DNA of 61,922 bases, from positions 1 to 61,922 of IMG/VR virus record IMGVR_UViG_3300032315_001592; one strand, given 5' to 3'. The translations under genes and the position numbers were made by a program. Source of the DNA: a virus. Under the pieces are notes generated by a model, which ran no database searches, was not told the origin of the DNA, and worked only from the letters and a program-made list of their open reading frames with translations. Of this stretch, positions 1 through 61,922 are shown in pieces; the first letter of the stretch is position 1; each line of letters begins with the position of its first letter.

Positions 1-1
1 C

Positions 2-193
2 GCCACGGCGGGCTACAGAGGCACCGCCACGGCGGGCGACAGCGGCACCGCCACGGCGGGCGACAGCGGCACCGCCACGGCGGGCTACAGAGGCACCGCC
101 ACGGCGGGCGACAGCGGCACCGCCACGGCGGGCGACAGCGGCACCGCCACGGCGGGCGACAGCGGCACCGCCACGGCGGGCGACAGCGGCGTG
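2..193 (+). repeat. 24-bp tandem repeat array, right part (8 units)
   Basis: Eight head-to-tail 24-bp units starting GCCACGGCGGGC. Variation is confined to codons 5 and 6 of each octad: Tyr-Arg in units 1 and 4, Asp-Ser in the others. The last unit ends Gly-Val instead of Gly-Thr. Six more units are at 61779-61922. Confidence 0.95.
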
Positions 194-331
194 ATCTCCA
201 TTCAGTATTGGGACAGCAAAGCCGAGCGATACAAAGTCATGATCGGCTACATCGGCGAAGGAGGACTGAAGCCCGGCGTTGCTTATCAACTCGATGAAAA
301 TTGCCAGTTCATTGAAAAACCCACCGCCTAG
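2..331 (+). CDS. C-terminal half of octapeptide-repeat protein (DUF7666-like), split by the window ends
   Basis: The reading frame is open from base 2 and stops at TAG 329-331. It begins with eight 24-bp repeats, each read ATAGxxGT, then a unique tail of about 45 residues (GVISIQYWD ... GYIGEGGLKPG ... FIEKP). From memory, this tail follows ice-nucleation-like octad repeats in phage proteins with a DUF7666 domain ('ISIKWWDG ... VGENGIKP'). The first part of the gene is at 61530-61922, in the same frame style. The repeats should form a beta-solenoid; the function is unknown. A direct join of the two ends adds one base and breaks the frame, so the true repeat number and junction are not resolved here. 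Confidence 0.75.
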   Translation, partial: ATAGYRGTATAGDSGTATAGDSGTATAGYRGTATAGDSGTATAGDSGTATAGDSGTATAGDSGVISIQYWDSKAERYKVMIGYIGEGGLKPGVAYQLDENCQFIEKPTA

Positions 332-343
332 CCCGATCCAAAT

Positions 344-372
344 CCCCATTTTCACCGCCCATTTTTTTGCCG
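344..372 (+). repeat. Dispersed repeat R1 (doubled CATTTTT...GCC motif)
   Basis: Two direct half-units of about 14 bp, CATTTTTCACCGCC and CATTTTTTTGCCG. Similar copies, all in + orientation, lie near 1264, 11731, 12157, 31653, 32008, 34494, 36273, 42881, 53789, 54844, 54920, 58318, 59738, 60097, 60408, 60905 and 60947. Nearly all are intergenic; 42881 is inside the giant gene and 54920 is read as the end of a small gene. Confidence 0.85.
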
Positions 373-390
373 TTTCTCCCCCCCTCAGCC

Positions 391-489
391 ATGAAATTCA
401 CCGCCGTCGAAATCCTCTGCCTATCCCTCCTCGTCCTCGGCTCCGCTTGGCTCAGCTACCGCCTCCATCTCCTTTTTTTCCACCCATGA
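391..489 (+). CDS. Putative 32-residue membrane peptide
   Basis: ATG 391 to TGA 487-489 encodes 32 residues: a short polar start (MKFTAVE), a hydrophobic stretch (ILCLSLLVLGSAWLSY) long enough for one membrane span, and a basic/aromatic end. It follows an R1 repeat by about 20 bp, the same arrangement as other genes here (11775, 60144). The stop overlaps an ATG that opens only a 13-codon frame. No family is recognised. Comparable one-span micro-proteins are at 27166-27264 and 35525-35626. Confidence 0.4.
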   Translation: MKFTAVEILCLSLLVLGSAWLSYRLHLLFFHP

Positions 490-557
490 GCCCCGCGAAA
501 GATCGCCCCCCAGTCGACCAACTTTAAACTTCAAACCTGAAACCCTCATTTCTTCCC

Positions 558-794
558 ATGTCCCTCGCCCCCACCCTCGACCGCGCCGTGCACCTCCTCA
601 ACTGCGGCCAGCTCGCCGCCGCCCTCGGCGTCAGCAAAGGCTTCGTCACCGCCATGCGCCACTGCGGATTCCCCATGCCCGGCAACCGCGCGACCATCGC
701 CAACGCCCACGCCTGGCTCCAAGCCCATCCCACCTTCGCCTCATCCAAACGCACCGTCCAACCGCCCGCAGCGGGGGCTGCCACTGCTCAATAA
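558..794 (+). CDS. Small helix-turn-helix protein (excisionase/AlpA-like)
   Basis: 78 residues. Residues about 13-55 (LNCGQLAAALGVSKGFV ... CGFPMPGNRATIANAHAWL) form a MerR/Xis-type helix-turn-helix with the usual wing leading into W-L. Such proteins act as excisionases or small regulators; it lies on the same side of the genome as the integrase, about 0.5 kb from the integrase 3' end. The Pro/Ala-rich tail is likely disordered. The stop TAA (792-794) runs straight into a GAATARTCATCCCA-type element. An excisionase role is inference from fold and place. Confidence 0.6.
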   Translation: MSLAPTLDRAVHLLNCGQLAAALGVSKGFVTAMRHCGFPMPGNRATIANAHAWLQAHPTFASSKRTVQPPAAGAATAQ

Positions 795-870
795 TCATCC
801 CATCCTTTCCCTCTCCCGGAAATCCGCCGGAGCACGGCATTGCTCCAACTCGAACACAACACAGACACTT

Positions 871-1176
871 ATGGAAAACACACTCACATTCGGCCAGGCT
901 CTTGAAGCTCTCAAACAAGGACACTGCATAGCCCGCTCAGGTTGGAACGGCAAAGGTATGTTTGTCTGCCTCAACAAAGGCAGCAGCGAAATTCTCAGCC
1001 CAGACCGCTCTGGAACCGTCGAAGGCGTTTCCGAAACCCTCTTTGACCTTGGCATGACCGGCACCGTGACCCGCTTGCCCAACCTCAACATGCGCGCCGC
1101 CACCGGCAGCACCGTCACCGGCTGGCTTGCCTCCCAGACCGATATGCTCGCCGAAGACTGGGAAGTCGTTGAATAG
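871..1176 (+). CDS. DUF2829 / Tad2-like anti-Thoeris protein
   Basis: 101 residues matching the DUF2829 pattern end to end: an N-terminal FGQALEALKQGHCIARSGWNGKGMF-type block (ALEALKQG, ARSGWNGKGMF), then a conserved close at residues 85-97, WLASQTDMLAEDW. DUF2829 proteins of phages include Tad2, which binds and sequesters the cyclic ADP-ribose-type signal of the Thoeris defence system. Length fits the family. Upstream is a roughly 75-bp gap without a purine-rich RBS; a large hairpin and T-run follow the stop. Family membership is strong from motif; anti-Thoeris activity is inferred. Confidence 0.8.
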   Translation: MENTLTFGQALEALKQGHCIARSGWNGKGMFVCLNKGSSEILSPDRSGTVEGVSETLFDLGMTGTVTRLPNLNMRAATGSTVTGWLASQTDMLAEDWEVVE

Positions 1177-1186
1177 CCACCACTGT

Positions 1187-1271
1187 GACTGCTGCGCAAA
1201 CGTCCACATGAGTGCCTGGCTCTCTCGTTAGAGCCTTGGGACGCAGCGCAGCAGTCCTCTTTTTCTTTTAC
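1187..1271 (+). terminator. Nested hairpin and T-run after the Tad2-like gene
   Basis: An 11-bp perfect outer stem (GACTGCTGCGC at 1187-1197 with GCGCAGCAGTC at 1246-1256) encloses an inner 6-bp hairpin (GGCTCT at 1218-1223, AGAGCC at 1230-1235). CTCTTTTTCTTTT follows. The geometry suits a terminator for the rightward operon before the oppositely oriented integrase; the long loop leaves room for a structured RNA instead. Confidence 0.6.
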
Positions 1272-1304
1272 CTCCCATTTTTTACCAGCCTCCGGTTCCA
1301 GCCC

Positions 1305-2324
1305 TCACAGCACCTCCCCCAACTGCGCCACGTCCGGCGCCTTCAGCCTCCGATAAATCATATTCACACTCTCCGAACTATGCCCCACCCATGCCATCAC
1401 CAGCGCCGGCGTGTAACCCGCCCGCAACAGCCGCGTGATCACGGTGACACGCGTGCAGTGATAGCACAGGTGCGGCAGCCCGATCTTCGCAAAGAACTTG
1501 CTCCACGCCCCCGTGATCTGCGCCGGATACTCCACCAGATACTCCGCACCCTCGGCACGTCGGCGCCTCACCAGCGGCAGCAGGTCCGGGTGCAGCGGCA
1601 TCGAGTGCTGCCTGCCCTTCTGCTCCGGCAGCGTGACCATCATCTGCGTCTCACAAATATCCTTCATCGGTATCTGCGCCTGGCTCCGGCGGCTCCCCTG
1701 CTTCATCGCCACCATCCAGGAATCCGCCATCCAGCCCGGCTCATCCGCCAGCGCTGCCTCAATCTTTGCCTGCTCCGCCCGCGTGATCTCCGGCTTCACC
1801 TTCGCCTTGTCCCTCTTGATCCCCAGCCGGTACAGCGGATTGGCCGGAATCATCCCGCACCGCACCGCATGCTGCAGGATGCCACCCCATATCTTGATTT
1901 CCGTCAGCGCATTGTTCTTCGATCGCTTCCGCAGCGTCTTCGGCGGCGGACTCGTGCGAAAGTCCACGTAGTCATGGCCATGCGCGTGCGTCACCTGGGC
2001 CGGGTCCACAATCTGTCGGAAGTCCAAGAACACCCGCACCGCCGCCCAGCAATTCTGCGCCCGCTTCAAGGAATGCTTGTTCGCGTAATGATGCACCAGA
2101 TAGCCCGACACCCAGCCCCAGCCCCGCAGATCCGGCTGCCGACCATTGGCCAGCATCATCTGCGCCTCCGACACCTCCGCCTCGCCCAGCTTGATCCTCA
2201 GCTTACGCTCCCCATCCGGATCATCCCGTCGGATGTTCGTACGCACCTTCTGCCAAAAACCCTGCGCATCTTTGACACGCAGCCAGAACCAAGGGGAATC
2301 GTCTCGGGTAAACGAAGAAGCCAT
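1305..2324 (-). CDS. int: Tyrosine-type site-specific integrase
   Basis: 339 residues from ATG 2324; an in-frame start 18 bases upstream is less likely. The catalytic set is visible: Arg212/213 in KQGSRRSQ, His289-x-x-Arg292 in YHCTRVT, Gly314-His315 in WVGHSS, and the nucleophile Tyr324 in NMIYRRL. An N-terminal SAM-like core-binding region (about 65-180) precedes it. The gene reads away from attP, which lies directly upstream of its start. It would integrate the circular genome into a host tRNA gene and, with a small Xis, excise it. Confidence 0.93.
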   Translation of the reverse strand: MASSFTRDDSPWFWLRVKDAQGFWQKVRTNIRRDDPDGERKLRIKLGEAEVSEAQMMLANGRQPDLRGWGWVSGYLVHHYANKHSLKRAQNCWAAVRVFLDFRQIVDPAQVTHAHGHDYVDFRTSPPPKTLRKRSKNNALTEIKIWGGILQHAVRCGMIPANPLYRLGIKRDKAKVKPEITRAEQAKIEAALADEPGWMADSWMVAMKQGSRRSQAQIPMKDICETQMMVTLPEQKGRQHSMPLHPDLLPLVRRRRAEGAEYLVEYPAQITGAWSKFFAKIGLPHLCYHCTRVTVITRLLRAGYTPALVMAWVGHSSESVNMIYRRLKAPDVAQLGEVL

Positions 2325-2350
2325 GTCCCAAAGATAACCCAAAACCCCAC

Positions 2351-2510
2351 CGGGACAAGGCGGGACAAATAAAACTCCCCACCCAGTGCTAAAACCTCAC
2401 AATCCCCGATGAAATGAGCCAAAAACCCACCCCACCGAGAACCGAGGGTTCGAATCCCTCCCTGTCCGCCACTTCGCAATCCCCGGAAATCCGGGACAAG
2501 CGGGACAAAA
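2351..2510. other. attP: attP region overlapping a tRNA 3' end, with integrase arm-type repeats
   Basis: Bases 2444-2471 are the 3' end of a tRNA: a T-arm of five base pairs (GAGGG, TTCGAAT, CCCTC), the acceptor strand CCTGTCC, discriminator G and CCA. G at the discriminator position suggests tRNA-Ser. No tRNA 5' part is present, as expected for a phage attP core. The core is flanked symmetrically by direct repeats: CAATCCCCG at 2400-2408 and 2477-2485, and tandem CGGGACAAG/CGGGACAAA pairs at 2351-2369 and 2492-2509, which look like arm-type integrase sites. Confidence 0.85.
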
Positions 2511-2731
2511 CCGCACCGAAAGTGCCAACCGACCATGACCAGCAATGGCAGGAACGGTTCATCACACCTCTCATCAAAATGATGACTCAGCGCGGCGTGG
2601 CCGAACTCCACGTAGTGCTTTCCCGCGACACTGAAGGAGAACTCACGGCCACCACCTGCCCGCTGAAGGCCAAGTTTGAGCTCATTCCCTTTGATGAGGA
2701 ATTGGCCGCCGCTGTTCGCACGCCGCATTGA
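2414..2731 (+). CDS. Hypothetical protein whose 5' end spans attP
   Basis: 105 residues if started at ATG 2414. Codons 11-19 are the tRNA fragment read as protein, so this start exists only in the excised phage; after integration the body of the gene would be joined to host tRNA sequence. A GTG at 2522 or a later ATG could serve instead. The body (WQERFITPLIKMM ... ELHVVLSRD ... KFELIPFDEE) resembles no family I can name. It ends 18 bases before the ASCH-type gene. Confidence 0.55.
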   Translation: MSQKPTPPRTEGSNPSLSATSQSPEIRDKRDKTAPKVPTDHDQQWQERFITPLIKMMTQRGVAELHVVLSRDTEGELTATTCPLKAKFELIPFDEELAAAVRTPH

Positions 2732-2749
2732 TCCAAACCCTATCATTCA

Positions 2750-3457
2750 ATGAGCCCCACTCTCCGCTTCGTCCCCTCACTCTACGCCGCCGTGATTTCC
2801 GGCCGCAAAACCCAGACACGCCGTGTTTTCACCCCGCAGCCCACCGAAGGCTGCGGACTCCTCCCTGGCCCCTGCGAACTCTACCACCCCGCCATTGAGC
2901 GCCATGGCATGCTTGTATCCGGCCTCGAAGTCTATGGCATCGCCACCGAAGACGAAGGCTGGATTGCCACCTATGGCCCGCCTCGCACCGTACTCCCTAT
3001 TGTTACCACCTGGGCTGCACCCAAAAAACTTGATGACCTGCCACCCTGTAAAATAGGCTGGGGAGTCCTTGAGGATCACAGTCCCACCGGCACCATTAAA
3101 GGCAGCCTCTGGTTCAGCGACGGCACCGAAAAACCCGACTGGGCAGGCAAATCCCGCCCGGCCATGTTTTTTCCCAAGGCCCTTTATCCTTTTGCCCGTC
3201 AAGCACACGTCACTGCCGTCAAAGCCGAGCGCGTGCAGGGCATCAGTGACTTAGACGCTATTGCCGAAGGTATTGCTGAGTGCGATGGCGCATGGATGTC
3301 TTACAGCCCCAAATACAACCGCTGTGTGTCGCCAGTGACCAGCTACCGCACCCTTTGGGACTCCATCAACGCCACTCGCGGCAAAGGCGAAAACAAAGGT
3401 CAATACGCCTGGGACAACAACCCGTGGGTATTTGCCACCACGTTTGAGCTTGTCTGA
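2750..3457 (+). CDS. ASCH-superfamily phage protein
   Basis: 235 residues. The hallmarks of the phage ASCH-type family are in order: SGRKTQTRRV near residue 18, a middle region with PFARQAHVTAVKAERVQGIS, DLDAIAEGI, and the close YRTLWDSINATRG ... AWDNNPWVFATTFELV. ASCH folds bind RNA or modified nucleotides; in phages they are often labelled morphogenetic or hypothetical. It sits at the head of the replication block. The biochemical role here is unknown. Confidence 0.75.
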   Translation: MSPTLRFVPSLYAAVISGRKTQTRRVFTPQPTEGCGLLPGPCELYHPAIERHGMLVSGLEVYGIATEDEGWIATYGPPRTVLPIVTTWAAPKKLDDLPPCKIGWGVLEDHSPTGTIKGSLWFSDGTEKPDWAGKSRPAMFFPKALYPFARQAHVTAVKAERVQGISDLDAIAEGIAECDGAWMSYSPKYNRCVSPVTSYRTLWDSINATRGKGENKGQYAWDNNPWVFATTFELV

Positions 3458-3483
3458 ATACTCATCCCATTCCACCCCCGATC

Positions 3484-4275
3484 ATGGAATATTTAAACCT
3501 CAAACTCTCCACCCTGGGAGACATCCGCTACATCGGATCTCCGCCTGTTTTCCGCGCCACCTGGCTCAATTTGCTCGCGTATTGCGCGAAAATGGAGAAC
3601 GGCGGACTTATTGAGACTTGTCTCAAGTGGGGAGATGGAACATGGGGGCAAATCGCCGGACTCAAACGGAAAGAAGTCCACGCCGTTTCCACCCTCTGGG
3701 AATGGGAAGGTGAAAACCTCCGCGTCTGGGGTTATCCCATTGAAAATCAGCGTATTTACCACCTGCGCCGAGAGATTGGACGCACGGGCGGACTGAAGTC
3801 GGGCGAGAGCCGACGTTCAACCAAAATCGAAGCAAATGGCGAACCTATTGCTTCACCAAATGCTGAACCAATTGGTTCCTATTTGGTTGAACGTAAAGGA
3901 AAGGAAAGGGAAGGAAAGGAAAGTAATACTACTACTACAACAACAACAGAACCTGCCATCCTCAGCCGAGGCTGCACACTTCCCGAAGCCCTCGACTACG
4001 CCATCCGCTACAACACCAGCGAAGGACTCGCTGCTGGTCGCCAGATCCCCGATTCCGTCGCCCGCCTTTGGCACGATTCCCGCCTGGCTGCGGGCTGGAT
4101 GAACGTCAAATCTGGACTCGAAATGCCCATTGCCGACTGGCAGGCCGATCTCCGCACTTTTGCTCATCGCTACGCGCAGAATGAGAAGCAGGTCCCGCTG
4201 CGCTCAGGGGGGCATCGTTCGTCAGCGGGCGGGAAAATCGTTACACTCACCACGGAAGAAAAAAACGGATTTTAA
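3484..4275 (+). CDS. Putative replication initiator / replisome organiser
   Basis: 263 residues, directly before a DnaC-like loader in the usual phage O-P order. The N-terminal ~110 residues (IGSPPVFRATWLNLLAYCAK ... IAGLKRKEV) look like a winged-helix replication protein start. The middle is a low-complexity linker: a Lys/Glu-rich run (RKGKEREGKE) and a run of seven Thr from ACT/ACA repeats, prone to slippage. The C-terminal part ends with basic residues. It is an initiator by position and layout, not by a clear motif. A leader-type element (ATACTCATCCCA) lies 13-25 bases upstream. Confidence 0.5.
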   Translation: MEYLNLKLSTLGDIRYIGSPPVFRATWLNLLAYCAKMENGGLIETCLKWGDGTWGQIAGLKRKEVHAVSTLWEWEGENLRVWGYPIENQRIYHLRREIGRTGGLKSGESRRSTKIEANGEPIASPNAEPIGSYLVERKGKEREGKESNTTTTTTTEPAILSRGCTLPEALDYAIRYNTSEGLAAGRQIPDSVARLWHDSRLAAGWMNVKSGLEMPIADWQADLRTFAHRYAQNEKQVPLRSGGHRSSAGGKIVTLTTEEKNGF

Positions 4276-4279
4276 CGCC

Positions 4280-5095
4280 ATGCATTTCCATTCCACCGCC
4301 GCTGTTTGCCCCCCTGATTCTGACCTTGCCGTCCCGCATACCCACACCTGCCCGGACTGCGGACACACTCACCAGTCCATCGTGCGCGGAAACACCGCCC
4401 GCTGCCCGGATTGCATTGATTCCATTCAGCGCGCTCACCACGCTGCCACCACGCCCAGCCGCGAAGCCGTGGCCGCTGCCGCCCACGTGGCGCGCACGGC
4501 TGCCTGGGAGGCTTTGTGCCCGCCCGACTACCGCACCAGCGCCTGGAAGTCTCACCCGGAGCTTTCCCCGCTTTGTCACTGGCTGGCGAAGCACTGGTCG
4601 CTGCTTACCGCAGACCGCCTCCCTGTTTTCGGCCCGGAGCGCGGACTCCTTCTCTACGGCCCTACCGGGCGCGGCAAAACTCGCTGCATGTTCGCCATCC
4701 TGCGCCGGCTCCACTGGTCCGGCATTCCATGCGCCTTCGTCGAAGCCGTGCGCTATGCCGAGCACGCCGCCCTCGTTCACGATTTCAAAGCGCCTTACAC
4801 CTCCCGGCGCGAGTCTCAGCACTACCTCGATCACGCCAAACGCACCCGCATCCTATTTTTCGACGACCTCGGCAAAGAAGGCGCCACACCCGGCTTTGCC
4901 CGTGCTTTCCACGATCTGCTCGAGCACCGCAAATCCCACCATCTGCCCACACTGGTCACTTCCGAGCGCGTAGGTGCTGAGCTCGCCCAGCACCTCGGCA
5001 CCAACTACGCCGACGGCATCGTACGCCGCCTGCGTGAGATTTGCGCCATCTTCTCCACCGAACAACCCGTGCCCGAATTGACACCCGCCGAATAA
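4280..5095 (+). CDS. DnaC-like helicase loader (AAA+ ATPase) with zinc finger
   Basis: 271 residues from ATG 4280, four bases after the previous stop. An N-terminal Cys4-type zinc site (CPDC at 24-27 and CPDC at 42-45) precedes an AAA+ core with Walker A GPTGRGKT (127-134), Walker B ILFFDD (191-196), sensor region (TLVTSE) and C-terminal YADGIVRRLRE. The family loads the replicative helicase at the origin; the neighbour upstream is the likely initiator. The phage has no polymerase in this window, so it probably recruits host replication enzymes. Confidence 0.85.
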   Translation: MHFHSTAAVCPPDSDLAVPHTHTCPDCGHTHQSIVRGNTARCPDCIDSIQRAHHAATTPSREAVAAAAHVARTAAWEALCPPDYRTSAWKSHPELSPLCHWLAKHWSLLTADRLPVFGPERGLLLYGPTGRGKTRCMFAILRRLHWSGIPCAFVEAVRYAEHAALVHDFKAPYTSRRESQHYLDHAKRTRILFFDDLGKEGATPGFARAFHDLLEHRKSHHLPTLVTSERVGAELAQHLGTNYADGIVRRLREICAIFSTEQPVPELTPAE

Positions 5096-5121
5096 TCACC
5101 CCAGACACCCACCACACCCAC

Positions 5122-5577
5122 ATGAGCACAGACGCCTCCATCCCCGCCTCAGCACCCTCTCCCGCCCCACGCACCAAAAACGTCCTCAAGACGCTGGAGA
5201 TCGTGGCCTTGCACAACTGGATCACCGATCACGCTGCCGACTGCCGCGTCACGCCCGACACCCAGCTTGCGCAGATTGCCGCCATCGAACTCGGCTTCCC
5301 CATCACCACCGCCAATTTCAGCGGCATGCGCGAGGAAATAGGCATCGCCAAAGCCAAGAAAGCCACGCCGCCCACCTTGGAAGAACGCGTGACCCTCCTC
5401 GAACAGCAAACCGCCGGCATGACCACAAATCACGCAAACCTGAGTGCGCTGATCATTGATCTCCGCCTCCGCATCGATGCCATCACTCCCCATCCATCTC
5501 AGCCGCTGCAGCCACCTTATCCCGACACCGGCACCATTGATCTCCCCTTGGAACTTGGCAAGGCTTCCCCTCAATAG
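5122..5577 (+). CDS. Hypothetical protein with coiled coil
   Basis: 151 residues from ATG 5122; a frame extension upstream overlaps the loader gene. A Ser/Pro/Ala-rich start is followed by NVLKTLEIVALHNWI, a region with helix-turn-helix-like spacing (DTQLAQIAAIELGFPITTANFSGM), and a coiled coil (LEERVTLLEQQTAG). It may bind DNA next to the replication genes, but no family is recognised. The stop TAG is followed at once by TCATCCC and the methyltransferase ATG. Confidence 0.65.
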   Translation: MSTDASIPASAPSPAPRTKNVLKTLEIVALHNWITDHAADCRVTPDTQLAQIAAIELGFPITTANFSGMREEIGIAKAKKATPPTLEERVTLLEQQTAGMTTNHANLSALIIDLRLRIDAITPHPSQPLQPPYPDTGTIDLPLELGKASPQ

Positions 5578-5584
5578 TCATCCC

Positions 5585-7834
5585 ATGCTCAAGTTCCTCT
5601 CCATCTGCTCCGGCATCGAAGCCGCCAGTGTCGCCTTTGCCCCTCTGGGCTGGGAGGCGCTGGCCTTCGCGGAAATTGAGCCCTTCCCCTGCGCGGTTCT
5701 GGCCCATCATTACCCGCAGGTGCCCAACCTAGGCGATCTCACCCGCTGGCGCACTTGGCCCGCCGCGCTGCTCGTGCAGGTGCAGCTCCTCTGCGGCGGA
5801 ACGCCCTGCCAGGCCTTCTCCGTGGCTGGACTCCGCGCCTCCCTCGCGGACGATCGCGGCAATCTCTCTTTCATCTTCTGTGAACTCTATGCCCACATCA
5901 ACCACCTTCGCCGCGCAGCAGGACTTCCTCCCGCTCTTCTTCTCTGGGAAAACGTCCCCGGCGTCCTCTCCACCCACGACAACGCCTTCGGTTGTTTCCT
6001 TGCTGGCCTTGCCGGCGAAAGCGATGCGCTCCAGCCGCCAGGGGGAAAATGGGCGCACGCTGGTTATGTGTCTGGACCCTCGGCATCAATCGCTTACCGC
6101 ACCCTCGATGCCCAATATTTCGGACTGGCCCAACGACGCAAGCGTGTGTTCGTTGTCGCAAGTGCTGATCCCTCATTCGATCCCGCAACGGTTCTATTTG
6201 AGTTCACTGGCCTGCGCCGGGATACTCCGCCGCGCCGAGAAACGGGGCAAACAACTACCCACGACACTGCACCGTGCCTTACAAGCAGTGTCCGAGGCGT
6301 CGAACGACCCGGAGACACACGCGGCCAAGATCCCGTTGTCGCAGTCACCGCCGCCGAAACCGGCTCCGGTTTCTGGACCGATGACGGACTAGCCCGCCTC
6401 CGCGTCACCACAGCCCCCACGCAGCCGCAAACCATCGTGGCAGACATCGCAGGCACGCTCAATGCCAACGGCAAAGCCGCTGGCTCCGCCACCCAGCAAG
6501 ACGCCGATCAAGGACTCCTCATCCCCACCCTCGCCAACTGCCTCACACGACGCATGCACAAGGGGCCGAACACGACGCTGGACGAGGGGCAGAACACGAC
6601 GCTGGACGAGGGGCAGACGCTTCTCGTCGATGTAACGCACTCGTTACGCGCTGAAAGTTTCGACTCCTTCGAAGACGGCACCGGGCTCGACACCCCACTC
6701 GTCCCTATTCCCAGCAATGTAGTCCCGCCTTCAAGCGGTCTGGACGAATCACCCATCCCCTTCGACACCACCCAGATCACCTCCGCCGCCAACCGCAGCC
6801 AGCCCCGCGCTGGCGATCCCTGCCACCCACTCGCCGCTGGCGCTCACGCGCCCGCCATTGCATTCTCCGCCAAAGACCACGGAGCCGATGCCACCAACGA
6901 TCTCGCCCCCACCCTCCGCGCCGGCAATCACAACACCAGCCACCCCAATTCCGGCAACTGGCTCGCCGTCGCGTTCCCCGAACGCCTCAGCGGCACCCAG
7001 TGCGCCCGCGCCGAAGACCTCTCTCCCGTCCTCCAGGCTCACAATCCCACCGCCGTGGCATTCCCCGTCCAAGGTGACGGGGCCTCCGACCCCGTCTCAA
7101 ACCCCACTCCTTTTGCCTTCCAGCCCCGCATCGCCCGCAATGGTCGCGGCAGCACCGGCGATCTCGTCAACGCGCTCCAAGCGCAAAGCGGGCAAACCGG
7201 CAAAGGCGAAGCCGCCCCCTGCGTGGCCGTCCAGGAAGCCGTAGGCTTCAAACCGCGCCACTACCGCCACCCGCGCAAAGACGGCGCTGCATCTCCCATC
7301 TCTGGCCCTCTTACCTCCAATACTCAATTCGCCGGCGATTGCTCCCCACACGTCGCCTACACGTTGCACGGCACGCGTGAAGGCACGCGTGAAGTCGCCA
7401 CCCCCACCGATGCCGCCGGCACCATCCGCGAAGGAACCGGCTCCGCGATCCAAAACAGCAGCAACACCATTGTCACCCAGCCTCTGGCCTCTTATTTAGA
7501 AACCACTGCAAACAACAGCCAACCATCGTCAACCATCGCAAACGCGCCTCCGGCGCTCTGGCGCGTCCGCCGCCTCGTCTGCGAAGAATGCGAGCTCCTC
7601 CAAGGCTTCCCCATCGGCTACACTCTCCTACCCTCCAAAAGCGGACGCCTCCGCAAAGGTACCGACCTCGCCGAAACCATCGCCTACCTCGTCGCCCTCG
7701 GCTTCGACAAACAAACCGCCACCCTTTGCGCCCACAGCCCCGACGGCCCCCGCTACAAAGCCCTCGGCAATTCCTGGGCCGTCCCCTGCGCCCGCTGGAT
7801 CGGCCAGCGCATTGCCCAGCACCTCGCCCAATAA
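5585..7834 (+). CDS. C5-cytosine DNA methyltransferase with expanded repetitive target-recognition region
   Basis: 749 residues. Catalytic motifs: I (CSGIEAASVAF, near 8), IV with the nucleophile Cys75 (GGTPCQAFS), VI (ENVPG, 122-126), VIII (QRRKRVFVV, 183-191), IX (CEECELLQGFP) and X (YKALGNSWAVP). Between VIII and IX lie about 460 residues instead of the usual 100-200. They form roughly ten degenerate units of the pattern xxTLxAxx...xxLVAF (e.g. LAPTLRAGNHN, LVNALQAQSGQ, LSPVLQAHNPT). Within them are a tandem NTTLDEGQ pair and in-frame dispersed repeats at 6718, 7069 and 7501. It probably protects phage DNA from restriction, perhaps at several sequences. Confidence 0.9.
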   Translation: MLKFLSICSGIEAASVAFAPLGWEALAFAEIEPFPCAVLAHHYPQVPNLGDLTRWRTWPAALLVQVQLLCGGTPCQAFSVAGLRASLADDRGNLSFIFCELYAHINHLRRAAGLPPALLLWENVPGVLSTHDNAFGCFLAGLAGESDALQPPGGKWAHAGYVSGPSASIAYRTLDAQYFGLAQRRKRVFVVASADPSFDPATVLFEFTGLRRDTPPRRETGQTTTHDTAPCLTSSVRGVERPGDTRGQDPVVAVTAAETGSGFWTDDGLARLRVTTAPTQPQTIVADIAGTLNANGKAAGSATQQDADQGLLIPTLANCLTRRMHKGPNTTLDEGQNTTLDEGQTLLVDVTHSLRAESFDSFEDGTGLDTPLVPIPSNVVPPSSGLDESPIPFDTTQITSAANRSQPRAGDPCHPLAAGAHAPAIAFSAKDHGADATNDLAPTLRAGNHNTSHPNSGNWLAVAFPERLSGTQCARAEDLSPVLQAHNPTAVAFPVQGDGASDPVSNPTPFAFQPRIARNGRGSTGDLVNALQAQSGQTGKGEAAPCVAVQEAVGFKPRHYRHPRKDGAASPISGPLTSNTQFAGDCSPHVAYTLHGTREGTREVATPTDAAGTIREGTGSAIQNSSNTIVTQPLASYLETTANNSQPSSTIANAPPALWRVRRLVCEECELLQGFPIGYTLLPSKSGRLRKGTDLAETIAYLVALGFDKQTATLCAHSPDGPRYKALGNSWAVPCARWIGQRIAQHLAQ

Positions 7835-7863
7835 TCATCCCAGCCCTGTCTGCTCATCTCTGG

Positions 7864-7898
7864 TCATTCCCTTGCTCCTTCATTCCTTTGCCAAAAAT
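7864..7898 (+). repeat. Dispersed repeat R2 (CATTCCCTTGCTCC...TTGCCAAAA)
   Basis: An asymmetric repeat of about 35 bp: CATTCCCTTGCTCC then TTCATTCCTTTGCCAAAA. Other copies, all on the + strand, are at 14589 (partial), 22850, 36317 (partial), 43366, 45441, 46761, 48966, 56005 and 60665. Where it lies in leftward genes it is read in one frame as GKGMKEQGN. Confidence 0.9.
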
Positions 7899-7916
7899 GA
7901 AACCGACTTCCCTCCC

Positions 7917-8753
7917 ATGAGCACCTGGTCCCCCTCCAACGAACAACGCAACAGCGAACGCTTCTGGCGCACCGCTCCGCCCGATCCCACCCAGCTCCCA
8001 GCCGCCGCTGAAGTCCCCTATTTCCGCCCCGGTCACCAGCGCGTTCTCATGCCGCATGATTTCATGCCCGTGGGCGAGCACACCCGCAAGCACCTCCATG
8101 CCGTGCCGGCGGCGTACCTCCAGTGGGTCAATGCCCAGCCCTGGGCGCAAGACTGGCCGCACTGGCAGCCCGTAGCGGATTACCTCACGCGTTTCCCTCT
8201 GCCCGCAGATTTGCCGCCCACGCCCGCCATCATTTTTGTGTCACCGCTGGAGCCCCGCACGCCCACGCAGCAGTGGCCGTGGTCCTCCATGGCTACACTG
8301 CACACCCTGCCCGGCTACGAGGATCGACTCCACGCCTTCGCTCTCGGCGCTCTCGGACTGCAGCGCCGTTGGTTCCAGCGCCATTACGGGGATCTGCCGC
8401 ACTACGAACTCCACGAGGTCGGTCAGCAACGCGCCCTGCGCCACGGGGCCGATCTCGCCACGCGCTCGGAGGTTGCCGATCACCTGCGGCAGTGGCGTGC
8501 CACCGGCGGCGTGGCCGCGCCTCTCGTGCGGGTCGAGCCCGATGGCACCCATCGCTGCACCAAGCACTGCTACGCCGATCTCAAGGACGCCCAGACCGCC
8601 ATCAATGAACGGCTCAAAGGCAGCAGCCATGCCGCCAGCCACCAGCGCCAGTACGGCGCGCAGCCCCGGCGCTACCGCCACAACGCGCCCGATTTTCTCC
8701 GCGCCTACCTCTGCCCCCTCTGCGGTTTCCATCACATCACCTCCAAACCCTAA
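7917..8753 (+). CDS. DUF3820-like N-terminus and Cys-containing C-terminus, unknown function
   Basis: 278 residues from ATG 7917. Residues about 42-80 (MPHDFMPVGEHTRKHLHAVP, then AAYLQWV) resemble the 'MPFGKYKGKPLxxVPxxYLxWL' motif of DUF3820 and exonuclease X C-termini. The middle has FVSPLEPRTP and a helical region. The C-terminus carries YLCPLCGFHH, half of a zinc site. Its position in the replication block suggests a DNA-processing role, but only the short motif supports this. The start follows an R2 repeat. Confidence 0.6.
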   Translation: MSTWSPSNEQRNSERFWRTAPPDPTQLPAAAEVPYFRPGHQRVLMPHDFMPVGEHTRKHLHAVPAAYLQWVNAQPWAQDWPHWQPVADYLTRFPLPADLPPTPAIIFVSPLEPRTPTQQWPWSSMATLHTLPGYEDRLHAFALGALGLQRRWFQRHYGDLPHYELHEVGQQRALRHGADLATRSEVADHLRQWRATGGVAAPLVRVEPDGTHRCTKHCYADLKDAQTAINERLKGSSHAASHQRQYGAQPRRYRHNAPDFLRAYLCPLCGFHHITSKP

Positions 8754-8775
8754 ACCTCATTCACCCACTGCCTCC

Positions 8776-9516
8776 ATGACGACTCCCACCGTTCCCACCG
8801 CTACCACCGACGTTCACCTCGCCCATTACATCGCCGTGCTGCACACCTGCAAGGCCTGGCGCATCTCCGTCAAAACCCTGCTCCTGCTGCTGCGCATCGC
8901 CCGCAAGGGCGACAAAGGACTCAGCACGGCCAATCTCACCCCCAGCCAGCGCATCTCCATGCGTCTCAATCGCCCCTGGGATCGCCACGGCATCCAGCTC
9001 CGGGAGGATCACGGACCCAAACCGCGCGGCCCTCAGTCCTGGCGGCGCTACTACACGCCCCCGGCTTTTTTAGATCGCTTATGCCCCTTGAGTGCGTTGG
9101 ATCACTCATTGGCTATGACCACTCCGCCTCTCGGTCCTGCGCAGGCTCACACCCTGCTGCATCGCTTGCAGGCCCTGACAGCCACGGGGCTCACCGGCTG
9201 CCACCTTTCCACCATCATTCATGCCGCCCGTCCGCACGGATTGCTGCGCTCCCGCCAGTGTGCCGAAAACCTCCCGTGGAGCCGGGCCGATGAAATGCGC
9301 GGCTCCGCCATGATCCCCACGCTCAATGAGCTGCTCAAACTCGGCATCATCACCGCCACCGTTCACGCCTCTGCCATCGGGACCAATCTCCACCTGATCA
9401 CCCAGCCCGCCGTGCGCGACTGGCTGCTGGATGTCTCCCTGCCCTGGCCCGTCCTCATTCCTCAGTTGCCTCTTCCCACCACCAAAACCCCCAAGCCCAT
9501 CCACCTCCTGCCATGA
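8776..9516 (+). CDS. Hypothetical protein, two helical domains
   Basis: 246 residues, ATG 8776 to TGA 9514-9516, overlapping the next ATG (ATGA). An N-terminal segment (LKTLLLLLRIARKGDKGLS ... ISMRLNRPW) and a C-terminal segment (NELLKLGIITATVH) look like winged-helix halves; both are rich in Arg and Pro. No family is recognised. Tight coupling with the next two genes suggests one operon. Confidence 0.65.
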   Translation: MTTPTVPTATTDVHLAHYIAVLHTCKAWRISVKTLLLLLRIARKGDKGLSTANLTPSQRISMRLNRPWDRHGIQLREDHGPKPRGPQSWRRYYTPPAFLDRLCPLSALDHSLAMTTPPLGPAQAHTLLHRLQALTATGLTGCHLSTIIHAARPHGLLRSRQCAENLPWSRADEMRGSAMIPTLNELLKLGIITATVHASAIGTNLHLITQPAVRDWLLDVSLPWPVLIPQLPLPTTKTPKPIHLLP

Positions 9517-9770
9517 TTGACGACCTCTGCGATCTCTCCCTTGAAGCCCTGCTCAAGCTCAACCGCTACCCCGGCGGGCGCGGCCAGTGCCAGCGCATGG
9601 CCATTGTCGGCCTCAATTTCACCCACATGGCCGCCCTCGAATCCGCCGGCTACGCCACCAGCACCTCCGGCGGCAGCAACCGCCAGCCCATCTACACCAT
9701 CACCGAGCGCGGCGAAACCCTCGTGCGCAACTTCGTGGCCTTGGCCCGTCAGGAGGGCGTAAAAGCATGA
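9513..9770 (+). CDS. Small winged-helix-like protein
   Basis: 85 residues. LEALLKLNRYPG, MAIVGLNFTHMAALESAGYATS and a beta-wing (RQPIYTITERGETLVRNFV) match the shape of PadR/MarR-like small winged helices, in which YxITxxGxxL is the wing and last helix. It overlaps both neighbours by ATGA, so its translation is coupled to the methyltransferase that follows. A regulator or accessory factor is inferred. Confidence 0.6.
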   Translation: MIDDLCDLSLEALLKLNRYPGGRGQCQRMAIVGLNFTHMAALESAGYATSTSGGSNRQPIYTITERGETLVRNFVALARQEGVKA

Positions 9771-11122
9771 CATCTCCCGTCACCATTATCAACGACTGCG
9801 CCCTTTCTGCGTTGCGCACATTGCGCAGCAACAGCGTTGACTGCATCATCACCAGTCCACCGTACTGGGGACTGCGCGACTACGGCATTCCTCCCACCGA
9901 TTGGCCCGCCTGCAGTTACATTCCCATGCCCGGACTCGATCCCATTCAAGTCCCGGCCGAAACCTCCTGCCTTGGCTTGGAGCCCACCCTCCACGCCTTC
10001 CTCGCCCACATCACCCTGATATTTAACGAATGCCGCCGCGTCCTCAAGCCCACCGGCTCCTGCTGGGTCAACATGGGTGACAGCTACGCGGGTTCATGGG
10101 GCAGCCAAGGGCGTGATTACAGCGGCGTGGGCGTGTCCGCGCTTTCGTCTTGCCAAGTTGCGGCCAGTGCTCGCAAGCAATCAAATACGGGCAGTATTGA
10201 GCAGGGGACTGGACTTAAAACCAAAGACCTCATCGGCCAGCCCTGGCGCGTCGCCTTCGCCCTCCAAGCCTCCGGCTGGTACCTCCGCCAAGACAACATC
10301 TGGCACAAACCCAATCCCATGCCCGAGTCCATCCGCGATCGCGCCACCAAATCCCACGAATACGTCTTCCACCTCACCAAATCCGAACGCTACTACTTCG
10401 ACCTCGCCGCCTGGGCCGAGCCCGCCAGTGAAGGCACCCATCCACGCCGCGCTGGCAATGGCATCCCCAAACCCAGTGGCTGGGCCACGGAAAGCAGTGA
10501 TCATTCCGCGATCAGTCACAATCAAGGAACTCGGCGCAAACCTCTCCCAGCACCCGACTGCATGACCAAAAACAACGCCAGTATGGACGCCAGCCTGTCC
10601 ATCATGCCCCTCACCCGCAACAAACGCAGCGTCTGGACCGTCCCCACCGTGGCCTATTCGGAGGCTCACTACGCCACCTATCCCCCGCGCCTCATCACGC
10701 CTCCCATGCTCGCCACCACCAGCGCCAAAGGCTGCTGCAGCGCATGCGGCAAGCCTTGGGGGCGCATCGTCGAGAAAACCGACACGCCAAATCCCTCCTT
10801 CAACGGCTCTACCTTCGACACCGGCAAAACCGGCACCCGACCCACCGCCAACATCGAGCGCACCCAAAAAGGCGAACGCTACGTCAATCAGCCCACCGAC
10901 CACTGGCAGCCCACCTGCGCTTGCTCCCAGTCCTTCACTGATCCAGTGCCCGTCATTCCCGCCGTTGTCCTCGACATCTTCGGCGGCTCCGGCACCACCG
11001 CGCAAGTCGCCCTCGAACACGTCCGCCATGCCATCCTCATCGAGCGCGGCCCCCACAACATCGCCCTCATCCACAAACGCCTATCCCCATTTCTCGCCGC
11101 CCCCGTGCTGCCTCTTGCCTGA
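9767..11122 (+). CDS. Amino-DNA methyltransferase (beta class, TSPPYW)
   Basis: 451 residues. Motif IV is TSPPYWGLRDYG (catalytic PPY at 31-33) and motif I lies near the C-terminus as DIFGGSGTTAQVA, the permuted order of beta-class N4-cytosine/N6-adenine enzymes. FNECRRVLKPTGSCWVNMGDSY follows the usual core pattern (RVLKPTGSCWVNMGDSY). A knuckle-type insert has Cys residues (CCSACGKPW and later CAC). N4 and N6 specificity cannot be told apart from sequence. With the C5 enzyme (5585) and the NPPW enzyme (55092) it makes three phage DNA methylases, probably anti-restriction. Confidence 0.88.
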   Translation: MTSPVTIINDCALSALRTLRSNSVDCIITSPPYWGLRDYGIPPTDWPACSYIPMPGLDPIQVPAETSCLGLEPTLHAFLAHITLIFNECRRVLKPTGSCWVNMGDSYAGSWGSQGRDYSGVGVSALSSCQVAASARKQSNTGSIEQGTGLKTKDLIGQPWRVAFALQASGWYLRQDNIWHKPNPMPESIRDRATKSHEYVFHLTKSERYYFDLAAWAEPASEGTHPRRAGNGIPKPSGWATESSDHSAISHNQGTRRKPLPAPDCMTKNNASMDASLSIMPLTRNKRSVWTVPTVAYSEAHYATYPPRLITPPMLATTSAKGCCSACGKPWGRIVEKTDTPNPSFNGSTFDTGKTGTRPTANIERTQKGERYVNQPTDHWQPTCACSQSFTDPVPVIPAVVLDIFGGSGTTAQVALEHVRHAILIERGPHNIALIHKRLSPFLAAPVLPLA

Positions 11123-11143
11123 GTCTTTCCCAGTATCCATCCC

Positions 11144-11587
11144 ATGAAACGCTACCGCAAACTTCAAAAACCTTTCAGTCCCAAAAAGCAAGTTCTGACA
11201 CTTTCGCGCCAGTTGGCATCCGTCAAAGCCCAGCACTCAGCCGCCTGCCAGCAAGTCATTGCCTTGGAGGGTGCAAAACAAACAGCGGTGGAAAAAGCAT
11301 ACACCCTCAAAGAAGAGAATACTCAACTGCGCCAGTTGAATGACTCAATGATCCAGCCGGTGTTGTCTCAATTTCGCCATGCCAGCTTTGATCACGACCC
11401 AAACAAAATGGTCAAATCTTGGAGGCTTACAGGACAGTTTGCTTTAGGCATCAATGTCGATGTTGGAAATGTAATCATACGGGAAACACATCCAGACGCC
11501 CGCGCTGCCTGCATTGAAAGCATCGCCTGTTATTTTTCCCGGCAGGTTTACGAAGCCGCCAAAAAATCCCTTAGCATCATCCCATGA
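11144..11587 (+). CDS. Hypothetical coiled-coil protein
   Basis: 147 residues. The first half is basic, then a coiled coil (about 20-70: LSRQLASVKAQHSAACQQV and LKEENTQLRQLNDS). The second half is globular. Codon use is less GC-rich than its neighbours. It begins directly after TATCCATCCC and its stop overlaps the next ATG. Function unknown. Confidence 0.65.
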   Translation: MKRYRKLQKPFSPKKQVLTLSRQLASVKAQHSAACQQVIALEGAKQTAVEKAYTLKEENTQLRQLNDSMIQPVLSQFRHASFDHDPNKMVKSWRLTGQFALGINVDVGNVIIRETHPDARAACIESIACYFSRQVYEAAKKSLSIIP

Positions 11588-11730
11588 ACCAATGCCCCGC
11601 CTATTTCCGCGTCCCCACCCGCTGGTGCCGCCAGTACTGCTTCTGCACCCGTGAACTCGGACACCCCGGCTTTTGCCAGTCCAGCCACTACGGCTGGCCC
11701 TTCCCCTGGCTCCACTCCCACTCCTCCTAA
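11584..11730 (+). CDS. Small Cys/aromatic-rich protein
   Basis: 48 residues, ATG 11584 to TAA 11728-11730, with ATGA overlap to the gene before. Five Cys (CPAYF, WCRQYCFC, GFCQ) and many Trp/Tyr/Phe suggest a small metal-bound or disulfide fold. Similar tiny 'CPxYFRxxxRWCRQY' proteins occur in phages from memory, but no family is named. Translational coupling is the main support that it is real. Confidence 0.5.
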   Translation: MNQCPAYFRVPTRWCRQYCFCTRELGHPGFCQSSHYGWPFPWLHSHSS

Positions 11731-11774
11731 TCCCTATTTTTCACCGCCCATTTTTTTGCCGACATCCAGTCCCC

Positions 11775-12155
11775 ATGAAATTCCCCATTCAACCCAGTCG
11801 CCGCTTTTCCCACTTTGAGATCGCAGGACTCGACACCCTTCCCACCGTCGGCACCCAAATCGCCGATCGCTGCGCCATGCACTGGGAAACCACCCTGCGC
11901 CCTTGGCTGGAGTCCCAAGAATGCGGCATGCCCACTCCAGAAACCCTGCGCAACCACGGCACCTGGCTCATCCCTCATTTCAGCCAGCACCGCGGACTCG
12001 ATCACAAGCTCTTTCGCTGGCGCGGCGTCATTGCCTTCGAAGGCTGGTTTGATGCCGCCCTCGGCCAGCACATCATCCATCCCCACACTCCCACCACGCC
12101 CCTCCCGTGGCAACAAAAGCCCGAACGCTGGACTCCTGAAATCCTACAATCCTAA
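11775..12155 (+). CDS. Hypothetical protein
   Basis: 126 residues from ATG 11775, just after an R1 repeat (11731-11760). It is Trp- and His-rich (HWETTLRPWLE, TWLIPHFSQHRGLDHKLF) with no signal peptide or membrane span. It stands alone between two R1 copies. No family is recognised. Confidence 0.55.
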   Translation: MKFPIQPSRRFSHFEIAGLDTLPTVGTQIADRCAMHWETTLRPWLESQECGMPTPETLRNHGTWLIPHFSQHRGLDHKLFRWRGVIAFEGWFDAALGQHIIHPHTPTTPLPWQQKPERWTPEILQS

Positions 12156-12203
12156 TCCTCATTTTTCACCGCCCATCTTTTACCAGCCTCCGGTCCCCAC
12201 TTC

Positions 12204-12767
12204 ATGAAACCCCAGGAACCCACCGAACACGCCGAGCAGTGCGCCGTCATCACCTGGGCGTCTCACAACACCGCCAAATGGCCCGCCCTGCACCTGCTCT
12301 ACGCCGTCCCCAACGGCGCGTTCTTCGGCTCCGAAACCAAACTCCTCAAAACCGGCAAAAAACTCCCCGTCGCCGCCATCCGCGCCCGCAAACTCAAAGC
12401 CGAAGGCCTCAAAGAAGGCGTGCCGGATCTCTGCCTGCCCGTCCGCAGTCACTCCCACGCCGGACTCTACATCGAGCTCAAACGCCGCACCCTCGGCCGC
12501 CCCAGCCCCATGCAGGACTGGTGGCGCTCGGCCCTGCTTGCCTCCGGCTACCACTGCGTCCTTTGCCACGGGGCCGATTCCGCCATGACCGCCCTCCGCT
12601 CTTACCTTGCCGACTGCGCGCCCCTCACCCTGCCACCCTTCCCAGCCCTCAAACCCAAAACCAAAACCAATCCTAAACAGCCCCGCGCCCGCAAAGCGCC
12701 TGGCGTCCCGCGTGCTCCCCGTCGTCCCGTGTTCCTCACGCCGCCAGCCCTGCATCCTCTGAGTTGA
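12204..12767 (+). CDS. VRR-NUC domain nuclease
   Basis: 187 residues. The VRR-NUC pattern covers residues 8-135: EHAEQCAVITWA, LLYAVPNGAF, GLKEGVPDLCLPV (catalytic Asp) and LYIELKRR (catalytic Glu and Lys), then QDWWRSALLASGYHCVLCHG. The Lys/Pro/Arg-rich tail (about 150-187) is probably disordered and DNA-binding. These enzymes are structure-specific endonucleases, often acting as phage resolvases. An R1 repeat lies just upstream. Confidence 0.88.
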   Translation: MKPQEPTEHAEQCAVITWASHNTAKWPALHLLYAVPNGAFFGSETKLLKTGKKLPVAAIRARKLKAEGLKEGVPDLCLPVRSHSHAGLYIELKRRTLGRPSPMQDWWRSALLASGYHCVLCHGADSAMTALRSYLADCAPLTLPPFPALKPKTKTNPKQPRARKAPGVPRAPRRPVFLTPPALHPLS

Positions 12768-12799
12768 CGAAATCGCTTTCGTCATTCAGTAGTCACCCC

Positions 12800-13195
12800 A
12801 TGGCCGACACCCCCGCTCCCCGCAAAACCGCCGCCAAGAAAAAGCCCACTGCCAAGAAAAAACGCGCCCGCACCCCGCAGCAGATCGAGGCGGAGCGCCG
12901 CTACGAAGAAAAACACCGCGCCGAGCGCCTGCAGCAGCAGTTCGAAAAGTACCAGAAAAGCCTCGCCACCCGCCGCGCCAAGCAGCTTGCCCGCAATCGC
13001 GCCCAAGGTCGCAGCCCGCGCCCCAAAGGAGCCAAAGCCCGCGTCGAGCTCTTCCTGCCCGCCTCTCGTCGCTGGCGCATCTTCACCCATCCGGACGGCA
13101 TCACGCGCCTGCACTTCACCAGCAAAAAAGGCTTCGAACTCGATGAACTCCAGCAGATCCTGCGCGAGTTTAAGGCGCTCAAGGTGCAGGCTTAA
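12800..13195 (+). CDS. Lys/Arg-rich small basic protein
   Basis: 131 residues from ATG 12800, which directly follows AGTAGTCACCCC; a TTG start at 12764 is possible. The first 40 residues are Lys/Ala/Pro-rich (AAKKKPTAKKKRA), then a helix rich in Arg and Gln and a small folded end (WRIFTHPDGITRLHFTS). It would bind nucleic acid. The 3' end overlaps the convergent gene by 17 bases. Confidence 0.55.
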   Translation: MADTPAPRKTAAKKKPTAKKKRARTPQQIEAERRYEEKHRAERLQQQFEKYQKSLATRRAKQLARNRAQGRSPRPKGAKARVELFLPASRRWRIFTHPDGITRLHFTSKKGFELDELQQILREFKALKVQA

Positions 13196-13805
13196 CCACC
13201 GCCGGCTCCCAATGCCTCCACCGCCACGGAAACAACCGCTGCGCCCCTTCCCTCACACACTGCCGTATTTTGTCATAGCACGGTGGGCCAGATCGGTCCC
13301 CATGCCCTTCCATCACCTGCGCCCGACCTTCCCCTCCGTCGATCCCCACCAGCAGCACCTCCGTGCAGCCCAGGTACCACGCCAAATGCACCGCCGGATC
13401 CGCGCTGCTCATCGCCCCATGCAGCCAGGTCATGGCTGCCATCTGCTCCCGTGAGCTATTCAAACATGCCTCCCGAAATGCGACGGAGGCTGGATGACAA
13501 TTGAACCGGATCACCTTGTCTGGCAAATGATGGCCATAAAGCAAGTTTCCCATGCGCGTCATATACGGCACCGCCCGCAGCCACTGCGTCGGCAGCGCCA
13601 AATGCTCCAGCATGTCCATCTGCGCGTCCCCAGACACCGAGTACGCCACCTCCGGCACCACCGCCGCCACCTGGTTCACGCCGATTCTCACCGCCCCCTC
13701 CAGCTGCGGACATCCCGCCGCCAACCACGCATCCAAACTCGGCCCCTTGCCAATGATCACCGCCGGCCGTCCCGCGTGTCGGTTGTTGAGTTCGGAAAAG
13801 GTCAT
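13179..13805 (-). CDS. DUF115 / MptE-like protein
   Basis: 208 residues from ATG 13805. The opening PAVIIGKGPSLD followed by VRIGVNQVA and VAYSVSGDAQ matches the DUF115/6-hydroxymethylpterin pyrophosphokinase MptE-like fold used in sugar (pseudaminic/sialic) transfer and motility accessory proteins. LVGIDGGEGRAQ is the second conserved block. It starts the leftward carbohydrate cassette with two methyltransferases and a glycosyltransferase. ATGA overlap with the gene before it couples their translation. A role in decorating virion or host glycans is inferred. Confidence 0.6.
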   Translation of the reverse strand: MTFSELNNRHAGRPAVIIGKGPSLDAWLAAGCPQLEGAVRIGVNQVAAVVPEVAYSVSGDAQMDMLEHLALPTQWLRAVPYMTRMGNLLYGHHLPDKVIRFNCHPASVAFREACLNSSREQMAAMTWLHGAMSSADPAVHLAWYLGCTEVLLVGIDGGEGRAQVMEGHGDRSGPPCYDKIRQCVREGAQRLFPWRWRHWEPAVVKPAP

Positions 13806-14194
13806 ATGCGTTGCAGTTGTTCCGCCGTTGGAGGTTGAAAGCCGCGCACCTTGCTCGCGCTCCGTTGATATTTGGCGATCCATTTGCCGCCGCCGGGCTT
13901 AACATTCCGCAGGCGTTCTTTTTTGGCTGCCCGTGACTCTTCGCGCTGCGCAAGTTGCTGCGCTCTCCTTTCAGCCTCCCACTTGGCTTTGTCGGCCAAC
14001 ACCTCAGCAATGCGCTTCTTTTCTTGTTCCTGCTTCATCTTGCGCTGCTCAAAGACATTCGGTGTCGTCACCACCACCGGCTTCACCGGAGGCGGCAGAA
14101 AAATCTCTAGCGCTGGCCTCATTACCATGGCCGCCTGCTTATTGCGCGGCTTCCATGCTGATTCTCGATGAGTCCAAAGCGTCTTGGATTTCAT
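13802..14194 (-). CDS. Hypothetical basic, helical protein
   Basis: 130 residues from ATG 14194. A long charged helix (about 60-105, EQEKKRIAEVLADKAKWEAE, RRAQQLAQREESRAAKK) follows a Pro/Val-rich linker (LPPPVKPVVVTTPNV). No domain is recognised. Its stop overlaps the DUF115-like start by four bases. Confidence 0.55.
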   Translation of the reverse strand: MKSKTLWTHRESAWKPRNKQAAMVMRPALEIFLPPPVKPVVVTTPNVFEQRKMKQEQEKKRIAEVLADKAKWEAERRAQQLAQREESRAAKKERLRNVKPGGGKWIAKYQRSASKVRGFQPPTAEQLQRI

Positions 14195-14202
14195 AAGTGC
14201 TC

Positions 14203-14565
14203 TCACTGAGAAATCAGCGTGTACCGCCGTTGATCGCGCACCTCCGCCCACTCTTGGTTTGTCAGCCCTCCCCAGGTAAAACCTTCTTCAAAAATCAAAG
14301 CTAGCAGTCCATTGTTATGTCGGCGAATCAGCACGCCTTTGTTGTAAGTTTGTCCGTGTTTGTATCCCCAACGCTGCTCTTCTCCAGCCTTAATGGGTGG
14401 TGCTATCTGCCGCGTCCGCAGCCAGTCGCGGCGGATCATCTGCTGCGTCAGCAAATGTCGCAACCACATCACCCACAAGCTTAGAATTACCGCACACAGC
14501 GCCAGTGCCGCCGTTCCCAGCAACAACCAGCCGATGATGTCCCAAGGGTCTAAAGTCGTTTTCAT
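14203..14565 (-). CDS. Single-span membrane protein
   Basis: 120 residues from ATG 14565. One strong membrane span (about 10-37: DIIGWLLLGTAALALCAVIL) is followed by a basic stretch (WLRHLL..RRDWLRTRQ), giving an N-out, C-in prediction, and then a soluble domain with GVLIRRHNNGLLALIFEE and LTNQEWAEVRDQ. A partial R2 repeat lies immediately upstream (14589-14611). Function unknown. Confidence 0.6.
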   Translation of the reverse strand: MKTTLDPWDIIGWLLLGTAALALCAVILSLWVMWLRHLLTQQMIRRDWLRTRQIAPPIKAGEEQRWGYKHGQTYNKGVLIRRHNNGLLALIFEEGFTWGGLTNQEWAEVRDQRRYTLISQ

Positions 14566-14613
14566 CAATGATTCAGTTTCGTGTTTGGTTATTCCTTTGC
14601 CAAAAATCAAACC

Positions 14614-15108
14614 TCACTTCTTCACCACCCACCAGCTCCGCAGCTTCTCCTCCTCCGTCAGGTGCAGCTCCAGCCCATGCCGCGCCACAAAAGCATCCAC
14701 GGCATCGATCGTCGGCTGAAACAGCGGGTCATAGTCATGCCCCGCCATCACCCCGCCCGGCTTGATCTTCGGCCACCACTCCTCCAGCGTCTTCCCTCCC
14801 TCCTGGCCCGTGTGCGCGTAGCCATCCACGTACACAAAGTCCAAGCTCTCAGGTTTAAACAGCACCAGCGCCTCCTCAAACGTGGCCCGCAGCACCCGCG
14901 ATCTCGATCCAAACGACTCCAGCCGCTGGATCGCCCGTTCATACTCGTGAATGTCATGGTGCGGATCCGTCCACCGATCAATCGAATACAACAGCCACAA
15001 ACGGCGCGATCGCGTCAAAATCTCCATTGAAAACTCACCCCAAGCAACCCCAAGTTCCACACCCATCCCGTGAAACAAATGCTGCGCTAGTCTCTGGCGT
15101 GTTTTCAT
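14614..15108 (-). CDS. Class I SAM methyltransferase (Methyltransf_24 type)
   Basis: 164 residues from ATG 15108. Motif I is GVELGVAWGEFSMEI, motif II ends LYSIDRWTD, and LDFVYVDGYAHTG plus WPKIKPGGVMAGHDY complete the fold. The His-Asp in AGHDY is typical of sugar or small-molecule O-methyltransferases related to macrocin and FkbM-like families. It sits in the same cassette as the glycosyltransferase-methyltransferase fusion at 15587, which suggests modification of a glycan. Confidence 0.75.
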   Translation of the reverse strand: MKTRQRLAQHLFHGMGVELGVAWGEFSMEILTRSRRLWLLYSIDRWTDPHHDIHEYERAIQRLESFGSRSRVLRATFEEALVLFKPESLDFVYVDGYAHTGQEGGKTLEEWWPKIKPGGVMAGHDYDPLFQPTIDAVDAFVARHGLELHLTEEEKLRSWWVVKK

Positions 15109-15124
15109 GGTCGTCGTGTTTGTA

Positions 15125-15535
15125 CTATGATTTTCCACGCAGTTCCGGCGCAGCCCACTGCTCGGCCAGTACCAGCAGTTTGTCCTTTTCAGGGTGCTTG
15201 ATCTGGCGGCGATACCGTTTGAACAGCCTCCATACCTGCCCGCTTTGCCCTTCAGTGATCTGCTGCACACGCTGGATCTCTCGGGCAAAACGTTTGTCAA
15301 AAGACGCCGGTGTGTAGGTCACCTGCTCCCACAGCAGCGGAATGATGATTTTCTCATGCTCCGTCAACTCCCGCCGCGGCTTCGGCTCTTTCTTCAACGC
15401 TGCTTCCTTCTTTGACTTCGCCACTTTCGGTACCAGATCAGCGGCGGGTGCCACCGCCACCGGCAGCAGCGCCTCATTCAGCAGCGCAAAGCCACTGTCA
15501 AAGATTTCTGGGATGCTGGTGGTGATGCCGCTCAT
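15125..15535 (-). CDS. Hypothetical basic protein
   Basis: 136 residues. The N-terminal half is Ala/Val-rich, then a Lys-rich linker (KSKKEAALKKEPKPRR) and a helical end (FAREIQRVQQITEGQSGQVW, RLFKRYRRQIKHPEK). It may be a small DNA-binding or assembly factor; no family is recognised. Confidence 0.55.
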   Translation of the reverse strand: MSGITTSIPEIFDSGFALLNEALLPVAVAPAADLVPKVAKSKKEAALKKEPKPRRELTEHEKIIIPLLWEQVTYTPASFDKRFAREIQRVQQITEGQSGQVWRLFKRYRRQIKHPEKDKLLVLAEQWAAPELRGKS

Positions 15536-15586
15536 GAGGTCCGCTTCAGGTTCAGAATTTAGTCATTCGGTTTTACTCATTCGTCA

Positions 15587-17290
15587 TTACTGCCTCTGCA
15601 TGAGGGTCAGCCCCCGCGGCGTCGCCACATGCACCACACTCATCCCGCTCGCCCGCAGTTGCGCCAGCAGATCCGTCTCGCCCCGACCGGGGTGCTTCGG
15701 GCTCGTGTCATGCACGCACACCACCGCCGTCTGGCTCAGGTGCGGCATCAGCAGCGCCAGTTCTTGCGCCCGCATCGGAATGTGCGTGTCCAGCAGCGCA
15801 AAATCAATCGGGCGCCCGGTGTAGCCTCTCAGCCACTCCAGACTGCTCGCCTCGCTGATCGTTACCCGGTGCGACAAATCCCAGTGATCCAGGTGCTCCG
15901 CCGCCAGCTCGCGCATCTGCGGGTCGATCTCCAGCGTGGTCAGGTGCCCGCCGTTGTTGGCTTCCAGCGCTGCCGCAATGTAGGCCGCTGTCCAACCCGT
16001 TTCCGTGCCGGTTTCCACGCACACCTTCGGCTTGAGCGCCAGCACCAGCGCATGCAGCATCTGCGCCTCCTCAATCGTTGCCGCGCCGTGCCCGAAGTTC
16101 CCCAGGTGATACTCCGCCGCCCTCGGCAGGTCCGCGTGCACATCGCCCTTGGACTGCACGGGCCCAAACAAGCTCTGCACCGCGTAGTGTCGCCGCTCCG
16201 GCAGTTGGGTGCCGCCGCTCCGGGCCGCGCACTCGCTCATGGTTTTCAACAGTCGCGTCACCACGCGGTCCGGCGTCAAACTTCCCAGCGCCACGCACGC
16301 ACCATGCTTGGCACAGGGCATGTCCGGCGGAAAAGCGCTCGTGCGTGCGGGGTGATGACACGGCGCGCACGGCGCCTGGCCATTCAGCCCGTGCACGGTC
16401 GGGAAATACGGCGTCCGCTTCTGCCACTGGAAAGGTCCAAACAATCCCACCGCTGGCAGCCCCAGCGCGCCCGCACAGTGCAGCAGGCCCGAGTCCGGGG
16501 CAATGAATCCGTCCATGAGCGTCATGGTTGCCAGCGTCTCGGTCAGGGTCAGTTCCTGCTCCGGCAGCCACACCACGCGGGGGTGCTGCACATTGTCAAA
16601 CCCCTGCCAGTCCTGCTTCAGACCGAACATGAACACCACGGCGTTGGCGTGTCGGTTTAAGAGCGCCTGCGCTGCCCCCATGATGAACTGCACCGGCCAC
16701 GTCCGGCACTGGTGACTCGCCCGCAGTTGAATGCCAAAAAACACCTGCCCCTGCGGTTTCGGAAATTCCGCCTGCGCCGCCAGGATCGCATCACTCGGCA
16801 CCCGCAGCCGCGGCATCCACTCGTCCTTTGTCAGCGTCAGCCCCAGCGCCCGCGCAAAGATCGTCACCGCATCGTGCTCCTGGTCAGACTCGATCACCTC
16901 CTCCAGCGGCACCACATGCGTGAATTCTGCCGCCACGGCCGATTTCACCGGATGCGCGATCACCTCCACCCCTTCCAGGTCCGGGTGCGACAGCATCGCA
17001 TGATACGCCGGCAGGCAGGCAAACGTCAGGCGTAGGCCTGGAAAACGTTTCCGCAGCGCCGCCAGCGCCGGCATGCAAAACAGCACGTCTCCCATCCCTC
17101 CGCTGCGAATGATCAGCACGCGGGAGTGATTCGGGGCCATGCACGGATTGAACGGCCCAAACTCCGCCGGCGTCACATTCACCCCATGGCTGCCCACCAT
17201 GTAATGCCCTCCCTGTACCGTGTCGAAAAGAAAGCGTTCACCCGCCGGCAGGCCGAGCGGGTCTTTGGTGGTGGTGGTTAGGTGTACCAT
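15587..17290 (-). CDS. Fusion of family-9 glycosyltransferase and SAM methyltransferase
   Basis: 567 residues from ATG 17290; a TTG start nine codons earlier is possible. Residues about 55-400 match ADP-heptose:LPS heptosyltransferase-like GT9: RVLIIRSGGMGDVL (GGMGDVL 64-70), then FIAPDSGLLHCAGALGLP and VGLFGPF, plus a Cys cluster (APCAPCHH ... MPCAKHGAC). Residues about 420-567 are a class I methyltransferase (CVETGTETGWTAAYIA, LTTLEIDPQ, IDFALLDTH, VCVHDTS). One chain could add and then methylate a sugar. The start abuts a hairpin and T-run. Confidence 0.8.
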   Translation of the reverse strand: MVHLTTTTKDPLGLPAGERFLFDTVQGGHYMVGSHGVNVTPAEFGPFNPCMAPNHSRVLIIRSGGMGDVLFCMPALAALRKRFPGLRLTFACLPAYHAMLSHPDLEGVEVIAHPVKSAVAAEFTHVVPLEEVIESDQEHDAVTIFARALGLTLTKDEWMPRLRVPSDAILAAQAEFPKPQGQVFFGIQLRASHQCRTWPVQFIMGAAQALLNRHANAVVFMFGLKQDWQGFDNVQHPRVVWLPEQELTLTETLATMTLMDGFIAPDSGLLHCAGALGLPAVGLFGPFQWQKRTPYFPTVHGLNGQAPCAPCHHPARTSAFPPDMPCAKHGACVALGSLTPDRVVTRLLKTMSECAARSGGTQLPERRHYAVQSLFGPVQSKGDVHADLPRAAEYHLGNFGHGAATIEEAQMLHALVLALKPKVCVETGTETGWTAAYIAAALEANNGGHLTTLEIDPQMRELAAEHLDHWDLSHRVTISEASSLEWLRGYTGRPIDFALLDTHIPMRAQELALLMPHLSQTAVVCVHDTSPKHPGRGETDLLAQLRASGMSVVHVATPRGLTLMQRQ

Positions 17291-17327
17291 AAAAAAAAGA
17301 AAAAGTAGCGCGGGCAATCCTGCCCGC
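17291..17327 (-). terminator. Intrinsic terminator, leftward
   Basis: On the minus strand a 6-bp GCGGGC/GCCCGC stem (17322-17327 with 17310-17315) is followed by a T-rich run (17291-17305) that ends at the ATG of the glycosyltransferase fusion. It should end transcripts from 17349-18266, or attenuate expression of the gene below it. Confidence 0.7.
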
Positions 17328-17348
17328 AGGTTCAGTTGTCTGGGGTGA

Positions 17349-17675
17349 TTATTCGGATTGTTCGTTTGGGGCTGAGACTTGTTTCGTCAGTTGAAAAACC
17401 GGTCCTGATTCTTCATCTTCGTGATACCTCGTGGTCACAGTCCCCTTGCCATCGTCAGTCCATGGGGTGACTTCCGGCCATTCAAAAGCCCGGGGAAAAG
17501 AATCTCCGCCCATGGCCTGCACCATTGCCACAGCAGCATCACTGACGTTTCTCGCCTGCAGCATGCCTTCCGTGATTTCACGCAGGCAAGTTTCCATCTG
17601 CTCGCGCGTGGGCAGGTTGAAAATATCGCGCAGCGTTGAGATGGGATAAACGGTTCCAGGGTTTGGCGAGCTCAT
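17349..17675 (-). CDS. Hypothetical protein
   Basis: 108 residues from ATG 17675, which directly abuts the element GAATAATCACCCC. TVYPISTLRDIFNLPTREQM and a helix (LREITEGMLQARNVSDAAVA) precede an acidic end with FQLTKQV. Longer in-frame starts run into upstream sequence without support. No family is recognised. Confidence 0.55.
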   Translation of the reverse strand: MSSPNPGTVYPISTLRDIFNLPTREQMETCLREITEGMLQARNVSDAAVAMVQAMGGDSFPRAFEWPEVTPWTDDGKGTVTTRYHEDEESGPVFQLTKQVSAPNEQSE

Positions 17676-17787
17676 GGGGTGATTATTCGGTAGTGGGTGG
17701 CTTTGAGGGTACCGGGTGGACATTTTTAATTCCGTAAAGGTAGATAGCTTCTCCACTGCCGAAATGCCGCTGCTCGACACACCTTCG

Positions 17788-18048
17788 CTAAATCTTTTTG
17801 GTCAGCCAGAGTGCGTGCAGATCTAAAAACACATGGAGAGGGGGAGATTCTACGTTACCGCGATCTTCTTCAGCTTTTTTTAGATAAAGGGTATGTTGAG
17901 TCTGTGGACCGTGATCAATCAGTTGCGTGAGCACCCAGAGACAATTGTTGTCTTGAAGATAGCGGCGGGCGCGTTGCTGTGTCTCACGCCGTTGTGCAAT
18001 GCGGTCATCGCGGATTTCTGCGTCCATCGCTGGGAAAAGTGTTTTCAA
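17788..18048 (-). CDS. Hypothetical protein, TTG start overlapping upstream stop
   Basis: 86 residues if started at TTG 18048, which overlaps the previous gene's stop as TTGA, mimicking the ATGA junctions seen elsewhere. An ATG at 18027 is the alternative. The product is mostly charged helix (RRETQQRARRYLQDNN) followed by a C-terminal part with VLTQLIDHGPQTQHTLYL. Small accessory protein of unknown role. Confidence 0.5.
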   Translation of the reverse strand: MKTLFPAMDAEIRDDRIAQRRETQQRARRYLQDNNCLWVLTQLIDHGPQTQHTLYLKKAEEDRGNVESPPLHVFLDLHALWLTKKI

Positions 18049-18266
18049 TCCACATCCTCCTCCGTCACCCCCGCGCCCAGCGGCCCCGGTGGCAGTTGCA
18101 CTTCCTCGTCACTCAGCGGCTTCACCACCGCCGCTTTCCGCCGCGTCCGCGCCGTCTTCTGCCGCGCCTCAATCGCCGCCGGCGTCATCGTCTTGCGCCG
18201 CCCTTTGCCGAGCTTTCCCAGCGCCACAGCAGCCGGATGTTTGGAGGTTGGAATAGGTTTGCGCAT
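18045..18266 (-). CDS. Hypothetical small basic protein
   Basis: 73 residues from ATG 18266; an ATG at 18278 is also in frame and directly follows GGAGG. It is Lys/Arg/Pro-rich at the front (GKLGKGRRKTMTPAAIEARQ) and acidic at the end (LSDEEVQ, EEDVD). It is unlike any family I can name. Confidence 0.5.
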   Translation of the reverse strand: MRKPIPTSKHPAAVALGKLGKGRRKTMTPAAIEARQKTARTRRKAAVVKPLSDEEVQLPPGPLGAGVTEEDVD

Positions 18267-18307
18267 AAGGTCCCACATCCTCCACGAAAACCCTTTCGAG
18301 TCAACGC

Positions 18308-18410
18308 CGAATATTCATCCCAGACACTTCTTGTCTTTTCCTCTGGCAACCACGGCAAACTATCGCAAACAACAGCCAACCACCGCCAACGCTGCGCAGC
18401 AGCGCTCCCC
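18308..18410 (+). repeat. Intergenic repeats: leader-type element and D-type repeat
   Basis: GAATATTCATCCCA (18309-18322) is here in + orientation, opposite to the flanking genes. Bases 18355-18408 are a diverged copy of family D, the CCACCGTCAAC tandem motif followed by a GCTGCGCAGCAGC palindrome, which could act as a weak terminator of the gene starting at 18411 on the minus side. Other D copies are at 7501, 40151, 46081 and 51273. Confidence 0.6.
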
Positions 18411-21137
18411 TCACACCCTCCCCTGCCCTTTCCACAACGCCGCAATATCCCGCACAATCCACGGCTTTTGCTCCGCACCTAACACGTTGAAAGTCAGTTT
18501 AAAACTCGTGGTGTTTCCCAAAAAGCAGTTCAGCCGGTGCTCCACCTCGTGGTAAAATTCGCTCTGACTGAAACTCAGCGTCTCCGTCTCCTGATTCAGC
18601 GTCGTCACCGTCACGTTCAGAATGGCCCGACTGTTCTTCACCGTCCGCCACAGCAACGCGATCAAGGCCTTGCGCGAGTCCGCGCCTGCCAAATCGATGC
18701 TGCCTGTTTCCAGCACGGTGGTGTTAGCCTGGTAATAGCGCACGCCATTCAGATCCACGTAGCCATACCCCGCATACTGCACTGGGACGGGATCACTCGG
18801 ACTGTACGGTGTGAAAGCGTTGGTCGCAGTGAAGACGTCGCCGCTGTCGTTCTGCGTGGCCGTGTCCCACACAAACAGGTTGCCGCTCTCATCGGCAAAC
18901 ACCATCTCCGCCCGCTCGCTTTCCATGGGTGCCTGGGCGTAGATGCGCGGATAGTCAAACGGTCCCACGATGCCGTTGTTGGCCAGATCAAAGCCGAACA
19001 TGTTCAGGCTGCCATCAAGCACGGGCAGCGTGAACCACAGGTGCTGGCTTTGCCGATCCACAAACAAGCACCCGCGCTGCGGCGTGCGCGCCAGCGCATC
19101 GATATCCACGCGTGCCCGCAGGTACGAGTTGGCGGCCCGTGCCACAAAGTCTGTCTGCGCCAGCATGGTGGCAAAGTCATTGCCGATGCGCTGCGCGCTC
19201 ATGCTGCGCAGTTGCAGGTCGGCCCCGAGGTAGTAAAGCGACTGTCCTTCCAGCAGCGCAAAGCTGGTGCCATTGACGCAGCCTGCGCCGCTCTGGGGTG
19301 AATACTGGGATATGGGATCAGTCGGATTGGTCGTGTCCAAGATGATCAGCCCGCCCCGCGTGTGGATGTCCAGGCGGCTCTGCGTGCTGATCAGCGCCGT
19401 GATGTCGGTGCTGCCCGGACTTCCCGTGGTGGTTTGCAGGTCGATGACGCTGAGCTCCGCCAGACTCACGCCTTCGGGAGCCAGTTCGTCAAACGTCGCC
19501 GGCTTGCTCGGGTAGAGTCGCTGCGGATACTGTGTCACGGCTCCGCGATACACCTGCGCGCTGGCCATGGCGTGGTGCTGGTGCGGCAGGGGTCGATACT
19601 GATCTTCAAACATCTCGCCGCCATCGGCGGCCGTGCGGATCGGCGTGTTCGTGCCGATCTGCACCGTCTTGGCGGTCAGGGTGGCGGTCTGCGTGCCGCT
19701 GCCGTTGCTGGACAGCGCCACCGGCGTGCCGTCAGAGGTCAGCGCCAAATACCAGCGCCCTGTGGCGGTGCCTGCCTGCAGGTAGTAGTCGGTGCCGGTC
19801 AGCAGTCCGGCGGGCAAAGATCCCGTGGTGGTCAGTCGCACCTTGTCACCGGCTCCCCACGCGCTGCTTGCCAGCACGATCTCGTTGGTGGAGGCGTACC
19901 GGGTAAAAGTGCCCACAAGTCCGTTGGGCACGGGATTGTCCGGATCGACCAGCAAATATGTCTCATCGGGCACTTCGTTGTACTGCATGTACAGCCGGAT
20001 GAAAGGAAAGCGTCCGCCTTCGGCCGTGCTGTCCACGGGCACCAACACGCGCACGTCGTTGTAGCTTCCGGCAGTGATGGCCAGTTCGTTGCTCAGCGGG
20101 CTGGAAATGCCTTCATAGCCCAGCAGGTCGGTGCCGGGGTCCCAGTAGCGGGCGTAAAAGGTCACCGTGCGATTCGTGAATCCGCTGCTGATCCCGCTTC
20201 CTGCGCCGTTGGCCAGATCCGTGGGCCCGTACGTGCCTAGGTCGGGCGTGCTGTCGGGCGCGGCAGTGCTGGCCGCCAGCAGGGTGATCGCCTTGCTGTC
20301 GGCATTGACAAAGCTGGTGATGGCCGTGTTGCTGTTCGTCAGCGCTGCCGTGCCGGCGGTCAGGGTGTAGAAATACGGGTCCGCCGTGGTCCCTTGCCCG
20401 CTCAGACTGCTCAGCAGCGCCTGGCCCGCCCCACTCTGCTGGATCTTGACCTTGATTTTGTTGTTCCCGCTCAGGCCCGGAAACAACGTGGCGCGCGCGG
20501 TGAAAGTCAGCGTCACTCCGCCCGCACGGTCCGTGATGTTCCAGTAAGCCTGCGTATTGCTTGTGGTCGCCGGCGTCGTCAGGCTGATCACAGGGGCCGC
20601 TGGCGCCACGTTGCTGCCTGCTTTGCGCCATTTGCCCACCGTGCCGGTCCGACTCAATTGAGCAATGTGGTTGTCATCCATCCCGTTGCCGAGGTAGATG
20701 GCCGTGAAAAACCGCGTGCCATACCATCGCGCCGTGTTGTCGTAGCCCGTCCCCAAGATTTCCCACGTCGGATTTCCCGCTGTGAAGTTGTAGGCTCCGC
20801 TGGTGTAGGTGCCATCATCGCCTAGGTAAAAAAAGCCGCGACACTGCCGCGCTGGCAGATTGTAGAACAGCAGAAAATTCTTTCCCTGGCGCGCCACGCG
20901 CAGCGCCACGGTTTTATCACTGTCACTCAGCCCCAGCGCCACAATCGTGGCATAGATCGTCGCCGCGTTGCCGATCGCCCATAGCCGTCCATACGTCGGG
21001 CCACCCTTGAACCCTCCCTGCGGACGCAAGATCAAATTGCGCGCCTGCAGCAATTTCGCCCCCAACTGCGTCGTCTCCGCCAGCGAGTCAATCGGCTGGA
21101 ACGCAGGAACCGAAAAAGTGCGGGTCGGATTGGCCAT
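18411..21137 (-). CDS. Putative tail nozzle / beta-propeller virion protein
   Basis: 908 residues from ATG 21137. It starts with a conserved-looking virion N-terminus (ANPTRTFSVPAFQP) and is beta-rich throughout, with a fibronectin-like insert near 330-420 (RTVTFYARYWDPGTD, SNELAITAG) and repeated propeller-type blades (GCLFVDRQSQHLWF, MVFADESGNLFVWD). Position next to the adaptor protein and the absence of a tape measure fit a podoviral tail hub or nozzle (P22 gp10/T7 gp12 type role). The assignment rests on position and fold pattern, not a family motif. Confidence 0.5.
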   Translation of the reverse strand: MANPTRTFSVPAFQPIDSLAETTQLGAKLLQARNLILRPQGGFKGGPTYGRLWAIGNAATIYATIVALGLSDSDKTVALRVARQGKNFLLFYNLPARQCRGFFYLGDDGTYTSGAYNFTAGNPTWEILGTGYDNTARWYGTRFFTAIYLGNGMDDNHIAQLSRTGTVGKWRKAGSNVAPAAPVISLTTPATTSNTQAYWNITDRAGGVTLTFTARATLFPGLSGNNKIKVKIQQSGAGQALLSSLSGQGTTADPYFYTLTAGTAALTNSNTAITSFVNADSKAITLLAASTAAPDSTPDLGTYGPTDLANGAGSGISSGFTNRTVTFYARYWDPGTDLLGYEGISSPLSNELAITAGSYNDVRVLVPVDSTAEGGRFPFIRLYMQYNEVPDETYLLVDPDNPVPNGLVGTFTRYASTNEIVLASSAWGAGDKVRLTTTGSLPAGLLTGTDYYLQAGTATGRWYLALTSDGTPVALSSNGSGTQTATLTAKTVQIGTNTPIRTAADGGEMFEDQYRPLPHQHHAMASAQVYRGAVTQYPQRLYPSKPATFDELAPEGVSLAELSVIDLQTTTGSPGSTDITALISTQSRLDIHTRGGLIILDTTNPTDPISQYSPQSGAGCVNGTSFALLEGQSLYYLGADLQLRSMSAQRIGNDFATMLAQTDFVARAANSYLRARVDIDALARTPQRGCLFVDRQSQHLWFTLPVLDGSLNMFGFDLANNGIVGPFDYPRIYAQAPMESERAEMVFADESGNLFVWDTATQNDSGDVFTATNAFTPYSPSDPVPVQYAGYGYVDLNGVRYYQANTTVLETGSIDLAGADSRKALIALLWRTVKNSRAILNVTVTTLNQETETLSFSQSEFYHEVEHRLNCFLGNTTSFKLTFNVLGAEQKPWIVRDIAALWKGQGRV

Positions 21138-21143
21138 AAATGC

Positions 21144-21263
21144 GTAGCGCAAGCGTCTCGCTTGCAGGATTCAGTTTTTTTACTGGGAGCGCCGGTGTTT
21201 CACCGGCTCTGGTTCAGGGGTCAATTTCTTCGTAATGTAGTCCCGCCTTTAGGCGGTTCCGGT
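21144..21263 (+). repeat. Composite of three palindromic repeats A-B-C
   Basis: Three palindromes in a row: A (21144-21167, GCAAGCG tct CGCTTGC), B (21181-21213, GCCGGTG ttt CACCGGC) and C (21235-21263, CCGCCT tt AGGCGG). The same A-B-C order occurs in frame at 45225, 46541 and 57149. Stems carry compensating changes between copies. It resembles REP/BIME elements of bacterial chromosomes. Lone C copies: 6718, 22785, 23073, 28527, 40546, 48893, 58598. Confidence 0.85.
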
Positions 21264-21271
21264 TTCAGTCC

Positions 21272-21823
21272 TCAAATATCCGTCAAAATTCTCATTAAGT
21301 GCTTCGCCTGGTGCTCCGCATCCGCCAGCGCATCGTGGTGCGTGCCGTCACGCGCATCCTCCACCACATCCGGATTGAGCGCCTTCACCGTGCGGTAGCA
21401 GCGTTCCCCTGAATATTTCCAGGGTGCCGGAATGTCCGCCATACGATAGGCCGCCATGAGCATTGCGCAGTCAAACGATGCGCCGTTGCCCCAAATGCGG
21501 ACGCTTTTTAAATCCAGGCACCCGCCGCATCGTTGGCTCACCCATCGCGTGAAATAGTCCAGCACGTGCATGATGGACTCAGCACGGTGCTGCCCTTTCA
21601 TCAAGGCCTTGCGCGCCTCGGTGCTTTGCTCCATCCACCACAGCATGGTCGATGGGTCGGCCTTCATCCCCAGCTTCATGCAGCTTTTCGGCAGGATGGA
21701 TGCCTGGAAAGTATCCAAAATCTGCCCGCCACCAAAATGAACGGCGCCGATCGACAAAATCACACTGCCGGGTTCCGTCCCCAGCGTTTCCAAGTCCACC
21801 ATGACGTGCGTCTCACACTCCAT
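21272..21823 (-). CDS. DEDDh-type 3'-5' exoribonuclease (Rv2179c-like)
   Basis: 183 residues. Active-site pattern: MVDLETLGT (Asp10, Glu12), IWGNGASFDCAML (second Asp) and GTHHDALADAEHQAKHL (His and final Asp). This is the Rv2179c/DexA-like 3'-5' exonuclease family found in phages and actinobacteria. Unusually it lies within virion genes; its 5' end overlaps the adaptor gene by 11 bases. Substrate could be RNA or DNA. Confidence 0.85.
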   Translation of the reverse strand: MECETHVMVDLETLGTEPGSVILSIGAVHFGGGQILDTFQASILPKSCMKLGMKADPSTMLWWMEQSTEARKALMKGQHRAESIMHVLDYFTRWVSQRCGGCLDLKSVRIWGNGASFDCAMLMAAYRMADIPAPWKYSGERCYRTVKALNPDVVEDARDGTHHDALADAEHQAKHLMRILTDI

Positions 21824-22685
21824 AAATCTCCAGCGTCCCCGGTTGCGGCCCTTTGTTGGAGTACGCGCTCCACTTCTGCAGGGCCTGTTGAGCGTCCAAT
21901 TTCACTTCATTCACATCCCCGATGAACTGCGGAAACGTGCGAAACAAATTCCTCACCACCGGCCGCAGGATTTCCATATCCCGGCCCCCCGGCAGCAAAA
22001 ACGTGCGCGTGTCAGACAAACTGGTGATCTGCGGGGCCCGCAGCGCGGCGGAAAACTGCAGCGACTGCTGCGTGGTGGGCAGCGTGTCGAACTGAAACCT
22101 TGTCGCCGGCACCTCCAAATAACTCAGGCTGTCTTCGATGAGGTAGTACTGCGCGCTGGCCTGCACAATCTCACCGTTGTTCGTGGTGTTGTTGTCGCCG
22201 TTGCGCATGGCGCGTGCTTCCTCCAGCACCTGTTTGTTGGGCAACGGAAAGATTCGCGCTCCCCCCAGCCTCACGGGCTCCAGCACGCTTTCCAGGGCGT
22301 AGCTCAAATTCACACAGTCCTGATACACCGTGGCCACCGCGCCTGCCGTGGTCTCACCCAGCCACGGTTGCTCCAGACTGGGATCACTGCTCAGCTTCTG
22401 CAATCGGTTCCACGTGGAACCGATCTTGATCGTGCAACCTAGCATCCAGCTTGCGTACCCGCTGAAGGTGATGGCCGTACTGCCGTTGGTCACGTCCAGC
22501 GTCACGCTTTGCGGGGCCCGCACCAACTCGCTGCGGTCCTCCGCCAGCTGCTGCCCCAGCAGCGTGTGCAGCGCACTGTTGATGTCCTGCACCATCCGCG
22601 CCGTCTCCGTGTCATTCATCGTCGCCCCGATCTTCTTCCCAAGATCCGGCAGCAAAAAATCACGGATGTCAGCAGCGCTTCCCAT
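21813..22685 (-). CDS. Putative head-tail adaptor protein
   Basis: 290 residues. The block GSTAITFSGYASWMLGCTIKI-type sequence (ITFSGYASWMLGC), WNRLQKLSS, VYQDCVNLSYALESVLEPVRL is typical of podoviral adaptor proteins that carry a beta domain before a conserved 'DxxxLxxxxxxvxxPVRL' helix. It lies between the tail nozzle-like gene and the capsid region. This is pattern recognition rather than a defined catalytic motif. Confidence 0.6.
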   Translation of the reverse strand: MGSAADIRDFLLPDLGKKIGATMNDTETARMVQDINSALHTLLGQQLAEDRSELVRAPQSVTLDVTNGSTAITFSGYASWMLGCTIKIGSTWNRLQKLSSDPSLEQPWLGETTAGAVATVYQDCVNLSYALESVLEPVRLGGARIFPLPNKQVLEEARAMRNGDNNTTNNGEIVQASAQYYLIEDSLSYLEVPATRFQFDTLPTTQQSLQFSAALRAPQITSLSDTRTFLLPGGRDMEILRPVVRNLFRTFPQFIGDVNEVKLDAQQALQKWSAYSNKGPQPGTLEIYGV

Positions 22686-22688
22686 GGC

Positions 22689-23390
22689 TTATTTCTTCCC
22701 CGCCTTCCCTGCGGTTTTGGTCTTGGCCTTGGGTTTCACTTCCTCAGGCACCACCGTTTCGCCCCCTCCGTCTTCCGGCAGTAGTGTAGTCCCGCCTTTA
22801 GGCGGTTCTGGGCGAGCGGCCCCAACCTTCTCCGTTTCTGAAATTCCGTCATTCCCTTGCTCCTTCATTCCTTTGCCAGAATCAAAACCATCCTTCGCCT
22901 CTTCCAAAAAGGTGGGTTCCGCGCCAGGCTCAGCCCCAGCTTGCGCCGCGACTCCCGATGAAACCAGCGCGTCCCCCATTGACGCCGTGGCCGCCTCCGT
23001 CTCGGGTGCAGCCTCCAGCAAAATCGTTTCTTCCGTACGTTGTTCACGCGGCAGCGTGTTCTGGCTTCCGGGTAGTGTAGTCCCGGCTTCAGCCGGTTCC
23101 GGGCGAGCGTCCTCTACGCCACCTTGCGTCACCACCGGCCTCACCTCAATCGTCTCCCCGGTAATCTTCCGCCGCTCTTCCGTCTTCGTGTTAAAAGCCT
23201 CAATGTCCTGGCGCAACTCACTTTCCAGTTGCGCCACCTGCTCCTTGCCACGCCGATCCCATTCCGCCTTGTCAGCGCAGACGTGCATCGCACAGCCATG
23301 CAGCGGATCAAAGGTCATGCGCGTACGCCGGTCGAGCAGTCCGTTGCAGCGCTGGCGCGTGGCAAGAATGAGGTAGCGAAGAATCCACAT
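22689..23390 (-). CDS. Hypothetical virion-region protein with repeat-derived linker
   Basis: 233 residues from ATG 23390. The N-terminal ~90 residues hold MWILRYLILATRQRC and a coiled coil (AQLESELRQDIEAFNTK). The rest is low complexity and includes two C repeats read in frame as ARPEPAEAGTT and ARPEPPKGGTT, one R2 repeat read as GKGMKEQGN, and a Lys-rich end (KPKAKTKTAGKAGKK). The repeat-built tail is probably disordered. Between capsid and adaptor genes a small joining or decoration role is possible. Confidence 0.6.
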   Translation of the reverse strand: MWILRYLILATRQRCNGLLDRRTRMTFDPLHGCAMHVCADKAEWDRRGKEQVAQLESELRQDIEAFNTKTEERRKITGETIEVRPVVTQGGVEDARPEPAEAGTTLPGSQNTLPREQRTEETILLEAAPETEAATASMGDALVSSGVAAQAGAEPGAEPTFLEEAKDGFDSGKGMKEQGNDGISETEKVGAARPEPPKGGTTLLPEDGGGETVVPEEVKPKAKTKTAGKAGKK

Positions 23391-23421
23391 GGCAAATCGG
23401 GGTTGAAGGTGAAACGGGCGC

Positions 23422-23459
23422 AAAAAAGCGGCGCAGACAGGTTGCCCTGCCTGCGCCGC
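23422..23459 (-). terminator. Strong intrinsic terminator after the capsid gene
   Basis: A 14-bp stem with one mismatch (GCGGCGCAGACAGG at 23428-23441 pairing with 23446-23459, loop TTGC) is followed on the minus strand by TTTTTT (23422-23427). It lies 35 bases after the major capsid stop and should separate capsid mRNA from the genes below. Confidence 0.85.
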
Positions 23460-23494
23460 TCAACAACGCATTTCTCCGCCGATGGGATGACTAA

Positions 23495-25060
23495 TCAGAC
23501 GATCGTCGGCAGCCCGTCAGGATTGATGGCCACGTACATGATCGTGAAAGCCGGGATGCCATCCACGTTCGGGATGGCATTGGCGCCATAAGAGAGCTGC
23601 ATCCCGATTTCCACAAACGCGCCGGCGTTCTGGCGTTCTTCGGTGCGCTGGCCAAAGCCGGTGCCGCCGTCGGCCGTCACTTTGCCAAAGCCACTGAGCA
23701 TGGATTCGCGACCCAGCATGTACACCAGATTGTAGGGCTGTCCCTTGGCGTTGGCGGCGTAGATCTTGCTGCCCACGGGTAGGTCGCTCCACTCGCAGGT
23801 GAGACCACTCCAAATGCCGGTGTTCCAGACCACGCTGCCCACCGTCGTTTTGGCCGCCGCACCGCTGTTGGTGGCGCTGAGGAACTGAAAGACGGTGATG
23901 GTGTTGCTGTCGGCGGTGGTACCGCCGTTGGTGTCCAAGTCACCCGTGGGGATGACCTTGTAGGATGCGAACGCCCACTTGCCGTTGCTGGCGTTGTAGG
24001 CAATGACGTACTTGGTGTTGGTCGTTTCGGCTTCGATCTTCGTCTGCTCAAAGGCCTTCCAGCGCGCGCCCTTGAAGCCAAAGAAATACGGGGCATTGAG
24101 CGCTGCTTTGTTGGCTGCGCTGTTGCCACCGCCCTTGATGCTGAACACCGCCGTGCCGGCGGTGATAGCTTCACCCAGGAACGCGTACGGGGCCGCAAAA
24201 CTGCCACTCGGGCCGTCGTTGAGGCTGGTCTGCATCTGCCATTCAAACATGCGCGTGGCATTCCAGCGGGGGAGCCCGCCGCCAAACAGGTAGTTTTGGT
24301 CACCACGCACGCCGGCGTCCTTGAGGAAGTTGGTCCACGTGCTACTGGTGGTCAGTTCCTGCATGGCAAACTGCGGCGCCATGAGCAGGTACTCGAGCAC
24401 GTCGTTGTAGTTGTCATCAGCGCGCATGCTGAAGGGCATGCTGCTGTTGTTCACCTGGCTGTTCTTCAGGCGGTTGATGTCATCCACCGCCAGCGTGTCG
24501 GCACTGGTCAGGGCATCCAAGCTGCTTTTGCTGTTGGCGTAGCGCACGTTGGTGCCTTCTTTGGCGGTGGCTGCGGCCACGAGCTCGGCTTCGCAATGGG
24601 TGCCCATCAGCCAGCCGAAGAAGTCCTGCAGGTAGCCGCGCACTTCGGTGTCGATGCTGCCCACGCCGATCAACGTCTGCCCGGCGGAGATGTTGTTGTA
24701 GTTGTAGCCGTGCCACTGGACACCCGTAGTGAGGGTGTACATCTTGTCCTTCACCTGCACGCCTTTGCCGGTGCGGAATCCGCCGGAGCCTTGGATACCA
24801 AAGCCGCCGCCGGGGGCACGCACGCGGAAGTTGGCCACCTGGCCGTAGATCCCGGCGTTGAGCGTGGTGGTGGTGATGATCGCCGCGTTGGGCAGTCGCT
24901 TGTTGAGGTTGCTGGAACCGCGCGCCATGGCCCCGAAGGGATGGCGTGGCATGGCGTTTTTGATCGCCACGCGCTCCCAGGCTTGCTCCTGGTAGTTGGC
25001 TCCGTTGGCGGTGATGAGTGCCGCGGTGTCGCGCGGCGCGATGTAGGGTACGTTGCTCAT
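23495..25060 (-). CDS. Major capsid protein (N4-gp56-like)
   Basis: 521 residues from ATG 25060. Features of N4-gp56-type capsid proteins: RGSSNLNKRLPNAAIITTTTL (residues about 47-65), then TSADTLAVDDINRLKNSQV, LLMAPQFAMQEL, FLKDAGVRGDQNYLFGGG (position and assembly loops) and FGQRTEERQNAGAFVEIGMQ. It is bracketed by the scaffold gene upstream and a strong terminator downstream, as expected for a highly expressed virion gene. Ala/Gly/Thr-rich composition fits an HK97 fold. Confidence 0.82.
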   Translation of the reverse strand: MSNVPYIAPRDTAALITANGANYQEQAWERVAIKNAMPRHPFGAMARGSSNLNKRLPNAAIITTTTLNAGIYGQVANFRVRAPGGGFGIQGSGGFRTGKGVQVKDKMYTLTTGVQWHGYNYNNISAGQTLIGVGSIDTEVRGYLQDFFGWLMGTHCEAELVAAATAKEGTNVRYANSKSSLDALTSADTLAVDDINRLKNSQVNNSSMPFSMRADDNYNDVLEYLLMAPQFAMQELTTSSTWTNFLKDAGVRGDQNYLFGGGLPRWNATRMFEWQMQTSLNDGPSGSFAAPYAFLGEAITAGTAVFSIKGGGNSAANKAALNAPYFFGFKGARWKAFEQTKIEAETTNTKYVIAYNASNGKWAFASYKVIPTGDLDTNGGTTADSNTITVFQFLSATNSGAAAKTTVGSVVWNTGIWSGLTCEWSDLPVGSKIYAANAKGQPYNLVYMLGRESMLSGFGKVTADGGTGFGQRTEERQNAGAFVEIGMQLSYGANAIPNVDGIPAFTIMYVAINPDGLPTIV

Positions 25061-25275
25061 GGCAGTGTATGGGTGTGTTGCTTGCGTCGGGGCATGACCC
25101 GCCCCGTGGGTGTTTGTTGTGCGGGTGTGCCTTGTCTCGGTGGGCACGGGCGGGCTGGGCGCATCAGGGCGCGGCTCACCACGGCAAAGCCGGGATCGGG
25201 CGTTGATTTAAAAAGGGTCGATCACCCGCAGTCGTGGCGGGTGCGTGTCGGCTCTGTCAGGAGGTGCCTGGTGTG
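25061..25275 (-). terminator. Capsid-scaffold intergenic region with leftward hairpin
   Basis: No gene is seen in these 215 bases. On the minus strand CACCCGC/GCGGGTG (25237-25243 with 25223-25229) is followed after eight bases by TTTTT (25211-25215), a moderate terminator after the scaffold gene. A second palindrome (CGGGGC/GCCCCG near 25091-25110) lies closer to the capsid start and may shape its mRNA leader. Confidence 0.45.
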
Positions 25276-26469
25276 TTAGGCGGCGCGATACTTCGTTCCA
25301 GCAGGCGGCGGGGCCGTGCCGAATCGGGCAGCGAGCAGCAACGCGTCCGCATCATCTCCCAGCGGTTTGTCTGAGGCCAGCAAGGCCTGAAACGCATCCA
25401 TGGGGTTTTGCGGGGCGATGCCCATGACAGGGCTCGCGCTGGCCGAAGTGCTCACGACGGGCGCGGCGGCACTGCTGGGCCGTACGGCCGCAGCGGGGGC
25501 TGCCACAACCGGCGCTGGCGCTGGCTGCGTGACGGTTTGTGTCCTTGCAGCCGGGGCAGTCGCCGCCGGCTTCGATGCGCGTTTGACGGGCATCTGAAAT
25601 TCAGTCTCAAACCGCTGCGCGATGCGCGCTGCCAGTTTGAGCTCCATCTGCGGATCCTGCAGCACGTGGTCCGGTGCTGTGGCACAGAGCTGCTTCAGCT
25701 CGGCTTCGTAGGCCAGCGTCAGCGGGTGCTGTGCATTGGCCAGGTCAGGAAACTCGGCTTGCACCTGCTGCTGCAAGCTGCTCAAAATCTGCTCGGCCTG
25801 CATCTCGGCTTGCTGCTCCTGGAAATACTGGCGCGATTCCACACGCACGCGTTCCTCGCGCAAATCGGCCAGGCGTTCATTCAGCGCTTCGACTTCTTCG
25901 GCATCGATGACTTTGTTCAGCCCTTTTTTCTGTTCGGTCAGGCTGGCAATCTCCTGCTCAATCTTGGTCAGCGGATTTTCCACCACCTCAGCCGCCGGCG
26001 CTTCTTGCGCAGACTTGGCGGACTCAGTGGAGGTCGCTGCCACCTGAAAAGGGGAGGGCAGCCCCAGATTTTCATGCGCTTGTTGCAAAGCGCTGGCCAG
26101 ACTCAGCGTCGGGTCCTGCTTGCGCAGTTCAAACACATGCTGCTCCACCGCATTGTGCGCCTGAATGCGCCAATGATTGGCCTTGTTCGGATCTCGCTGG
26201 AGCGCCGGATCAATCGGAGCCGCTGGCTCAGGCGCGGTCGCGGGCGTCACTTCTGCCTCGGCAACGGGTTCCACCGCAGGCGCTGGCGTTGCCGTCGGGG
26301 CTGGAGCTGGGGCCGGTTGTGGGGCTGGCGACGGAGTCGGAGCACCCACGGCTGGGGCTGGGGCCGGTGCAGGAGTCCCTTGCAGTTGCGCCAGCAGCTC
26401 TGCATCACTCAGTCCGGACAAGTCCGGGAGTTCGTCGGTCGGCTGCTCGGCGTAAGTGATGTCGCTCAT
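25276..26469 (-). CDS. Putative scaffolding protein
   Basis: 397 residues, directly upstream of the capsid gene. Acidic N-terminus (DELPDLSGLSDAELLAQL), a long Pro/Ala linker, central coiled coils (ENPLTKIEQEIASLTEQKKG and VEALNERLADLREERVRVES) and a Pro/Ala-rich C-terminus ending DADALLLAARFG. This layout is typical of phage scaffolds. The start is preceded by GAATAATCATCCCA (26474-26487). Confidence 0.72.
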   Translation of the reverse strand: MSDITYAEQPTDELPDLSGLSDAELLAQLQGTPAPAPAPAVGAPTPSPAPQPAPAPAPTATPAPAVEPVAEAEVTPATAPEPAAPIDPALQRDPNKANHWRIQAHNAVEQHVFELRKQDPTLSLASALQQAHENLGLPSPFQVAATSTESAKSAQEAPAAEVVENPLTKIEQEIASLTEQKKGLNKVIDAEEVEALNERLADLREERVRVESRQYFQEQQAEMQAEQILSSLQQQVQAEFPDLANAQHPLTLAYEAELKQLCATAPDHVLQDPQMELKLAARIAQRFETEFQMPVKRASKPAATAPAARTQTVTQPAPAPVVAAPAAAVRPSSAAAPVVSTSASASPVMGIAPQNPMDAFQALLASDKPLGDDADALLLAARFGTAPPPAGTKYRAA

Positions 26470-26473
26470 AAAT

Positions 26474-26532
26474 CGGGTATGGGATGATTATTCAGGCCCA
26501 CCCCCTCTGCCGCAACGCATTTCTACGCCGGA
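26474..26532 (-). promoter_or_regulatory. Leader-type element and E repeat upstream of scaffold gene
   Basis: Reading leftward: E repeat (GGCGTAGAAATGCGTTG, near 26513-26530), 24 bases, then GAATAATCATCCCA ending six to twelve bases before the start codon. The same order is seen before 31224 and the portal gene (34417). It may be a promoter or translation-control region for late genes. E copies on the + strand: 23463, 26511, 31259, 34453, 51139, 54001. Confidence 0.4.
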
Positions 26533-27140
26533 GCACCTGGCGCGGTTTTGGTTTCACCGATCCGGCATTCCGCGCAAAACAAATGATCCAATGATTCAAA
26601 TCGTGGCAGCGTTTCGCAGGGGCTTGCAAAAGCGGAGTCCACACTCAGCACCCGGTTGTTGGGCACCGCTGCAAACCAGCCTTGTTCCACCTGGATGAAA
26701 TGCAGCTGCTTGTGCTGCTGGAAATCGTCCGCCAGCGCGTTGCCTTCAAAATCCAGCGTCCACAGGTAGCGCGCCGGCAGTCGTTCGGGATACTTCTTGT
26801 CACCCCTCACATTCAAAAGCTGCGCATGGCCGCGCTTCCACAGGCTGAACTCATGCACCGTGAAATGACTGCTGAACGTGTCCCAGGGCTGAATCAGTTC
26901 AACGTCGGGCAACTCGCACGGCTTCCAGCACAACGCTTGAATCGGCAGGCAAAACATGGCCCCGGCCAAGGCGGGCTCATCAAAGCGCACCTGAAATTGG
27001 AGGCTTGCGGCTTCCTGGCACCGTATCCCTAGGATGTGCGCTTGCAGGTACTTCCCGTGGTCTTTTTGCAGGTTCTGGGTGAACTCGGCCCGCACCAAGC
27101 AGCGGACGATGGAGGGCGCGTCGGAAAGAATGAAAGCCAT
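26523..27140 (-). CDS. Hypothetical protein
   Basis: 205 residues, five Cys-containing positions (CLVRAEF, IRCQEA, CLPIQALCWKPC, LFCAECRIG). A C-terminal CxxC lies just before a tail formed by the E repeat (ETKTAPGAPA). It has no signal or membrane span. Lies between the scaffold and lysis genes; function unknown. Confidence 0.6.
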   Translation of the reverse strand: MAFILSDAPSIVRCLVRAEFTQNLQKDHGKYLQAHILGIRCQEAASLQFQVRFDEPALAGAMFCLPIQALCWKPCELPDVELIQPWDTFSSHFTVHEFSLWKRGHAQLLNVRGDKKYPERLPARYLWTLDFEGNALADDFQQHKQLHFIQVEQGWFAAVPNNRVLSVDSAFASPCETLPRFESLDHLFCAECRIGETKTAPGAPA

Positions 27141-27165
27141 GATACTGTGATTCAGAAGTCATTGA

Positions 27166-27264
27166 TTATTTCGACGGGCGCACCATCCAGAAAATGCCCA
27201 CAACAATCCCGAACATGCAAGCAACGCTCAAGACGATGCGGACGGCGATTTCCAGCGAGCTCAT
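27166..27264 (-). CDS. 32-residue single-span membrane peptide
   Basis: ATG 27264 to TAA 27166-27168. The product begins MSSLEIAVRIVLSV, continues hydrophobic (ACMFGIVVGIFWM) and ends with a basic RPSK, the pattern of a tiny inner-membrane protein. It lies directly upstream of the endolysin-hydrolase-holin group (15 bases after the endolysin stop), so a lysis role such as a pinholin regulator or spanin-like helper is possible. Confidence 0.5.
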   Translation of the reverse strand: MSSLEIAVRIVLSVACMFGIVVGIFWMVRPSK

Positions 27265-27279
27265 GGTATAAGTGCAGTC

Positions 27280-27825
27280 TTATTGTTCATTTTGAGACAG
27301 CCCACCGCCGGACTTCACCCAATAAGGTTTGATGCTCTCTGGCTGCTCGCGATACACCGGTCGCCTCACCGAAATGCAGCGGGCTTTTTCAATCCGCCGG
27401 ATCGACACCTGGTTTCCTTGGTTTCCGCCAAGCACGTGATAAGCCGTAGCATCTTCCGCCACATACCAACCAACATGCCCGCCGCCGTTGCGCACAAACA
27501 CCAAGCAATCCCCTAGGCCTGCAGCCTCAGTTGCCACACCAAAATGAGCCCAGTTTCGCGCCCACAGCGGTTCATTCACCACGGCTTTACCTGCACGATG
27601 CGCCACAATGGCTGCAAACAGTCCACACCACGGAATGTCATCGTCCGAAAAACCCGCGATTTTTACTCCTGCCAGATTTAACTGATCTCGCCAGTCTAAA
27701 ATCGTTCGGTTGCTGCCTTTCCCGACTACCTCAGCCACGCCCAGAAGACGCATCCCTTCTGAGATCGTCTTTGGCAGCGTGCCTACGGCGTTGAGCCATT
27801 CATAAGCCGGTGGAATGTGATTCAT
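27280..27825 (-). CDS. Endolysin, TIGR02594-type NlpC/P60-CHAP-like amidase
   Basis: 181 residues matching the TIGR02594 family: EGMRLLGVAEVVGKGSN, ILDWRDQ, DDDIPWCGLFAA with catalytic Cys67, NWAHFG, GDCLVFVRNGGGHVGWYV with catalytic His117, and HVLGGNQGNQV with the third residue Asn. It cuts peptidoglycan peptides at lysis. No signal peptide, so it needs a holin for release. Its start overlaps the alpha/beta hydrolase gene by ATGA. Confidence 0.87.
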   Translation of the reverse strand: MNHIPPAYEWLNAVGTLPKTISEGMRLLGVAEVVGKGSNRTILDWRDQLNLAGVKIAGFSDDDIPWCGLFAAIVAHRAGKAVVNEPLWARNWAHFGVATEAAGLGDCLVFVRNGGGHVGWYVAEDATAYHVLGGNQGNQVSIRRIEKARCISVRRPVYREQPESIKPYWVKSGGGLSQNEQ

Positions 27826-28496
27826 AGAAATTCTTGGTCAGTGCGGTCATTAACAGAAATGGCCTGCATGAGAGCCTCAAATCGTGGGCCTCGTTGCATC
27901 CATGTTGAGTGACCGTGCGTGTCGTCGCTGTGGTCCTGCACCATTTCGGGAAACAGTGCCGCAAATTCCCGGCCCCGCAGCCCCAGCGATCCATAGCCCA
28001 GTCCCAGCCAGCCTATCAGCGGGCGCGTGACCTGGGCAAACTTCAGCGCGCCGTCGTTCTTGCTGCCGTAGATGTGAATGCGCCTCACCAGCCCCTCGCG
28101 GATGGCCTCGGCAAAATCTTTCTCGTCCGCCGCTGGCGAAATCAAATGCGCGCAGTCAATCTTCAAATCCCGCTTCTGGTCCTCCGGCAGTTCGGTGGAT
28201 TCCGGGCCTGCCAACTGCAACACTCGTGCAATCAACGCGCACCCATTGCTATGTCCCACCAGCACCACGCGATACCCCGCGCGCGTGTAATACCCCACCA
28301 TCCTGGCAATCTGCTGCGCCCGCAATTCTTGCCGAAATCCCCGCAGCAGCGCGGAAGTGTAGTACTCAAACTTCTCCCCATACACCCCATCGGGCAGCAC
28401 GGTATTCACCCACGTTACAAACCGATCCGTCCACCCTTCAGCATCGCCTGGGTTCGTCCGAATCCCATTGATCGCAATGTAACAAGTTCTCTTCAT
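27822..28496 (-). CDS. Alpha/beta hydrolase in the lysis cassette
   Basis: 224 residues. Nucleophile elbow GHSNG (Ser83) after VVLVGHSNGCALIA, acid candidate Asp in IYGSKNDGALK and His in DTHGHSTWM complete a Ser-Asp-His triad. It is coupled to the endolysin by a four-base overlap, between endolysin and holin-like genes. An envelope lipid or ester-cleaving lysis role, comparable in principle with mycobacteriophage LysB, is inferred from position only. Confidence 0.7.
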   Translation of the reverse strand: MKRTCYIAINGIRTNPGDAEGWTDRFVTWVNTVLPDGVYGEKFEYYTSALLRGFRQELRAQQIARMVGYYTRAGYRVVLVGHSNGCALIARVLQLAGPESTELPEDQKRDLKIDCAHLISPAADEKDFAEAIREGLVRRIHIYGSKNDGALKFAQVTRPLIGWLGLGYGSLGLRGREFAALFPEMVQDHSDDTHGHSTWMQRGPRFEALMQAISVNDRTDQEFL

Positions 28497-28526
28497 CGTC
28501 TCAGGTTTCCAGCCTCAGTTTCTTCG

Positions 28527-28555
28527 TAGTGTAGTCCCGCCTTTAGGCGGTTCCG
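28527..28555 (+). repeat. C-type palindromic repeat
   Basis: TGTAGTCCCGCCT followed by TTAGGCGGTTCCGG; the CCGCCT/AGGCGG stem is perfect. It lies between the hydrolase and holin-like genes, followed by three short CCGGTTTC-like steps. Confidence 0.85.
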
Positions 28556-28572
28556 GATTCCGGTTTCCGGTT

Positions 28573-28962
28573 TCAGTGTTCTTTCCCTGCCGCCTCCCGC
28601 AGCGCTTCGAAACTCAACGATTCCAGCCTCTCCACCCGTTTGGTCTGCAGGTCAATCAACTGCGCAATCTGCGCCGCCTGATTGTTCAGCGCATCACTGA
28701 ACCGATTCACCGTCTCAATGCCCTTGCCCCACACGGCCCGCAAGATCAGCACAATAAACGCCGCCAGGGCAATGATGAAGCCAATGAGCACCACGTGCAG
28801 CGGCTGAATCGCCAGTTCTGACGGGTCAATCGTGGCAAACTTCACCCACCACCCCGCCAGCGTGGCCGCCACCAATCCCAAAGCGCTCAAAGCGGCTCCA
28901 ATAATGGAAGTCGCCAAAGACGCCGGCATGTCAAAGTGAGAAGGGTCAAGCGTGAACTTCAT
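28573..28962 (-). CDS. Putative holin (two membrane spans)
   Basis: 129 residues. Two spans, SIIGAALSALGLVAATLAGW (about 19-38) and LHVVLIGFIIALAAFIVLIL (about 55-75), then a basic C-terminal coiled coil (LIDLQTKRVERLESLSFEAL). This topology and the next-door endolysin fit a class II holin. No sequence-defined holin family is claimed. Confidence 0.6.
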   Translation of the reverse strand: MKFTLDPSHFDMPASLATSIIGAALSALGLVAATLAGWWVKFATIDPSELAIQPLHVVLIGFIIALAAFIVLILRAVWGKGIETVNRFSDALNNQAAQIAQLIDLQTKRVERLESLSFEALREAAGKEH

Positions 28963-28998
28963 GGGCGGCCAGTGGGTCAGTGGGTGAAAGTTTGTAAA

Positions 28999-29304
28999 TC
29001 ACTCGAACCCAAGCTGGCGCAGCAGTGACACCGCATGCGCATTCGGCGGCAGCTTTGTCGCGTGTTTTTCCACCGCCAATTTGAGCAAGTCGCGCTGTTT
29101 TTCGCTCAGTTCCAGGTCAGGCAGCGCGGCATTGCTCCAAGCAGGATCTTCTGCCATCTGATTGGTTACCACCGGGCAATCCAGCTTTTCAATCAATCCG
29201 CCTGCCGTCAACACCTCGCTTGGTGTCTTGAACGTCTCAGGGGCAAACAGCAAGTTGTGAATCAGCAAGCGCAGTCCGTTGGTGAGTTTGAGGAAGTGGG
29301 TCAT
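28999..29304 (-). CDS. Hypothetical protein
   Basis: 101 residues from ATG 29304, four bases after the stop of the gene before it. Mostly helical: MTHFLKLTNGLRLLIHNLLF, ELSEKQRDLLKLAVEKHATKLP. May be a fibre-assembly or membrane-associated helper; no family is recognised. Confidence 0.6.
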   Translation of the reverse strand: MTHFLKLTNGLRLLIHNLLFAPETFKTPSEVLTAGGLIEKLDCPVVTNQMAEDPAWSNAALPDLELSEKQRDLLKLAVEKHATKLPPNAHAVSLLRQLGFE

Positions 29305-29308
29305 AAAA

Positions 29309-29587
29309 TCAGGATTCAAGAATGGCTGTCACCGCCTCGGCCACTTCTGGCAGTTTTTCAGGCTGTTGCATCACGGCTCGACCCAACGCCATCAATTGTT
29401 CGTTGGCCGCCATATCGGCTCGCTCCGCTGCGTCTTTTTCTGCCGCAAAAGCATCAGCCTTTACACCAAGCAAGTCGGCTACAAACTGCTCGACCGACAT
29501 CGGTGGAGCAGTAGGGTTTGCTTCATTGCGTTTTGCCGTGCCATAGGTAAGCCCTGCAAGTTGTAAGTCTGTCAATGTGATGTTCAT
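29309..29587 (-). CDS. Hypothetical helical protein
   Basis: 92 residues from ATG 29587 (upstream in-frame starts overlap the fibre gene). MNITLTDLQLAGLTYGTAKR and a helix (ERADMAANEQLMALGRAVMQ) with EAVTAILES end. It follows the fibre gene by four bases, the usual place of a fibre chaperone, but nothing in the sequence proves this. Confidence 0.6.
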   Translation of the reverse strand: MNITLTDLQLAGLTYGTAKRNEANPTAPPMSVEQFVADLLGVKADAFAAEKDAAERADMAANEQLMALGRAVMQQPEKLPEVAEAVTAILES

Positions 29588-29591
29588 GGCG

Positions 29592-30920
29592 TTAAACGAT
29601 AGTAAGAATTCCTGCGTTGCTGTAAATATCGCCAGTTGAAAGACCTGCTGCTGAAGTAGGTATACCAGTAATACGAACTCGACCAACGCCTACAATCGAA
29701 AGTACATCAACCAAAGTACCAAGGGTGCTACCGGATGAACCCGCTGCGTGGTATTGCAGGTTAATCCTGCCGGCCGTCCCAGTTCCAGTACCTCGTGTTC
29801 CGATGTTCAACGTGCCGCCAGTAATGTTTGATCCGCTTCCTTGGGCTGCTCCAAAAGTTTGAGTGGCTGGAGACGCGGAAGCGGTGCCAAGACCAAAACT
29901 GTTGGCGGCACGACGTCCAAATTCAACATCCAAAGCTGAGCCAAGCTGCACTACCCCCGCTGTAAAAACAACCATTGAGAATGCGTTCGTTGAATCTTTG
30001 AATCGCAGATTTCCGCCGGTGCCGGGAATAAAATCAAAATCCGTGCCAGCGGAAAGAAGTCGGGCTGTTGTGCTGGTGAAAGAACCAAAATACATGCCTG
30101 CCGTTGCAGCCATGGCTCCCGTGCTGTTAACTTTGAAAAGAGATGTTCCGTTGACTTGCAAGTCAGCCAAATTCCCCGCAAACCCACTCGCCGCATTCAC
30201 CCCAAACATTGTGCCAGAGGTTGACCAACCCGTGCTCGTTGTCCCCGTCGGCTCAATGGAAAACAGCGGTTTTGTGGTCGTCGCCGTACCACCCGTGAAA
30301 GGACTCCCCGTCAAAGACAGCGCCGGCGTCGAAGTGGCTCCGTTGACTGAAAAAACATTGGCTGCCGTGAATGTCTGCGCATTCCCCAAAATCGCCGCCG
30401 TGGCAAGCCCCAATGCCGTGCGTTGCGCCGCTGCATTCGCCGCTTCAATCAGCAATGCGCCTGCGGCGGTCAGTGTGAACTTCCGGTCTGCTCCGCCCTG
30501 GGTGCCATAAAACAACCCGCCGGTTGACGCCGTAGCGGCCGTCAGCGCTCCCAGCGTGGAAGCCGAGGCCCCGGCCAGCAGCAATGCATTGCTGGTTCCG
30601 CTGCCGCCCGTGCTGGAACTGGGTCCCGTTCCGCCCTGCGTCGGTTGGGTGATGATTTCGTAGGTCAGCGTTTTGTCACCACTGCCCGCGTGAATCGCAC
30701 AGTAGGCCACGGCTTGCTTAAGCGGCTGCTTGAAGATGATCGTTTCCCCTGCTCCTGCCGCTAAAGGCAGTCCCAAACTGGTGCCGGAAGTCCCTGCGGC
30801 TTGTCCCAAAAGTCGCCGAATCAACGTGTCACTTTCATTGCTCACCCTCACGCCCCACGTACCAATCGGCAACGTGAAGGCAATGACGCCGGCGGTGGTG
30901 ATGGGAGCAGAAGTAGGCAT
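29592..30920 (-). CDS. Putative tail fibre protein
   Basis: 442 residues, rich in Gly, Ala, Ser and Thr with short beta repeats (GGTLNIGTRGTGTGTAG, NLADLQVNGTSLFKVNSTGA) as in trimeric fibres. Residues 1-95 (ITTAGVIAFTLPIGTWGVRV, SNESDTLIRRLLG, HAGSGDKTLTYEIITQPT) are closely repeated in the next gene upstream, pointing to a shared virion-attachment domain. AT-richer codon use in the C-terminal part fits exchange of receptor-binding ends. No chaperone auto-cleavage motif is seen. Confidence 0.65.
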   Translation of the reverse strand: MPTSAPITTAGVIAFTLPIGTWGVRVSNESDTLIRRLLGQAAGTSGTSLGLPLAAGAGETIIFKQPLKQAVAYCAIHAGSGDKTLTYEIITQPTQGGTGPSSSTGGSGTSNALLLAGASASTLGALTAATASTGGLFYGTQGGADRKFTLTAAGALLIEAANAAAQRTALGLATAAILGNAQTFTAANVFSVNGATSTPALSLTGSPFTGGTATTTKPLFSIEPTGTTSTGWSTSGTMFGVNAASGFAGNLADLQVNGTSLFKVNSTGAMAATAGMYFGSFTSTTARLLSAGTDFDFIPGTGGNLRFKDSTNAFSMVVFTAGVVQLGSALDVEFGRRAANSFGLGTASASPATQTFGAAQGSGSNITGGTLNIGTRGTGTGTAGRINLQYHAAGSSGSTLGTLVDVLSIVGVGRVRITGIPTSAAGLSTGDIYSNAGILTIV

Positions 30921-30924
30921 GACG

Positions 30925-31224
30925 TCAGTTGGAAATCGCTACCGTTGGCTGTGTGATGATTTCGTAGGTCAGCGTTTTGCTTCCGCTGCCTGCATGAATG
31001 GCCCCCACGGTCAGCGGCTGATTCAGGGCGCTTTCAAAAACAATGTTTTCACTGGCCCCTGCCGCGATGGGCAGTCCCAGATTGTCTCCACTCGTGCTGG
31101 GTGCCGCACCCAACAACCGGCGAATCAACGTGTCGCTTTCATTGAAGATCCTCACGCCCCACGCACCGGCCGGCAGCGTGAAGGCGGTGACGCCCGAGGT
31201 GGTGATGTTGGCAGAAACGGGCAT
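30925..31224 (-). CDS. Small virion protein, paralogue of the fibre N-terminal domain
   Basis: 99 residues from ATG 31224 (an upstream ATG at 31263 reads through the leader element). Nearly the whole protein aligns by eye with residues 1-95 of the fibre: TLPAGAWGVRI for TLPIGTWGVRV, NESDTLIRRLLG identical, IHAGSGSKTLTYEIITQPT for IHAGSGDKTLTYEIITQPT. It ends four bases before the fibre start. A decoration or collar protein that shares the fibre's docking fold is likely. Confidence 0.65.
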   Translation of the reverse strand: MPVSANITTSGVTAFTLPAGAWGVRIFNESDTLIRRLLGAAPSTSGDNLGLPIAAGASENIVFESALNQPLTVGAIHAGSGSKTLTYEIITQPTVAISN

Positions 31225-31281
31225 GGCGGACTCATGTATGGGATGATTCTTCAAAAAACGCAACGCATGGCTCCGCCGGAA

Positions 31282-31632
31282 TCACGGCACAGGCGGTCCT
31301 GATTGGTACCGCTTCAAAGCCGCTGGAGCATCCGCCATCTCGTCGCGCAGCCGTTTCCTTAGGTCCTTGGTGTTCACCCACTGGTCCCGCGCTCGCGCCA
31401 GATCCGCAATCAATGCCTCCTGCACATCCGCCAGCGCCTTGTCCTCCATTTCCTTCAAAAAACCATCCACAAACTCCGCCTGAAACAGCGGGTCCGCCCC
31501 CAGTTGCGCAAACATCGCCGCCCGCCGTTGCGCCTGGTCCAGCGCCTGCATCGCCGGCAAAAAAGGGGCCGCCGCCGCCACACCGTCCGCCGTCTGCGGA
31601 AACACAGGGATCAAAGGATTCACTTGGTTCAT
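31282..31632 (-). CDS. Hypothetical helical protein
   Basis: 116 residues. Pro/Ala-rich start, then acidic-basic helices (DGFLKEMEDKALADVQEALI, ARARDQWVNTKDLRKRLRD) and a short disordered end. Lies between portal-side and fibre-side genes. No family recognised; a minor virion or assembly protein is possible. Confidence 0.55.
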   Translation of the reverse strand: MNQVNPLIPVFPQTADGVAAAAPFLPAMQALDQAQRRAAMFAQLGADPLFQAEFVDGFLKEMEDKALADVQEALIADLARARDQWVNTKDLRKRLRDEMADAPAALKRYQSGPPVP

Positions 31633-31694
31633 ACAATAATCTTCAACTCCATTTCATTTTTCACCGCCCATCTTTTTGCCGGTTTTCCGGTCTG

Positions 31695-31979
31695 CTAAGT
31701 TTCTCTCCAGTGCTCACTGTCATCAGGCGGTTCCTGCGGCATCACCTTGGCCATCTCCCGCGCATTCACCATCGCCTGGTCCTGGCTCAAAAACTCGCGC
31801 GCCATGCCCTGCCGCCCATGCCAGTTGCCTGCGCCTTGGTAATAACTTTCCGTCTCCCGATCCGGCGTCACGCGACTGCACAGCACCTGCACGCAGTCGA
31901 AATGCTCCATGAGCAGACTGATCGCCCGCTCCACTTGCGCGGCCGCGGACTGAAAAGAACCTGGAAACTCAGCACTCAT
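31695..31979 (-). CDS. Hypothetical protein
   Basis: 94 residues. AAAQVERAISLLMEHFDCVQVLCSRVT, ETESYYQGAGNWHGRQGMAR and a terminal acidic segment. The mid-region GNWHxRxGM pattern recalls small phage proteins of unknown role. It is flanked on both sides by R1 repeats (31653 and 32008). Confidence 0.55.
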   Translation of the reverse strand: MSAEFPGSFQSAAAQVERAISLLMEHFDCVQVLCSRVTPDRETESYYQGAGNWHGRQGMAREFLSQDQAMVNAREMAKVMPQEPPDDSEHWRET

Positions 31980-32059
31980 AGTCAGTTTTTTTTCAGTTCT
32001 CCATGTTTCTGCCTGTCTATTTTTTTGCCTTACTCTGTCTCAACCCTCACGCCCCCAAT

Positions 32060-34417
32060 TCACACCAGCGGCTCCACCGGCCCCGGCCCCGGATTGAATT
32101 CCTTCATGCTCTCCGGTCTCCCGGTCAGCGGCGCTTCTTCCGTCGGGTCCTGCGTGGGTGGCCCGCCCCTCGGTGCATTCAGCCCTCCCGCCTGCTGCCG
32201 GGCCTGCATCTCTGCCTGCTGCTGCGCGGCCATCTGCTGCGCCTGCTCCTGCTGGAGTTGGGCCGACTGAATCGCCGCAATCGTTTTCTCCGCGTCGTTG
32301 CTGCCGTTGCGCTTGAGCAGATCCGTGAACTCCTCCTGCGTGGCCTGCATGGCGGCCACACTGCCCAGTTGCATGTAGTCCAGAATGATTTTCTTCCGGT
32401 TTTCGGTCTGCGCGATTTCTTCGCTCTCGGTGCTGTCGGTCAGCACGATCTTCACCATGTTGGCCAGCATGTCCGGCTTCACGGTGCGCAAAAACTGCTG
32501 CAGCACCTGCGCGGCAGGCACCTTCATCGTGCTCAGCCCTTCCGCCAGCGGGGCTGTCTCGGTGACGCCATCGGGCTCGGTGACCTCGCCAGCAGCTTCT
32601 GACTGCCCTTCTTCCGTCACGGCTTCCGCTCCTGGTTGGGCCAGCTCCACATCGATCATCAAGTCCCCAAACAATTCTTGGGCAAACTCCATGTCAAAGC
32701 AGTCGCGCTCCACCTGCGCCCACACCCGCAGCAGGTCCTGGTGACTGTCCCGCAGATCTTGCGCCGTGCTGTTCTGCGCGCGCCCGCGCTGGCGCTCCAG
32801 CAGTTGCAGCCCGCCCAGCGTGTTGGCGGCGGGCAGCCCGCTGCTTTCGGCCTGATCCACCGTCATGCCACCTCCGCGACTCGTCATCGTCTGCATGCCC
32901 ACCTGCATGTTCTCGCGCAGCTCCTGCGTCTCCGCCGGCACCACCTTGACGTCGATGATTTCGTTGATGCTCTGCGCGGGGTTGCGCTTCCGCCACAGCG
33001 TCGGGCCGCGCAGTTTCAAGCTTCCGCCCGCCCAGGTCTGCTCCAGCGCGTTCGGGTCAAAGGCCGTGATCTTCCCACTGCTTTGCTGCTCAATGTGAAT
33101 GCGGCACCAGCACGCGTCCACGTGCTGGCTCAGGTCGTCGTGCTGCTCGTACAGCCCTTCGCCATAGGCGCGAAAGTTTACCTTGCCGATCACCGGCATG
33201 AAATACGGATGCAGCCTCACGTCGCTTTCCAGCACCAAACTTGTGGGATCATACGCCACCGGCTGCCGTGTCTCCCAGTCAATCACGCAGAAGACGCGCT
33301 CGCGTCGATTGTCCTTGTTCCAGTCGTACCTCGAGTACAAAAACAGAAACTTTCTCGGAGCCAGCGCGCCGGGATCAATGATGACGTTGTTGCTGTCAGG
33401 ATCTTCCCCCATCTGCGCCATCGGCATCAGCTGATTGGTGGGGTCGCCTTGATTTCCCGACTGCGCGGACGTGCTGTACTTCCGCTCAAATTCTTTTCCG
33501 GCTGCAGTCATGCGACTGCGGTCAAAGCAGTCAAACAGATCGTCCACCGCCATCATCGTGAAGTGCCCCACCAGATCGCTGGCATCCAGGCTCGGCTTGT
33601 TGACCTGCCACAAAAAATCACCGGGATGGATGAACTCAATGACCGCGCCTTGATGGTCTCGGATCACATGCTCCACGGTGTACGTGCGCGTCGTCAAGTC
33701 TGTCGGTGCATGCGGCGTGGTGCCTTCCGGATACTCCACAAACACGCGTGTGTCCCGCTTCAACAGGCTCTGGCGTGGATTCGCCGGATTAACGATCCAT
33801 TCGTCCAGTTCGGTCACCAGCTTGCCGTTGCTATCCCGCAGCGGCACCTCGCCTGGCTGCCGCAAATCTCGCACGCAGCGCACCTGCCGCGGCTCGGTGC
33901 GCAGTTCGCGCTTCTGCACCACCTGACACACACTCTGGCCGATGTTGAGGCACATCAGCACGCTTTCGTTTTTCAGCAGTCGCCCCAGCATCAGGCGCTC
34001 CGCTTGCGCTCGCAGGTACCGCTGCAGCAGCGGCAGTGCCGGATTCGTGTCCTCGCTGCCTTCGCTGCGCACTTCAATGAAGGTGGTGCCGTCCAGACTG
34101 CTGGTCAGCGCGGCGTGATACCCGCCCACAAACTGCTTGGGCATGTTCAGCGACTTGTTGCACATCCGGAACAACACCCCGTCCCGCTCCGGCGGCAGGT
34201 ACAGCCGATCGCTGAAATCGTTGTGGTAGCGGTTCATCCACGCCAGCCGTTTCCACAGCCACGAATCAAACGCGTAATTCCCCGGAGCGCCAGCGTAGCC
34301 CAGGTCCTGGTGAATCTTCAGCGCCAGGTTGTAAAAGTACTCCACCATGCGCGTCTCCGTGTCCAAATCGATGGGCAAGGTCGTCTCAAACATCACGCGG
34401 CGGGCATCCTCAGGCAT
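32060..34417 (-). CDS. Portal protein (large podoviral type)
   Basis: 785 residues. Long alpha/beta core with the order of large podoviral portals: EYFYNLALKIHQDLGY, LWKRLAWMNRYHNDFSD, CMCNKSLNMPK-like stretch, NPRQSLLKRDTRVFVEYP, EHVIRDHQGAVIEFIHPGDF, VIGKVNFRAYGEGLYEQHDDLSQHVDACWC, then a Gln-rich C-terminal coiled barrel (IQSAQLQQEQAQQMAAQQQ). It is first in the leftward virion operon and preceded by a GTAGTCATCCCA element. Assignment rests on size, order and pattern. Confidence 0.7.
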   Translation of the reverse strand: MPEDARRVMFETTLPIDLDTETRMVEYFYNLALKIHQDLGYAGAPGNYAFDSWLWKRLAWMNRYHNDFSDRLYLPPERDGVLFRMCNKSLNMPKQFVGGYHAALTSSLDGTTFIEVRSEGSEDTNPALPLLQRYLRAQAERLMLGRLLKNESVLMCLNIGQSVCQVVQKRELRTEPRQVRCVRDLRQPGEVPLRDSNGKLVTELDEWIVNPANPRQSLLKRDTRVFVEYPEGTTPHAPTDLTTRTYTVEHVIRDHQGAVIEFIHPGDFLWQVNKPSLDASDLVGHFTMMAVDDLFDCFDRSRMTAAGKEFERKYSTSAQSGNQGDPTNQLMPMAQMGEDPDSNNVIIDPGALAPRKFLFLYSRYDWNKDNRRERVFCVIDWETRQPVAYDPTSLVLESDVRLHPYFMPVIGKVNFRAYGEGLYEQHDDLSQHVDACWCRIHIEQQSSGKITAFDPNALEQTWAGGSLKLRGPTLWRKRNPAQSINEIIDVKVVPAETQELRENMQVGMQTMTSRGGGMTVDQAESSGLPAANTLGGLQLLERQRGRAQNSTAQDLRDSHQDLLRVWAQVERDCFDMEFAQELFGDLMIDVELAQPGAEAVTEEGQSEAAGEVTEPDGVTETAPLAEGLSTMKVPAAQVLQQFLRTVKPDMLANMVKIVLTDSTESEEIAQTENRKKIILDYMQLGSVAAMQATQEEFTDLLKRNGSNDAEKTIAAIQSAQLQQEQAQQMAAQQQAEMQARQQAGGLNAPRGGPPTQDPTEEAPLTGRPESMKEFNPGPGPVEPLV

Positions 34418-34737
34418 AACCCCCCATTATGGGATGACTACCCATCCACCGTCAACGCATGCCTCCGCCGCCACCTCCGGCACTCCATCACCCCTTCTTT
34501 TACCGCCCATCTTTTTGCCGTCACTCCGTTTCTGGGATGAATCTTCATCTTGACACAAAAGCGTTTTCGTGCTGCAATAACCCACCTGCCGCCGCCGTTC
34601 CTGTTTTTGCGCCTCTTAGCGGCCCTCATCCACTGCGCCACTGCTGCCAGTCGATTCAACCCACGCGTTGACCCTTTCCCCAGTCCGTTCAGCACAGGCA
34701 CTCCCGCCCGTCTGCCACCCTGGGGAAGTCCACACCC
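34418..34737. other. Divergent intergenic region between portal and rightward accessory genes
   Basis: No convincing gene in 320 bases. It holds the leader element for the portal (34429-34443, minus), an E repeat (34453), an R1 repeat (34494-34520), and a GGGATGAATCTTCATCTTGAC segment (34529-34555, quoted in parts: GGGATGAATC, TTCATCTTGAC) shared with 35219-35244. A small open frame of 14 codons starting at 34538 recurs at the second copy (MNLHLD) but is too short to call. Confidence 0.6.
34550..34578 (+). promoter_or_regulatory. Candidate sigma-70 promoter, rightward
   Basis: TTGACA (34550-34555), 17-base spacer, TGCAAT (34573-34578). The same block with TTGACT and TGCATT and the same spacing is repeated at 35239-35267. 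It would drive the 34738-36245 genes. Confidence 0.45.
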
Positions 34738-35136
34738 ATGAAACTCGCCACCCGCTACGCCAGTCCGCCCGGTTTGTCCGAGGTCGAGCAATCCGCCAAA
34801 AACCTCCGCGTCCCAGCGGTCTTTGTTCTGCCTCCGTCTCCACGGCAGGCTGAACCCAGCACCGCCGACCAAGAGGAGATCAAAAAGCTGAAATCCAAAC
34901 TGAAACGGGCCGAGCGCCTCAACAACGCCCGCCTCGCCAAGCTGGAGCAGTCCATGGCCAGCCTCGTCAAACTAGCCCACGCTAAGGACCGCATCGAGCG
35001 CGTCACCACCCCCAAGCACCACATCGTTGTCACTTCCAGCAACGTGTATGTTGCGGACGGTCTCGACCTCAGCGCCTACGCCAAGGTGAAACTCCCCTGG
35101 TACCAGCGCCTCAAACGCTGGGCCATGAAAGAGTAA
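34738..35136 (+). CDS. Hypothetical coiled-coil protein
   Basis: 132 residues. Pro-rich start, then a basic coiled coil (EEIKKLKSKLKRAERLNNAR, LAKLEQSMASLVKLAHAKD), a beta hairpin (KHHIVVTSSNVYVADGLD) and a basic amphipathic end (WYQRLKRWAMKE). It stands alone between its own promoter-like block and a strong terminator, so it is a self-contained transcription unit (moron-like). Function unknown. Confidence 0.6.
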   Translation: MKLATRYASPPGLSEVEQSAKNLRVPAVFVLPPSPRQAEPSTADQEEIKKLKSKLKRAERLNNARLAKLEQSMASLVKLAHAKDRIERVTTPKHHIVVTSSNVYVADGLDLSAYAKVKLPWYQRLKRWAMKE

Positions 35137-35149
35137 CACCCCAGCCCCC

Positions 35150-35181
35150 AAAACGCCACCGGCTCACCCCGGTGGCGTTTT
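35150..35181 (+). terminator. Strong intrinsic terminator
   Basis: AAAACGCCACCGG (35150-35162) pairs with CCGGTGGCGTTTT (35169-35181), loop of six bases. A-tract before and T-tract after allow it to work in both directions. It closes the 34738-35136 gene. A B-type palindrome (GCCGGTT ttg AACCGGC) follows at 35193-35209. Confidence 0.85.
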
Positions 35182-35238
35182 CCGTACTGGAATCGCCGGT
35201 TTTGAACCGGCTCCGCCTGTCTGGGATGAATCTTCATC

Positions 35239-35267
35239 TTGACTCCAAAGCGGTTTCGTGATGCATT
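35239..35267 (+). promoter_or_regulatory. Candidate sigma-70 promoter, second copy of duplicated block
   Basis: TTGACT (35239-35244), 17-base spacer, TGCATT (35262-35267), with the start codon of the next gene at 35277. Transcription would begin only a few bases before the ATG, giving an almost leaderless message. Confidence 0.45.
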
Positions 35268-35276
35268 GCCGCCCCG

Positions 35277-35528
35277 ATGCCCCTCCCCACCTCCCACCGG
35301 CACGCCGCCGCTTGGATGATCCGTCTGGGCCGCGCCCTGCGCCGCTCCAATGGCATCATCGCCCCTCACATCTCCCGGCAGGACAACAACCGCAACTTTG
35401 ACGACGCCTGGCGCTTGATCGACATCGGCAAACGCATTGCCACAAAATACGGCACCCACACCCGCGAAGATCGCCTGCGCGAACGCCTTCGTCAGTTGTT
35501 GAAGCAAACCACGACCCCAAAGCCATGA
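35277..35528 (+). CDS. Hypothetical small protein
   Basis: 83 residues, Arg-rich and helical (HAAAWMIRLGRALRRSNGII, RIATKYGTHTREDRLRERLR). First of four genes joined by ATGA overlaps. Could bind DNA; no family is recognised. Confidence 0.55.
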   Translation: MPLPTSHRHAAAWMIRLGRALRRSNGIIAPHISRQDNNRNFDDAWRLIDIGKRIATKYGTHTREDRLRERLRQLLKQTTTPKP

Positions 35529-35626
35529 TCCTCTCCCTCAACCTCCCTCCCGCCACCCTCGCCGGACTCTTCGCCGGCATCCTCACCGGCCTCATCATCC
35601 TCTTTTTCACCCTCCTGCGTCGATGA
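35525..35626 (+). CDS. 33-residue single-span membrane peptide
   Basis: ATG 35525 to TGA 35624-35626, overlapping both neighbours by ATGA. MILSLNLPPATLAGLF then GILTGLIILFFTLL and a basic RR end: one membrane span with the positive end inside. Double overlap strongly supports translation. Confidence 0.6.
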   Translation: MILSLNLPPATLAGLFAGILTGLIILFFTLLRR

Positions 35627-36066
35627 AAACCATTCCAGAAATCAAAAAACTCTGCAGCGATATTGTCAGGCTGGGGGAAGAAGCTACGCCGGGGCCGTGG
35701 CATTGGGTCAACAGCGAAACCGATGTTCCTATCGACTTCAGTGTTTGTAACGATGAACGCCTGACGAAAAAGGCTCAAAAAGACAACATCTACCCACCTT
35801 TTTCCCTTCGAACCACATGGGAAAAAGAATGCGAAGGATTAGGGTACTCGTTGCCTAAATTTATCGTGGACAATGATGACCGAGTAATGATCAAGGCGGA
35901 TGCACAATTAATCGGTGCCGCCCGCGTACTCACCCCTCAATTGGCAAAAGCGCTCCTGGTGGCTATTGGTTTATTGGAAGACATCATGTGTGCTTTCAGC
36001 TCGGGAGACGCATCGTACAATGCGGCAGAAAACTCACTCACCGAAATCCGCAAACTTTTCCCATGA
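35623..36066 (+). CDS. Ead/Ea22-like protein
   Basis: 147 residues. EEATPGPWHW near residue 19 and the later ADAQLIGAARVLTPQLAKALL, then LLEDIM match the Ead/Ea22-like pattern (ATPGPW ... DAxxIAAxxxxxP.L...L). These are accessory early proteins of lambdoid phages whose role is unclear. Codon use is AT-richer than its neighbours, suggesting separate acquisition. Confidence 0.65.
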   Translation: MKTIPEIKKLCSDIVRLGEEATPGPWHWVNSETDVPIDFSVCNDERLTKKAQKDNIYPPFSLRTTWEKECEGLGYSLPKFIVDNDDRVMIKADAQLIGAARVLTPQLAKALLVAIGLLEDIMCAFSSGDASYNAAENSLTEIRKLFP

Positions 36067-36245
36067 AAACATTGATCTGGAAACTCCGATTCACCTTTGC
36101 CATTCGCCGCCTGCTCAACACGCCATGGGCTCTAAGCTGGAGCATGGCAGACTCAAACTTTGAAAACCTTCACGGCGATCTGACGGAATGCCCCATCAAC
36201 GCCGCCGAAGAAGAACGCGCCGAATGGTTCCGCTGCTCAGAATAA
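36063..36245 (+). CDS. Hypothetical small protein
   Basis: 60 residues from ATG 36063 (ATGA overlap). Basic, hydrophobic start (IWKLRFTFAIRRLL) and acidic end (NAAEEERAEWFRCSE). Last gene of this rightward unit; an inverted pair of R1 arms follows directly and may end transcription between the convergent units. Confidence 0.55.
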   Translation: MKTLIWKLRFTFAIRRLLNTPWALSWSMADSNFENLHGDLTECPINAAEEERAEWFRCSE

Positions 36246-36302
36246 GGCAAAAAAAATGATCCGGTAAAAATCCCCATCTTTTACCGCCCATTTTTTTGCC
36301 GG
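36245..36302. repeat. R1 inverted pair between convergent genes
   Basis: Left arm GGCAAAAAAAATG...GGTAAAAAT (36247-36271) and right arm ATCTTTTACCGCCC...TTTTTTTGCCGG (36274-36302) are near inverse complements, so transcripts in either direction could fold into a long hairpin. The other full pair is at 54817-54874. Most other R1 copies keep only the right arm. Confidence 0.7.
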
Positions 36303-36340
36303 TCCTCCGACTTCAGCCATTCCCTTGCCAGAAACAGCAC

Positions 36341-39300
36341 TCACCCACCCGCCCGCGCCTTCGCCATCGCATCCAGCGCCCCCGCCTTCGCCCCAGTCTG
36401 CTGCTTCTGCGCCGCCTCCAGCACCCGCCGTGCCTCCGGCGCCAACTGATTCATCCACCGCTGCTGGTGCTTCTTCAGCTTCATCACGTCCTGCGGCTGC
36501 CGATCCTTGAACAAATCCTGCACGCTCGGGATCTTCGCCCCATTCTTGGCCAGCACGTCCAACTGCGCTTTCACCGCCGGCACGTCCACCTTGGGCTGAA
36601 TCAGCAATCGATACAGTTCCGCCCGCGCCCTTCCCACAGCATCCGTCGGGAACTGCTGCCCCCTCGGCACCGCTGGCAGATTGTTCTTCACCCGATATTC
36701 CGCCACGTCTTCATACAGGTTCGGGTCCGCGGGCCTCACATCCAGCCCCACCAGCGTGCGAATCACCGCCTGCGTCGGATTCCGCGCCGGAGCCAGCTTG
36801 CTCGGACTCTGCTCAAAAGCTTTGCGAATCGTCCGCGCGCTCGTGCCTTCCAGCTTCACCCCGCCAGGCAGCGATACCGTGGGCGTAATCGGCGGGGCCA
36901 GCTCGGTGAACGCATGTTCCACCAGCTTGCCCGTCGCCTCGCCGCTGCTCATGTCGTCTTCATAGATCCGCCGTCCCGTAAAGCTGTCCTTGTTGAAGGC
37001 CGTTTCTGTCAGCAGCCCCAGAAAAGGCGATCCCGTCAGCATCTCACGCGCCTGCCTTGCCAGCCACGGCTCCCGGCTCTCGGCGTCCTCGATGCGCGTG
37101 GCCAGCCAGTCGCCAAACGGATGCGTGTTGCTCAGGTCCCACTGCTGCAGTCCGCCGTTGCCATCCCGGAAAGGCAACAAAATGCTGAACAGCGAAGTAT
37201 CCCCCGCAATCGGGCTCAGCAGACGTCCGGCCCGCCCCTTCAGCGCTTTCATCACGTCTTCCTTGTCCCGCTCGTCCTTGAGCCCCAGCCCCAACGTCCA
37301 CATCAGCAGGCGCATCTCAGCCATGGTCAGCGCGATCTGTGTGAGCAGTCGCGGCAGCGCCAGCGTGGCGATCGTCGCCAGCGGCTTCTTCGTCAGCCCG
37401 TTTTTCAAAATGCGGAAGCTCTCCCGCTTGAAGCTCAAAAACGGAAAGGCAAAACGCCCCAGGAATTTGAGCGTGCCACTGGTCCCCTTATCGTAATACG
37501 GGAACCACTCGCGCACATGCTCCGCGGCCTCGGTGCTGCTCATGCCCATGCTCTTGGCCTTAAGATACGCCGCTGCTTTGTAGATGTCATCCTCCAGCCG
37601 CCACGCCGTGGCCGCGATGTCCAGCGCCTTCCCTGGCGTTTTCAGCAGCCCCTGCCAGCGCCTGGCCATGTGCTCTTTCAGCCCAAACAACCAGCTCATG
37701 TTGCCGTTCTCGGCCTCCCGCAGCACGGTGGCAGCATCCGGCACCAGTTGCCGCAGGCTGCGCTTGATCTCGCCGGTCAGGAAATCCCCGCCCAGCACGC
37801 CTTTTTCATACATCTCGCGGTACTCGGCGCCGCCTTCCCGCAGCACGCGCAGCGCGTCGGTGTAGTACGCCCAGTTGCCGGGATTCAGCGGATTGCTTCC
37901 TGCCATATGCGCAAAAGCAATGTTGCCCACCACGTTGCGCCCATGACTGCCCGGATTGAGCACGGTCTTGCCGGTCTTAAACAGCCCCAGCAGCGCGTCG
38001 TAGAATTTCATGCCCATCCCCGGCAGCTCCGTCAGTTGCTGCACCTCGGCGGCCACGTCATCCCGCACATATTTCCCGGCCAACGCTCCCAGCTTGGCGG
38101 TGTCAGGCATTTCGGTGTAGCCGATGGTCGGCGCGTCCCGCACGTAGTCCGGCACGGCAGCAATGGAGTTGAAAAACTCCGCCGTGGCCACGTCATGCCC
38201 CATTTCGGCGATCTGCCGTGCCACGGAGTAGAACGGATCTTCGATCAGCCCCGCCTTGCTGTGCTCGTCGTAGGTCAGTGGCACCCGTTTTTCAAACCGA
38301 TCCCGCAGCTGCTCCTGCAGGCGCGCCACCACGGCGCGCTGGTCAGCGCTCATCCGGCCCGGATTGTTCAGGCTGTCCCGCGTCACACCCATCAGCGCTG
38401 CCTTGTCGGCCGGCGTCATCCACGGGTAGCGCCCGGCATTGCCCTTTTCAGCGGCTTGCAGGATATGGTCCTTGATGAACTCTTCATAAAACCCGCGCAT
38501 CTGCTCCTGCGTGTCAAACCGATACGTCGGCCGGTTCCGGCTCCCTGGGTGCATCACCAGCGCCGGACTGCCATCCGGCTGCTTCGTCTGCGTGTCCACG
38601 ATGTGAAACGCCGTGGCCGTCTGGGCAAACAGGTTGCGCAGTCCCAGGCTCATCTGCCGCAGCAGGGACTTCTCTTTCTTGACGTCGTGATCGTAGTAGT
38701 GGCTGGTGCCCTCACGCATCGCTTCATACGTCTGCAGGCCAATGCGCCCCGCCCTCACCATGCGCTGGCCCAGCTCATCACGCAGTTTCAGCAAGGCCTC
38801 CGCCACGCGCCGCTCTTCGGGGTTCAGGCTGGCCATCGTCACCCCGCTGTCAATCTTTGGGTTCATCGCCAGGAACATCTTGCGCCGCACCTCCGGATTC
38901 TGCTGCGCCTCACCCACCACCAAATCGCTCAGCTTGGGCTTGCCCGCCAGCGCCCGTTTGCCGATGTCCAGTGCCACCTCATTGCTCAGGCCCTGATTCA
39001 TCGTCATCTCACGCTTCTTGGCCAGCACATCCGCCGGCAGGGACGCATCCGGCACAAGTTGCCGCACCCCATAGTTCCAAAACCGGCGCATCTGCCGCCG
39101 CGTCTGCGCCATGAGCTCATCCCGCTGCGCGGGCTTCATCTTCGCCCCACTTTCCGCGATCTGCCCTTCCACACTCCACCCCGCCAGCAGCTCCAGCGCC
39201 GCATCCACGGGGTTCACCTGCGCCTCACCCGGCAGCGCCTGCTTCTTGATCCACCGCGCCGCATCCGTCACCGCCGCCGCCAACCGCCCCGTCAGCGCCT

Positions 39301-42300
39301 TGTCAATCCGCCCCCAGTCCGCCTTGGCCAGCAGCTCATTCACCTTCCACTGCTTGCGTGGAGCCGCCAACGTGCCACCTACAGCACGCGAGAGGGTTAG
39401 AGAATCAGGGTTGACTTCAGCGCGTTTGATTTTTTTGGAGTCAGCCACAAGCCAAGAATCGTGCTCAATCTGTCCGTAACTGCTGACATCGCCGCTAAAT
39501 TTTAACGCTGTAAATCCTTGTTTCCTCAGTTGATGGGCAACAGTGCGCCTATGATTTTTGTTTGCTAAAAGAGCACCCAAATCGAGGTCATCAGTTCCGC
39601 TCCCCTCTTCCAAATGGTATTCGTTCCATCGGTAAGCCGACCAATCAATATCAAGGTCGTCAACTGACGCGACTTTACCAGTAATGTAAAATGCCTGTGG
39701 GACATTGTTACTGTGAGCATAATCTTTTGCTGCGTTCAGATTATCAGTGAGAAAGATAGAATCTCCGATGTCGTCGATTTGTTGGCCCTCTGTGCGATTG
39801 CCAAAATACAACGGTCCAAAGTATTTAGCCTCCGCCTCAGAAAGACCGCCCGGCGAAGGCTCTGCATTGCGGGCGGCCTTGTCGGGATCGGCCATGCCTC
39901 CACCCTGCCCCTGCTTCCGCGCACTCGCAAGCGCCTTGTCCGTCGCCCGCGCCCCCACGTCCCCGCCAAACACGCTCCGCTTGATCACCTCAAACTCCGG
40001 CATCGTGTGCGTCGTCAATTTCGCCAGCCCCGGCCAGCCCGGCGTGTAGTTGCGCAGATACGCCCCTCGCGCCTCCTCCGCCGTCGCATACCCCAGCATC
40101 ACCTTGTACTCATCCAGCTTCCCTGTGGCTTTCCACTTTTGCCTTGGGTTCTGCAAACCACCGTCAACCACCGTCAACGGCGGCCTGCGCCCTTCAGCCA
40201 CTGTCAACGGCTCCTCTTCCACCACATTCTGCCGCACCACAAACACCGGCCCCGCATAGTCCGCCAGCGTCCCCGGCTTCACAAACACGTCCACCTGATC
40301 CCCGTCCGCACCCTTGGTTCCCTTCAGGTACCCATAGTGATCCCTCAGCACCGGCCACTCCGGCCTGCGCCTCGACCCCGCCGGATTCTCAATGCTGATC
40401 TCATGCCCGCCAATGCTCACATGCCCCTTCGCATAGTTCCCCGCTTCCTTCTGCGCCGCCGTCGGCTCCGGCAGATCATTCCTCGGCGATGTCGCCGCCT
40501 CATGCGCCGCCCGATCCACCCCCGTAGCGCGAGCTCCCGTTCTGAGTAGTGTAGTCCCGCCTTTAGGCGGTTCTGGGCGAGCCACCCCCTGCTTCCGCGC
40601 ACTGTACAGCACCTGCGCATTGTCCTCATCCGTCGCCACAAACTCGTCTTCCTTCGCATCCCACTCCCAGCGCCCCGTTGCCTCGATCTGCGCAATGACC
40701 TCCTTCATCCGCGCCTCAATCTCCGGCTCATACGTTGCCACCACATGATTCCACGGCCCGCCGTCCATCTCCCAGCGCAGCAGCTTGTCCTGCGCTTTCT
40801 CCATCGCTTTTTCCTCAGCGGCGGTCAGCTCTTCATCCGCCTCCTGACGCGCTGAAAAATCAGCATACGCCTGGCTCGCGGCCCGGTAGGGCTCAGGATA
40901 CCACGGCGCAAACTCCTCGCTGGCGTCATGCTCCTGCAGCCACTGCCACCGCTCATCCGCTTCGATCTTCGCCCGCAGATCCTCCGGCAGTTGATCCACC
41001 GCCTCGCCCTTGTTCTGCGCCTGGTGCCACTCCTGCACCTGCTCAATTGTCTCCAAAATCGGCTTCTGCTTCCGCGCGCTGAACAGCGCCTGCCCAGCCT
41101 TCACGCCGTCACGCATGGCGGGCGTGACTTCGACTTTCCAAAACGGCGTGGCACTGGCCTTGGTGTATTTGGCACGGGCGTAAGCCGCCCGCAGGTCGTC
41201 ATCGATAGCCGCGCCTGGGTACACCTCATCTGCAAATTGCTCAAGGCTGGACCACATGGGATTGCCACTGCCAATGAGTTCCGCTTTCTGCACCCCAGCC
41301 CCCCACTGCTTCACATACTTCCCAATCTCCTTGGGCAATATCTGATCATAAAACCCTTTCATGCCCTCGCCGCCCACTTTCAAGCCCTCGCCCGAAAGCT
41401 GCTTCACGCCGGGATAGTCCTCGTTCTCGGTGGATTCTCCTTCACCGTTGATTATCTTTTGCGCGATATCCTTGCCCACCAGATCGGACACTTCCGTTGG
41501 CGACAACCCTTCCCGCTCAATCAAAGTCTCACTGCCTTTCTCCGCCGTCAGCGTGTAGGTGTCGCCCGTCTTGAGGTACTTGATGGCATCGATCTGCTGG
41601 CTCAGATCATACCGCTCCGCCTGCGTTTCGCCCGTGGTCCAGCCAATCCACTGCTTACCATCACTCACCGCATCCGCCAGCGCCCGCTTAAACATCTGCA
41701 GCGGCCACGTCGTGCGGAACGGGGCGTCTGGGATGGTTTCCTCGGTTTTTTCACGCTCGTCGTGAATCAAGTTGTGGTCGGTGTCTGGGGCAGCGGTTTC
41801 AAGCCTTCTCCAGTAAGGGCCGGATTCGTGCGTGGTAGCGCTGGGAGCGTGGTAAAGATGGAGGGCATCTGCACGCACTGCTTCTGGAAGCTGGCGTAAG
41901 TATTCTTGGAAAGCAGGAGTGAGTTCCCCTCGGTACCCCTTCTCCCGCCCCTCCTGGTGCCGGTCGCTTTGAATCTCCTCAATGAACGTCCCCGCCTGCC
42001 CGTCCGCGTCCCTCCGGTCATTGAGCCGCATGTGCGCCACGTAGTTGGGCACGTTGCCAAAATGCCTGGAAGTGTAGTTGGTAGCCGGAGAAGGTTCAGG
42101 CTGTTTTTCGCGCAGCACGTAACTAAGGGCGTCGCCGGCATTGGGGTATTTAGCGCGGGCAATTTGAAAAACTTGGCCGGGCGCTTGGATGAACCAAAAA
42201 CGTGTTTGGCTGTCTTTGGACTGTTCTTGAACCAGCGGATCATCTTGTTCGAGTACCTTGGTATTGAATCCGGTGTATTCTTCAACCACAGGCGGCATCG

Positions 42301-45300
42301 CCAGCACCACCTCCCGGTAGTTCTCCCCACCCGGCAATTGATACTGGCTGAATTTCGGCTGCGACTGCCCGGCCGCATACTCCGCCGCCCGCGCTTGGTA
42401 CGAGGCTCTCACCCGCGCCACCAGCGGGCGCATCTCACTGGACATCAACTCTTCCTGCCCCTTGGAAAGTTCCCCACGCGCCGCGCTCAGGGCGTAATAC
42501 TCCGCCCCCGACTGCGTCATGCCTTCAGCTCTCGCTTGGGCGATCACGGCGCGATTGGCGTCTTCCAGATTGGTTTGCGATCCCCCCAGCCTCACCTCCT
42601 CCAGCCTCACCGCGCCATCCGTGCGCAAATACTCCAGCACCGCCGCCTTGCTCACCGGCTCCGCCTGCTGCTGCACCCACGGCACGATCCCGCTCCACTT
42701 CAATTCCTCCGCCTTCACCGCACTGCTCGGATTGCTCACAATCCCCACCACCGTCTTTGCATCCGCCCGGTTCGGCATCTTCTGCTCAATCACCTGCGCC
42801 AGCTTCGAATAAAAAGCATTCCCCGCCTGTTTTCTTGGAGAAAAAAGCGCTTGGAATTCTGAATCCTGTTCATTTCCGGCATTTTTTACCGCCCATCTTT
42901 TACCAGCCTCTGTCTGTTTCCTGGCACTGCTCAGTCGGCCCGGCTGCGCAAACAAATCCCCACCACCAAACATCTGAGTCTGTCCAATATCCCCCATTGT
43001 CCCCACCAGCGGCTTCTCCGCCCGCGCCTGCAACTTTTCGCGCAGTACCTTGCGCTCCGCCTCAGCTTTGAGCTCCGCCGGCGTGGTCGCTTCTAAACTG
43101 AAATCACCCGTAGGGGCGGCATCATTTGACAGTAACTTTCCTCCCTGCTCTTGAATCCACTGCTCCGCCTTGGCGCGCGGTCCCTTAAACAACACAGTAT
43201 GCGAAGGTTTGCGTTTCCAACTCAGTTTGGAAATGCCTGTGCCTCCTTCAATCCCAAACACTTTTTTTGCCTGCCTTACATTACCCTCATCATCGATCCA
43301 ATAGCGAGGAATCTTGAAGTCCGGCAATCCTGAAATGCTGGAATCCTGTCCGGCTCCGGTTCCGGCATTCCCTTGCTCCTTCATTCCTTTGCCAGAAACA
43401 GCCACATCCTTACGCCCAGACTGCTCTCCGAGCCCCAGCGTGTTCCGGTCCCCCAGAAAGTTCATCTCATCCTCACCAAACAATCCCGGACCCGCCTGCT
43501 TCCTTGGGCTTCCTAAGCCCGCGTAAAAATCACCTTTCTGGTTTACGCTAAAAGCATCCACATACAGCCCCTGCTGCCCGTCAATCGTCTGCACCCCAAA
43601 CGTCGTACCATCCCTTAGCGTCACGCTCTGAATCTGCATCGGCCCGTCCGGGCCCATGAACTGCGCCGGGTTGGCATCCGGATCAAACTCCTCACCCGCC
43701 GGCACGGGCTCGCTGTCCATCCGCAGCACCTCCACGCGATGCATCTTCCCATCGTCCGCCTTCACCATCATCACGTCCCCAGGCTGCATCTCATGCGGTT
43801 TGATATAAATCGGCCCCTTGGCCGTGCTGCGCTCAAACGCCACGCGCTGCCGTTCCAGCCGCGCAAAATACGCCTGCTCTTCATCCTGCACCGTCGTGGC
43901 GCCGCCTTGTTTCTTGGCTTGGTAGCGCTTGATCACGTCCTTGATCTTCCGTGCCAGCATCTCGCCGGTCACGTCTTCCTCGGCCACACCGGGGAAATAC
44001 CCCGCGCCATGCAGTTCCTGCAGCGCCTGGTCCAGCGTGCTGCCGTTGCCGTTCTTGAACACCAGCCCCGCATAAAACCTCGGGATTTCCGCCTGCCGAA
44101 TGTCATCCCAGTCACCGATTTTGCGGCGGTCCTTGCCGTCCTGCGCCATGCGCGCCAGCCAGCCTTCAGACGGGCGTGTGATCCGGCCATGGTAGCGATT
44201 GATCCACACCACCACGTTTTCCTTGCCGTTGTCAGGGTCAGGAATCGCCGCCATCCCGCGAATCGCATTCTCACTCGGATTGCGCAGCGCGCCCTTCCTC
44301 TCGGGCCGTACGTCCATTTCCGCATCCGCCGCCATCGCCAGCGCCGCCTCATCCTCATTGACCGGCTTGGTTTTTTCTTTTTCTTTCACCTTTTTCGGCT
44401 GGGCACTTTCCGGCGGCTCCACGTCATCCAAGCCCTCCTTCTGCAACCGAATCCCTGCCTCCTTCGTCTTGCGCATCACCGCCTCGGCGGCCGTCAGCCG
44501 GTCCTCCCACAGTTCGCGCAGATCCTGCGGCAGCTTGTTCATCTCGCGTCGCACAAAGTTCACGTACCGACTCAGCATCAAATACATCCGTTGCAGCAAC
44601 CCCACGTCGCGAATCGCCGCATTCTCACTGGTGAACGTCCCCTGCCGGATCATCCGACTGGCTTCAAAGTACAGCATGTAGGCCTCGTCATCGGTCAAAT
44701 CCGCCGGCGGCTTGGCCGGCACGCTGCCGTCCTTGATCCCCACCGCAAAGTACTGCTTCCACGCCGCGTTGAACACCCCTGGCTGCGCTGCATGGATGTC
44801 CCTGGCCAAATCAATGGCCTCGCTCCGACTCATCACCATCAGGTCGGCCCGGTGCTGCCACTCCTCATTCAGCGCGCGCTCGAGTTCCGCATCCGTGATG
44901 CCTCCCGCCTCCGCAAACGTCGCCGGGTCCACCAGCAATTCCACGCCCGTGGCCCGTCCTTGCGCATCGTAGTCAATCACCTGCGCCGCCATGCCCCCAC
45001 CCGGCAGACTGCCATTAGGAACAATCGTCACGCCCTCAAACAGACGTCCAAACTTCGTGTCGATGAGCTCCTCCACCTTGTTGAAGCGACGCACCACGCC
45101 CTTGATCCTCTCCGCCGCCGCTTTCTTCCCACTTTCCGGCAGCCCCTTCGCCAGCGACTGCATCCCCGCAATCACCTCCCCCTGCGCCCGTTTCCAGTCC
45201 CCCCGCTCAATCAGCGCCCCCGCAGCGCGAGCCTCCGGCGTGCGCGAACTCTGGCTCCGGTCTCCGCCTTCCGTACTGGGAGCGCCAGTTTGCAACTGGC

Positions 45301-48300
45301 TCCGGCTCTGGCCTCCGGCTTCTGACAGTATTGTAGTCCCGCCTTCAGGCGGTTCCGGGCGAACGTCCCCACCCCCCACCAATTCATCACCAGCCCCCGT
45401 TTGGCCAGCCAATCCTTGTCCAACTCCGGTTCCGGTTCCCCCATTCCCTTGCTCCTTCATTCCCTTGCCAGAAACAAGCGCGTCCTTCGTCCCAGCACCC
45501 TCAGCCCTCCGCATCACCGGCTTTTCCGCCCGCGTCTCCGCCTTGAACTGCCCCCTCACCATCCAACGCGACATCTTCGCCGGGTCCCGCTGAAACCCTT
45601 CCGCCTTCATTGCCTCCTCAAACGCCGGGTCGATCATCTGCACCTCATACCTTGGCCCCATCACGCCCATGCGCCGCACCACCCCACGCGCCGCCCGCAG
45701 TGCCTGCTCACCACTCAGCCCACGACTCGCCAGCTCCGCCCCAATCTCATCCACCCGCGCCTCCACCGTCGGATCAAACGCCTCCTCCGTAGCGCGAGCC
45801 TCCGGCTTGCTCCGGCTCTGGCCTCCGGCTTCTGACAGTATTGTAGTCCCGCCTTCAGGCGGTTCCGGGCGAACGTTCCCAGCGCCTCCTCCTACCGCCG
45901 AATCTCCACCAGCAGCCGCGACACCACGTGCCGCCTGAATCCCCGCGCCAGCAGCCATTTCCGCGCCTGCCCTTCCGGCATCTTTGCCAGCAATTGCCGC
46001 TGTGTCTCCGTCAACTCGTCCTCTTTCATTCGTCAATGTCCCTTCCGTGTTTGGTTTCTGTTCTGGTTTTCCCTCCGGTTTCTGCAAACCACCGTCAACC
46101 ACCGTCAACGGCGGGCTTGCACGCCCTTCAGCCACTGTCTTCAATTCTTTGATCTCCCTCCGCCTCTCCACCTCGCTCTTCCCGATCCGCGCCGCCACCG
46201 CAGGCAACCGCTTGCCTAGGTTATCAATCTGTCGCTGCGTGATGATCACTTCTCCGTCCTCAATCACCACCGGCTGAAACCCATCGGGCCGCACGCCCTT
46301 CTTCCACACGCTCGTGCGCCCCGCCTGCGGGTCCTTCTTGTCCAGCGGCACCGACTCATAATGCCCCGGCGTCCCATCGCGATTCAACCCCACCTGACGC
46401 AGTTCCTCGTCCGGGAAATCTTCCAGCGTCTCTCCCTGCGCCAGGCGCAGCAAAACTTCCGCCTTCGCCTTCGTCGCCGCCACCGTCGCCGCCGACATCC
46501 CCGCCGGCGCAAACCCCGCCAACTCCGCTTCCGCCTCCGTAGTGCGAGCCTCCAGCTTGCGCGAGCTCTGGCCTCCGTCTCCGCCTTCCGTACTGGGAGC
46601 GCCAGTTTGCAACTGGCTCCGACTCTGGCCTCCGTTTCCGGTTCTTAGTATTGTAGTCCCGCCTTTAGGCGGTTCTGGTCGAACGTCCCCAACCCCCGCC
46701 AATTCATCACCAGCCCCCGTTTGGCTAGCCATACCTTGGCCAGCCCCATCAAGATCAGGCCCATTCCCTTGCTCCTTCATTCCCTTGCCAAAATCAGCGC
46801 GCCCATCTCGCCCACCGCCCGACATCATTTCAAACCCACCCCCCATCACCGCGCCCGCTATCGCCGCCGTGACCGTTTCTTCCCAAATGCTGCTCCAGCT
46901 CTTGGTCGGATCATAGCTGTGCCTCTGAATAACCCCCTGAATCAGCTGGTCCGGCGCTTCCTCCAGCGCCCCTTCCTTGAGCGCACCCTTGCCCACCGTG
47001 GTCAGCCATTGCTTCAGCCCCTGCTTGAATCCGGGCTGCCTCAGCACGCTTTCCATGCCGTTGACCCCACCCGCCGCTGTCAGCGCATACGTGGCCACGC
47101 CAGACGCCAGCGCGGGCACCAGCGCCGCCTTGCGCGCTTCTGCCGTGCTCAGTCCTCGATTCTCCCGGTAGCCCTGCACTGCATCGCCGTACACCTGCCC
47201 AAAGGTCTGTGCGCCTGCTGCTGCCGCCGCGCTTTGCAGCGCCAGCATCTCACTGCGCGTTGCTGCACCCACCGCTCCGCCCACGCCCAGAGCGGGCGCA
47301 CTGCTCACCAGCATGCTGGCTCCCTGATTCACCCACTGCCCTGTGGGCAGTGCTTGCGATTCCGCACTCATCTGCGCCACGTCCCGGCCCAGGCTCTGGT
47401 TCAATTTCAAAGCGTCATCACTCACCACGCTCGCTATCCCCGTGGCACTCTGCGCCAGTCCCAGCACGCCTTGCGCTGCTCCGAGCAATGCCTGATTCCA
47501 GCGCACCTTCCACGCGCCCGTGCTAAACACCCCACTGTTTTCCTTTTCAAACAACTTCAGCTTTTCTTCATCACTCAAGCCTTCATGCAGCTTGCGCGGT
47601 TGCGGCTGCCTGCCGTTGGCCAGGGCTTCCATCTTTTCCTCGCGCGTCGGCGGCACTTCCGCCTCTTCCCAGTCGCGAAACACCCCCAGCGGCCGCAGCG
47701 TGTCCAGCTTCAGCTTGATCGCCTGGGCCTTGAGTTCAGGCTGCATCTCCAGCGCCTTGGCTTTTTCTGCCTCACTGGCTCCCGCGCCGGCCACGGCAGC
47801 GGCATACGCCTCGTCATCGGTCCAGCGCTCCGGATTCACCAGCACGCGCCCGGCACTGTCCATGCGCACGGGGGCCTCGGTGTCTCCGCGACTCCAATCC
47901 AGCAGCGCGGCATCCCTCAGCATCTTCACGGCTTGGACGCGATTCTCCTTCGTCTTGGCCATGCCCAGACCGTCCAGCAGGCTTTCCACGCCCTGCCCCG
48001 CCGCTTCCGTTTCCACGGCCAGCGGGTCCCGATCAAATTCGGCGTTCAAGTCCACCCCCGCAGGCATCTTTTGCGCAGCAGCAGCATACGCCTGCTCGAT
48101 GGCGGGCCCCAGTTTCTTCTGCATCTGCTCGGCTTTAGCCGCAATCTTCTCCCGCTCTTTCCCAGCCCACTCCTGCAAGCTCACATCATCCCCGCCCTGG
48201 TGCTTCTCCACGGCGGCATCCACCTGCGCCAGCTCATCTCCCAGCTTGGCACCGGGCAGACTGTTGAGCTGCTCATAGACCTTCTGCCGCTCGGCTTTGG

Positions 48301-49975
48301 CGACCCCTCGGGCCGCTTCCTGCTTTTTTTGCAGCACACCTCCACCGGCTTGGATGAGCTTGGCCGCCCGTTCCAGTTCGCCCGCCTCGGCATCGATCCG
48401 GTCCATCTCGGACTGATTATGCTTCTCAAACGTCCCCGTTTTCTCCAGCGCCTGCTCCAGTTGCGGCGCCAGATCCTTGAACACGTTCACCGTGGTACCG
48501 TCGCCCGTGGTGTACGGAATCAAATCCGCCGCCTTGTGCGGCTGCTGCAGTCGTTGCGCATTGCGCGCCAGCACGCCATCCACCTCACCATTCACCGCCT
48601 GGGTCTGCTGCCGCAGCGCATCGCGCCGCGCCTGCCAGTCCACCTTGCGCTGCTCAAAGTCCTGCATCTGCCCGTCCAGTGCCTGATTCAGTGCCTCCGG
48701 CTCCAGCCCTTCAAACTCTTGCAGCACCTGCGTCTCATACGCCGCCGGATCATCCCGCTGCAACATCAGCTTCGTTAGCCTCGCCCGGCGCTCCTCATCA
48801 CTCAGCGAATCATCCTCCGCCAAAGCCGAAATCCGCCCCTCAATCACCGCCTTGCGCACCGCTTCCGTGCTCTGGACTCCGGTTCCGGGTATTGTAGTCC
48901 CGGCTTCAGCCGGTTCCGGGCGAACGTCCCCAGACCCCCCACCCAATGAATTCCGACTCCGGTCCCCATTCCCTTGCTCCTTCATTCCCTTGCCAAAATC
49001 AAAACCACCCTTCGTCCCAGCACCCTCTGCCCCCCTCACCCCCATCACCACCGGCGGCATCGCCGTCTTCAGCCCACGCTTCTCCCTCTGCAACCAGCCC
49101 TGCACCTCGTTGTTGGCCCGACTGTACTCCAGCTTGCGCACTTCATGCGCCCGCACCAGCGCATCGGCCGCATCCGCCTCGGCTTGCACCCGGTCACGTT
49201 CCGCCACCAACGCAGCACGGGCCGCTGTCCGTTTGGCGATCGCTGCCCCATCCAAAATCTGCCCAGCTTCAGTCTCGCCGTTCTCAATCTCGGCTTCGAG
49301 CATCTTGATCTGCGCATTGGCCTTCTTTACCGTCTCCAGCTTAAAACGGTGCTTCAGCCCCAGGTCCTGCCCTTCCAGATCCAGCCCTCGCATCACCTGT
49401 GCGGTCTGATCATCCACCGCCGTCAACGCCGCACCCTTCTGCTCGCGCCAGTCCTTCGCCGCAGCATCAAACGCCTCTGCCTTGTCCTTGGCCACTTTCT
49501 CCGCCTGCAGCGCCTGCCACTGCTCATCCGTGTGCCGCGGCACCATGTTCCCCTCGGCATCTTCCACCCACGGGCGCTGCTCCTTGAAATACTTCACCCG
49601 CAGCGCGTCATTCTTGGCCTTGCGCTCCTTCTGCGCCTGCCATTCCTCGTCCGAGTACTGACTTTGAATCAATCCATCGGCATCCGTGTAGATGGGCCGT
49701 TTTTCACGGCGCGCTTGCAGCTCCATCTCGTTGTTGCGCACTCGCTTGGCCTCTTTCTCAGCATCCGCCTGCCCTTTTTCATAGGCCTTGGCCGCGTCCT
49801 CCGCTGCCGCTTCCTGCTCTTTGGCGGCCAGAGCTAAACGCTTGGACTCCGCCCGGTACGCAGCTTCTTCAATCGCTGCCCTCGGATCTTCCACGCTTGC
49901 GGTGCGACTCCCTCCCGTGGGCTGGGTGTAGCGATTGCGTCGGGCTTGCAGCAAGTAATTGAGGTCGGCAGGCAT
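36341..49975 (-). CDS. Giant polyvalent protein (4544 residues) with pyrophosphatase-like, EIQSD-type, ART-like and LPD38-like domains
   Basis: One uninterrupted frame. 1-320: charged coiled coils (MPADLNYLLQARRNRY start). About 860-1050: hydrophobic/helical block (MLVSSAPALGVGGAVGAATR). About 1500-2150: conserved polyvalent modules, including ALNEEWQHRADLM, a possible degenerate zincin. 2379-2966: GTFIEEIQSDRHQEGREKGY module with WTTGETQAERYDLS and KVGGEGMKGFYDQILP. 3160-3270: inorganic pyrophosphatase-like polyvalent domain (NDLPEPTAAQKEAGNY, DHYGYLKGTKGADGDQVDVF). 3351-3538: possible ADP-ribosyltransferase-like domain (SIFLTDNLNAAKDYA). 3538-4544: LPD38-like (WRLEDDIYKAAAYLKAKS, FPYYDKGTSGTLKFLGR). 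Such proteins are thought to enter the cell with phage DNA. Seven RKQ motifs mark domain borders; many dispersed repeats form the linkers. Confidence 0.85.
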   Translation of the reverse strand: MPADLNYLLQARRNRYTQPTGGSRTASVEDPRAAIEEAAYRAESKRLALAAKEQEAAAEDAAKAYEKGQADAEKEAKRVRNNEMELQARREKRPIYTDADGLIQSQYSDEEWQAQKERKAKNDALRVKYFKEQRPWVEDAEGNMVPRHTDEQWQALQAEKVAKDKAEAFDAAAKDWREQKGAALTAVDDQTAQVMRGLDLEGQDLGLKHRFKLETVKKANAQIKMLEAEIENGETEAGQILDGAAIAKRTAARAALVAERDRVQAEADAADALVRAHEVRKLEYSRANNEVQGWLQREKRGLKTAMPPVVMGVRGAEGAGTKGGFDFGKGMKEQGNGDRSRNSLGGGSGDVRPEPAEAGTTIPGTGVQSTEAVRKAVIEGRISALAEDDSLSDEERRARLTKLMLQRDDPAAYETQVLQEFEGLEPEALNQALDGQMQDFEQRKVDWQARRDALRQQTQAVNGEVDGVLARNAQRLQQPHKAADLIPYTTGDGTTVNVFKDLAPQLEQALEKTGTFEKHNQSEMDRIDAEAGELERAAKLIQAGGGVLQKKQEAARGVAKAERQKVYEQLNSLPGAKLGDELAQVDAAVEKHQGGDDVSLQEWAGKEREKIAAKAEQMQKKLGPAIEQAYAAAAQKMPAGVDLNAEFDRDPLAVETEAAGQGVESLLDGLGMAKTKENRVQAVKMLRDAALLDWSRGDTEAPVRMDSAGRVLVNPERWTDDEAYAAAVAGAGASEAEKAKALEMQPELKAQAIKLKLDTLRPLGVFRDWEEAEVPPTREEKMEALANGRQPQPRKLHEGLSDEEKLKLFEKENSGVFSTGAWKVRWNQALLGAAQGVLGLAQSATGIASVVSDDALKLNQSLGRDVAQMSAESQALPTGQWVNQGASMLVSSAPALGVGGAVGAATRSEMLALQSAAAAAGAQTFGQVYGDAVQGYRENRGLSTAEARKAALVPALASGVATYALTAAGGVNGMESVLRQPGFKQGLKQWLTTVGKGALKEGALEEAPDQLIQGVIQRHSYDPTKSWSSIWEETVTAAIAGAVMGGGFEMMSGGGRDGRADFGKGMKEQGNGPDLDGAGQGMASQTGAGDELAGVGDVRPEPPKGGTTILRTGNGGQSRSQLQTGAPSTEGGDGGQSSRKLEARTTEAEAELAGFAPAGMSAATVAATKAKAEVLLRLAQGETLEDFPDEELRQVGLNRDGTPGHYESVPLDKKDPQAGRTSVWKKGVRPDGFQPVVIEDGEVIITQRQIDNLGKRLPAVAARIGKSEVERRREIKELKTVAEGRASPPLTVVDGGLQKPEGKPEQKPNTEGTLTNERGRVDGDTAAIAGKDAGRAGAEMAAGAGIQAARGVAAAGGDSAVGGGAGNVRPEPPEGGTTILSEAGGQSRSKPEARATEEAFDPTVEARVDEIGAELASRGLSGEQALRAARGVVRRMGVMGPRYEVQMIDPAFEEAMKAEGFQRDPAKMSRWMVRGQFKAETRAEKPVMRRAEGAGTKDALVSGKGMKEQGNGGTGTGVGQGLAGQTGAGDELVGGGDVRPEPPEGGTTILSEAGGQSRSQLQTGAPSTEGGDRSQSSRTPEARAAGALIERGDWKRAQGEVIAGMQSLAKGLPESGKKAAAERIKGVVRRFNKVEELIDTKFGRLFEGVTIVPNGSLPGGGMAAQVIDYDAQGRATGVELLVDPATFAEAGGITDAELERALNEEWQHRADLMVMSRSEAIDLARDIHAAQPGVFNAAWKQYFAVGIKDGSVPAKPPADLTDDEAYMLYFEASRMIRQGTFTSENAAIRDVGLLQRMYLMLSRYVNFVRREMNKLPQDLRELWEDRLTAAEAVMRKTKEAGIRLQKEGLDDVEPPESAQPKKVKEKEKTKPVNEDEAALAMAADAEMDVRPERKGALRNPSENAIRGMAAIPDPDNGKENVVVWINRYHGRITRPSEGWLARMAQDGKDRRKIGDWDDIRQAEIPRFYAGLVFKNGNGSTLDQALQELHGAGYFPGVAEEDVTGEMLARKIKDVIKRYQAKKQGGATTVQDEEQAYFARLERQRVAFERSTAKGPIYIKPHEMQPGDVMMVKADDGKMHRVEVLRMDSEPVPAGEEFDPDANPAQFMGPDGPMQIQSVTLRDGTTFGVQTIDGQQGLYVDAFSVNQKGDFYAGLGSPRKQAGPGLFGEDEMNFLGDRNTLGLGEQSGRKDVAVSGKGMKEQGNAGTGAGQDSSISGLPDFKIPRYWIDDEGNVRQAKKVFGIEGGTGISKLSWKRKPSHTVLFKGPRAKAEQWIQEQGGKLLSNDAAPTGDFSLEATTPAELKAEAERKVLREKLQARAEKPLVGTMGDIGQTQMFGGGDLFAQPGRLSSARKQTEAGKRWAVKNAGNEQDSEFQALFSPRKQAGNAFYSKLAQVIEQKMPNRADAKTVVGIVSNPSSAVKAEELKWSGIVPWVQQQAEPVSKAAVLEYLRTDGAVRLEEVRLGGSQTNLEDANRAVIAQARAEGMTQSGAEYYALSAARGELSKGQEELMSSEMRPLVARVRASYQARAAEYAAGQSQPKFSQYQLPGGENYREVVLAMPPVVEEYTGFNTKVLEQDDPLVQEQSKDSQTRFWFIQAPGQVFQIARAKYPNAGDALSYVLREKQPEPSPATNYTSRHFGNVPNYVAHMRLNDRRDADGQAGTFIEEIQSDRHQEGREKGYRGELTPAFQEYLRQLPEAVRADALHLYHAPSATTHESGPYWRRLETAAPDTDHNLIHDEREKTEETIPDAPFRTTWPLQMFKRALADAVSDGKQWIGWTTGETQAERYDLSQQIDAIKYLKTGDTYTLTAEKGSETLIEREGLSPTEVSDLVGKDIAQKIINGEGESTENEDYPGVKQLSGEGLKVGGEGMKGFYDQILPKEIGKYVKQWGAGVQKAELIGSGNPMWSSLEQFADEVYPGAAIDDDLRAAYARAKYTKASATPFWKVEVTPAMRDGVKAGQALFSARKQKPILETIEQVQEWHQAQNKGEAVDQLPEDLRAKIEADERWQWLQEHDASEEFAPWYPEPYRAASQAYADFSARQEADEELTAAEEKAMEKAQDKLLRWEMDGGPWNHVVATYEPEIEARMKEVIAQIEATGRWEWDAKEDEFVATDEDNAQVLYSARKQGVARPEPPKGGTTLLRTGARATGVDRAAHEAATSPRNDLPEPTAAQKEAGNYAKGHVSIGGHEISIENPAGSRRRPEWPVLRDHYGYLKGTKGADGDQVDVFVKPGTLADYAGPVFVVRQNVVEEEPLTVAEGRRPPLTVVDGGLQNPRQKWKATGKLDEYKVMLGYATAEEARGAYLRNYTPGWPGLAKLTTHTMPEFEVIKRSVFGGDVGARATDKALASARKQGQGGGMADPDKAARNAEPSPGGLSEAEAKYFGPLYFGNRTEGQQIDDIGDSIFLTDNLNAAKDYAHSNNVPQAFYITGKVASVDDLDIDWSAYRWNEYHLEEGSGTDDLDLGALLANKNHRRTVAHQLRKQGFTALKFSGDVSSYGQIEHDSWLVADSKKIKRAEVNPDSLTLSRAVGGTLAAPRKQWKVNELLAKADWGRIDKALTGRLAAAVTDAARWIKKQALPGEAQVNPVDAALELLAGWSVEGQIAESGAKMKPAQRDELMAQTRRQMRRFWNYGVRQLVPDASLPADVLAKKREMTMNQGLSNEVALDIGKRALAGKPKLSDLVVGEAQQNPEVRRKMFLAMNPKIDSGVTMASLNPEERRVAEALLKLRDELGQRMVRAGRIGLQTYEAMREGTSHYYDHDVKKEKSLLRQMSLGLRNLFAQTATAFHIVDTQTKQPDGSPALVMHPGSRNRPTYRFDTQEQMRGFYEEFIKDHILQAAEKGNAGRYPWMTPADKAALMGVTRDSLNNPGRMSADQRAVVARLQEQLRDRFEKRVPLTYDEHSKAGLIEDPFYSVARQIAEMGHDVATAEFFNSIAAVPDYVRDAPTIGYTEMPDTAKLGALAGKYVRDDVAAEVQQLTELPGMGMKFYDALLGLFKTGKTVLNPGSHGRNVVGNIAFAHMAGSNPLNPGNWAYYTDALRVLREGGAEYREMYEKGVLGGDFLTGEIKRSLRQLVPDAATVLREAENGNMSWLFGLKEHMARRWQGLLKTPGKALDIAATAWRLEDDIYKAAAYLKAKSMGMSSTEAAEHVREWFPYYDKGTSGTLKFLGRFAFPFLSFKRESFRILKNGLTKKPLATIATLALPRLLTQIALTMAEMRLLMWTLGLGLKDERDKEDVMKALKGRAGRLLSPIAGDTSLFSILLPFRDGNGGLQQWDLSNTHPFGDWLATRIEDAESREPWLARQAREMLTGSPFLGLLTETAFNKDSFTGRRIYEDDMSSGEATGKLVEHAFTELAPPITPTVSLPGGVKLEGTSARTIRKAFEQSPSKLAPARNPTQAVIRTLVGLDVRPADPNLYEDVAEYRVKNNLPAVPRGQQFPTDAVGRARAELYRLLIQPKVDVPAVKAQLDVLAKNGAKIPSVQDLFKDRQPQDVMKLKKHQQRWMNQLAPEARRVLEAAQKQQTGAKAGALDAMAKARAGG
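39350..43510 (-). other. Seven (S/A)(A/P)RKQ motifs at domain borders of the giant protein
   Basis: Motif copies, leftward order with residue number of the first amino acid: SPRKQ 43496-43510 (2156), SARKQ 42914-42928 (2350), SPRKQ 42827-42841 (2379), SARKQ 41066-41080 (2966), SARKQ 40589-40603 (3125), SARKQ 39911-39925 (3351), APRKQ 39350-39364 (3538). Most follow L-x or LF/LY/LA. They separate recognised domains almost exactly. Interpretation as processing sites is inference. Confidence 0.6.
40151..40210 (+). repeat. D-type repeat inside the giant gene
   Basis: CAAACCACCGTCAACCACC then GTCAACGGCGG and TTCAGCCACTGTCAACGG. On the coding strand it reads LTVAEG...PPLTVVDGGLQNP and falls inside the pyrophosphatase-like domain. 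A near-identical copy at 46081-46139 is read in the same frame (VAEGRASPPLTVVDGGLQ). Confidence 0.8.
45225..45475 (+). repeat. Composite A-B-C-R2 repeat inside the giant gene, copy 1
   Basis: A (45225-45246), B (45275-45305), C (45331-45365) and R2 (45441-45475) in order. On the coding strand it gives GKGMKEQGN, VRPEPPEGGTTIL, SRSQLQTGAPSTEGG and TPEARA. It matches 46541-46795 over about 250 bases, including the non-palindromic spacer, at a distance of about 1320 bases (a multiple of three). Confidence 0.85.
45784..45875 (+). repeat. Composite A-C repeat inside the giant gene
   Basis: A (near 45786-45808) and C (45840-45872) without B between them, read as VRPEPPEGGTTIL and SRSKPEARA. A shortened form of the A-B-C unit. 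Confidence 0.75.
46541..46795 (+). repeat. Composite A-B-C-R2 repeat inside the giant gene, copy 2
   Basis: A (46541-46565), B (46590-46621), C (46651-46685) and R2 (46761-46795), same order and spacing as copy 1. Read as GKGMKEQGN, VRPEPPKGGTTIL, SRSQLQTGAPSTEGG and SRKLEART. Confidence 0.85.
48893..49003 (+). repeat. C and R2 repeats inside the giant gene
   Basis: A C variant with the stem CCGGCT tc AGCCGG (48893-48926) is followed by R2 (48966-49003). The two stem bases changed relative to CCGCCT/AGGCGG are complementary, so pairing is kept. Coding reading: VRPEPAEAGTTI and GKGMKEQGN. Confidence 0.8.
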
Positions 49976-49995
49976 AAAATCAGCGTCGTAGGTAT

Positions 49996-50016
49996 CAGGG
50001 TTTTAAATCAACCCTG
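49996..50016 (-). promoter_or_regulatory. Hairpin upstream of the giant gene
   Basis: A 7-bp stem (CAGGGTT/AACCCTG, 7-base loop) lies 20 bases before the start codon at 49975. It could affect message stability or translation of the 13.6-kb gene; no T-run follows. Confidence 0.3.
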
Positions 50017-50068
50017 CCAGCGGCGCTGTGCCTGCCCTCAGGGTGGCAGTGTAGCGGCTGCCCGCGCA

Positions 50069-50683
50069 TCAAAACTTTTCGTCACCAAACCAAATGTCGC
50101 GGCCACTGTCGCGCAGTTCAGCCAGCTCTCCGACCTTGTTCTGCTGGGAAGGCATGCGCCAGTTCATCTGACCTTTGCCCCCAGTGCTTTGCGCCACCGA
50201 TCGCTCCAAGGCAGCGCGCCGGCGTGAAAACTCCATGCCTTGCTGCCCCTTTCTCCGGCGGGCTTCCATCTTGGCCAGGTCTTCAGCCGAGAGTTCCTTC
50301 TTCTCAGGCTTTTTGACACGCGGATCATCATTCGTCACCCAAATGCTCGATCCTGCCGATGTACCCGGTATCAGCATGCCGCCCGGCTTGCTCGCGCCTC
50401 CCACTGGCACATCGTACCCGGCTTGAAATCCAGGGCGCATCCCTTGCCCCTGTCCCTGCCCTTGACCAGCCTGCGCACGGGCTCGACCGCGCTCCTCGGC
50501 ACGCATCATCTCAGCCTCGGCTTCTTTTTCCATCATCTCACTGCGATTCAACCGCGTGCTGATCGGCCCTTGGCTCCTATCGCCCATCATCGTCTTGCGC
50601 TTCACCCGACCATCGATGCGCGGCAGTGCGTTCTCACTGACGCCGTAGTAGTTGCGACGTGCTTGGGCAAGGTTGGTGGGCAT
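50069..50683 (-). CDS. Putative internal virion protein sharing the giant protein's N-terminal motif
   Basis: 204 residues from ATG 50683. The start MPTNLAQARRNYYG resembles MPADLNYLLQARRNRY of the giant protein. A long charged helix (NRSEMMEKEAEAEMMRAEER) is followed by a Gly-Gln repeat (GQGQGQGQG), a small folded part and a basic C-terminus. Located between the terminase and the giant gene, with a leader-type element (50706-50719) before the start. A co-ejected or packaging-related protein is inferred. Confidence 0.55.
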   Translation of the reverse strand: MPTNLAQARRNYYGVSENALPRIDGRVKRKTMMGDRSQGPISTRLNRSEMMEKEAEAEMMRAEERGRARAQAGQGQGQGQGMRPGFQAGYDVPVGGASKPGGMLIPGTSAGSSIWVTNDDPRVKKPEKKELSAEDLAKMEARRRKGQQGMEFSRRRAALERSVAQSTGGKGQMNWRMPSQQNKVGELAELRDSGRDIWFGDEKF

Positions 50684-50731
50684 GGCGTGTAAAAAGTAAA
50701 GGTTCTGGGATGACTGTTCAGACGGCAAAAA

Positions 50732-51091
50732 CTACCACAAACGGATCGGTGCCCCAAGGCTAAACGACACTTTTTGATCCTGGAAATTCATGTCCGTATT
50801 CGCCTTGGCGCGTTTGCGGCGCGCTGCCGCCACGTTGTCGATGTTCTGCTTGTCCAGCAGACTCGGGGCCGTGCTCAGCGTCGTGCCGCGATTTCGGTAC
50901 GTGCTGCCACCCGCCCTGCGCCTGGCTCCAGCCAGTGCCGCATTGTTCCAGCGGCCCGCCGCCGCCGCGCCCGCCGCCTGCGTATCTTCGGCAGTCTGCA
51001 AATCCACCTCCGCATCCGCAGCCGCCTGCGCCTTCTCGCGCTGGTCATTCACCTGCCAAAAGCTGCCGTTTTTTGCATAAATGCCTCTCAT
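50732..51091 (-). CDS. Putative internal virion protein, Ala/Arg-rich
   Basis: 119 residues. Ala-rich helix (QREKAQAAADAEVDLQTAED, AAGAAAAGRW), Arg-rich middle (AGARRRAGGSTYRNRG) and DNVAAARRKRAKANTDMN. Composition resembles its neighbour at 50069. No family is recognised; a structural role is inferred from place. Confidence 0.55.
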   Translation of the reverse strand: MRGIYAKNGSFWQVNDQREKAQAAADAEVDLQTAEDTQAAGAAAAGRWNNAALAGARRRAGGSTYRNRGTTLSTAPSLLDKQNIDNVAAARRKRAKANTDMNFQDQKVSFSLGAPIRLW

Positions 51092-51136
51092 AGATCAGGA
51101 AGAAATAAGTTCCCCGCCATTCAACACTCCCACCCT

Positions 51137-51326
51137 TCCCTCAACAACGCATTTCTCCGCCGCCACCCCAAGGTAACGGGGTCTCCCGACCCCGTTCCAA
51201 TCCCCTCCAACAAACCACCGCCAACAACTCAAGGTGACGGGGTCTCCCGACCCCGTTCCAATTCCCTCCGGCAAACCACTGTCAACCACCGTCAACGCTG
51301 CGCAGCAGCCTTCAGCCACCGTCAAC
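51137..51326 (+). repeat. Intergenic repeat cluster E-F-F-D
   Basis: Between the terminase and the next leftward gene: E (51139-51160), two F palindromes (ACGGGGTC tccc GACCCCGT at 51175-51195 and 51236-51256) about 61 bases apart, and D (51273-51326) with GCTGCGCAGCAGC. A further F copy lies in frame inside the C5 methyltransferase (7069-7105). No gene is seen in 51092-51337. Confidence 0.8.
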
Positions 51327-51337
51327 TCCCCCCTCAC

Positions 51338-53203
51338 CTACCCCCAAGACTCATCCTTCCCTCCACCACCCCAAGTCTTTCCCTTCGCCCCCCATTCACT
51401 CTGCGGCCGGTGATTTCCTTCCGCCACTTCCACCACAGGCACTCGATGCGCATATCGTGTGGCCGCTGGCAAACACTGCACGCCAATGGCGAAACTCATC
51501 ACCCAGTCGTCGTGATACCCACCTGCCGCTTCTTTTCGCCCGTTAGCTTTTGTGATGAAATTTTGTAGCTCTTCCAGCAAACGCGGACACCCGATCTCAA
51601 TCTCGCGCTCTCTCACATAGCGCTGCAAGTTGGCGATGATCTGCTCCCGCAGCGGTTCCGTGGTCAGCCAGCCACGCTTGCGCAACTGCTTGCCTTCACC
51701 AATGCGTCGCTGCTCTTCGCTCTCCGTGCGCGTCCAAAGATTGTGCACGCCGGCGGCATTCAGCAGGGCGATCACCCCAAACGCGCTGTTCACTTCCGGC
51801 ACCACCAAACAATCTCCATACATCCGATGCAAATCGGCGATCCACCCAATCAGCACGTCAATGTTCACTCGACACTCCGGTTTAATGGCGGCGACCAGTC
51901 GCGCTTTGTGCATCGTGCCGCTTATGTCCACATACGCCGCGCGGATCACTCCCACGGCATGGCAGTCCTGTTTGCGCTCCCCGGCACTCTGCTCGCCTTC
52001 CATGAAGTCGGCATGGATCAAATAGCTGCACCCCGGCACAGGCACCTCCCACTGCCTCAGCCACGCTTCCATCAGCCCCGTTTTCACAAACACACCGTTC
52101 TCAATCTTCCCCGTCTGCGGTCCGGTTCCCGTGTTCACCTGCGTGGCCAGTGCCTCCAGTCCGGCATGGTCAAACACCTGCGTACCGCTGCTCACAAAAG
52201 CGCTGTCCATGCTGTGCGGGTATTCCTGGTCAAATTTCTCTTCATCTCCACTAAAATGCGGCTCGGCCAGCTTGCGCCGACGCCACGCCAACCTGCCCGG
52301 CGTGATGTTCTTCGGCCCGTATCGCTCAATCAACGACACCTCACGCTCCGTCAGCGTGGCCATGATCTCACCGGCCTCGCTCTCCGTCGTGCGGTGCGTG
52401 TCGTCGTAGTCTCGATTCTCAAACCACGCCGCAAAGCACTTGATGAAGCCATTGCCTCGGAGTCCGTTCTGCCACTGCACCAGCGTCACAGCCTTGAGGT
52501 AGGTCTTGTAATACACGCCCTGCTTGCCGTTGGCTGTGCTCTCCAGCGCCATCCACGTCCCCGGCAAGTCCGGCACCGAGTTGGCGATCGATTGAAACAC
52601 TGTCTCTCCCGTAGATTTGCCGCTGCTGCGGTAATGCGCTGTCTCCGAGGAAATCAACACCTGCGGCGTGCCGCCCTGCCCAGCTCGCGGGTCATTAGCC
52701 GTTTCTTCAAACAGCGTCGTGCCATGGCTGAATTTGCGCGGGAATCCCATGCAAGCCGCCGTGTTACCCCAGCGATGATCTCCAAACCGATCCTGTTGAT
52801 AAGCCACTTCCCACATGTTCAGCAGTCGCGGCGTCGTGTTCTTGTCATCGGCGATCACCGCCACCTCGATGGGGTGATTCCTTCCCATCCAGTAAGCTCG
52901 GCACATGTGAAAGCGACTGCTTCCGTCCTGGCGCACCTTGCAGGCCAGCGTCCTCATCGGCACCTTGTCCGCCTGCTGCTGCTCCAGCGCGGCTTCCAGC
53001 CGGTCCTGCAACGGGGTCATCACCGGAAAATCCAGGTTCCCATCCTCCCCAAACGCATTCTTCAGCGGAATGCGTTGGCATAGCTGAAACCAGTAGCGAA
53101 ACGAGTTCCTTCCTGCTGCCACATGCAACTGCTCCTCATCCGCTCCGTCACTGACCCCGCCACGGGCCAGTTGGTTATGCATCCGGCTCGGCTTCCCGCT
53201 CAT
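51338..53203 (-). CDS. terL: Terminase large subunit
   Basis: 621 residues. ATPase part: degenerate Walker A region (ACKVRQDGSSRFH), VAVIADDKNTT, and Walker B-like VLISSETAHY with the catalytic Glu. Nuclease part: LIHADFMEGEQS (first Asp), LVVPEVNSAFG (Glu) and GYHDDWVMSFAIG (final Asp pair), the RNase-H-like triad. It drives DNA into the capsid through the portal. ATGA overlap with the small subunit gene. Confidence 0.88.
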   Translation of the reverse strand: MSGKPSRMHNQLARGGVSDGADEEQLHVAAGRNSFRYWFQLCQRIPLKNAFGEDGNLDFPVMTPLQDRLEAALEQQQADKVPMRTLACKVRQDGSSRFHMCRAYWMGRNHPIEVAVIADDKNTTPRLLNMWEVAYQQDRFGDHRWGNTAACMGFPRKFSHGTTLFEETANDPRAGQGGTPQVLISSETAHYRSSGKSTGETVFQSIANSVPDLPGTWMALESTANGKQGVYYKTYLKAVTLVQWQNGLRGNGFIKCFAAWFENRDYDDTHRTTESEAGEIMATLTEREVSLIERYGPKNITPGRLAWRRRKLAEPHFSGDEEKFDQEYPHSMDSAFVSSGTQVFDHAGLEALATQVNTGTGPQTGKIENGVFVKTGLMEAWLRQWEVPVPGCSYLIHADFMEGEQSAGERKQDCHAVGVIRAAYVDISGTMHKARLVAAIKPECRVNIDVLIGWIADLHRMYGDCLVVPEVNSAFGVIALLNAAGVHNLWTRTESEEQRRIGEGKQLRKRGWLTTEPLREQIIANLQRYVREREIEIGCPRLLEELQNFITKANGRKEAAGGYHDDWVMSFAIGVQCLPAATRYAHRVPVVEVAEGNHRPQSEWGAKGKTWGGGGKDESWG

Positions 53204-53976
53204 AGTTTGATCCCCGCCTTCTTCAAAATGCTCACTAGATCCACCCCTTTGTCCGCCGCCCGTTTCAGGGCTTGCGACGGTGGCTCATAGCTCACGTTCA
53301 GTTTCACCTCGGCAGGCTTTTCCCAGCCCTGCATCTTGGCCAGCAGTTCCGCGCACTCTTTCTTGCCCGGCATTTTCACGCGCACTTTCAGCACATCCGG
53401 CTCATCCTCGCCTTTTTCGATGATGTCCCGCGTCACTTCCTGCGCCAGCGGGCTCTCCTCGTCCACGTAACCCACCGGGGTCATCACCACGGCATGCAAA
53501 AACCTCATTACTTCTTCTTTTTCACACTTCCAGTTTTTAAGCGATTCCTCGCGCAGCCACGCAATCCGTTGCTGGATGTCAGGTTTTGTCAGCAGCGTAC
53601 AGGCCTCCGTGCGGCACGTCCCATCATTCTCAGATCCAAACGCCTGGGCATAGCACGACCTCCCCGAAAACCGGCCATCAGCATACAACTGACAAAACCG
53701 CTCCCGCGCCGGATTATCCAGCATCCGCTCCGCCGCCGACATTTGCGCACTGGAAACACCCATTTTCAACCGACTCCGGCTCCGGCTCTTTTTGCCTATC
53801 ATTTTTTTGCCTTCCTCCGGCTTCTTCCCCCTCACACAATCAGCCACAGCAGGCTTACGCCCGGTGGCTGTCTTCTTCCCCTTCACTGCGGCCTTGCGGC
53901 GGACTGTCGGTGTCTTCTTTCCGGCACCACGGGCCGCAGCCTCGTGTTGTCTCTTGGCTCGGTCTGCCATGCCCAT
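53200..53976 (-). CDS. terS: Terminase small subunit (Terminase_2 type) with repeat-built N-terminus
   Basis: 258 residues. Residues about 85-150 match the family: ARERFCQLYADGRFSGRSCYA, LLTKPDIQQRIAWLREE; a helical oligomerisation region follows. The first ~75 residues are Lys-rich and partly made by an R1 repeat (PEEGKKMIGKKS), so this extension is probably not part of the core. The family binds the packaging site. Start at ATG 53976 or 53970. Confidence 0.8.
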   Translation of the reverse strand: MGMADRAKRQHEAAARGAGKKTPTVRRKAAVKGKKTATGRKPAVADCVRGKKPEEGKKMIGKKSRSRSRLKMGVSSAQMSAAERMLDNPARERFCQLYADGRFSGRSCYAQAFGSENDGTCRTEACTLLTKPDIQQRIAWLREESLKNWKCEKEEVMRFLHAVVMTPVGYVDEESPLAQEVTRDIIEKGEDEPDVLKVRVKMPGKKECAELLAKMQGWEKPAEVKLNVSYEPPSQALKRAADKGVDLVSILKKAGIKL

Positions 53977-54052
53977 CAGTCACCCCAGACACCCACCCCC
54001 GCAACGCATGCCTCCGCCACCGGTCGATTACAAAACCGCTTCCGTCCTCCCC

Positions 54053-54079
54053 TTGACTTTACCGCACCCCGCCTAAGCT
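54053..54079 (+). promoter_or_regulatory. Weak promoter candidate for the secreted-protein gene
   Basis: TTGACT (54053-54058), 15 bases, TAAGCT (54074-54079); the ATG at 54087 is eight bases beyond. The short spacer makes it weak, and transcription would start at or next to the ATG. Confidence 0.3.
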
Positions 54080-54086
54080 TCCCCAC

Positions 54087-54806
54087 ATGAAAGCCACCTT
54101 CACTTGCTTACTCCTGGCACTGACTCCCCTGACTTCTTCCATCGCGCAAACCGTCGATCTGCCAGCCACTCATGTCACCAAAGACAATCCCGTGGTGGAC
54201 GTCAATGACCGCTACATCGCCATCCTCATGGCCGACGGCTCAGAGCGCATGGTCCGCTACATCATGCGCAGCACTTCCGTCGAGATCCGCGTCATGACAG
54301 ACGATGGCGTCACCGGCATTCCTTTTGAAAAATTGCACCCCGCCACCCAGGCTTTCTGGGGTCCACGAATCAAAGCCACCGAAGAAGACGAAGCCAAAAA
54401 AGCCGCCGAAGACAAATACTGGCGCGACAGGCGTGAAAAAGCGGATGCCGATCACAGACGCCAGTACGCCGAAAAACAAGCCGCTGAAGACGCCATCAAA
54501 GCCCAGCAACAAGCCGCCGCCGCCAAAGCCCGCGCCCAGCAGCAAGCCGCCTACCTCCAGCACCTCCAAATCGTCGAAGCCGAAGAACGCGCCACCGCCG
54601 CTTATCTTGCCAACCAACAAGCCGCCCGCGCCGCCATCGCCGCCAAGCAAGCCGCCGATCCCCGCGCCGTCGCCCAGGCCAAACGCGAAGAACGCGCCCG
54701 CGCCCAGTACCAACTCCAACTCCAGGAACGCGAGCTCGAAATCTTCAACTCCCTCCTCGAAGTCCAGCAGCTCGAACTCCTCCGCCGCCTCGGCTACCTT
54801 CAATAG
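54087..54806 (+). CDS. Secreted coiled-coil protein, likely host-derived cargo
   Basis: 239 residues. Signal peptide: basic start, hydrophobic core (CLLLALTPLTSS), cleavage near AQT-VDL (about residue 21). A small domain with VRYIMRSTSVEIRVMTDDG and GIPFEKLHPATQAFWGP recalls host proteins of Verrucomicrobia/Planctomycetes. The rest is an Ala/Gln/Arg coiled coil (QQQAAAAKARAQQQAAYLQH). A single rightward gene between two leftward blocks, with its own promoter-like box, it is placed like a lysogenic conversion gene. Confidence 0.65.
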   Translation: MKATFTCLLLALTPLTSSIAQTVDLPATHVTKDNPVVDVNDRYIAILMADGSERMVRYIMRSTSVEIRVMTDDGVTGIPFEKLHPATQAFWGPRIKATEEDEAKKAAEDKYWRDRREKADADHRRQYAEKQAAEDAIKAQQQAAAAKARAQQQAAYLQHLQIVEAEERATAAYLANQQAARAAIAAKQAADPRAVAQAKREERARAQYQLQLQERELEIFNSLLEVQQLELLRRLGYLQ

Positions 54807-54816
54807 CCAAAGAGCA

Positions 54817-54950
54817 AAGGTAAAATGATGCCGGGTAAAATAATCCCCATTTTTCTGCCTACCCATCTTTTTGCCTTCCTCCCGTCTTGATTTCGGCAAA
54901 GAAATCCCAGAATCAGTCTCCCCATCTTTCACCGCCCATCTTTTTGCCGG
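54817..54950. repeat. R1 inverted pair plus a further R1 copy
   Basis: Left arm GGTAAAATGATGCCGGG (54821-54837) and right arm CCATTTTTCTGCC/CCATCTTTTTGCC (54846-54874) form a hairpin after the secreted-protein stop; it may act as its terminator. Another right-arm copy at 54920-54950 is read as the last codons of the next leftward gene. Confidence 0.7.
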
Positions 54951-55095
54951 TATCCGCCTCCGATTTTAACGCCCCAAGGTCCGGCATCCCACCCTCCGCC
55001 TGCGCTTTTAAGGCCATCTCAATCAACACCCGCGCCTCTGGACAAATCCCCGGCAACTGCGTCAGCTTTTCCATGGCCGTTTGCAAATCGTTCAT
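54913..55095 (-). CDS. Hypothetical small protein ending in an R1 repeat
   Basis: 60 residues from ATG 55095, overlapping the methyltransferase stop by ATGA. MNDLQTAMEKLTQLPGICPE and ARVLIEMALKAQAEGG are helical; the last 11 residues (GKKMGGERWGD) are the R1 repeat in translation, so the original stop was probably replaced by repeat insertion. Confidence 0.5.
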   Translation of the reverse strand: MNDLQTAMEKLTQLPGICPEARVLIEMALKAQAEGGMPDLGALKSEADTGKKMGGERWGD

Positions 55096-55610
55096 GGCAG
55101 CAGGCTTGAATCAAACACCATAGTACCCGTGTATTCCCGCCTGGCATGCACAGCCGCCAGTTGAAAGCCCGTTTGCGGCCAAGGCTTGGCCGGCGTCGGC
55201 AGCAGCAGCGCCTCGACCAGCCCAAACCCCGCCGCACGCAGATCCGCCACGCGCGCTTTCATAAACCACGCATTGAGCAGTGCCAGAAACACCACGTTGT
55301 CCGCCACTTGCATGGACTTCTGCAAAAACGGCCGAAACTTCGACCACGGCGGATTGGTCACCACCCAATCGTAGCCCGTGGCTTCGTGCGTCAAAAAATC
55401 CCGGCCCTCGTCAATCTCGCACCACTCCACGTCCTCAATCCCCGCGTTCATCAGCGCCACCACAAACGCCCCAGACCCCGGACCCTTGCACGGCTCCAGG
55501 CAGCGCCCAAACGGTTTGAAATGATCCACAATGACCTGCGCCACCTGCGGCGGCGTGTACACCCGGTCATCCCCACCTTTCGGTGCCAGCGCGCGTTTCT
55601 TCGTTCTCAT
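55092..55610 (-). CDS. DNA methyltransferase with NPPW motif
   Basis: 172 residues from ATG 55610. Motif I region LEPCKGPGSGAFVVAL (38-53), acidic loop EIDEGRDF, and catalytic motif IV VVTNPPWSKF (NPPW 86-89), the gamma-like order of N6-adenine enzymes. No obvious separate target-recognition domain, so it may be a short phage type related to Dam/D12 or an anti-restriction orphan. Overlaps the small gene after it. Confidence 0.8.
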   Translation of the reverse strand: MRTKKRALAPKGGDDRVYTPPQVAQVIVDHFKPFGRCLEPCKGPGSGAFVVALMNAGIEDVEWCEIDEGRDFLTHEATGYDWVVTNPPWSKFRPFLQKSMQVADNVVFLALLNAWFMKARVADLRAAGFGLVEALLLPTPAKPWPQTGFQLAAVHARREYTGTMVFDSSLLP

Positions 55611-55614
55611 AAAA

Positions 55615-55974
55615 TCAATTCGCAGTCTCCCCATCTTTCACCGGCCAATATCCCGCCCTCATCTCCGCCTGTTCCAGTTCACACAGCCGCATCATCTCCG
55701 AAGGTAGCACCATCAATGCCCGGCATATTTTGAGCACATTGTTCAACGTCGGGTTCGACCTTGGATTCCTTTCAAACCCACTCAATTGCGACACCGCCAC
55801 GCCCGAGATCGTCGCCAGTTGGTGCAATGTGTAGCCCAGCGCCTCGCGTTTCTGCTGGATCACACCACCCAGGCAGCCCTTCAGTGGCTCCCTCGGGCAT
55901 CTCGCCAATTTCTTCAAGCGTTTCACTTCCGCCTGAGCATTTGCCAGGAGTTCATCTCGCGTTAATGGTTTCAT
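55615..55974 (-). CDS. Cro/CI-family (XRE) HTH regulator
   Basis: 119 residues. HTH in GGVIQQKREALGYTLHQLATIS, then GVAVSQLSGFERNPRSNPTL and LLKICRAL-type third helix (LNNVLKICRALMVLPSEM), typical XRE spacing. The last ten residues (YWPVKDGETAN) come from a partial R1 repeat. Four bases separate it from the methyltransferase, which it may control. Confidence 0.8.
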   Translation of the reverse strand: MKPLTRDELLANAQAEVKRLKKLARCPREPLKGCLGGVIQQKREALGYTLHQLATISGVAVSQLSGFERNPRSNPTLNNVLKICRALMVLPSEMMRLCELEQAEMRAGYWPVKDGETAN

Positions 55975-56004
55975 AAAGTTAAAAAATCAGGTTTCAATTC
56001 TGGA

Positions 56005-56040
56005 CCATTCCCTTGCTCCTTCATTCCCTTGCCAAAAACA
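56005..56040 (+). repeat. R2 repeat, intergenic
   Basis: CATTCCCTTGCTCC followed by TTCATTCCCTTGCCAAAA, lying just before the start side of the XRE gene and after the stop side of 56048. Confidence 0.85.
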
Positions 56041-56047
56041 GCGCTCA

Positions 56048-56515
56048 TCATCCTTCCTTGGTTGTCTCAATAGCCTCAATCTTCAAATTCCACCGTTCAC
56101 ATTCGCTGGCCAGATGTGCGAGCGAAGGGTGCCGCTCCGCAAAACTCAAACCACCCTCTGCCTCGTCACTGGTGTGGCGTGCATAGGCAGAAAGCTTGAT
56201 CATTCGGGGTCCACTTGATCCCACCGTGATCCGCACGCCCATTTGATGCGCCACAAGAACAATGCGCGTCAAAGTGTCATAATCAAACGTGGAAACGTCT
56301 CCATAAATGCTGGATACCACTCCCGTGCGTCCATCAGCTTTGATTTTGCCCAAATGGTGGTAGCCCCGCTGCACAATGCAGAGCGCATAACTGGCAAGCA
56401 ATTGGTCATCCGTCCATTGGCCGGTTCCGTGGTATTTCATGTGCTGCCGGGCCTCTTCAATTCGCCGCAAAAGTTCAGGGTGCCGTTGGGGCTTATTTTC
56501 AGTGTTCTCTCTCAT
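56048..56515 (-). CDS. Hypothetical protein
   Basis: 155 residues, AT-richer than its neighbours. HPELLRRIEEARQHMKYHGT, WTDDQLLASYALCIVQRGYH, DYDTLTRIVLVAHQMGVRIT and SAYARHTSDEAEGGLSFAER. The central LxRIVLxAHxxGVR segment is shared by small phage proteins of unknown role, from memory. No assignment made. Confidence 0.55.
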   Translation of the reverse strand: MRENTENKPQRHPELLRRIEEARQHMKYHGTGQWTDDQLLASYALCIVQRGYHHLGKIKADGRTGVVSSIYGDVSTFDYDTLTRIVLVAHQMGVRITVGSSGPRMIKLSAYARHTSDEAEGGLSFAERHPSLAHLASECERWNLKIEAIETTKEG

Positions 56516-56573
56516 AAATTTGAAATTTTCAGTTCTCAGTTCTCAGTTTTCAGTCCGGTCTGTTGTTCACGCT

Positions 56574-57377
56574 TCAGCGGGCTCCCACCATCCTCCCCCA
56601 CTCCTCACTCGCTCTTACCTTCGCCTGCACCCACGGCAACAACCCCCGAAACGTCTCCCGGTCCGGTCGCTCCAGCGTGAAAAACACCGGCGGCCACCGC
56701 AGCGGCAGCGCCTGCGCCCCCTTCAGCATCGGCCACACCCCCTCCACCTGCGGCCACAGCCGACCGTCCTTGCCCGCCCGCTGGCCGATCCTCACCAGCC
56801 CCGGCTGCTCCAGCACCCGCAGCGGCTGCCGCACCGCCTGCCACGCCTCGTCATCACTCGCATACGGCTTCCCGCGCCAGGCCTCCAGCAGCGCCCGCAG
56901 CGCACTGCGCGGCCCGCCCGACAAGGTAAACTCCCGGCTCACCCGCCACGACTCACCCGCAGCCCCCCGCACGCAAAACGTCAGCATCACCCGCCGCAAC
57001 CCTTTTCCTATTCCCGCGCCGGCGTTGGCTCCAGGAGCAGCGCCGGCAGCAAAGCGATTCCGCTGCGTCCCCAGATCCACCCACCCACACAGCCGCCCCT
57101 CCATCACTCCCGCCGGACACCCCGGCTGCAAAGTCCTCGCTCCCTCCGTAGCGCGAGCCTCCGGCTTGCGCGAAATCCGGTTCTGGCCTCCGCTTTCCGT
57201 ACTGGGAGCGCCAGTTTGCAACTGGCTCCGGCTCTGGCCTCCGTTTCCGGTTCTTAGTATTGTAGTCCCGCCTTCAGGCGGTTCCGTCCGAGCGTCCCAG
57301 CCCAAACCCTCCCGTTCAAAAGCGTCTCTTAATCTCGGTGTCTGTGTCAGTGCGTTGTTTGTCGTGTGCGTCTTCAT
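56574..57377 (-). CDS. Hypothetical protein with A-B-C repeat insertion; possible replication/recombination accessory domain
   Basis: 267 residues from ATG 57377. Residues about 25-80 are the in-frame A-B-C composite (EPPEGGTTILRTG, SRSQLQTGAPSTES, RKPEARATEG). The C-terminal ~160 residues (LRRVMLTFCVRGAAGESWRV, SREFTLSGGPRSALRALLEAW, WPQVEGVWPM) resemble small phage DNA-binding accessory proteins of the DUF669 kind in layout, with low confidence. The repeat splits a short N-terminus from the domain. Confidence 0.55.
   Translation of the reverse strand: MKTHTTNNALTQTPRLRDAFEREGLGWDARTEPPEGGTTILRTGNGGQSRSQLQTGAPSTESGGQNRISRKPEARATEGARTLQPGCPAGVMEGRLCGWVDLGTQRNRFAAGAAPGANAGAGIGKGLRRVMLTFCVRGAAGESWRVSREFTLSGGPRSALRALLEAWRGKPYASDDEAWQAVRQPLRVLEQPGLVRIGQRAGKDGRLWPQVEGVWPMLKGAQALPLRWPPVFFTLERPDRETFRGLLPWVQAKVRASEEWGRMVGAR
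57145..57300 (+). repeat. Composite A-B-C repeat inside a leftward gene
   Basis: A (57149-57172), B (57199-57230) and C (57261-57293) in the same order and spacing as at 21144, 45225 and 46541. B and its flank are identical to the copies in the giant gene. Confidence 0.85.
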
Positions 57378-57429
57378 AATCATCATCGGGGAATGCTGAA
57401 TTCAAAAAGGGTAAAAAACTCTGGGATGG

Positions 57430-58278
57430 CTATTCAGCCGCCTCATTGGAGGCACAGGCCAGCCAGCCAAGCCAAGCCGCTTGCGTCGTGCTGCTATAAT
57501 ATTCGCTGAAACCATTGCCTCGATTCAACGCAAACTGCGGCTTGTCAGCCGCCCACGCCTCAAACGCCGCTCGCTTTTCGTCTTCACCTCTCCGAGTCAC
57601 AATCCCATACTCTTCGAGATTACTAGGCACCCAATACGCCCAGCTTTTGTGGACATCCCAAGGTGAGTGCAGCGCGAGCGTGGACATTCCTTCAGGACCA
57701 AGCAGCAAGACGCGCCCATGCCTATCGCAATCTTTTATCGTGGGCTGGACACTGACAGGGCGTGGCATGACTTTGAGCAGCCGCGCCTCAGCTTTGGCCA
57801 ACTTGCCGCTCAACTCCTCCACCGCCGCAATCACAATGTCATCAGCGTTTTCCCCAGCTTGGCCAAGCCCATGAGTCTCGCAGCACTTCCGCAGCTTGTC
57901 AGCCACGCTCATCATCTTTTTGCCTACCTCTTCAGGTGCCTGGGTCATCTGTCCTTCCGCCACGCGATAACTCATAACCTCATTCTCCAGCCACAAAGGC
58001 ACCGCCACCGGCCGCCAGCGTTTCCCATCAAACGCCTCAATCAGCTTCCCTTGCGCAAACGCCGCCTTCTCCACCGCCCATTTTTCCCCAGCCTTCTCCA
58101 CTCGCCGGCGCTCATGCTCCTCAATCACCGCCCGCGCAAACGCTGTGCGTCCAGCCTCGTCTGTCTTCCAGTGCGGGTGCGACGGGTCCACCGTCAGCAT
58201 CAGCCAATTCCTCAGTTGTCGGCGAGCCGCTTCCGCTCCCACCTGTCCCAGTGTCGTGTAATAATCGTCAGTATTCAT
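57430..58278 (-). CDS. Hypothetical protein with Ead-type C-terminal motif
   Basis: 282 residues from ATG 58278. The N-terminal half is helical and charged (RNWLMLTVDPSHPHW, AFARAVIEEHERRRVEKAG). The end AAFEAWAADKPQFALNRGNG ... EYYSSTTQAAWLGWLAC fits the 'FExWxxxxxxxxxxxxYxxxxTxxxWxxWxA' motif common to lambdoid Ead-like accessory proteins. Role unknown. The neighbouring rightward unit has another Ead/Ea22-like protein (35623). Confidence 0.6.
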   Translation of the reverse strand: MNTDDYYTTLGQVGAEAARRQLRNWLMLTVDPSHPHWKTDEAGRTAFARAVIEEHERRRVEKAGEKWAVEKAAFAQGKLIEAFDGKRWRPVAVPLWLENEVMSYRVAEGQMTQAPEEVGKKMMSVADKLRKCCETHGLGQAGENADDIVIAAVEELSGKLAKAEARLLKVMPRPVSVQPTIKDCDRHGRVLLLGPEGMSTLALHSPWDVHKSWAYWVPSNLEEYGIVTRRGEDEKRAAFEAWAADKPQFALNRGNGFSEYYSSTTQAAWLGWLACASNEAAE

Positions 58279-58322
58279 ATTCAGTTGTTCAAAATCAGTC
58301 GTTTCAATTTTCCGGGCATTTT

Positions 58323-58655
58323 TCACCGCGCATCTTTCTGCCGTTCGAAATCCTCATTCCTCAGACTCTGGGATGACTCTTCATCCCACTGCAGCCGCTC
58401 AAACATCTCCCGGCACCAGTCAAAGAACTCCAGCGCCTCCGCCTCCAACCTCCCCGTCGCCTGATCAATCATCCGCTCAATCGGCGTCCCCCGACCAGTC
58501 AGGTTCGTGCCCCGCAGCCGATCATACTGCGCCAACAACTCCCGATTCCCCGCGCACAACCTCAGCCAGGGCTCCAGCGCCACTCCGGTTCTGAGTAGTG
58601 GAGTCCCGCCTTGAGGCGGTTCCGGTTCAAGAGAAGTCAAAGCAGCGTCATTCAT
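58323..58655 (-). CDS. Hypothetical protein with C-repeat N-terminus
   Basis: 110 residues from ATG 58655, which overlaps the previous stop (TGATG). Residues 10-22 are a C repeat (LEPEPPQGGTPLL). The rest (LCAGNRELLAQYDRLRGTN, PIERMIDQATGRLEAEALEF, FDWCREMFERLQW) resembles a common small phage protein of unknown role. The end is shaped by an R1 repeat nearby. Confidence 0.55.
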   Translation of the reverse strand: MNDAALTSLEPEPPQGGTPLLRTGVALEPWLRLCAGNRELLAQYDRLRGTNLTGRGTPIERMIDQATGRLEAEALEFFDWCREMFERLQWDEESSQSLRNEDFERQKDAR

Positions 58656-59092
58656 CACTTTTTCTTGGGTGAAGGCTTCTCATACACCACCTCCTGCCGC
58701 ACCTCCGCCACCGGCGGCGCGTTCGTGTCTTCAGCAGCGACAGCAAACGGAACAATGGCACCCTTCTGGCTTTCCTCCCACGTTCCCACGTAGTCCAAAA
58801 TGGCATCCCGATAAAAAGGAGGGCGGGCCGAATACCCCAGCCCCCGGCGGGCCCGATCAATTTTTTCAAACTCGGAAGCGTTGAACGAAATCAGTGCCGA
58901 TTCATCAAGAGGCATCTCTTGTTTCTGCATCAGCAAACCAATGGTCGCCAGTGCCTGATCGGAAAACCCACGGCTGAACCACTGGTCCACGGTGCCCTTG
59001 GAAACGCCACACATTCGAGACAGCCAGTCCCGGTCTTTGCCTAGCTGGAGCAGCCAAGCGCTAATTTGTTCTTTGGTCAAAGCAGACATCAT
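58655..59092 (-). CDS. Repressor-like HTH protein at the divergent switch
   Basis: 145 residues from ATG 59092 (a second ATG at 59089; TTG at 59104). HTH: SAWLLQLGKDRDWLSRMCGVSKGTVDQWF, quoted in parts as RDWLSRMCGVSKGTVDQWF near residues 22-40. No LexA-like Ser-Lys peptidase is visible. It reads away from a divergent promoter-operator region, facing 59192. Likely the lysogeny repressor or a Cro-like partner; the XRE gene at 55615 is the other candidate. Confidence 0.65.
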   Translation of the reverse strand: MMSALTKEQISAWLLQLGKDRDWLSRMCGVSKGTVDQWFSRGFSDQALATIGLLMQKQEMPLDESALISFNASEFEKIDRARRGLGYSARPPFYRDAILDYVGTWEESQKGAIVPFAVAAEDTNAPPVAEVRQEVVYEKPSPKKK

Positions 59093-59103
59093 TTCAGTGA
59101 ACA

Positions 59104-59191
59104 ACTCATCGCTTCGTTTGAAGATTCGTCAAACTTATTTGTTGACTGATTTTACAATTCGTCAATAATGGACTGACAATTCATCAACACC
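59104..59191. promoter_or_regulatory. Divergent promoters with three operator-like direct repeats
   Basis: ATTCGTCAA at 59124-59132 and 59157-59165 and ATTCATCAA at 59179-59187; spacings of 33 and 22 bases are three and two helical turns. Rightward promoter: TTGACT (59142-59147), 16 bases, AATAAT (59164-59169). Leftward: TTGTCA (59179-59174), 17 bases, TGTAAA (59156-59151). The repeats overlap both promoters. The region is clearly AT-richer than its surroundings. Confidence 0.65.
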
Positions 59192-59383
59192 ATGGCCAAA
59201 AATACCGACATCACCGATCACGACGAGCTCAGCTATGAGCGCCTGCTGCAAAGCCTGCCCCCTGAAACGCAGGAATCCATGCGGAACATCGCCCGCACTC
59301 GCCGCGTGCACATCGTCCAGGTCATCAAGGAAGCGATCAACGCTTTTGCAGACCAATACCAGAACCTGCGCCAAGCCGCCTGA
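59192..59383 (+). CDS. Small helical protein, first gene rightward of the switch
   Basis: 63 residues. LSYERLLQSLPPETQESMRN and ARTRRVHIVQVIKEAINAFAD suggest a ribbon-helix-helix-like or small helical DNA-binding protein, placed where cro lies in lambdoid phages. A Cro-like role is inferred from position. The 3' end abuts the convergent membrane protein gene without a gap. Confidence 0.6.
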   Translation: MAKNTDITDHDELSYERLLQSLPPETQESMRNIARTRRVHIVQVIKEAINAFADQYQNLRQAA

Positions 59384-59644
59384 TCACCCGCGCTTAATCA
59401 CTCCGGCTGCACCCCACATGAGAAGCGCTAGCATCACCGCGATCACCCACTCAGTTTCTCCCATGAACTGCCGCAGCAGCATGCCAGCCGCCATTCCCAG
59501 CGCTGGCCACCCACTACGCTTGTGCCAGTCCTCCAGGTCCAACTGTCCCATCGTGCGGATCTTCAGCAGCAGCGCCACAAACGGCCACAGAAACAGTACC
59601 ACGCACATCCCGCCGAGCACCAAAAACGTCAGCAGCCCGTCCAT
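59384..59644 (-). CDS. Membrane protein, two or three spans
   Basis: 86 residues from ATG 59644, seven bases after a GAGAG purine run; an ATG at 59671 is in frame. Spans: [32 protein letters not shown] (weak) and [18 protein letters not shown]; the link is basic (KIRTMGQ...HKRSG). Convergent with the cro-like gene. Could be a superinfection or immunity membrane protein; no family is recognised. Confidence 0.5.
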
Positions 59645-59776
59645 GTGAAAGCTCTCAGTCAATCCCAGCATCTCCCACCCTGCCCCTCGAATCCCCCTCG
59701 TCAACCCTCACTCACCCACCGCCTGATCACTCCCCATCCGGTATTTTTGCCTGCCCATTTTTTTGCCATTTCTCCC

Positions 59777-60088
59777 ATGCCTCACACCCCCAACAACACC
59801 CTACCCAAACTCACCGGCCCGGAAATCCTTGCCAAACTCACCGCCATCCTCGTGGAACTCCTCCACGTGGACCCCGCTGAAGTCATCCCCGCAGCCCACT
59901 TCATGCCCCGCACCGTGCCTGCCGGATCAGCCTCCATCCCGCATCTCGGAGCCGACTCCCTCGATCACCTCGAAATCATCATGGCCACCGAAACCGAGTT
60001 CGGCATCAGCATCCCCGACGAAAACGCCGAAGAACTCCTCACCGTCCAGCACACCATCGACTACCTCCTCACCCGCAAAGTCTTCTGA
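59777..60088 (+). CDS. Acyl carrier protein
   Basis: 103 residues from ATG 59777. The ACP core is clear: helix 1 [41 protein letters not shown] with the 4'-phosphopantetheine site Ser61, then [20 protein letters not shown]. About 15 extra residues ([16 protein letters not shown]) lie between the first helix and the DSL motif. Acidic, as usual for ACP. It would be charged by host phosphopantetheinyl transferase. An early phage gene for ACP is uncommon. Confidence 0.85.
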
Positions 60089-60143
60089 ATCCCTCCGGTA
60101 TTTTTTACCGCCCATCTTTTTGCCGGACCCTCCACCTCCCCCG

Positions 60144-60392
60144 ATGAACACCAGCACCCCACTCACCCCCGCTCAAGCCTCCGTTCTGGACGCCCTGCAA
60201 AAACTCGTCCGCAACTACGAACCCTCCTCCGTTGGCGGTTTCGATGCCGACGACATCTCCCTGCACTGCACCCTCCCCTCCGCCACAGTCCAAGAACACC
60301 TCCACGACCTCGAAACCCTCGGACTCATCACCGCCATCGAGTCCCCCATCGGCTCCGCCTGGGACACCCACTACCGCTCCGGTCCCGAATAG
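60144..60392 (+). CDS. Small winged-helix-like protein
   Basis: 82 residues from ATG 60144, after an R1 copy. LTPAQASVLDALQKLVRNYE, FDADDISLHCTLPSATVQEH and LHDLETLGLITAIES fit a winged helix. Stop TAG is followed by TCATCCCA. A regulator of early genes is likely. Confidence 0.55.
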   Translation: MNTSTPLTPAQASVLDALQKLVRNYEPSSVGGFDADDISLHCTLPSATVQEHLHDLETLGLITAIESPIGSAWDTHYRSGPE

Positions 60393-60440
60393 TCATCCCA
60401 TTCCCCACCACCCATTTTTTTACCTTCAATCCCTCATCCC

Positions 60441-60701
60441 ATGACTCACACAATCCCACGCCGCCGCTCCCAGCTCGCCCTCACCCCGCGCCAGCAAGCC
60501 GTGCTCAACGCACTCCAAAACCCCACGTTCACCCGCAAACAAGCCGCCGCATCCCTCGGCATCAGCTACCAAACCATTCACCAGCACGTCCGCAACATCC
60601 TGGACCGCCTCAACGTCCCCACCCTCGAAGCCGCCTTCCAACTCATTTCCCCTTCTGATTCTGTCCATTCCCTTGCTCCTTCATCCCCTTGCCAAAAATA
60701 A
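60441..60701 (+). CDS. LuxR-type HTH protein
   Basis: 86 residues. LTPRQQAVLNALQNPTFTRK, QAAASLGISYQTIHQHVRNI and LDRLNVPTLEAAFQL match the LuxR/GerE or sigma-region-4 HTH, with the usual 'xGxSxxTVxxHxxxIxxKLxV' pattern. No receiver or ligand domain. The C-terminal 12 residues (HSLAPSSPCQK) come from an R2 repeat. Confidence 0.7.
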   Translation: MTHTIPRRRSQLALTPRQQAVLNALQNPTFTRKQAAASLGISYQTIHQHVRNILDRLNVPTLEAAFQLISPSDSVHSLAPSSPCQK

Positions 60702-60717
60702 AATCGTCCTTCGCCCC

Positions 60718-60897
60718 ATGCCCCACTCCACCACCACCAGCGTCCGCATCCAGATCCGCGCCCCACGCTCCCTCACCGTCACCGTCCCCACCGGCCGCAA
60801 CCCCTTCGCCACCCTCGAAGCCGCCACCGCCAAAGCCCAAGAACAAATCCTCCTCCACGCCACTTTCGCCCGCCGATCCCCACGCCCTCGCTCCTGA
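60718..60897 (+). CDS. Hypothetical small basic protein
   Basis: 59 residues from ATG 60718. TTTSVRIQIRAPRSLTVTVPTG and a helix (LEAATAKAQEQILLHATFA), basic end (RRSPRPRS). Follows an R2 repeat. Function unknown. Confidence 0.45.
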   Translation: MPHSTTTSVRIQIRAPRSLTVTVPTGRNPFATLEAATAKAQEQILLHATFARRSPRPRS

Positions 60898-60904
60898 CTT
60901 CAAC

Positions 60905-60971
60905 CATCTTTTACCGCCCATCTTTCTGCCGGCCTTGGCTCCTCTTTTTTTTGCCTAACCATTTTTCTGCC
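60905..60971 (+). repeat. Two R1 copies in tandem
   Basis: TTTTACCGCCCATCTTTCTGCC (60907-60928, quoted as TTTTACCGCCC and CATCTTTCTGCC) and a second, CCATTTTTCTGCC (60957-60971), 20 bases before the next gene. Confidence 0.75.
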
Positions 60972-60991
60972 TTCCTCCGAACTCCACTAAA

Positions 60992-61246
60992 ATGATCATG
61001 ACTAGCGACCCGCCTCCATCTCCAATTTCTGACGAAATACTGCTTCGAATCATTGACGAGTACGATGCTGAACAAGCCGCCGCAGTGATACGCGCCATCA
61101 ACGGCACCCCTGAGCCTGTTCAACCAATCACCCCCAGGTCCGCAGAGCATGAGGAATCCATGGGCTGGCCCGCAGCCTTGGTCAGAACGGCTTTTATTTT
61201 GGTCTTTGCTTGGATTCTCAACTCCTACCTTAAATCATTCCCATGA
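60992..61246 (+). CDS. Tail-anchored small membrane protein
   Basis: 84 residues (ATG 60992, or 60998). Soluble N-terminus with LLRIIDEYDAEQAAAVIRAI, then a C-terminal span (LVRTAFILVFAWILNSYL). Stop overlaps the next ATG by ATGA. No family is recognised. Confidence 0.55.
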   Translation: MIMTSDPPPSPISDEILLRIIDEYDAEQAAAVIRAINGTPEPVQPITPRSAEHEESMGWPAALVRTAFILVFAWILNSYLKSFP

Positions 61247-61482
61247 AGACCCTCGCCTACCTGCCGCCCGCCAACACCCGCATGATCGATCTCCGCCGCT
61301 CCCTCCCCACCCTGCGCAGCAGCCTCAGCCCTGCGCCCGCCCCAGACTCACCCCCACTCCCCGAGCCCGACCGCCTCGCCCAACTGCAAGCCGCCAACGA
61401 AGCCGCCTTCGGCATGCGCCGCCTCTTTCTCGCCACCCTGCTCTTCTGGGCCGCCATCTACATCTGGTACCTCTACGCCTGA
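61243..61482 (+). CDS. Tail-anchored small membrane protein
   Basis: 79 residues. A Pro-rich linker (PAPAPDSPPLPEPD) precedes a C-terminal span (MRRLFLATLLFWAAIYIWYL). Same topology as the gene it overlaps, so the two may work as a pair. A spanin pair is conceivable but lacks the signal peptide and lipobox expected. Confidence 0.55.
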   Translation: MKTLAYLPPANTRMIDLRRSLPTLRSSLSPAPAPDSPPLPEPDRLAQLQAANEAAFGMRRLFLATLLFWAAIYIWYLYA

Positions 61483-61529
61483 TCCCAAGACTCATCCCAG
61501 CCGCCCTCATTTAATCTTCCCCTTTCCCG

Positions 61530-61922
61530 ATGAATACAAACACACCACCCACCATCCACTGCCAACCCGGACTCACCGCCGTCATTCCGGAGCACCTGCG
61601 GGAACTCCCCATCACCACCGCTTTTCTAACCGAGAAAAACGCCTGTTCTGAGGGCAAGCAATGGTTCACCACCACTTTCCCCGCCGGCGGCACCTACACC
61701 CAGCTCCGCGAAAAACTTGCGGCTGAAAACAGGAGTCCATGGCAATCTTGGATTCAAAGCGTGGTGGGCGGGGATGTCGCCACGGCGGGCTACAGCGGCA
61801 CCGCCACGGCGGGCGACAGCGGCACCGCCACGGCGGGCGACAGAGGCACCGCCACGGCGGGCGACAGCGGCACCGCCACGGCGGGCGACAGAGGCACCGC
61901 CACGGCGGGCTGCAGAGGCACC
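61530..61922 (+). CDS. N-terminal half of octapeptide-repeat protein, continues at base 2
   Basis: ATG 61530, 131 codons to the end of the window with no stop. Residues 1-83 are unique (TIHCQPGLTAVIPEHLRELP, WFTTTFPAGGTYTQLREKLA, WIQSVVGGDV), then six ATAGxxGT octads. The C-terminal half is at 2-331. Repeat octads recall ice-nucleation protein repeats. With at least 14 octads, the whole protein is at least about 240 residues; the true copy number is unknown. Confidence 0.75.
   Translation, partial: MNTNTPPTIHCQPGLTAVIPEHLRELPITTAFLTEKNACSEGKQWFTTTFPAGGTYTQLREKLAAENRSPWQSWIQSVVGGDVATAGYSGTATAGDSGTATAGDRGTATAGDSGTATAGDRGTATAGCRGT
61779..61922 (+). repeat. 24-bp tandem repeat array, left part (6 units)
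   Basis: Six exact 24-bp units; codons 5-6 read Tyr-Ser, Asp-Ser, Asp-Arg, Asp-Ser, Asp-Arg and Cys-Arg. The window ends at a unit boundary, and base 1 is one extra C relative to the next unit. Confidence 0.95.

Follow-up and report, generated by a model that had tools for sequence, protein, structure and literature searches.

A repeated, lineage-specific tag at the module borders of a giant phage polyvalent protein, and its putative role as a cleavage site

RNA-virus polyproteins carry unrelated enzymes in one chain, and the recognition sequence at their junctions is common within a virus and different between viruses. For the polyvalent proteins of phages, processing by zincin-like peptidases has been proposed by Iyer et al. 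(2017), on grounds other than those considered here, in the part of that account used below (PMC5512222). In phage P1 the prohead protease Pro cuts DarA, and processing has been reported for DdrB as well (PMC5512222, PMC9024508, PMC12810830). The coliphage N4 virion RNA polymerase (gp50), a giant that is ejected from the virion, has an HExxH domain and contains disordered linkers (PMC12633501); despite that domain, the same part of the 2017 account reports it as packaged unprocessed (PMC5512222). Do giant polyvalent proteins work as a single chain or as cut effectors? This has been a standing question since they were first described.

How is such a giant organized in a virus known from its DNA? 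The window analysed here is a stretch of 61,922 nucleotides, positions 1 to 61,922 of IMG/VR virus record IMGVR_UViG_3300032315_001592. It encodes a giant protein whose gene lies among head and packaging genes, with the terminase small and large subunits upstream and the portal downstream. The pentapeptide [SA][AP]RKQ occurs exactly seven times in this protein, starting at residues 2156, 2350, 2379, 2966, 3125, 3351, and 3538 and nowhere else, as the first-pass annotation had claimed; composition predicts 0.035 copies, and 500 shuffles of the giant gave a mean of 0.036 and a maximum of 1. RKQ alone is moderately unusual (3.5% of shuffles match its score, post hoc over all tripeptides), and an eighth RKQ (HQLRKQ, residues 3482-3486), inside the ART-like region, lacks the preceding (S/A)(A/P). 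The weight of the motif case rests on the pentapeptide context and on the relatives, not on the RKQ tripeptide alone. None of the other window ORFs contains S[AP]RKQ, i.e., the site is not shared with capsid or scaffold proteins. The protein, its motifs (read from the sequence), and the modules between them are as follows, L001 being a close relative of the window and L104 a more distant one:

36341..49975, minus strand: giant polyvalent protein, 4544 aa; ORF between terminase and portal genes
43496..43510, minus strand: border motif 1, SPRKQ (residue 2156); the L001 equivalent is SPKKQ, behind an extra insert
42941..43333, minus strand: small conserved segment that separates motif 1 from motif 2 (residues ~2215-2345), ~45% identical to L001 and L104
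42914..42928, minus strand: border motif 2, SARKQ (residue 2350); pLDDT block ~33
42883..42913, minus strand: interspersed DNA repeat D5, one copy, in frame, separating motif 2 from motif 3; from the repeat search
42827..42841, minus strand: border motif 3, SPRKQ (residue 2379), N border of the EIQSD-type module; pLDDT block ~31
41081..42814, minus strand: EIQSD-type module (residues 2388-2965), found in 158 viral loci and 53 bacterial or archaeal genome loci
41066..41080, minus strand: border motif 4, SARKQ (residue 2966), C border of the EIQSD-type module; pLDDT block ~36
40610..41068, minus strand: small all-helical module (residues 2970-3122), in L001 82% identical and between SPRKQ copies
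40589..40603, minus strand: border motif 5, SARKQ (residue 3125), N border of the InPase domain; pLDDT block ~26
39956..40498, minus strand: InPase domain (residues 3160-3340), Pfam PF18823, E=3.6e-31; alignment A2
39911..39925, minus strand: border motif 6, SARKQ (residue 3351), C border of the InPase domain; pLDDT block ~48
39386..39853, minus strand: ART-like domain (residues 3375-3530), PF18760, E=0.045, below cut-off; unrelated sequence instead in L001
39350..39364, minus strand: border motif 7, APRKQ (residue 3538), N border of the LPD38-like C-terminal part; pLDDT block ~26; AAPRKQ in L001
36344..39343, minus strand: C-terminal LPD38-like part (residues 3545-4544), with no border motif within it or at its end; no Pfam match

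All seven motifs fall in low-pLDDT stretches that resemble flexible linkers in predicted models of moderate quality. That the intervals between motifs coincide with separate modules holds for five of the six, each of which contains a segment or domain; the exception is the 29-residue interval (2350-2379), much of which is filled by one copy of the 12-copy repeat D5. Interspersed repeats are abundant in the window. The module names proposed in the first-pass annotation fared unequally: the EIQSD-type region is a real conserved module, given its 158 viral loci, and the pyrophosphatase-like one is certainly an InPase (PF18823), while the ART-like region does match PF18760, weakly and below the family cut-off. 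The LPD38-like name finds no support in Pfam or NCBIfam. Distant relatives of the region do exist, and one of them, gp101 of Cellulophaga phage phi38:1, carries a structural-protein annotation. Several unrelated activities are thus present in one chain (InPase and the EIQSD-type module, the ART-like assignment being weak).

Does the motif belong to the joins or to the modules? A test set beforehand was that it should stay fixed at borders while modules shuffle, and this is seen in related phages. In two slots the window and L001 hold unrelated modules with the flanking motif kept: EIQSD in the window corresponds to SNF2/MTase-type sequence in L001 between the same borders, and the ART-like domain likewise to unrelated sequence. 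More distant giants have another motif at the same joins, uniform within each phage (LxASxR, LGSRAMR, QFMPAE, LFSRRA, MFQQD, and others). LxASxR occurs six times in L086 and L[GA][SA]RAMR stands at four borders of L104; motif copies number 13 in L100 (1.6 expected) and 17 in L103 (2.1 expected), and the QFMPAE-class giants have 86 (3.0 expected). The lineage motifs tested are essentially absent from the neighbouring ORFs of the same loci. Dolichospermum phage Dfl-JY45, the only named phage with a whole EIQSD module, has three weak F[SAY]R[AS][AP] copies in its giant, against ~0.5 expected for a slightly looser pattern. A concerted motif is not evident in giants L045, L065, L070, L077, and L088, and the border motif is absent from DarB-like giants, including those of phages POI1126, PBC5, and Atu_ph08. 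When the InPase domain was also tried in the concerted comparison described below, only the L104/L105 contig was informative, because nearly all of the 80 retrieved loci are DarB-like and lack the motif.

Do the two ends of a module change together? We compared motif identity at the N and C borders of one shared module within and between phages. Across 46 viral giants with 20 motif classes, N/C-border identity was 15.95, against 7.3 +/- 1.0 by permutation (p=5e-5); an independent set of 19 loci from bacterial genomes gave 12.6 against 7.0 +/- 0.9 (p=5e-5). The two ends of the shared module are alike within a phage and unlike between phages. A tag stands at module borders, is kept through module exchange, is lineage-specific, and is uniform across the joins of one phage. 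The claim that the motif marks module borders is strongly supported: it is kept through swaps, lies in predicted linkers, and is replaced in concert elsewhere. As in polyproteins, a repeated recognition-type sequence is found at module junctions (the window count, the concerted tests, and the QFMPAE copies). Our literature searches of open-licence papers found no earlier description of the motif.

What might read the tag? The seven [SA][AP]RKQ copies would be the window lineage's version of the border tag, with a protease that cuts the polyvalent chain as the probable reader; we put this at a probability of about 0.5. Putative cleavage sites are the most economical reading of the motifs. A single partner particular to the phage would recognize the tag at the protein level, a protease being the likeliest, and the cuts would separate an N-terminal backbone of ~2150 aa from a C-terminal piece of ~1000 aa, with four or five cargo pieces of ~160-590 aa between them. 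Cutting could take place during or after packaging, or post-ejection in the host. For most relatives, the obvious candidate protease would be the zincin domain that the giant itself carries in its N-terminal backbone.

Zincin-like metallopeptidase domains are common in phage polyvalent proteins (~36%). Most of the giants compared here have an HExxH or HExxxH domain, one of them above the Pfam M48 cut-off, and the window giant has a counterpart:

44426..45208, minus strand: zincin-like region (residues 1590-1850) with conserved EExxH and downstream E..RM; alignment A3 and predicted model
44852..44866, minus strand: EEWQH (residues 1704-1708), which by sequence comparison corresponds to HExxH in other giants

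The window giant has no canonical HExxH. E1704, E1705, H1708, and E1771 are invariant in the five lineages of alignment A3, and the region is predicted to form strands followed by helices (pLDDT ~80). When the EExxH region was compared with PDB structures, no match reached E<=0.001, VIA-align gave a best Z of 5.8, to helical bundles, and TTHA0227 aligned over the right residues at a weak Z of 4.4, below trust level; neither of the two fold searches established a zincin fold, and a sequence profile against the PDB returned nothing relevant. Because the domain has EExxH rather than HExxH, the window lineage would have to rely on a variant form of the active site or on another protease. A prohead protease of the S78 or ClpP type, the two types covered by the search, was rejected as reader, with 0 of 30 records having one (the window and 29 relatives, several of the records being fragments). 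Specific co-evolution of motif and zincin was also rejected: a first partial Mantel test looked positive, and the specific effect disappeared when the test also included flanking segments of the backbone. Motif similarity follows the backbone of the giant in general, both in the peptidase and in its flanking regions, and therefore no specific peptidase-motif coupling is seen.

Could the modules instead be bound, uncut, to a phage-specific partner (capsid, portal, ejection protein, or the chain's own backbone), the tag being a docking or packaging signal? A binding peptide could equally be repeated, differ between lineages, and occur only in the giant, and P1 DarB has a real capsid-targeting peptide, its N-terminal 30 residues being sufficient (PMC9024508). 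The DarB signal, however, is single and N-terminal, whereas the tag lies between modules, and a module that forms the true C-terminus of its protein is not followed by the phage's border motif (L028, L034-L037); up to 17 copies per chain are also many for a targeting signal. We regard docking as unlikely.

Is the tag selected as protein or inherited as DNA? Linker DNA might serve as recombination homology and spread by copying, leaving a footprint of module shuffling that no protein reads. Such copying would fit the abundant interspersed repeats, the three of seven window copies (residues 2966, 3125, and 3351) that share repeat D17 at 76-83% identity over 29 nt, and the excess of same-codon pairs over all 15 giants (293/530 vs 225 expected), which is found in some lineages (L021, L086). 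The remaining window copies, however, use other Ser and Arg codon families (over the window copies together, Ser AGC/AGT/TCT and Arg AGG/AGA/CGG/CGC); same-codon pairs over all seven are near expectation (47/89 vs 40.9), whereas true DNA repeats within the giant gene are near-identical in nucleotides, and in L047 and L039 the lineage motif keeps a residue pattern rather than a DNA sequence. The mixed codon families argue for selection of the tag at the protein level in the window, and we consider a pure footprint decidedly improbable. That the tag is a structural end-piece of the module, a terminal strand or turn, would suit the hydrophobic-aromatic start of most motif classes (LF, QF, MF, LY) beside the module end, but is very hard to reconcile with unrelated modules sharing one phage's tag, with the same module being tagged differently at both ends across phages, and with the low-pLDDT position of the motif.

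Each lineage might maintain a private border code in which acquired effector modules are retagged at both ends with the recipient's tag and released by a co-evolving, lineage-specific protease, an extension that we advance tentatively, at somewhat less than even odds. In that case the injected polyvalent proteins would be polyproteins in the true sense, with cleavage codes that are self-compatible and mutually incompatible. If the reader of the tags is a protease, its specificity could be predictable from sequence. Concerted tags predict exact cut or docking sites, which makes the question of one chain or cut effectors directly testable. They also give module boundaries without a structure, and the pieces between tags are a route to new effector domains.

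How does the window giant compare with known systems? It resembles phage polyvalent proteins in being a giant chain of unrelated domains, InPase included, beside terminase and portal genes, as far as the part of the 2017 account used here describes them (PMC5512222). That part describes no border motif, whereas the window giant has one (PMC5512222), and the zincin-like region of the window has EExxH. N4 gp50, in the same account an HExxH giant packaged unprocessed, counts against the processing reading (PMC5512222), as do the DarB-like giants and the others in which the concerted motif is not evident. The P1 antirestriction proteins DarA, DarB, and DdrB are likewise large, and are packaged in virions; P1 uses the prohead protease Pro and an N-terminal capsid signal in DarB, while the window and its 29 relatives show no S78 or ClpP-type protease, and DarB-like giants, unlike the window giant, lack a repeated border motif. 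With RNA-virus polyproteins the window giant shares several enzymes per chain and a virus-specific junction sequence, the protease and the cuts here being putative; an RNA-virus polyprotein is the whole proteome, whereas the window chain is a candidate virion cargo.

Does a short peptide mark the module joins of the giant polyvalent protein encoded by this viral contig? The giant ORF and its head and packaging neighbours lie as follows:

36341..49975, minus strand, giant ORF (4544 aa)
53200-53976, strand of the giant, terminase small subunit
51338-53203, strand of the giant, terminase large subunit
32060-34417, strand of the giant, portal
23495-25147, strand of the giant, major head protein

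From Iyer et al. (2017, PMC5512222), this is where a virion-borne polyvalent protein would be expected. Cellulophaga phage phi38:1 gp101, which carries a structural annotation, is among the distant relatives of the giant's C-terminal part. Judged by sequence, the InPase assignment within the giant is certain and the ART-like one weak. The first-pass annotation had located [SA][AP]RKQ at residues 2156, 2350, 2379, 2966, 3125, 3351 and 3538 (motifs 1-7); these positions are exact, with no further copy in the giant and none in other likely window genes. Composition predicts 0.035 copies, and 500 shuffles of the giant gave a mean of 0.036 and a maximum of 1. RKQ by itself is less impressive: its score, taken post hoc among all tripeptides, is reached by 3.5% of shuffles, and we therefore place the weight on relatives rather than on the window protein alone. 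The ART-like region contains one more RKQ, the eighth (HQLRKQ, residues 3482-3486). The equation of motif intervals with modules fails for the 29-residue interval, which holds no module and is partly accounted for by an inserted interspersed DNA repeat.

Homologue alignment, suggested earlier as a check on whether the motif stays at borders while domains shuffle, bore this out in the closest relative, L001, whose C-terminal region is 92% identical to the window's. Its equivalents of motifs 4 to 7 are SPRKQ, SPRKQ, SAQKQ and AAPRKQ. Upstream of motif 4, the window has an EIQSD module and L001 an SNF2/methyltransferase-type segment; between motifs 6 and 7, the window's ART-like domain gives way in L001 to an unrelated segment. 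From motif 4 to motif 5 the two share a module at 82% identity. (The L001 giant gene is split into two overlapping frames, 1-3963 and 3878-11701, through either a genuine frameshift or faulty assembly.) Giants further removed that also have EIQSD, InPase and a homologous C-terminal part show other motifs at these borders. EIQSD is flanked by LSASNR and LFASQR in L086 and by LGARAMR and LFSRSMR in L104, InPase by LAASDR and LASAGR or by LGSRAMR and LAARAMR, respectively; LYASNR precedes the C-terminal part of L086. Two further giants carry 13 (L100; 1.6 expected) and 17 (L103; 2.1 expected) copies of [LVI]x[AS][AS]xR.

How general are such lineage-specific tags? A search for the EIQSD module yielded 158 viral loci, and 80 of them were retained; in 46 non-redundant giants, the best match to the six C-border residues was sought in 37 residues around the N border. 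The module's ends match each other inside one phage but not across phages, with mean scores of 16.7 for self vs. 7.0 against other classes. When each of the 20 motif classes (including LFSARK, LYSPAD, LFSRRA, QFMPAE, MFQQDR, NFFQQD, LFQKN, QFTP and LFASQR) was represented by a single giant, the observed 15.95 compared with 7.3 +/- 1.0 permuted (p=5e-5), and an independent set of 19 loci from bacterial and archaeal genomes gave 12.6 vs. 7.0 +/- 0.9 (p=5e-5). Shared ancestry of the module is ruled out as the source of matching ends, because no homology links its N and C ends. QFMPAE-class giants contain 86 tags vs. 3.0 expected. Outside the giants, ORFs of these loci are essentially free of tags; the one match is a separate 1742-aa ORF in locus L059, probably a split giant's remaining part. 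In L028 and L034-L037, where EIQSD is C-terminal, the module closes with LFVGG and lacks the border tag that the rest of the protein carries. These modules and those of L078, L079, L083, L089 and L094 share a glycine-rich tail (LFVGGMAAVV / LFAVGGAGAA), possibly a separate C-terminal signal. AlphaFold predictions for residues 1590-2165 and 2345-3544 are of moderate quality (mean pLDDT 61 and 59); they put every one of the seven tags in a stretch whose pLDDT is about 26-48, bordering confident domains wherever such domains were modelled. That tags mark module borders is well supported.

Are the tags maintained as protein or copied as DNA? The window's copies use AGC, AGT and TCT for Ser and AGG, AGA, CGG and CGC for Arg. 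Codons are identical in 47 of 89 same-residue pairs (40.9 expected), thus giving no overall sign of recent copying in the window; three neighbouring copies share 76-83% identity over 29 nt. Across 15 giants together, 293 of 530 pairs are identical (225 expected), so copying plays a part in some lineages. Unlike the tag copies, the GKGMKEQGN and RPEPPxGGTT repeats of the same giant gene are near-identical in DNA. A protein-level reader of the tags is likely.

The window also carries several repeat families:

GTAGTCCCGCCTTCAGGCGG type, palindromic, 12 interspersed copies within and between genes, e.g., 45322-45368, 45832-45878, 46642-46688, 48883-48929, 40540-40586, 22775-22821, 23066-23112; five in-frame copies in the giant yield RPEPPxGGTT; ORF 22689-23423 holds two others
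40153-40208, another interspersed repeat, translated LTVVDGG
GKGMKEQGN family (named from the giant), at least seven copies genome-wide, 43349-43419, 45425-45495, 46745-46815, 48950-49020, 22833-22903, 7848-7918, 60649-60719
TTTTCACCGCCCATTTTTTTGCC, fourth family, 12 copies
1-265 and 61706-61922, identical 24-nt tandem repeat making up both contig ends

LTVVDGG belongs to a ~30-aa InPase insertion absent from five homologues and is an in-frame repeat insertion into this enzyme domain. The shared 24-nt repeat at both ends may reflect a circularly closed genome or a break of the contig within the array.

What might read the tags? An HExxH or HExxxH domain occurs in most of the giants; it usually lies upstream of the tags, in the first third of the chain. 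That of locus L047 scores above the Pfam M48 cut-off. In the window lineage, EExxH (44852-44866; also L105, L086 and L186) replaces HExxH in a zincin-like region. EExxH and a downstream Glu are invariant across five sequences, and this conservation argues against simple decay of the putative zincin-like region. S78 or ClpP-type prohead proteases were found in 0 of 30 records. Tag similarity tracks the giant backbone (r about 0.5) rather than the cargo it holds (regression coefficient for the cargo module 0.03, p=0.34); thus, acquired modules are given the recipient's tag. Backbone tracking does not single out the peptidase. The first-pass annotation read the motif as polyprotein processing sites: its border tags stand, and putative proteolytic processing at them is the best single explanation, at a probability of about 0.5, with a docking or packaging role for the tags as the main rival.

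No description of concerted, phage-specific border tags was found in the papers searched; the polyvalent-protein class itself and the idea of zincin processing are already known (PMC5512222).
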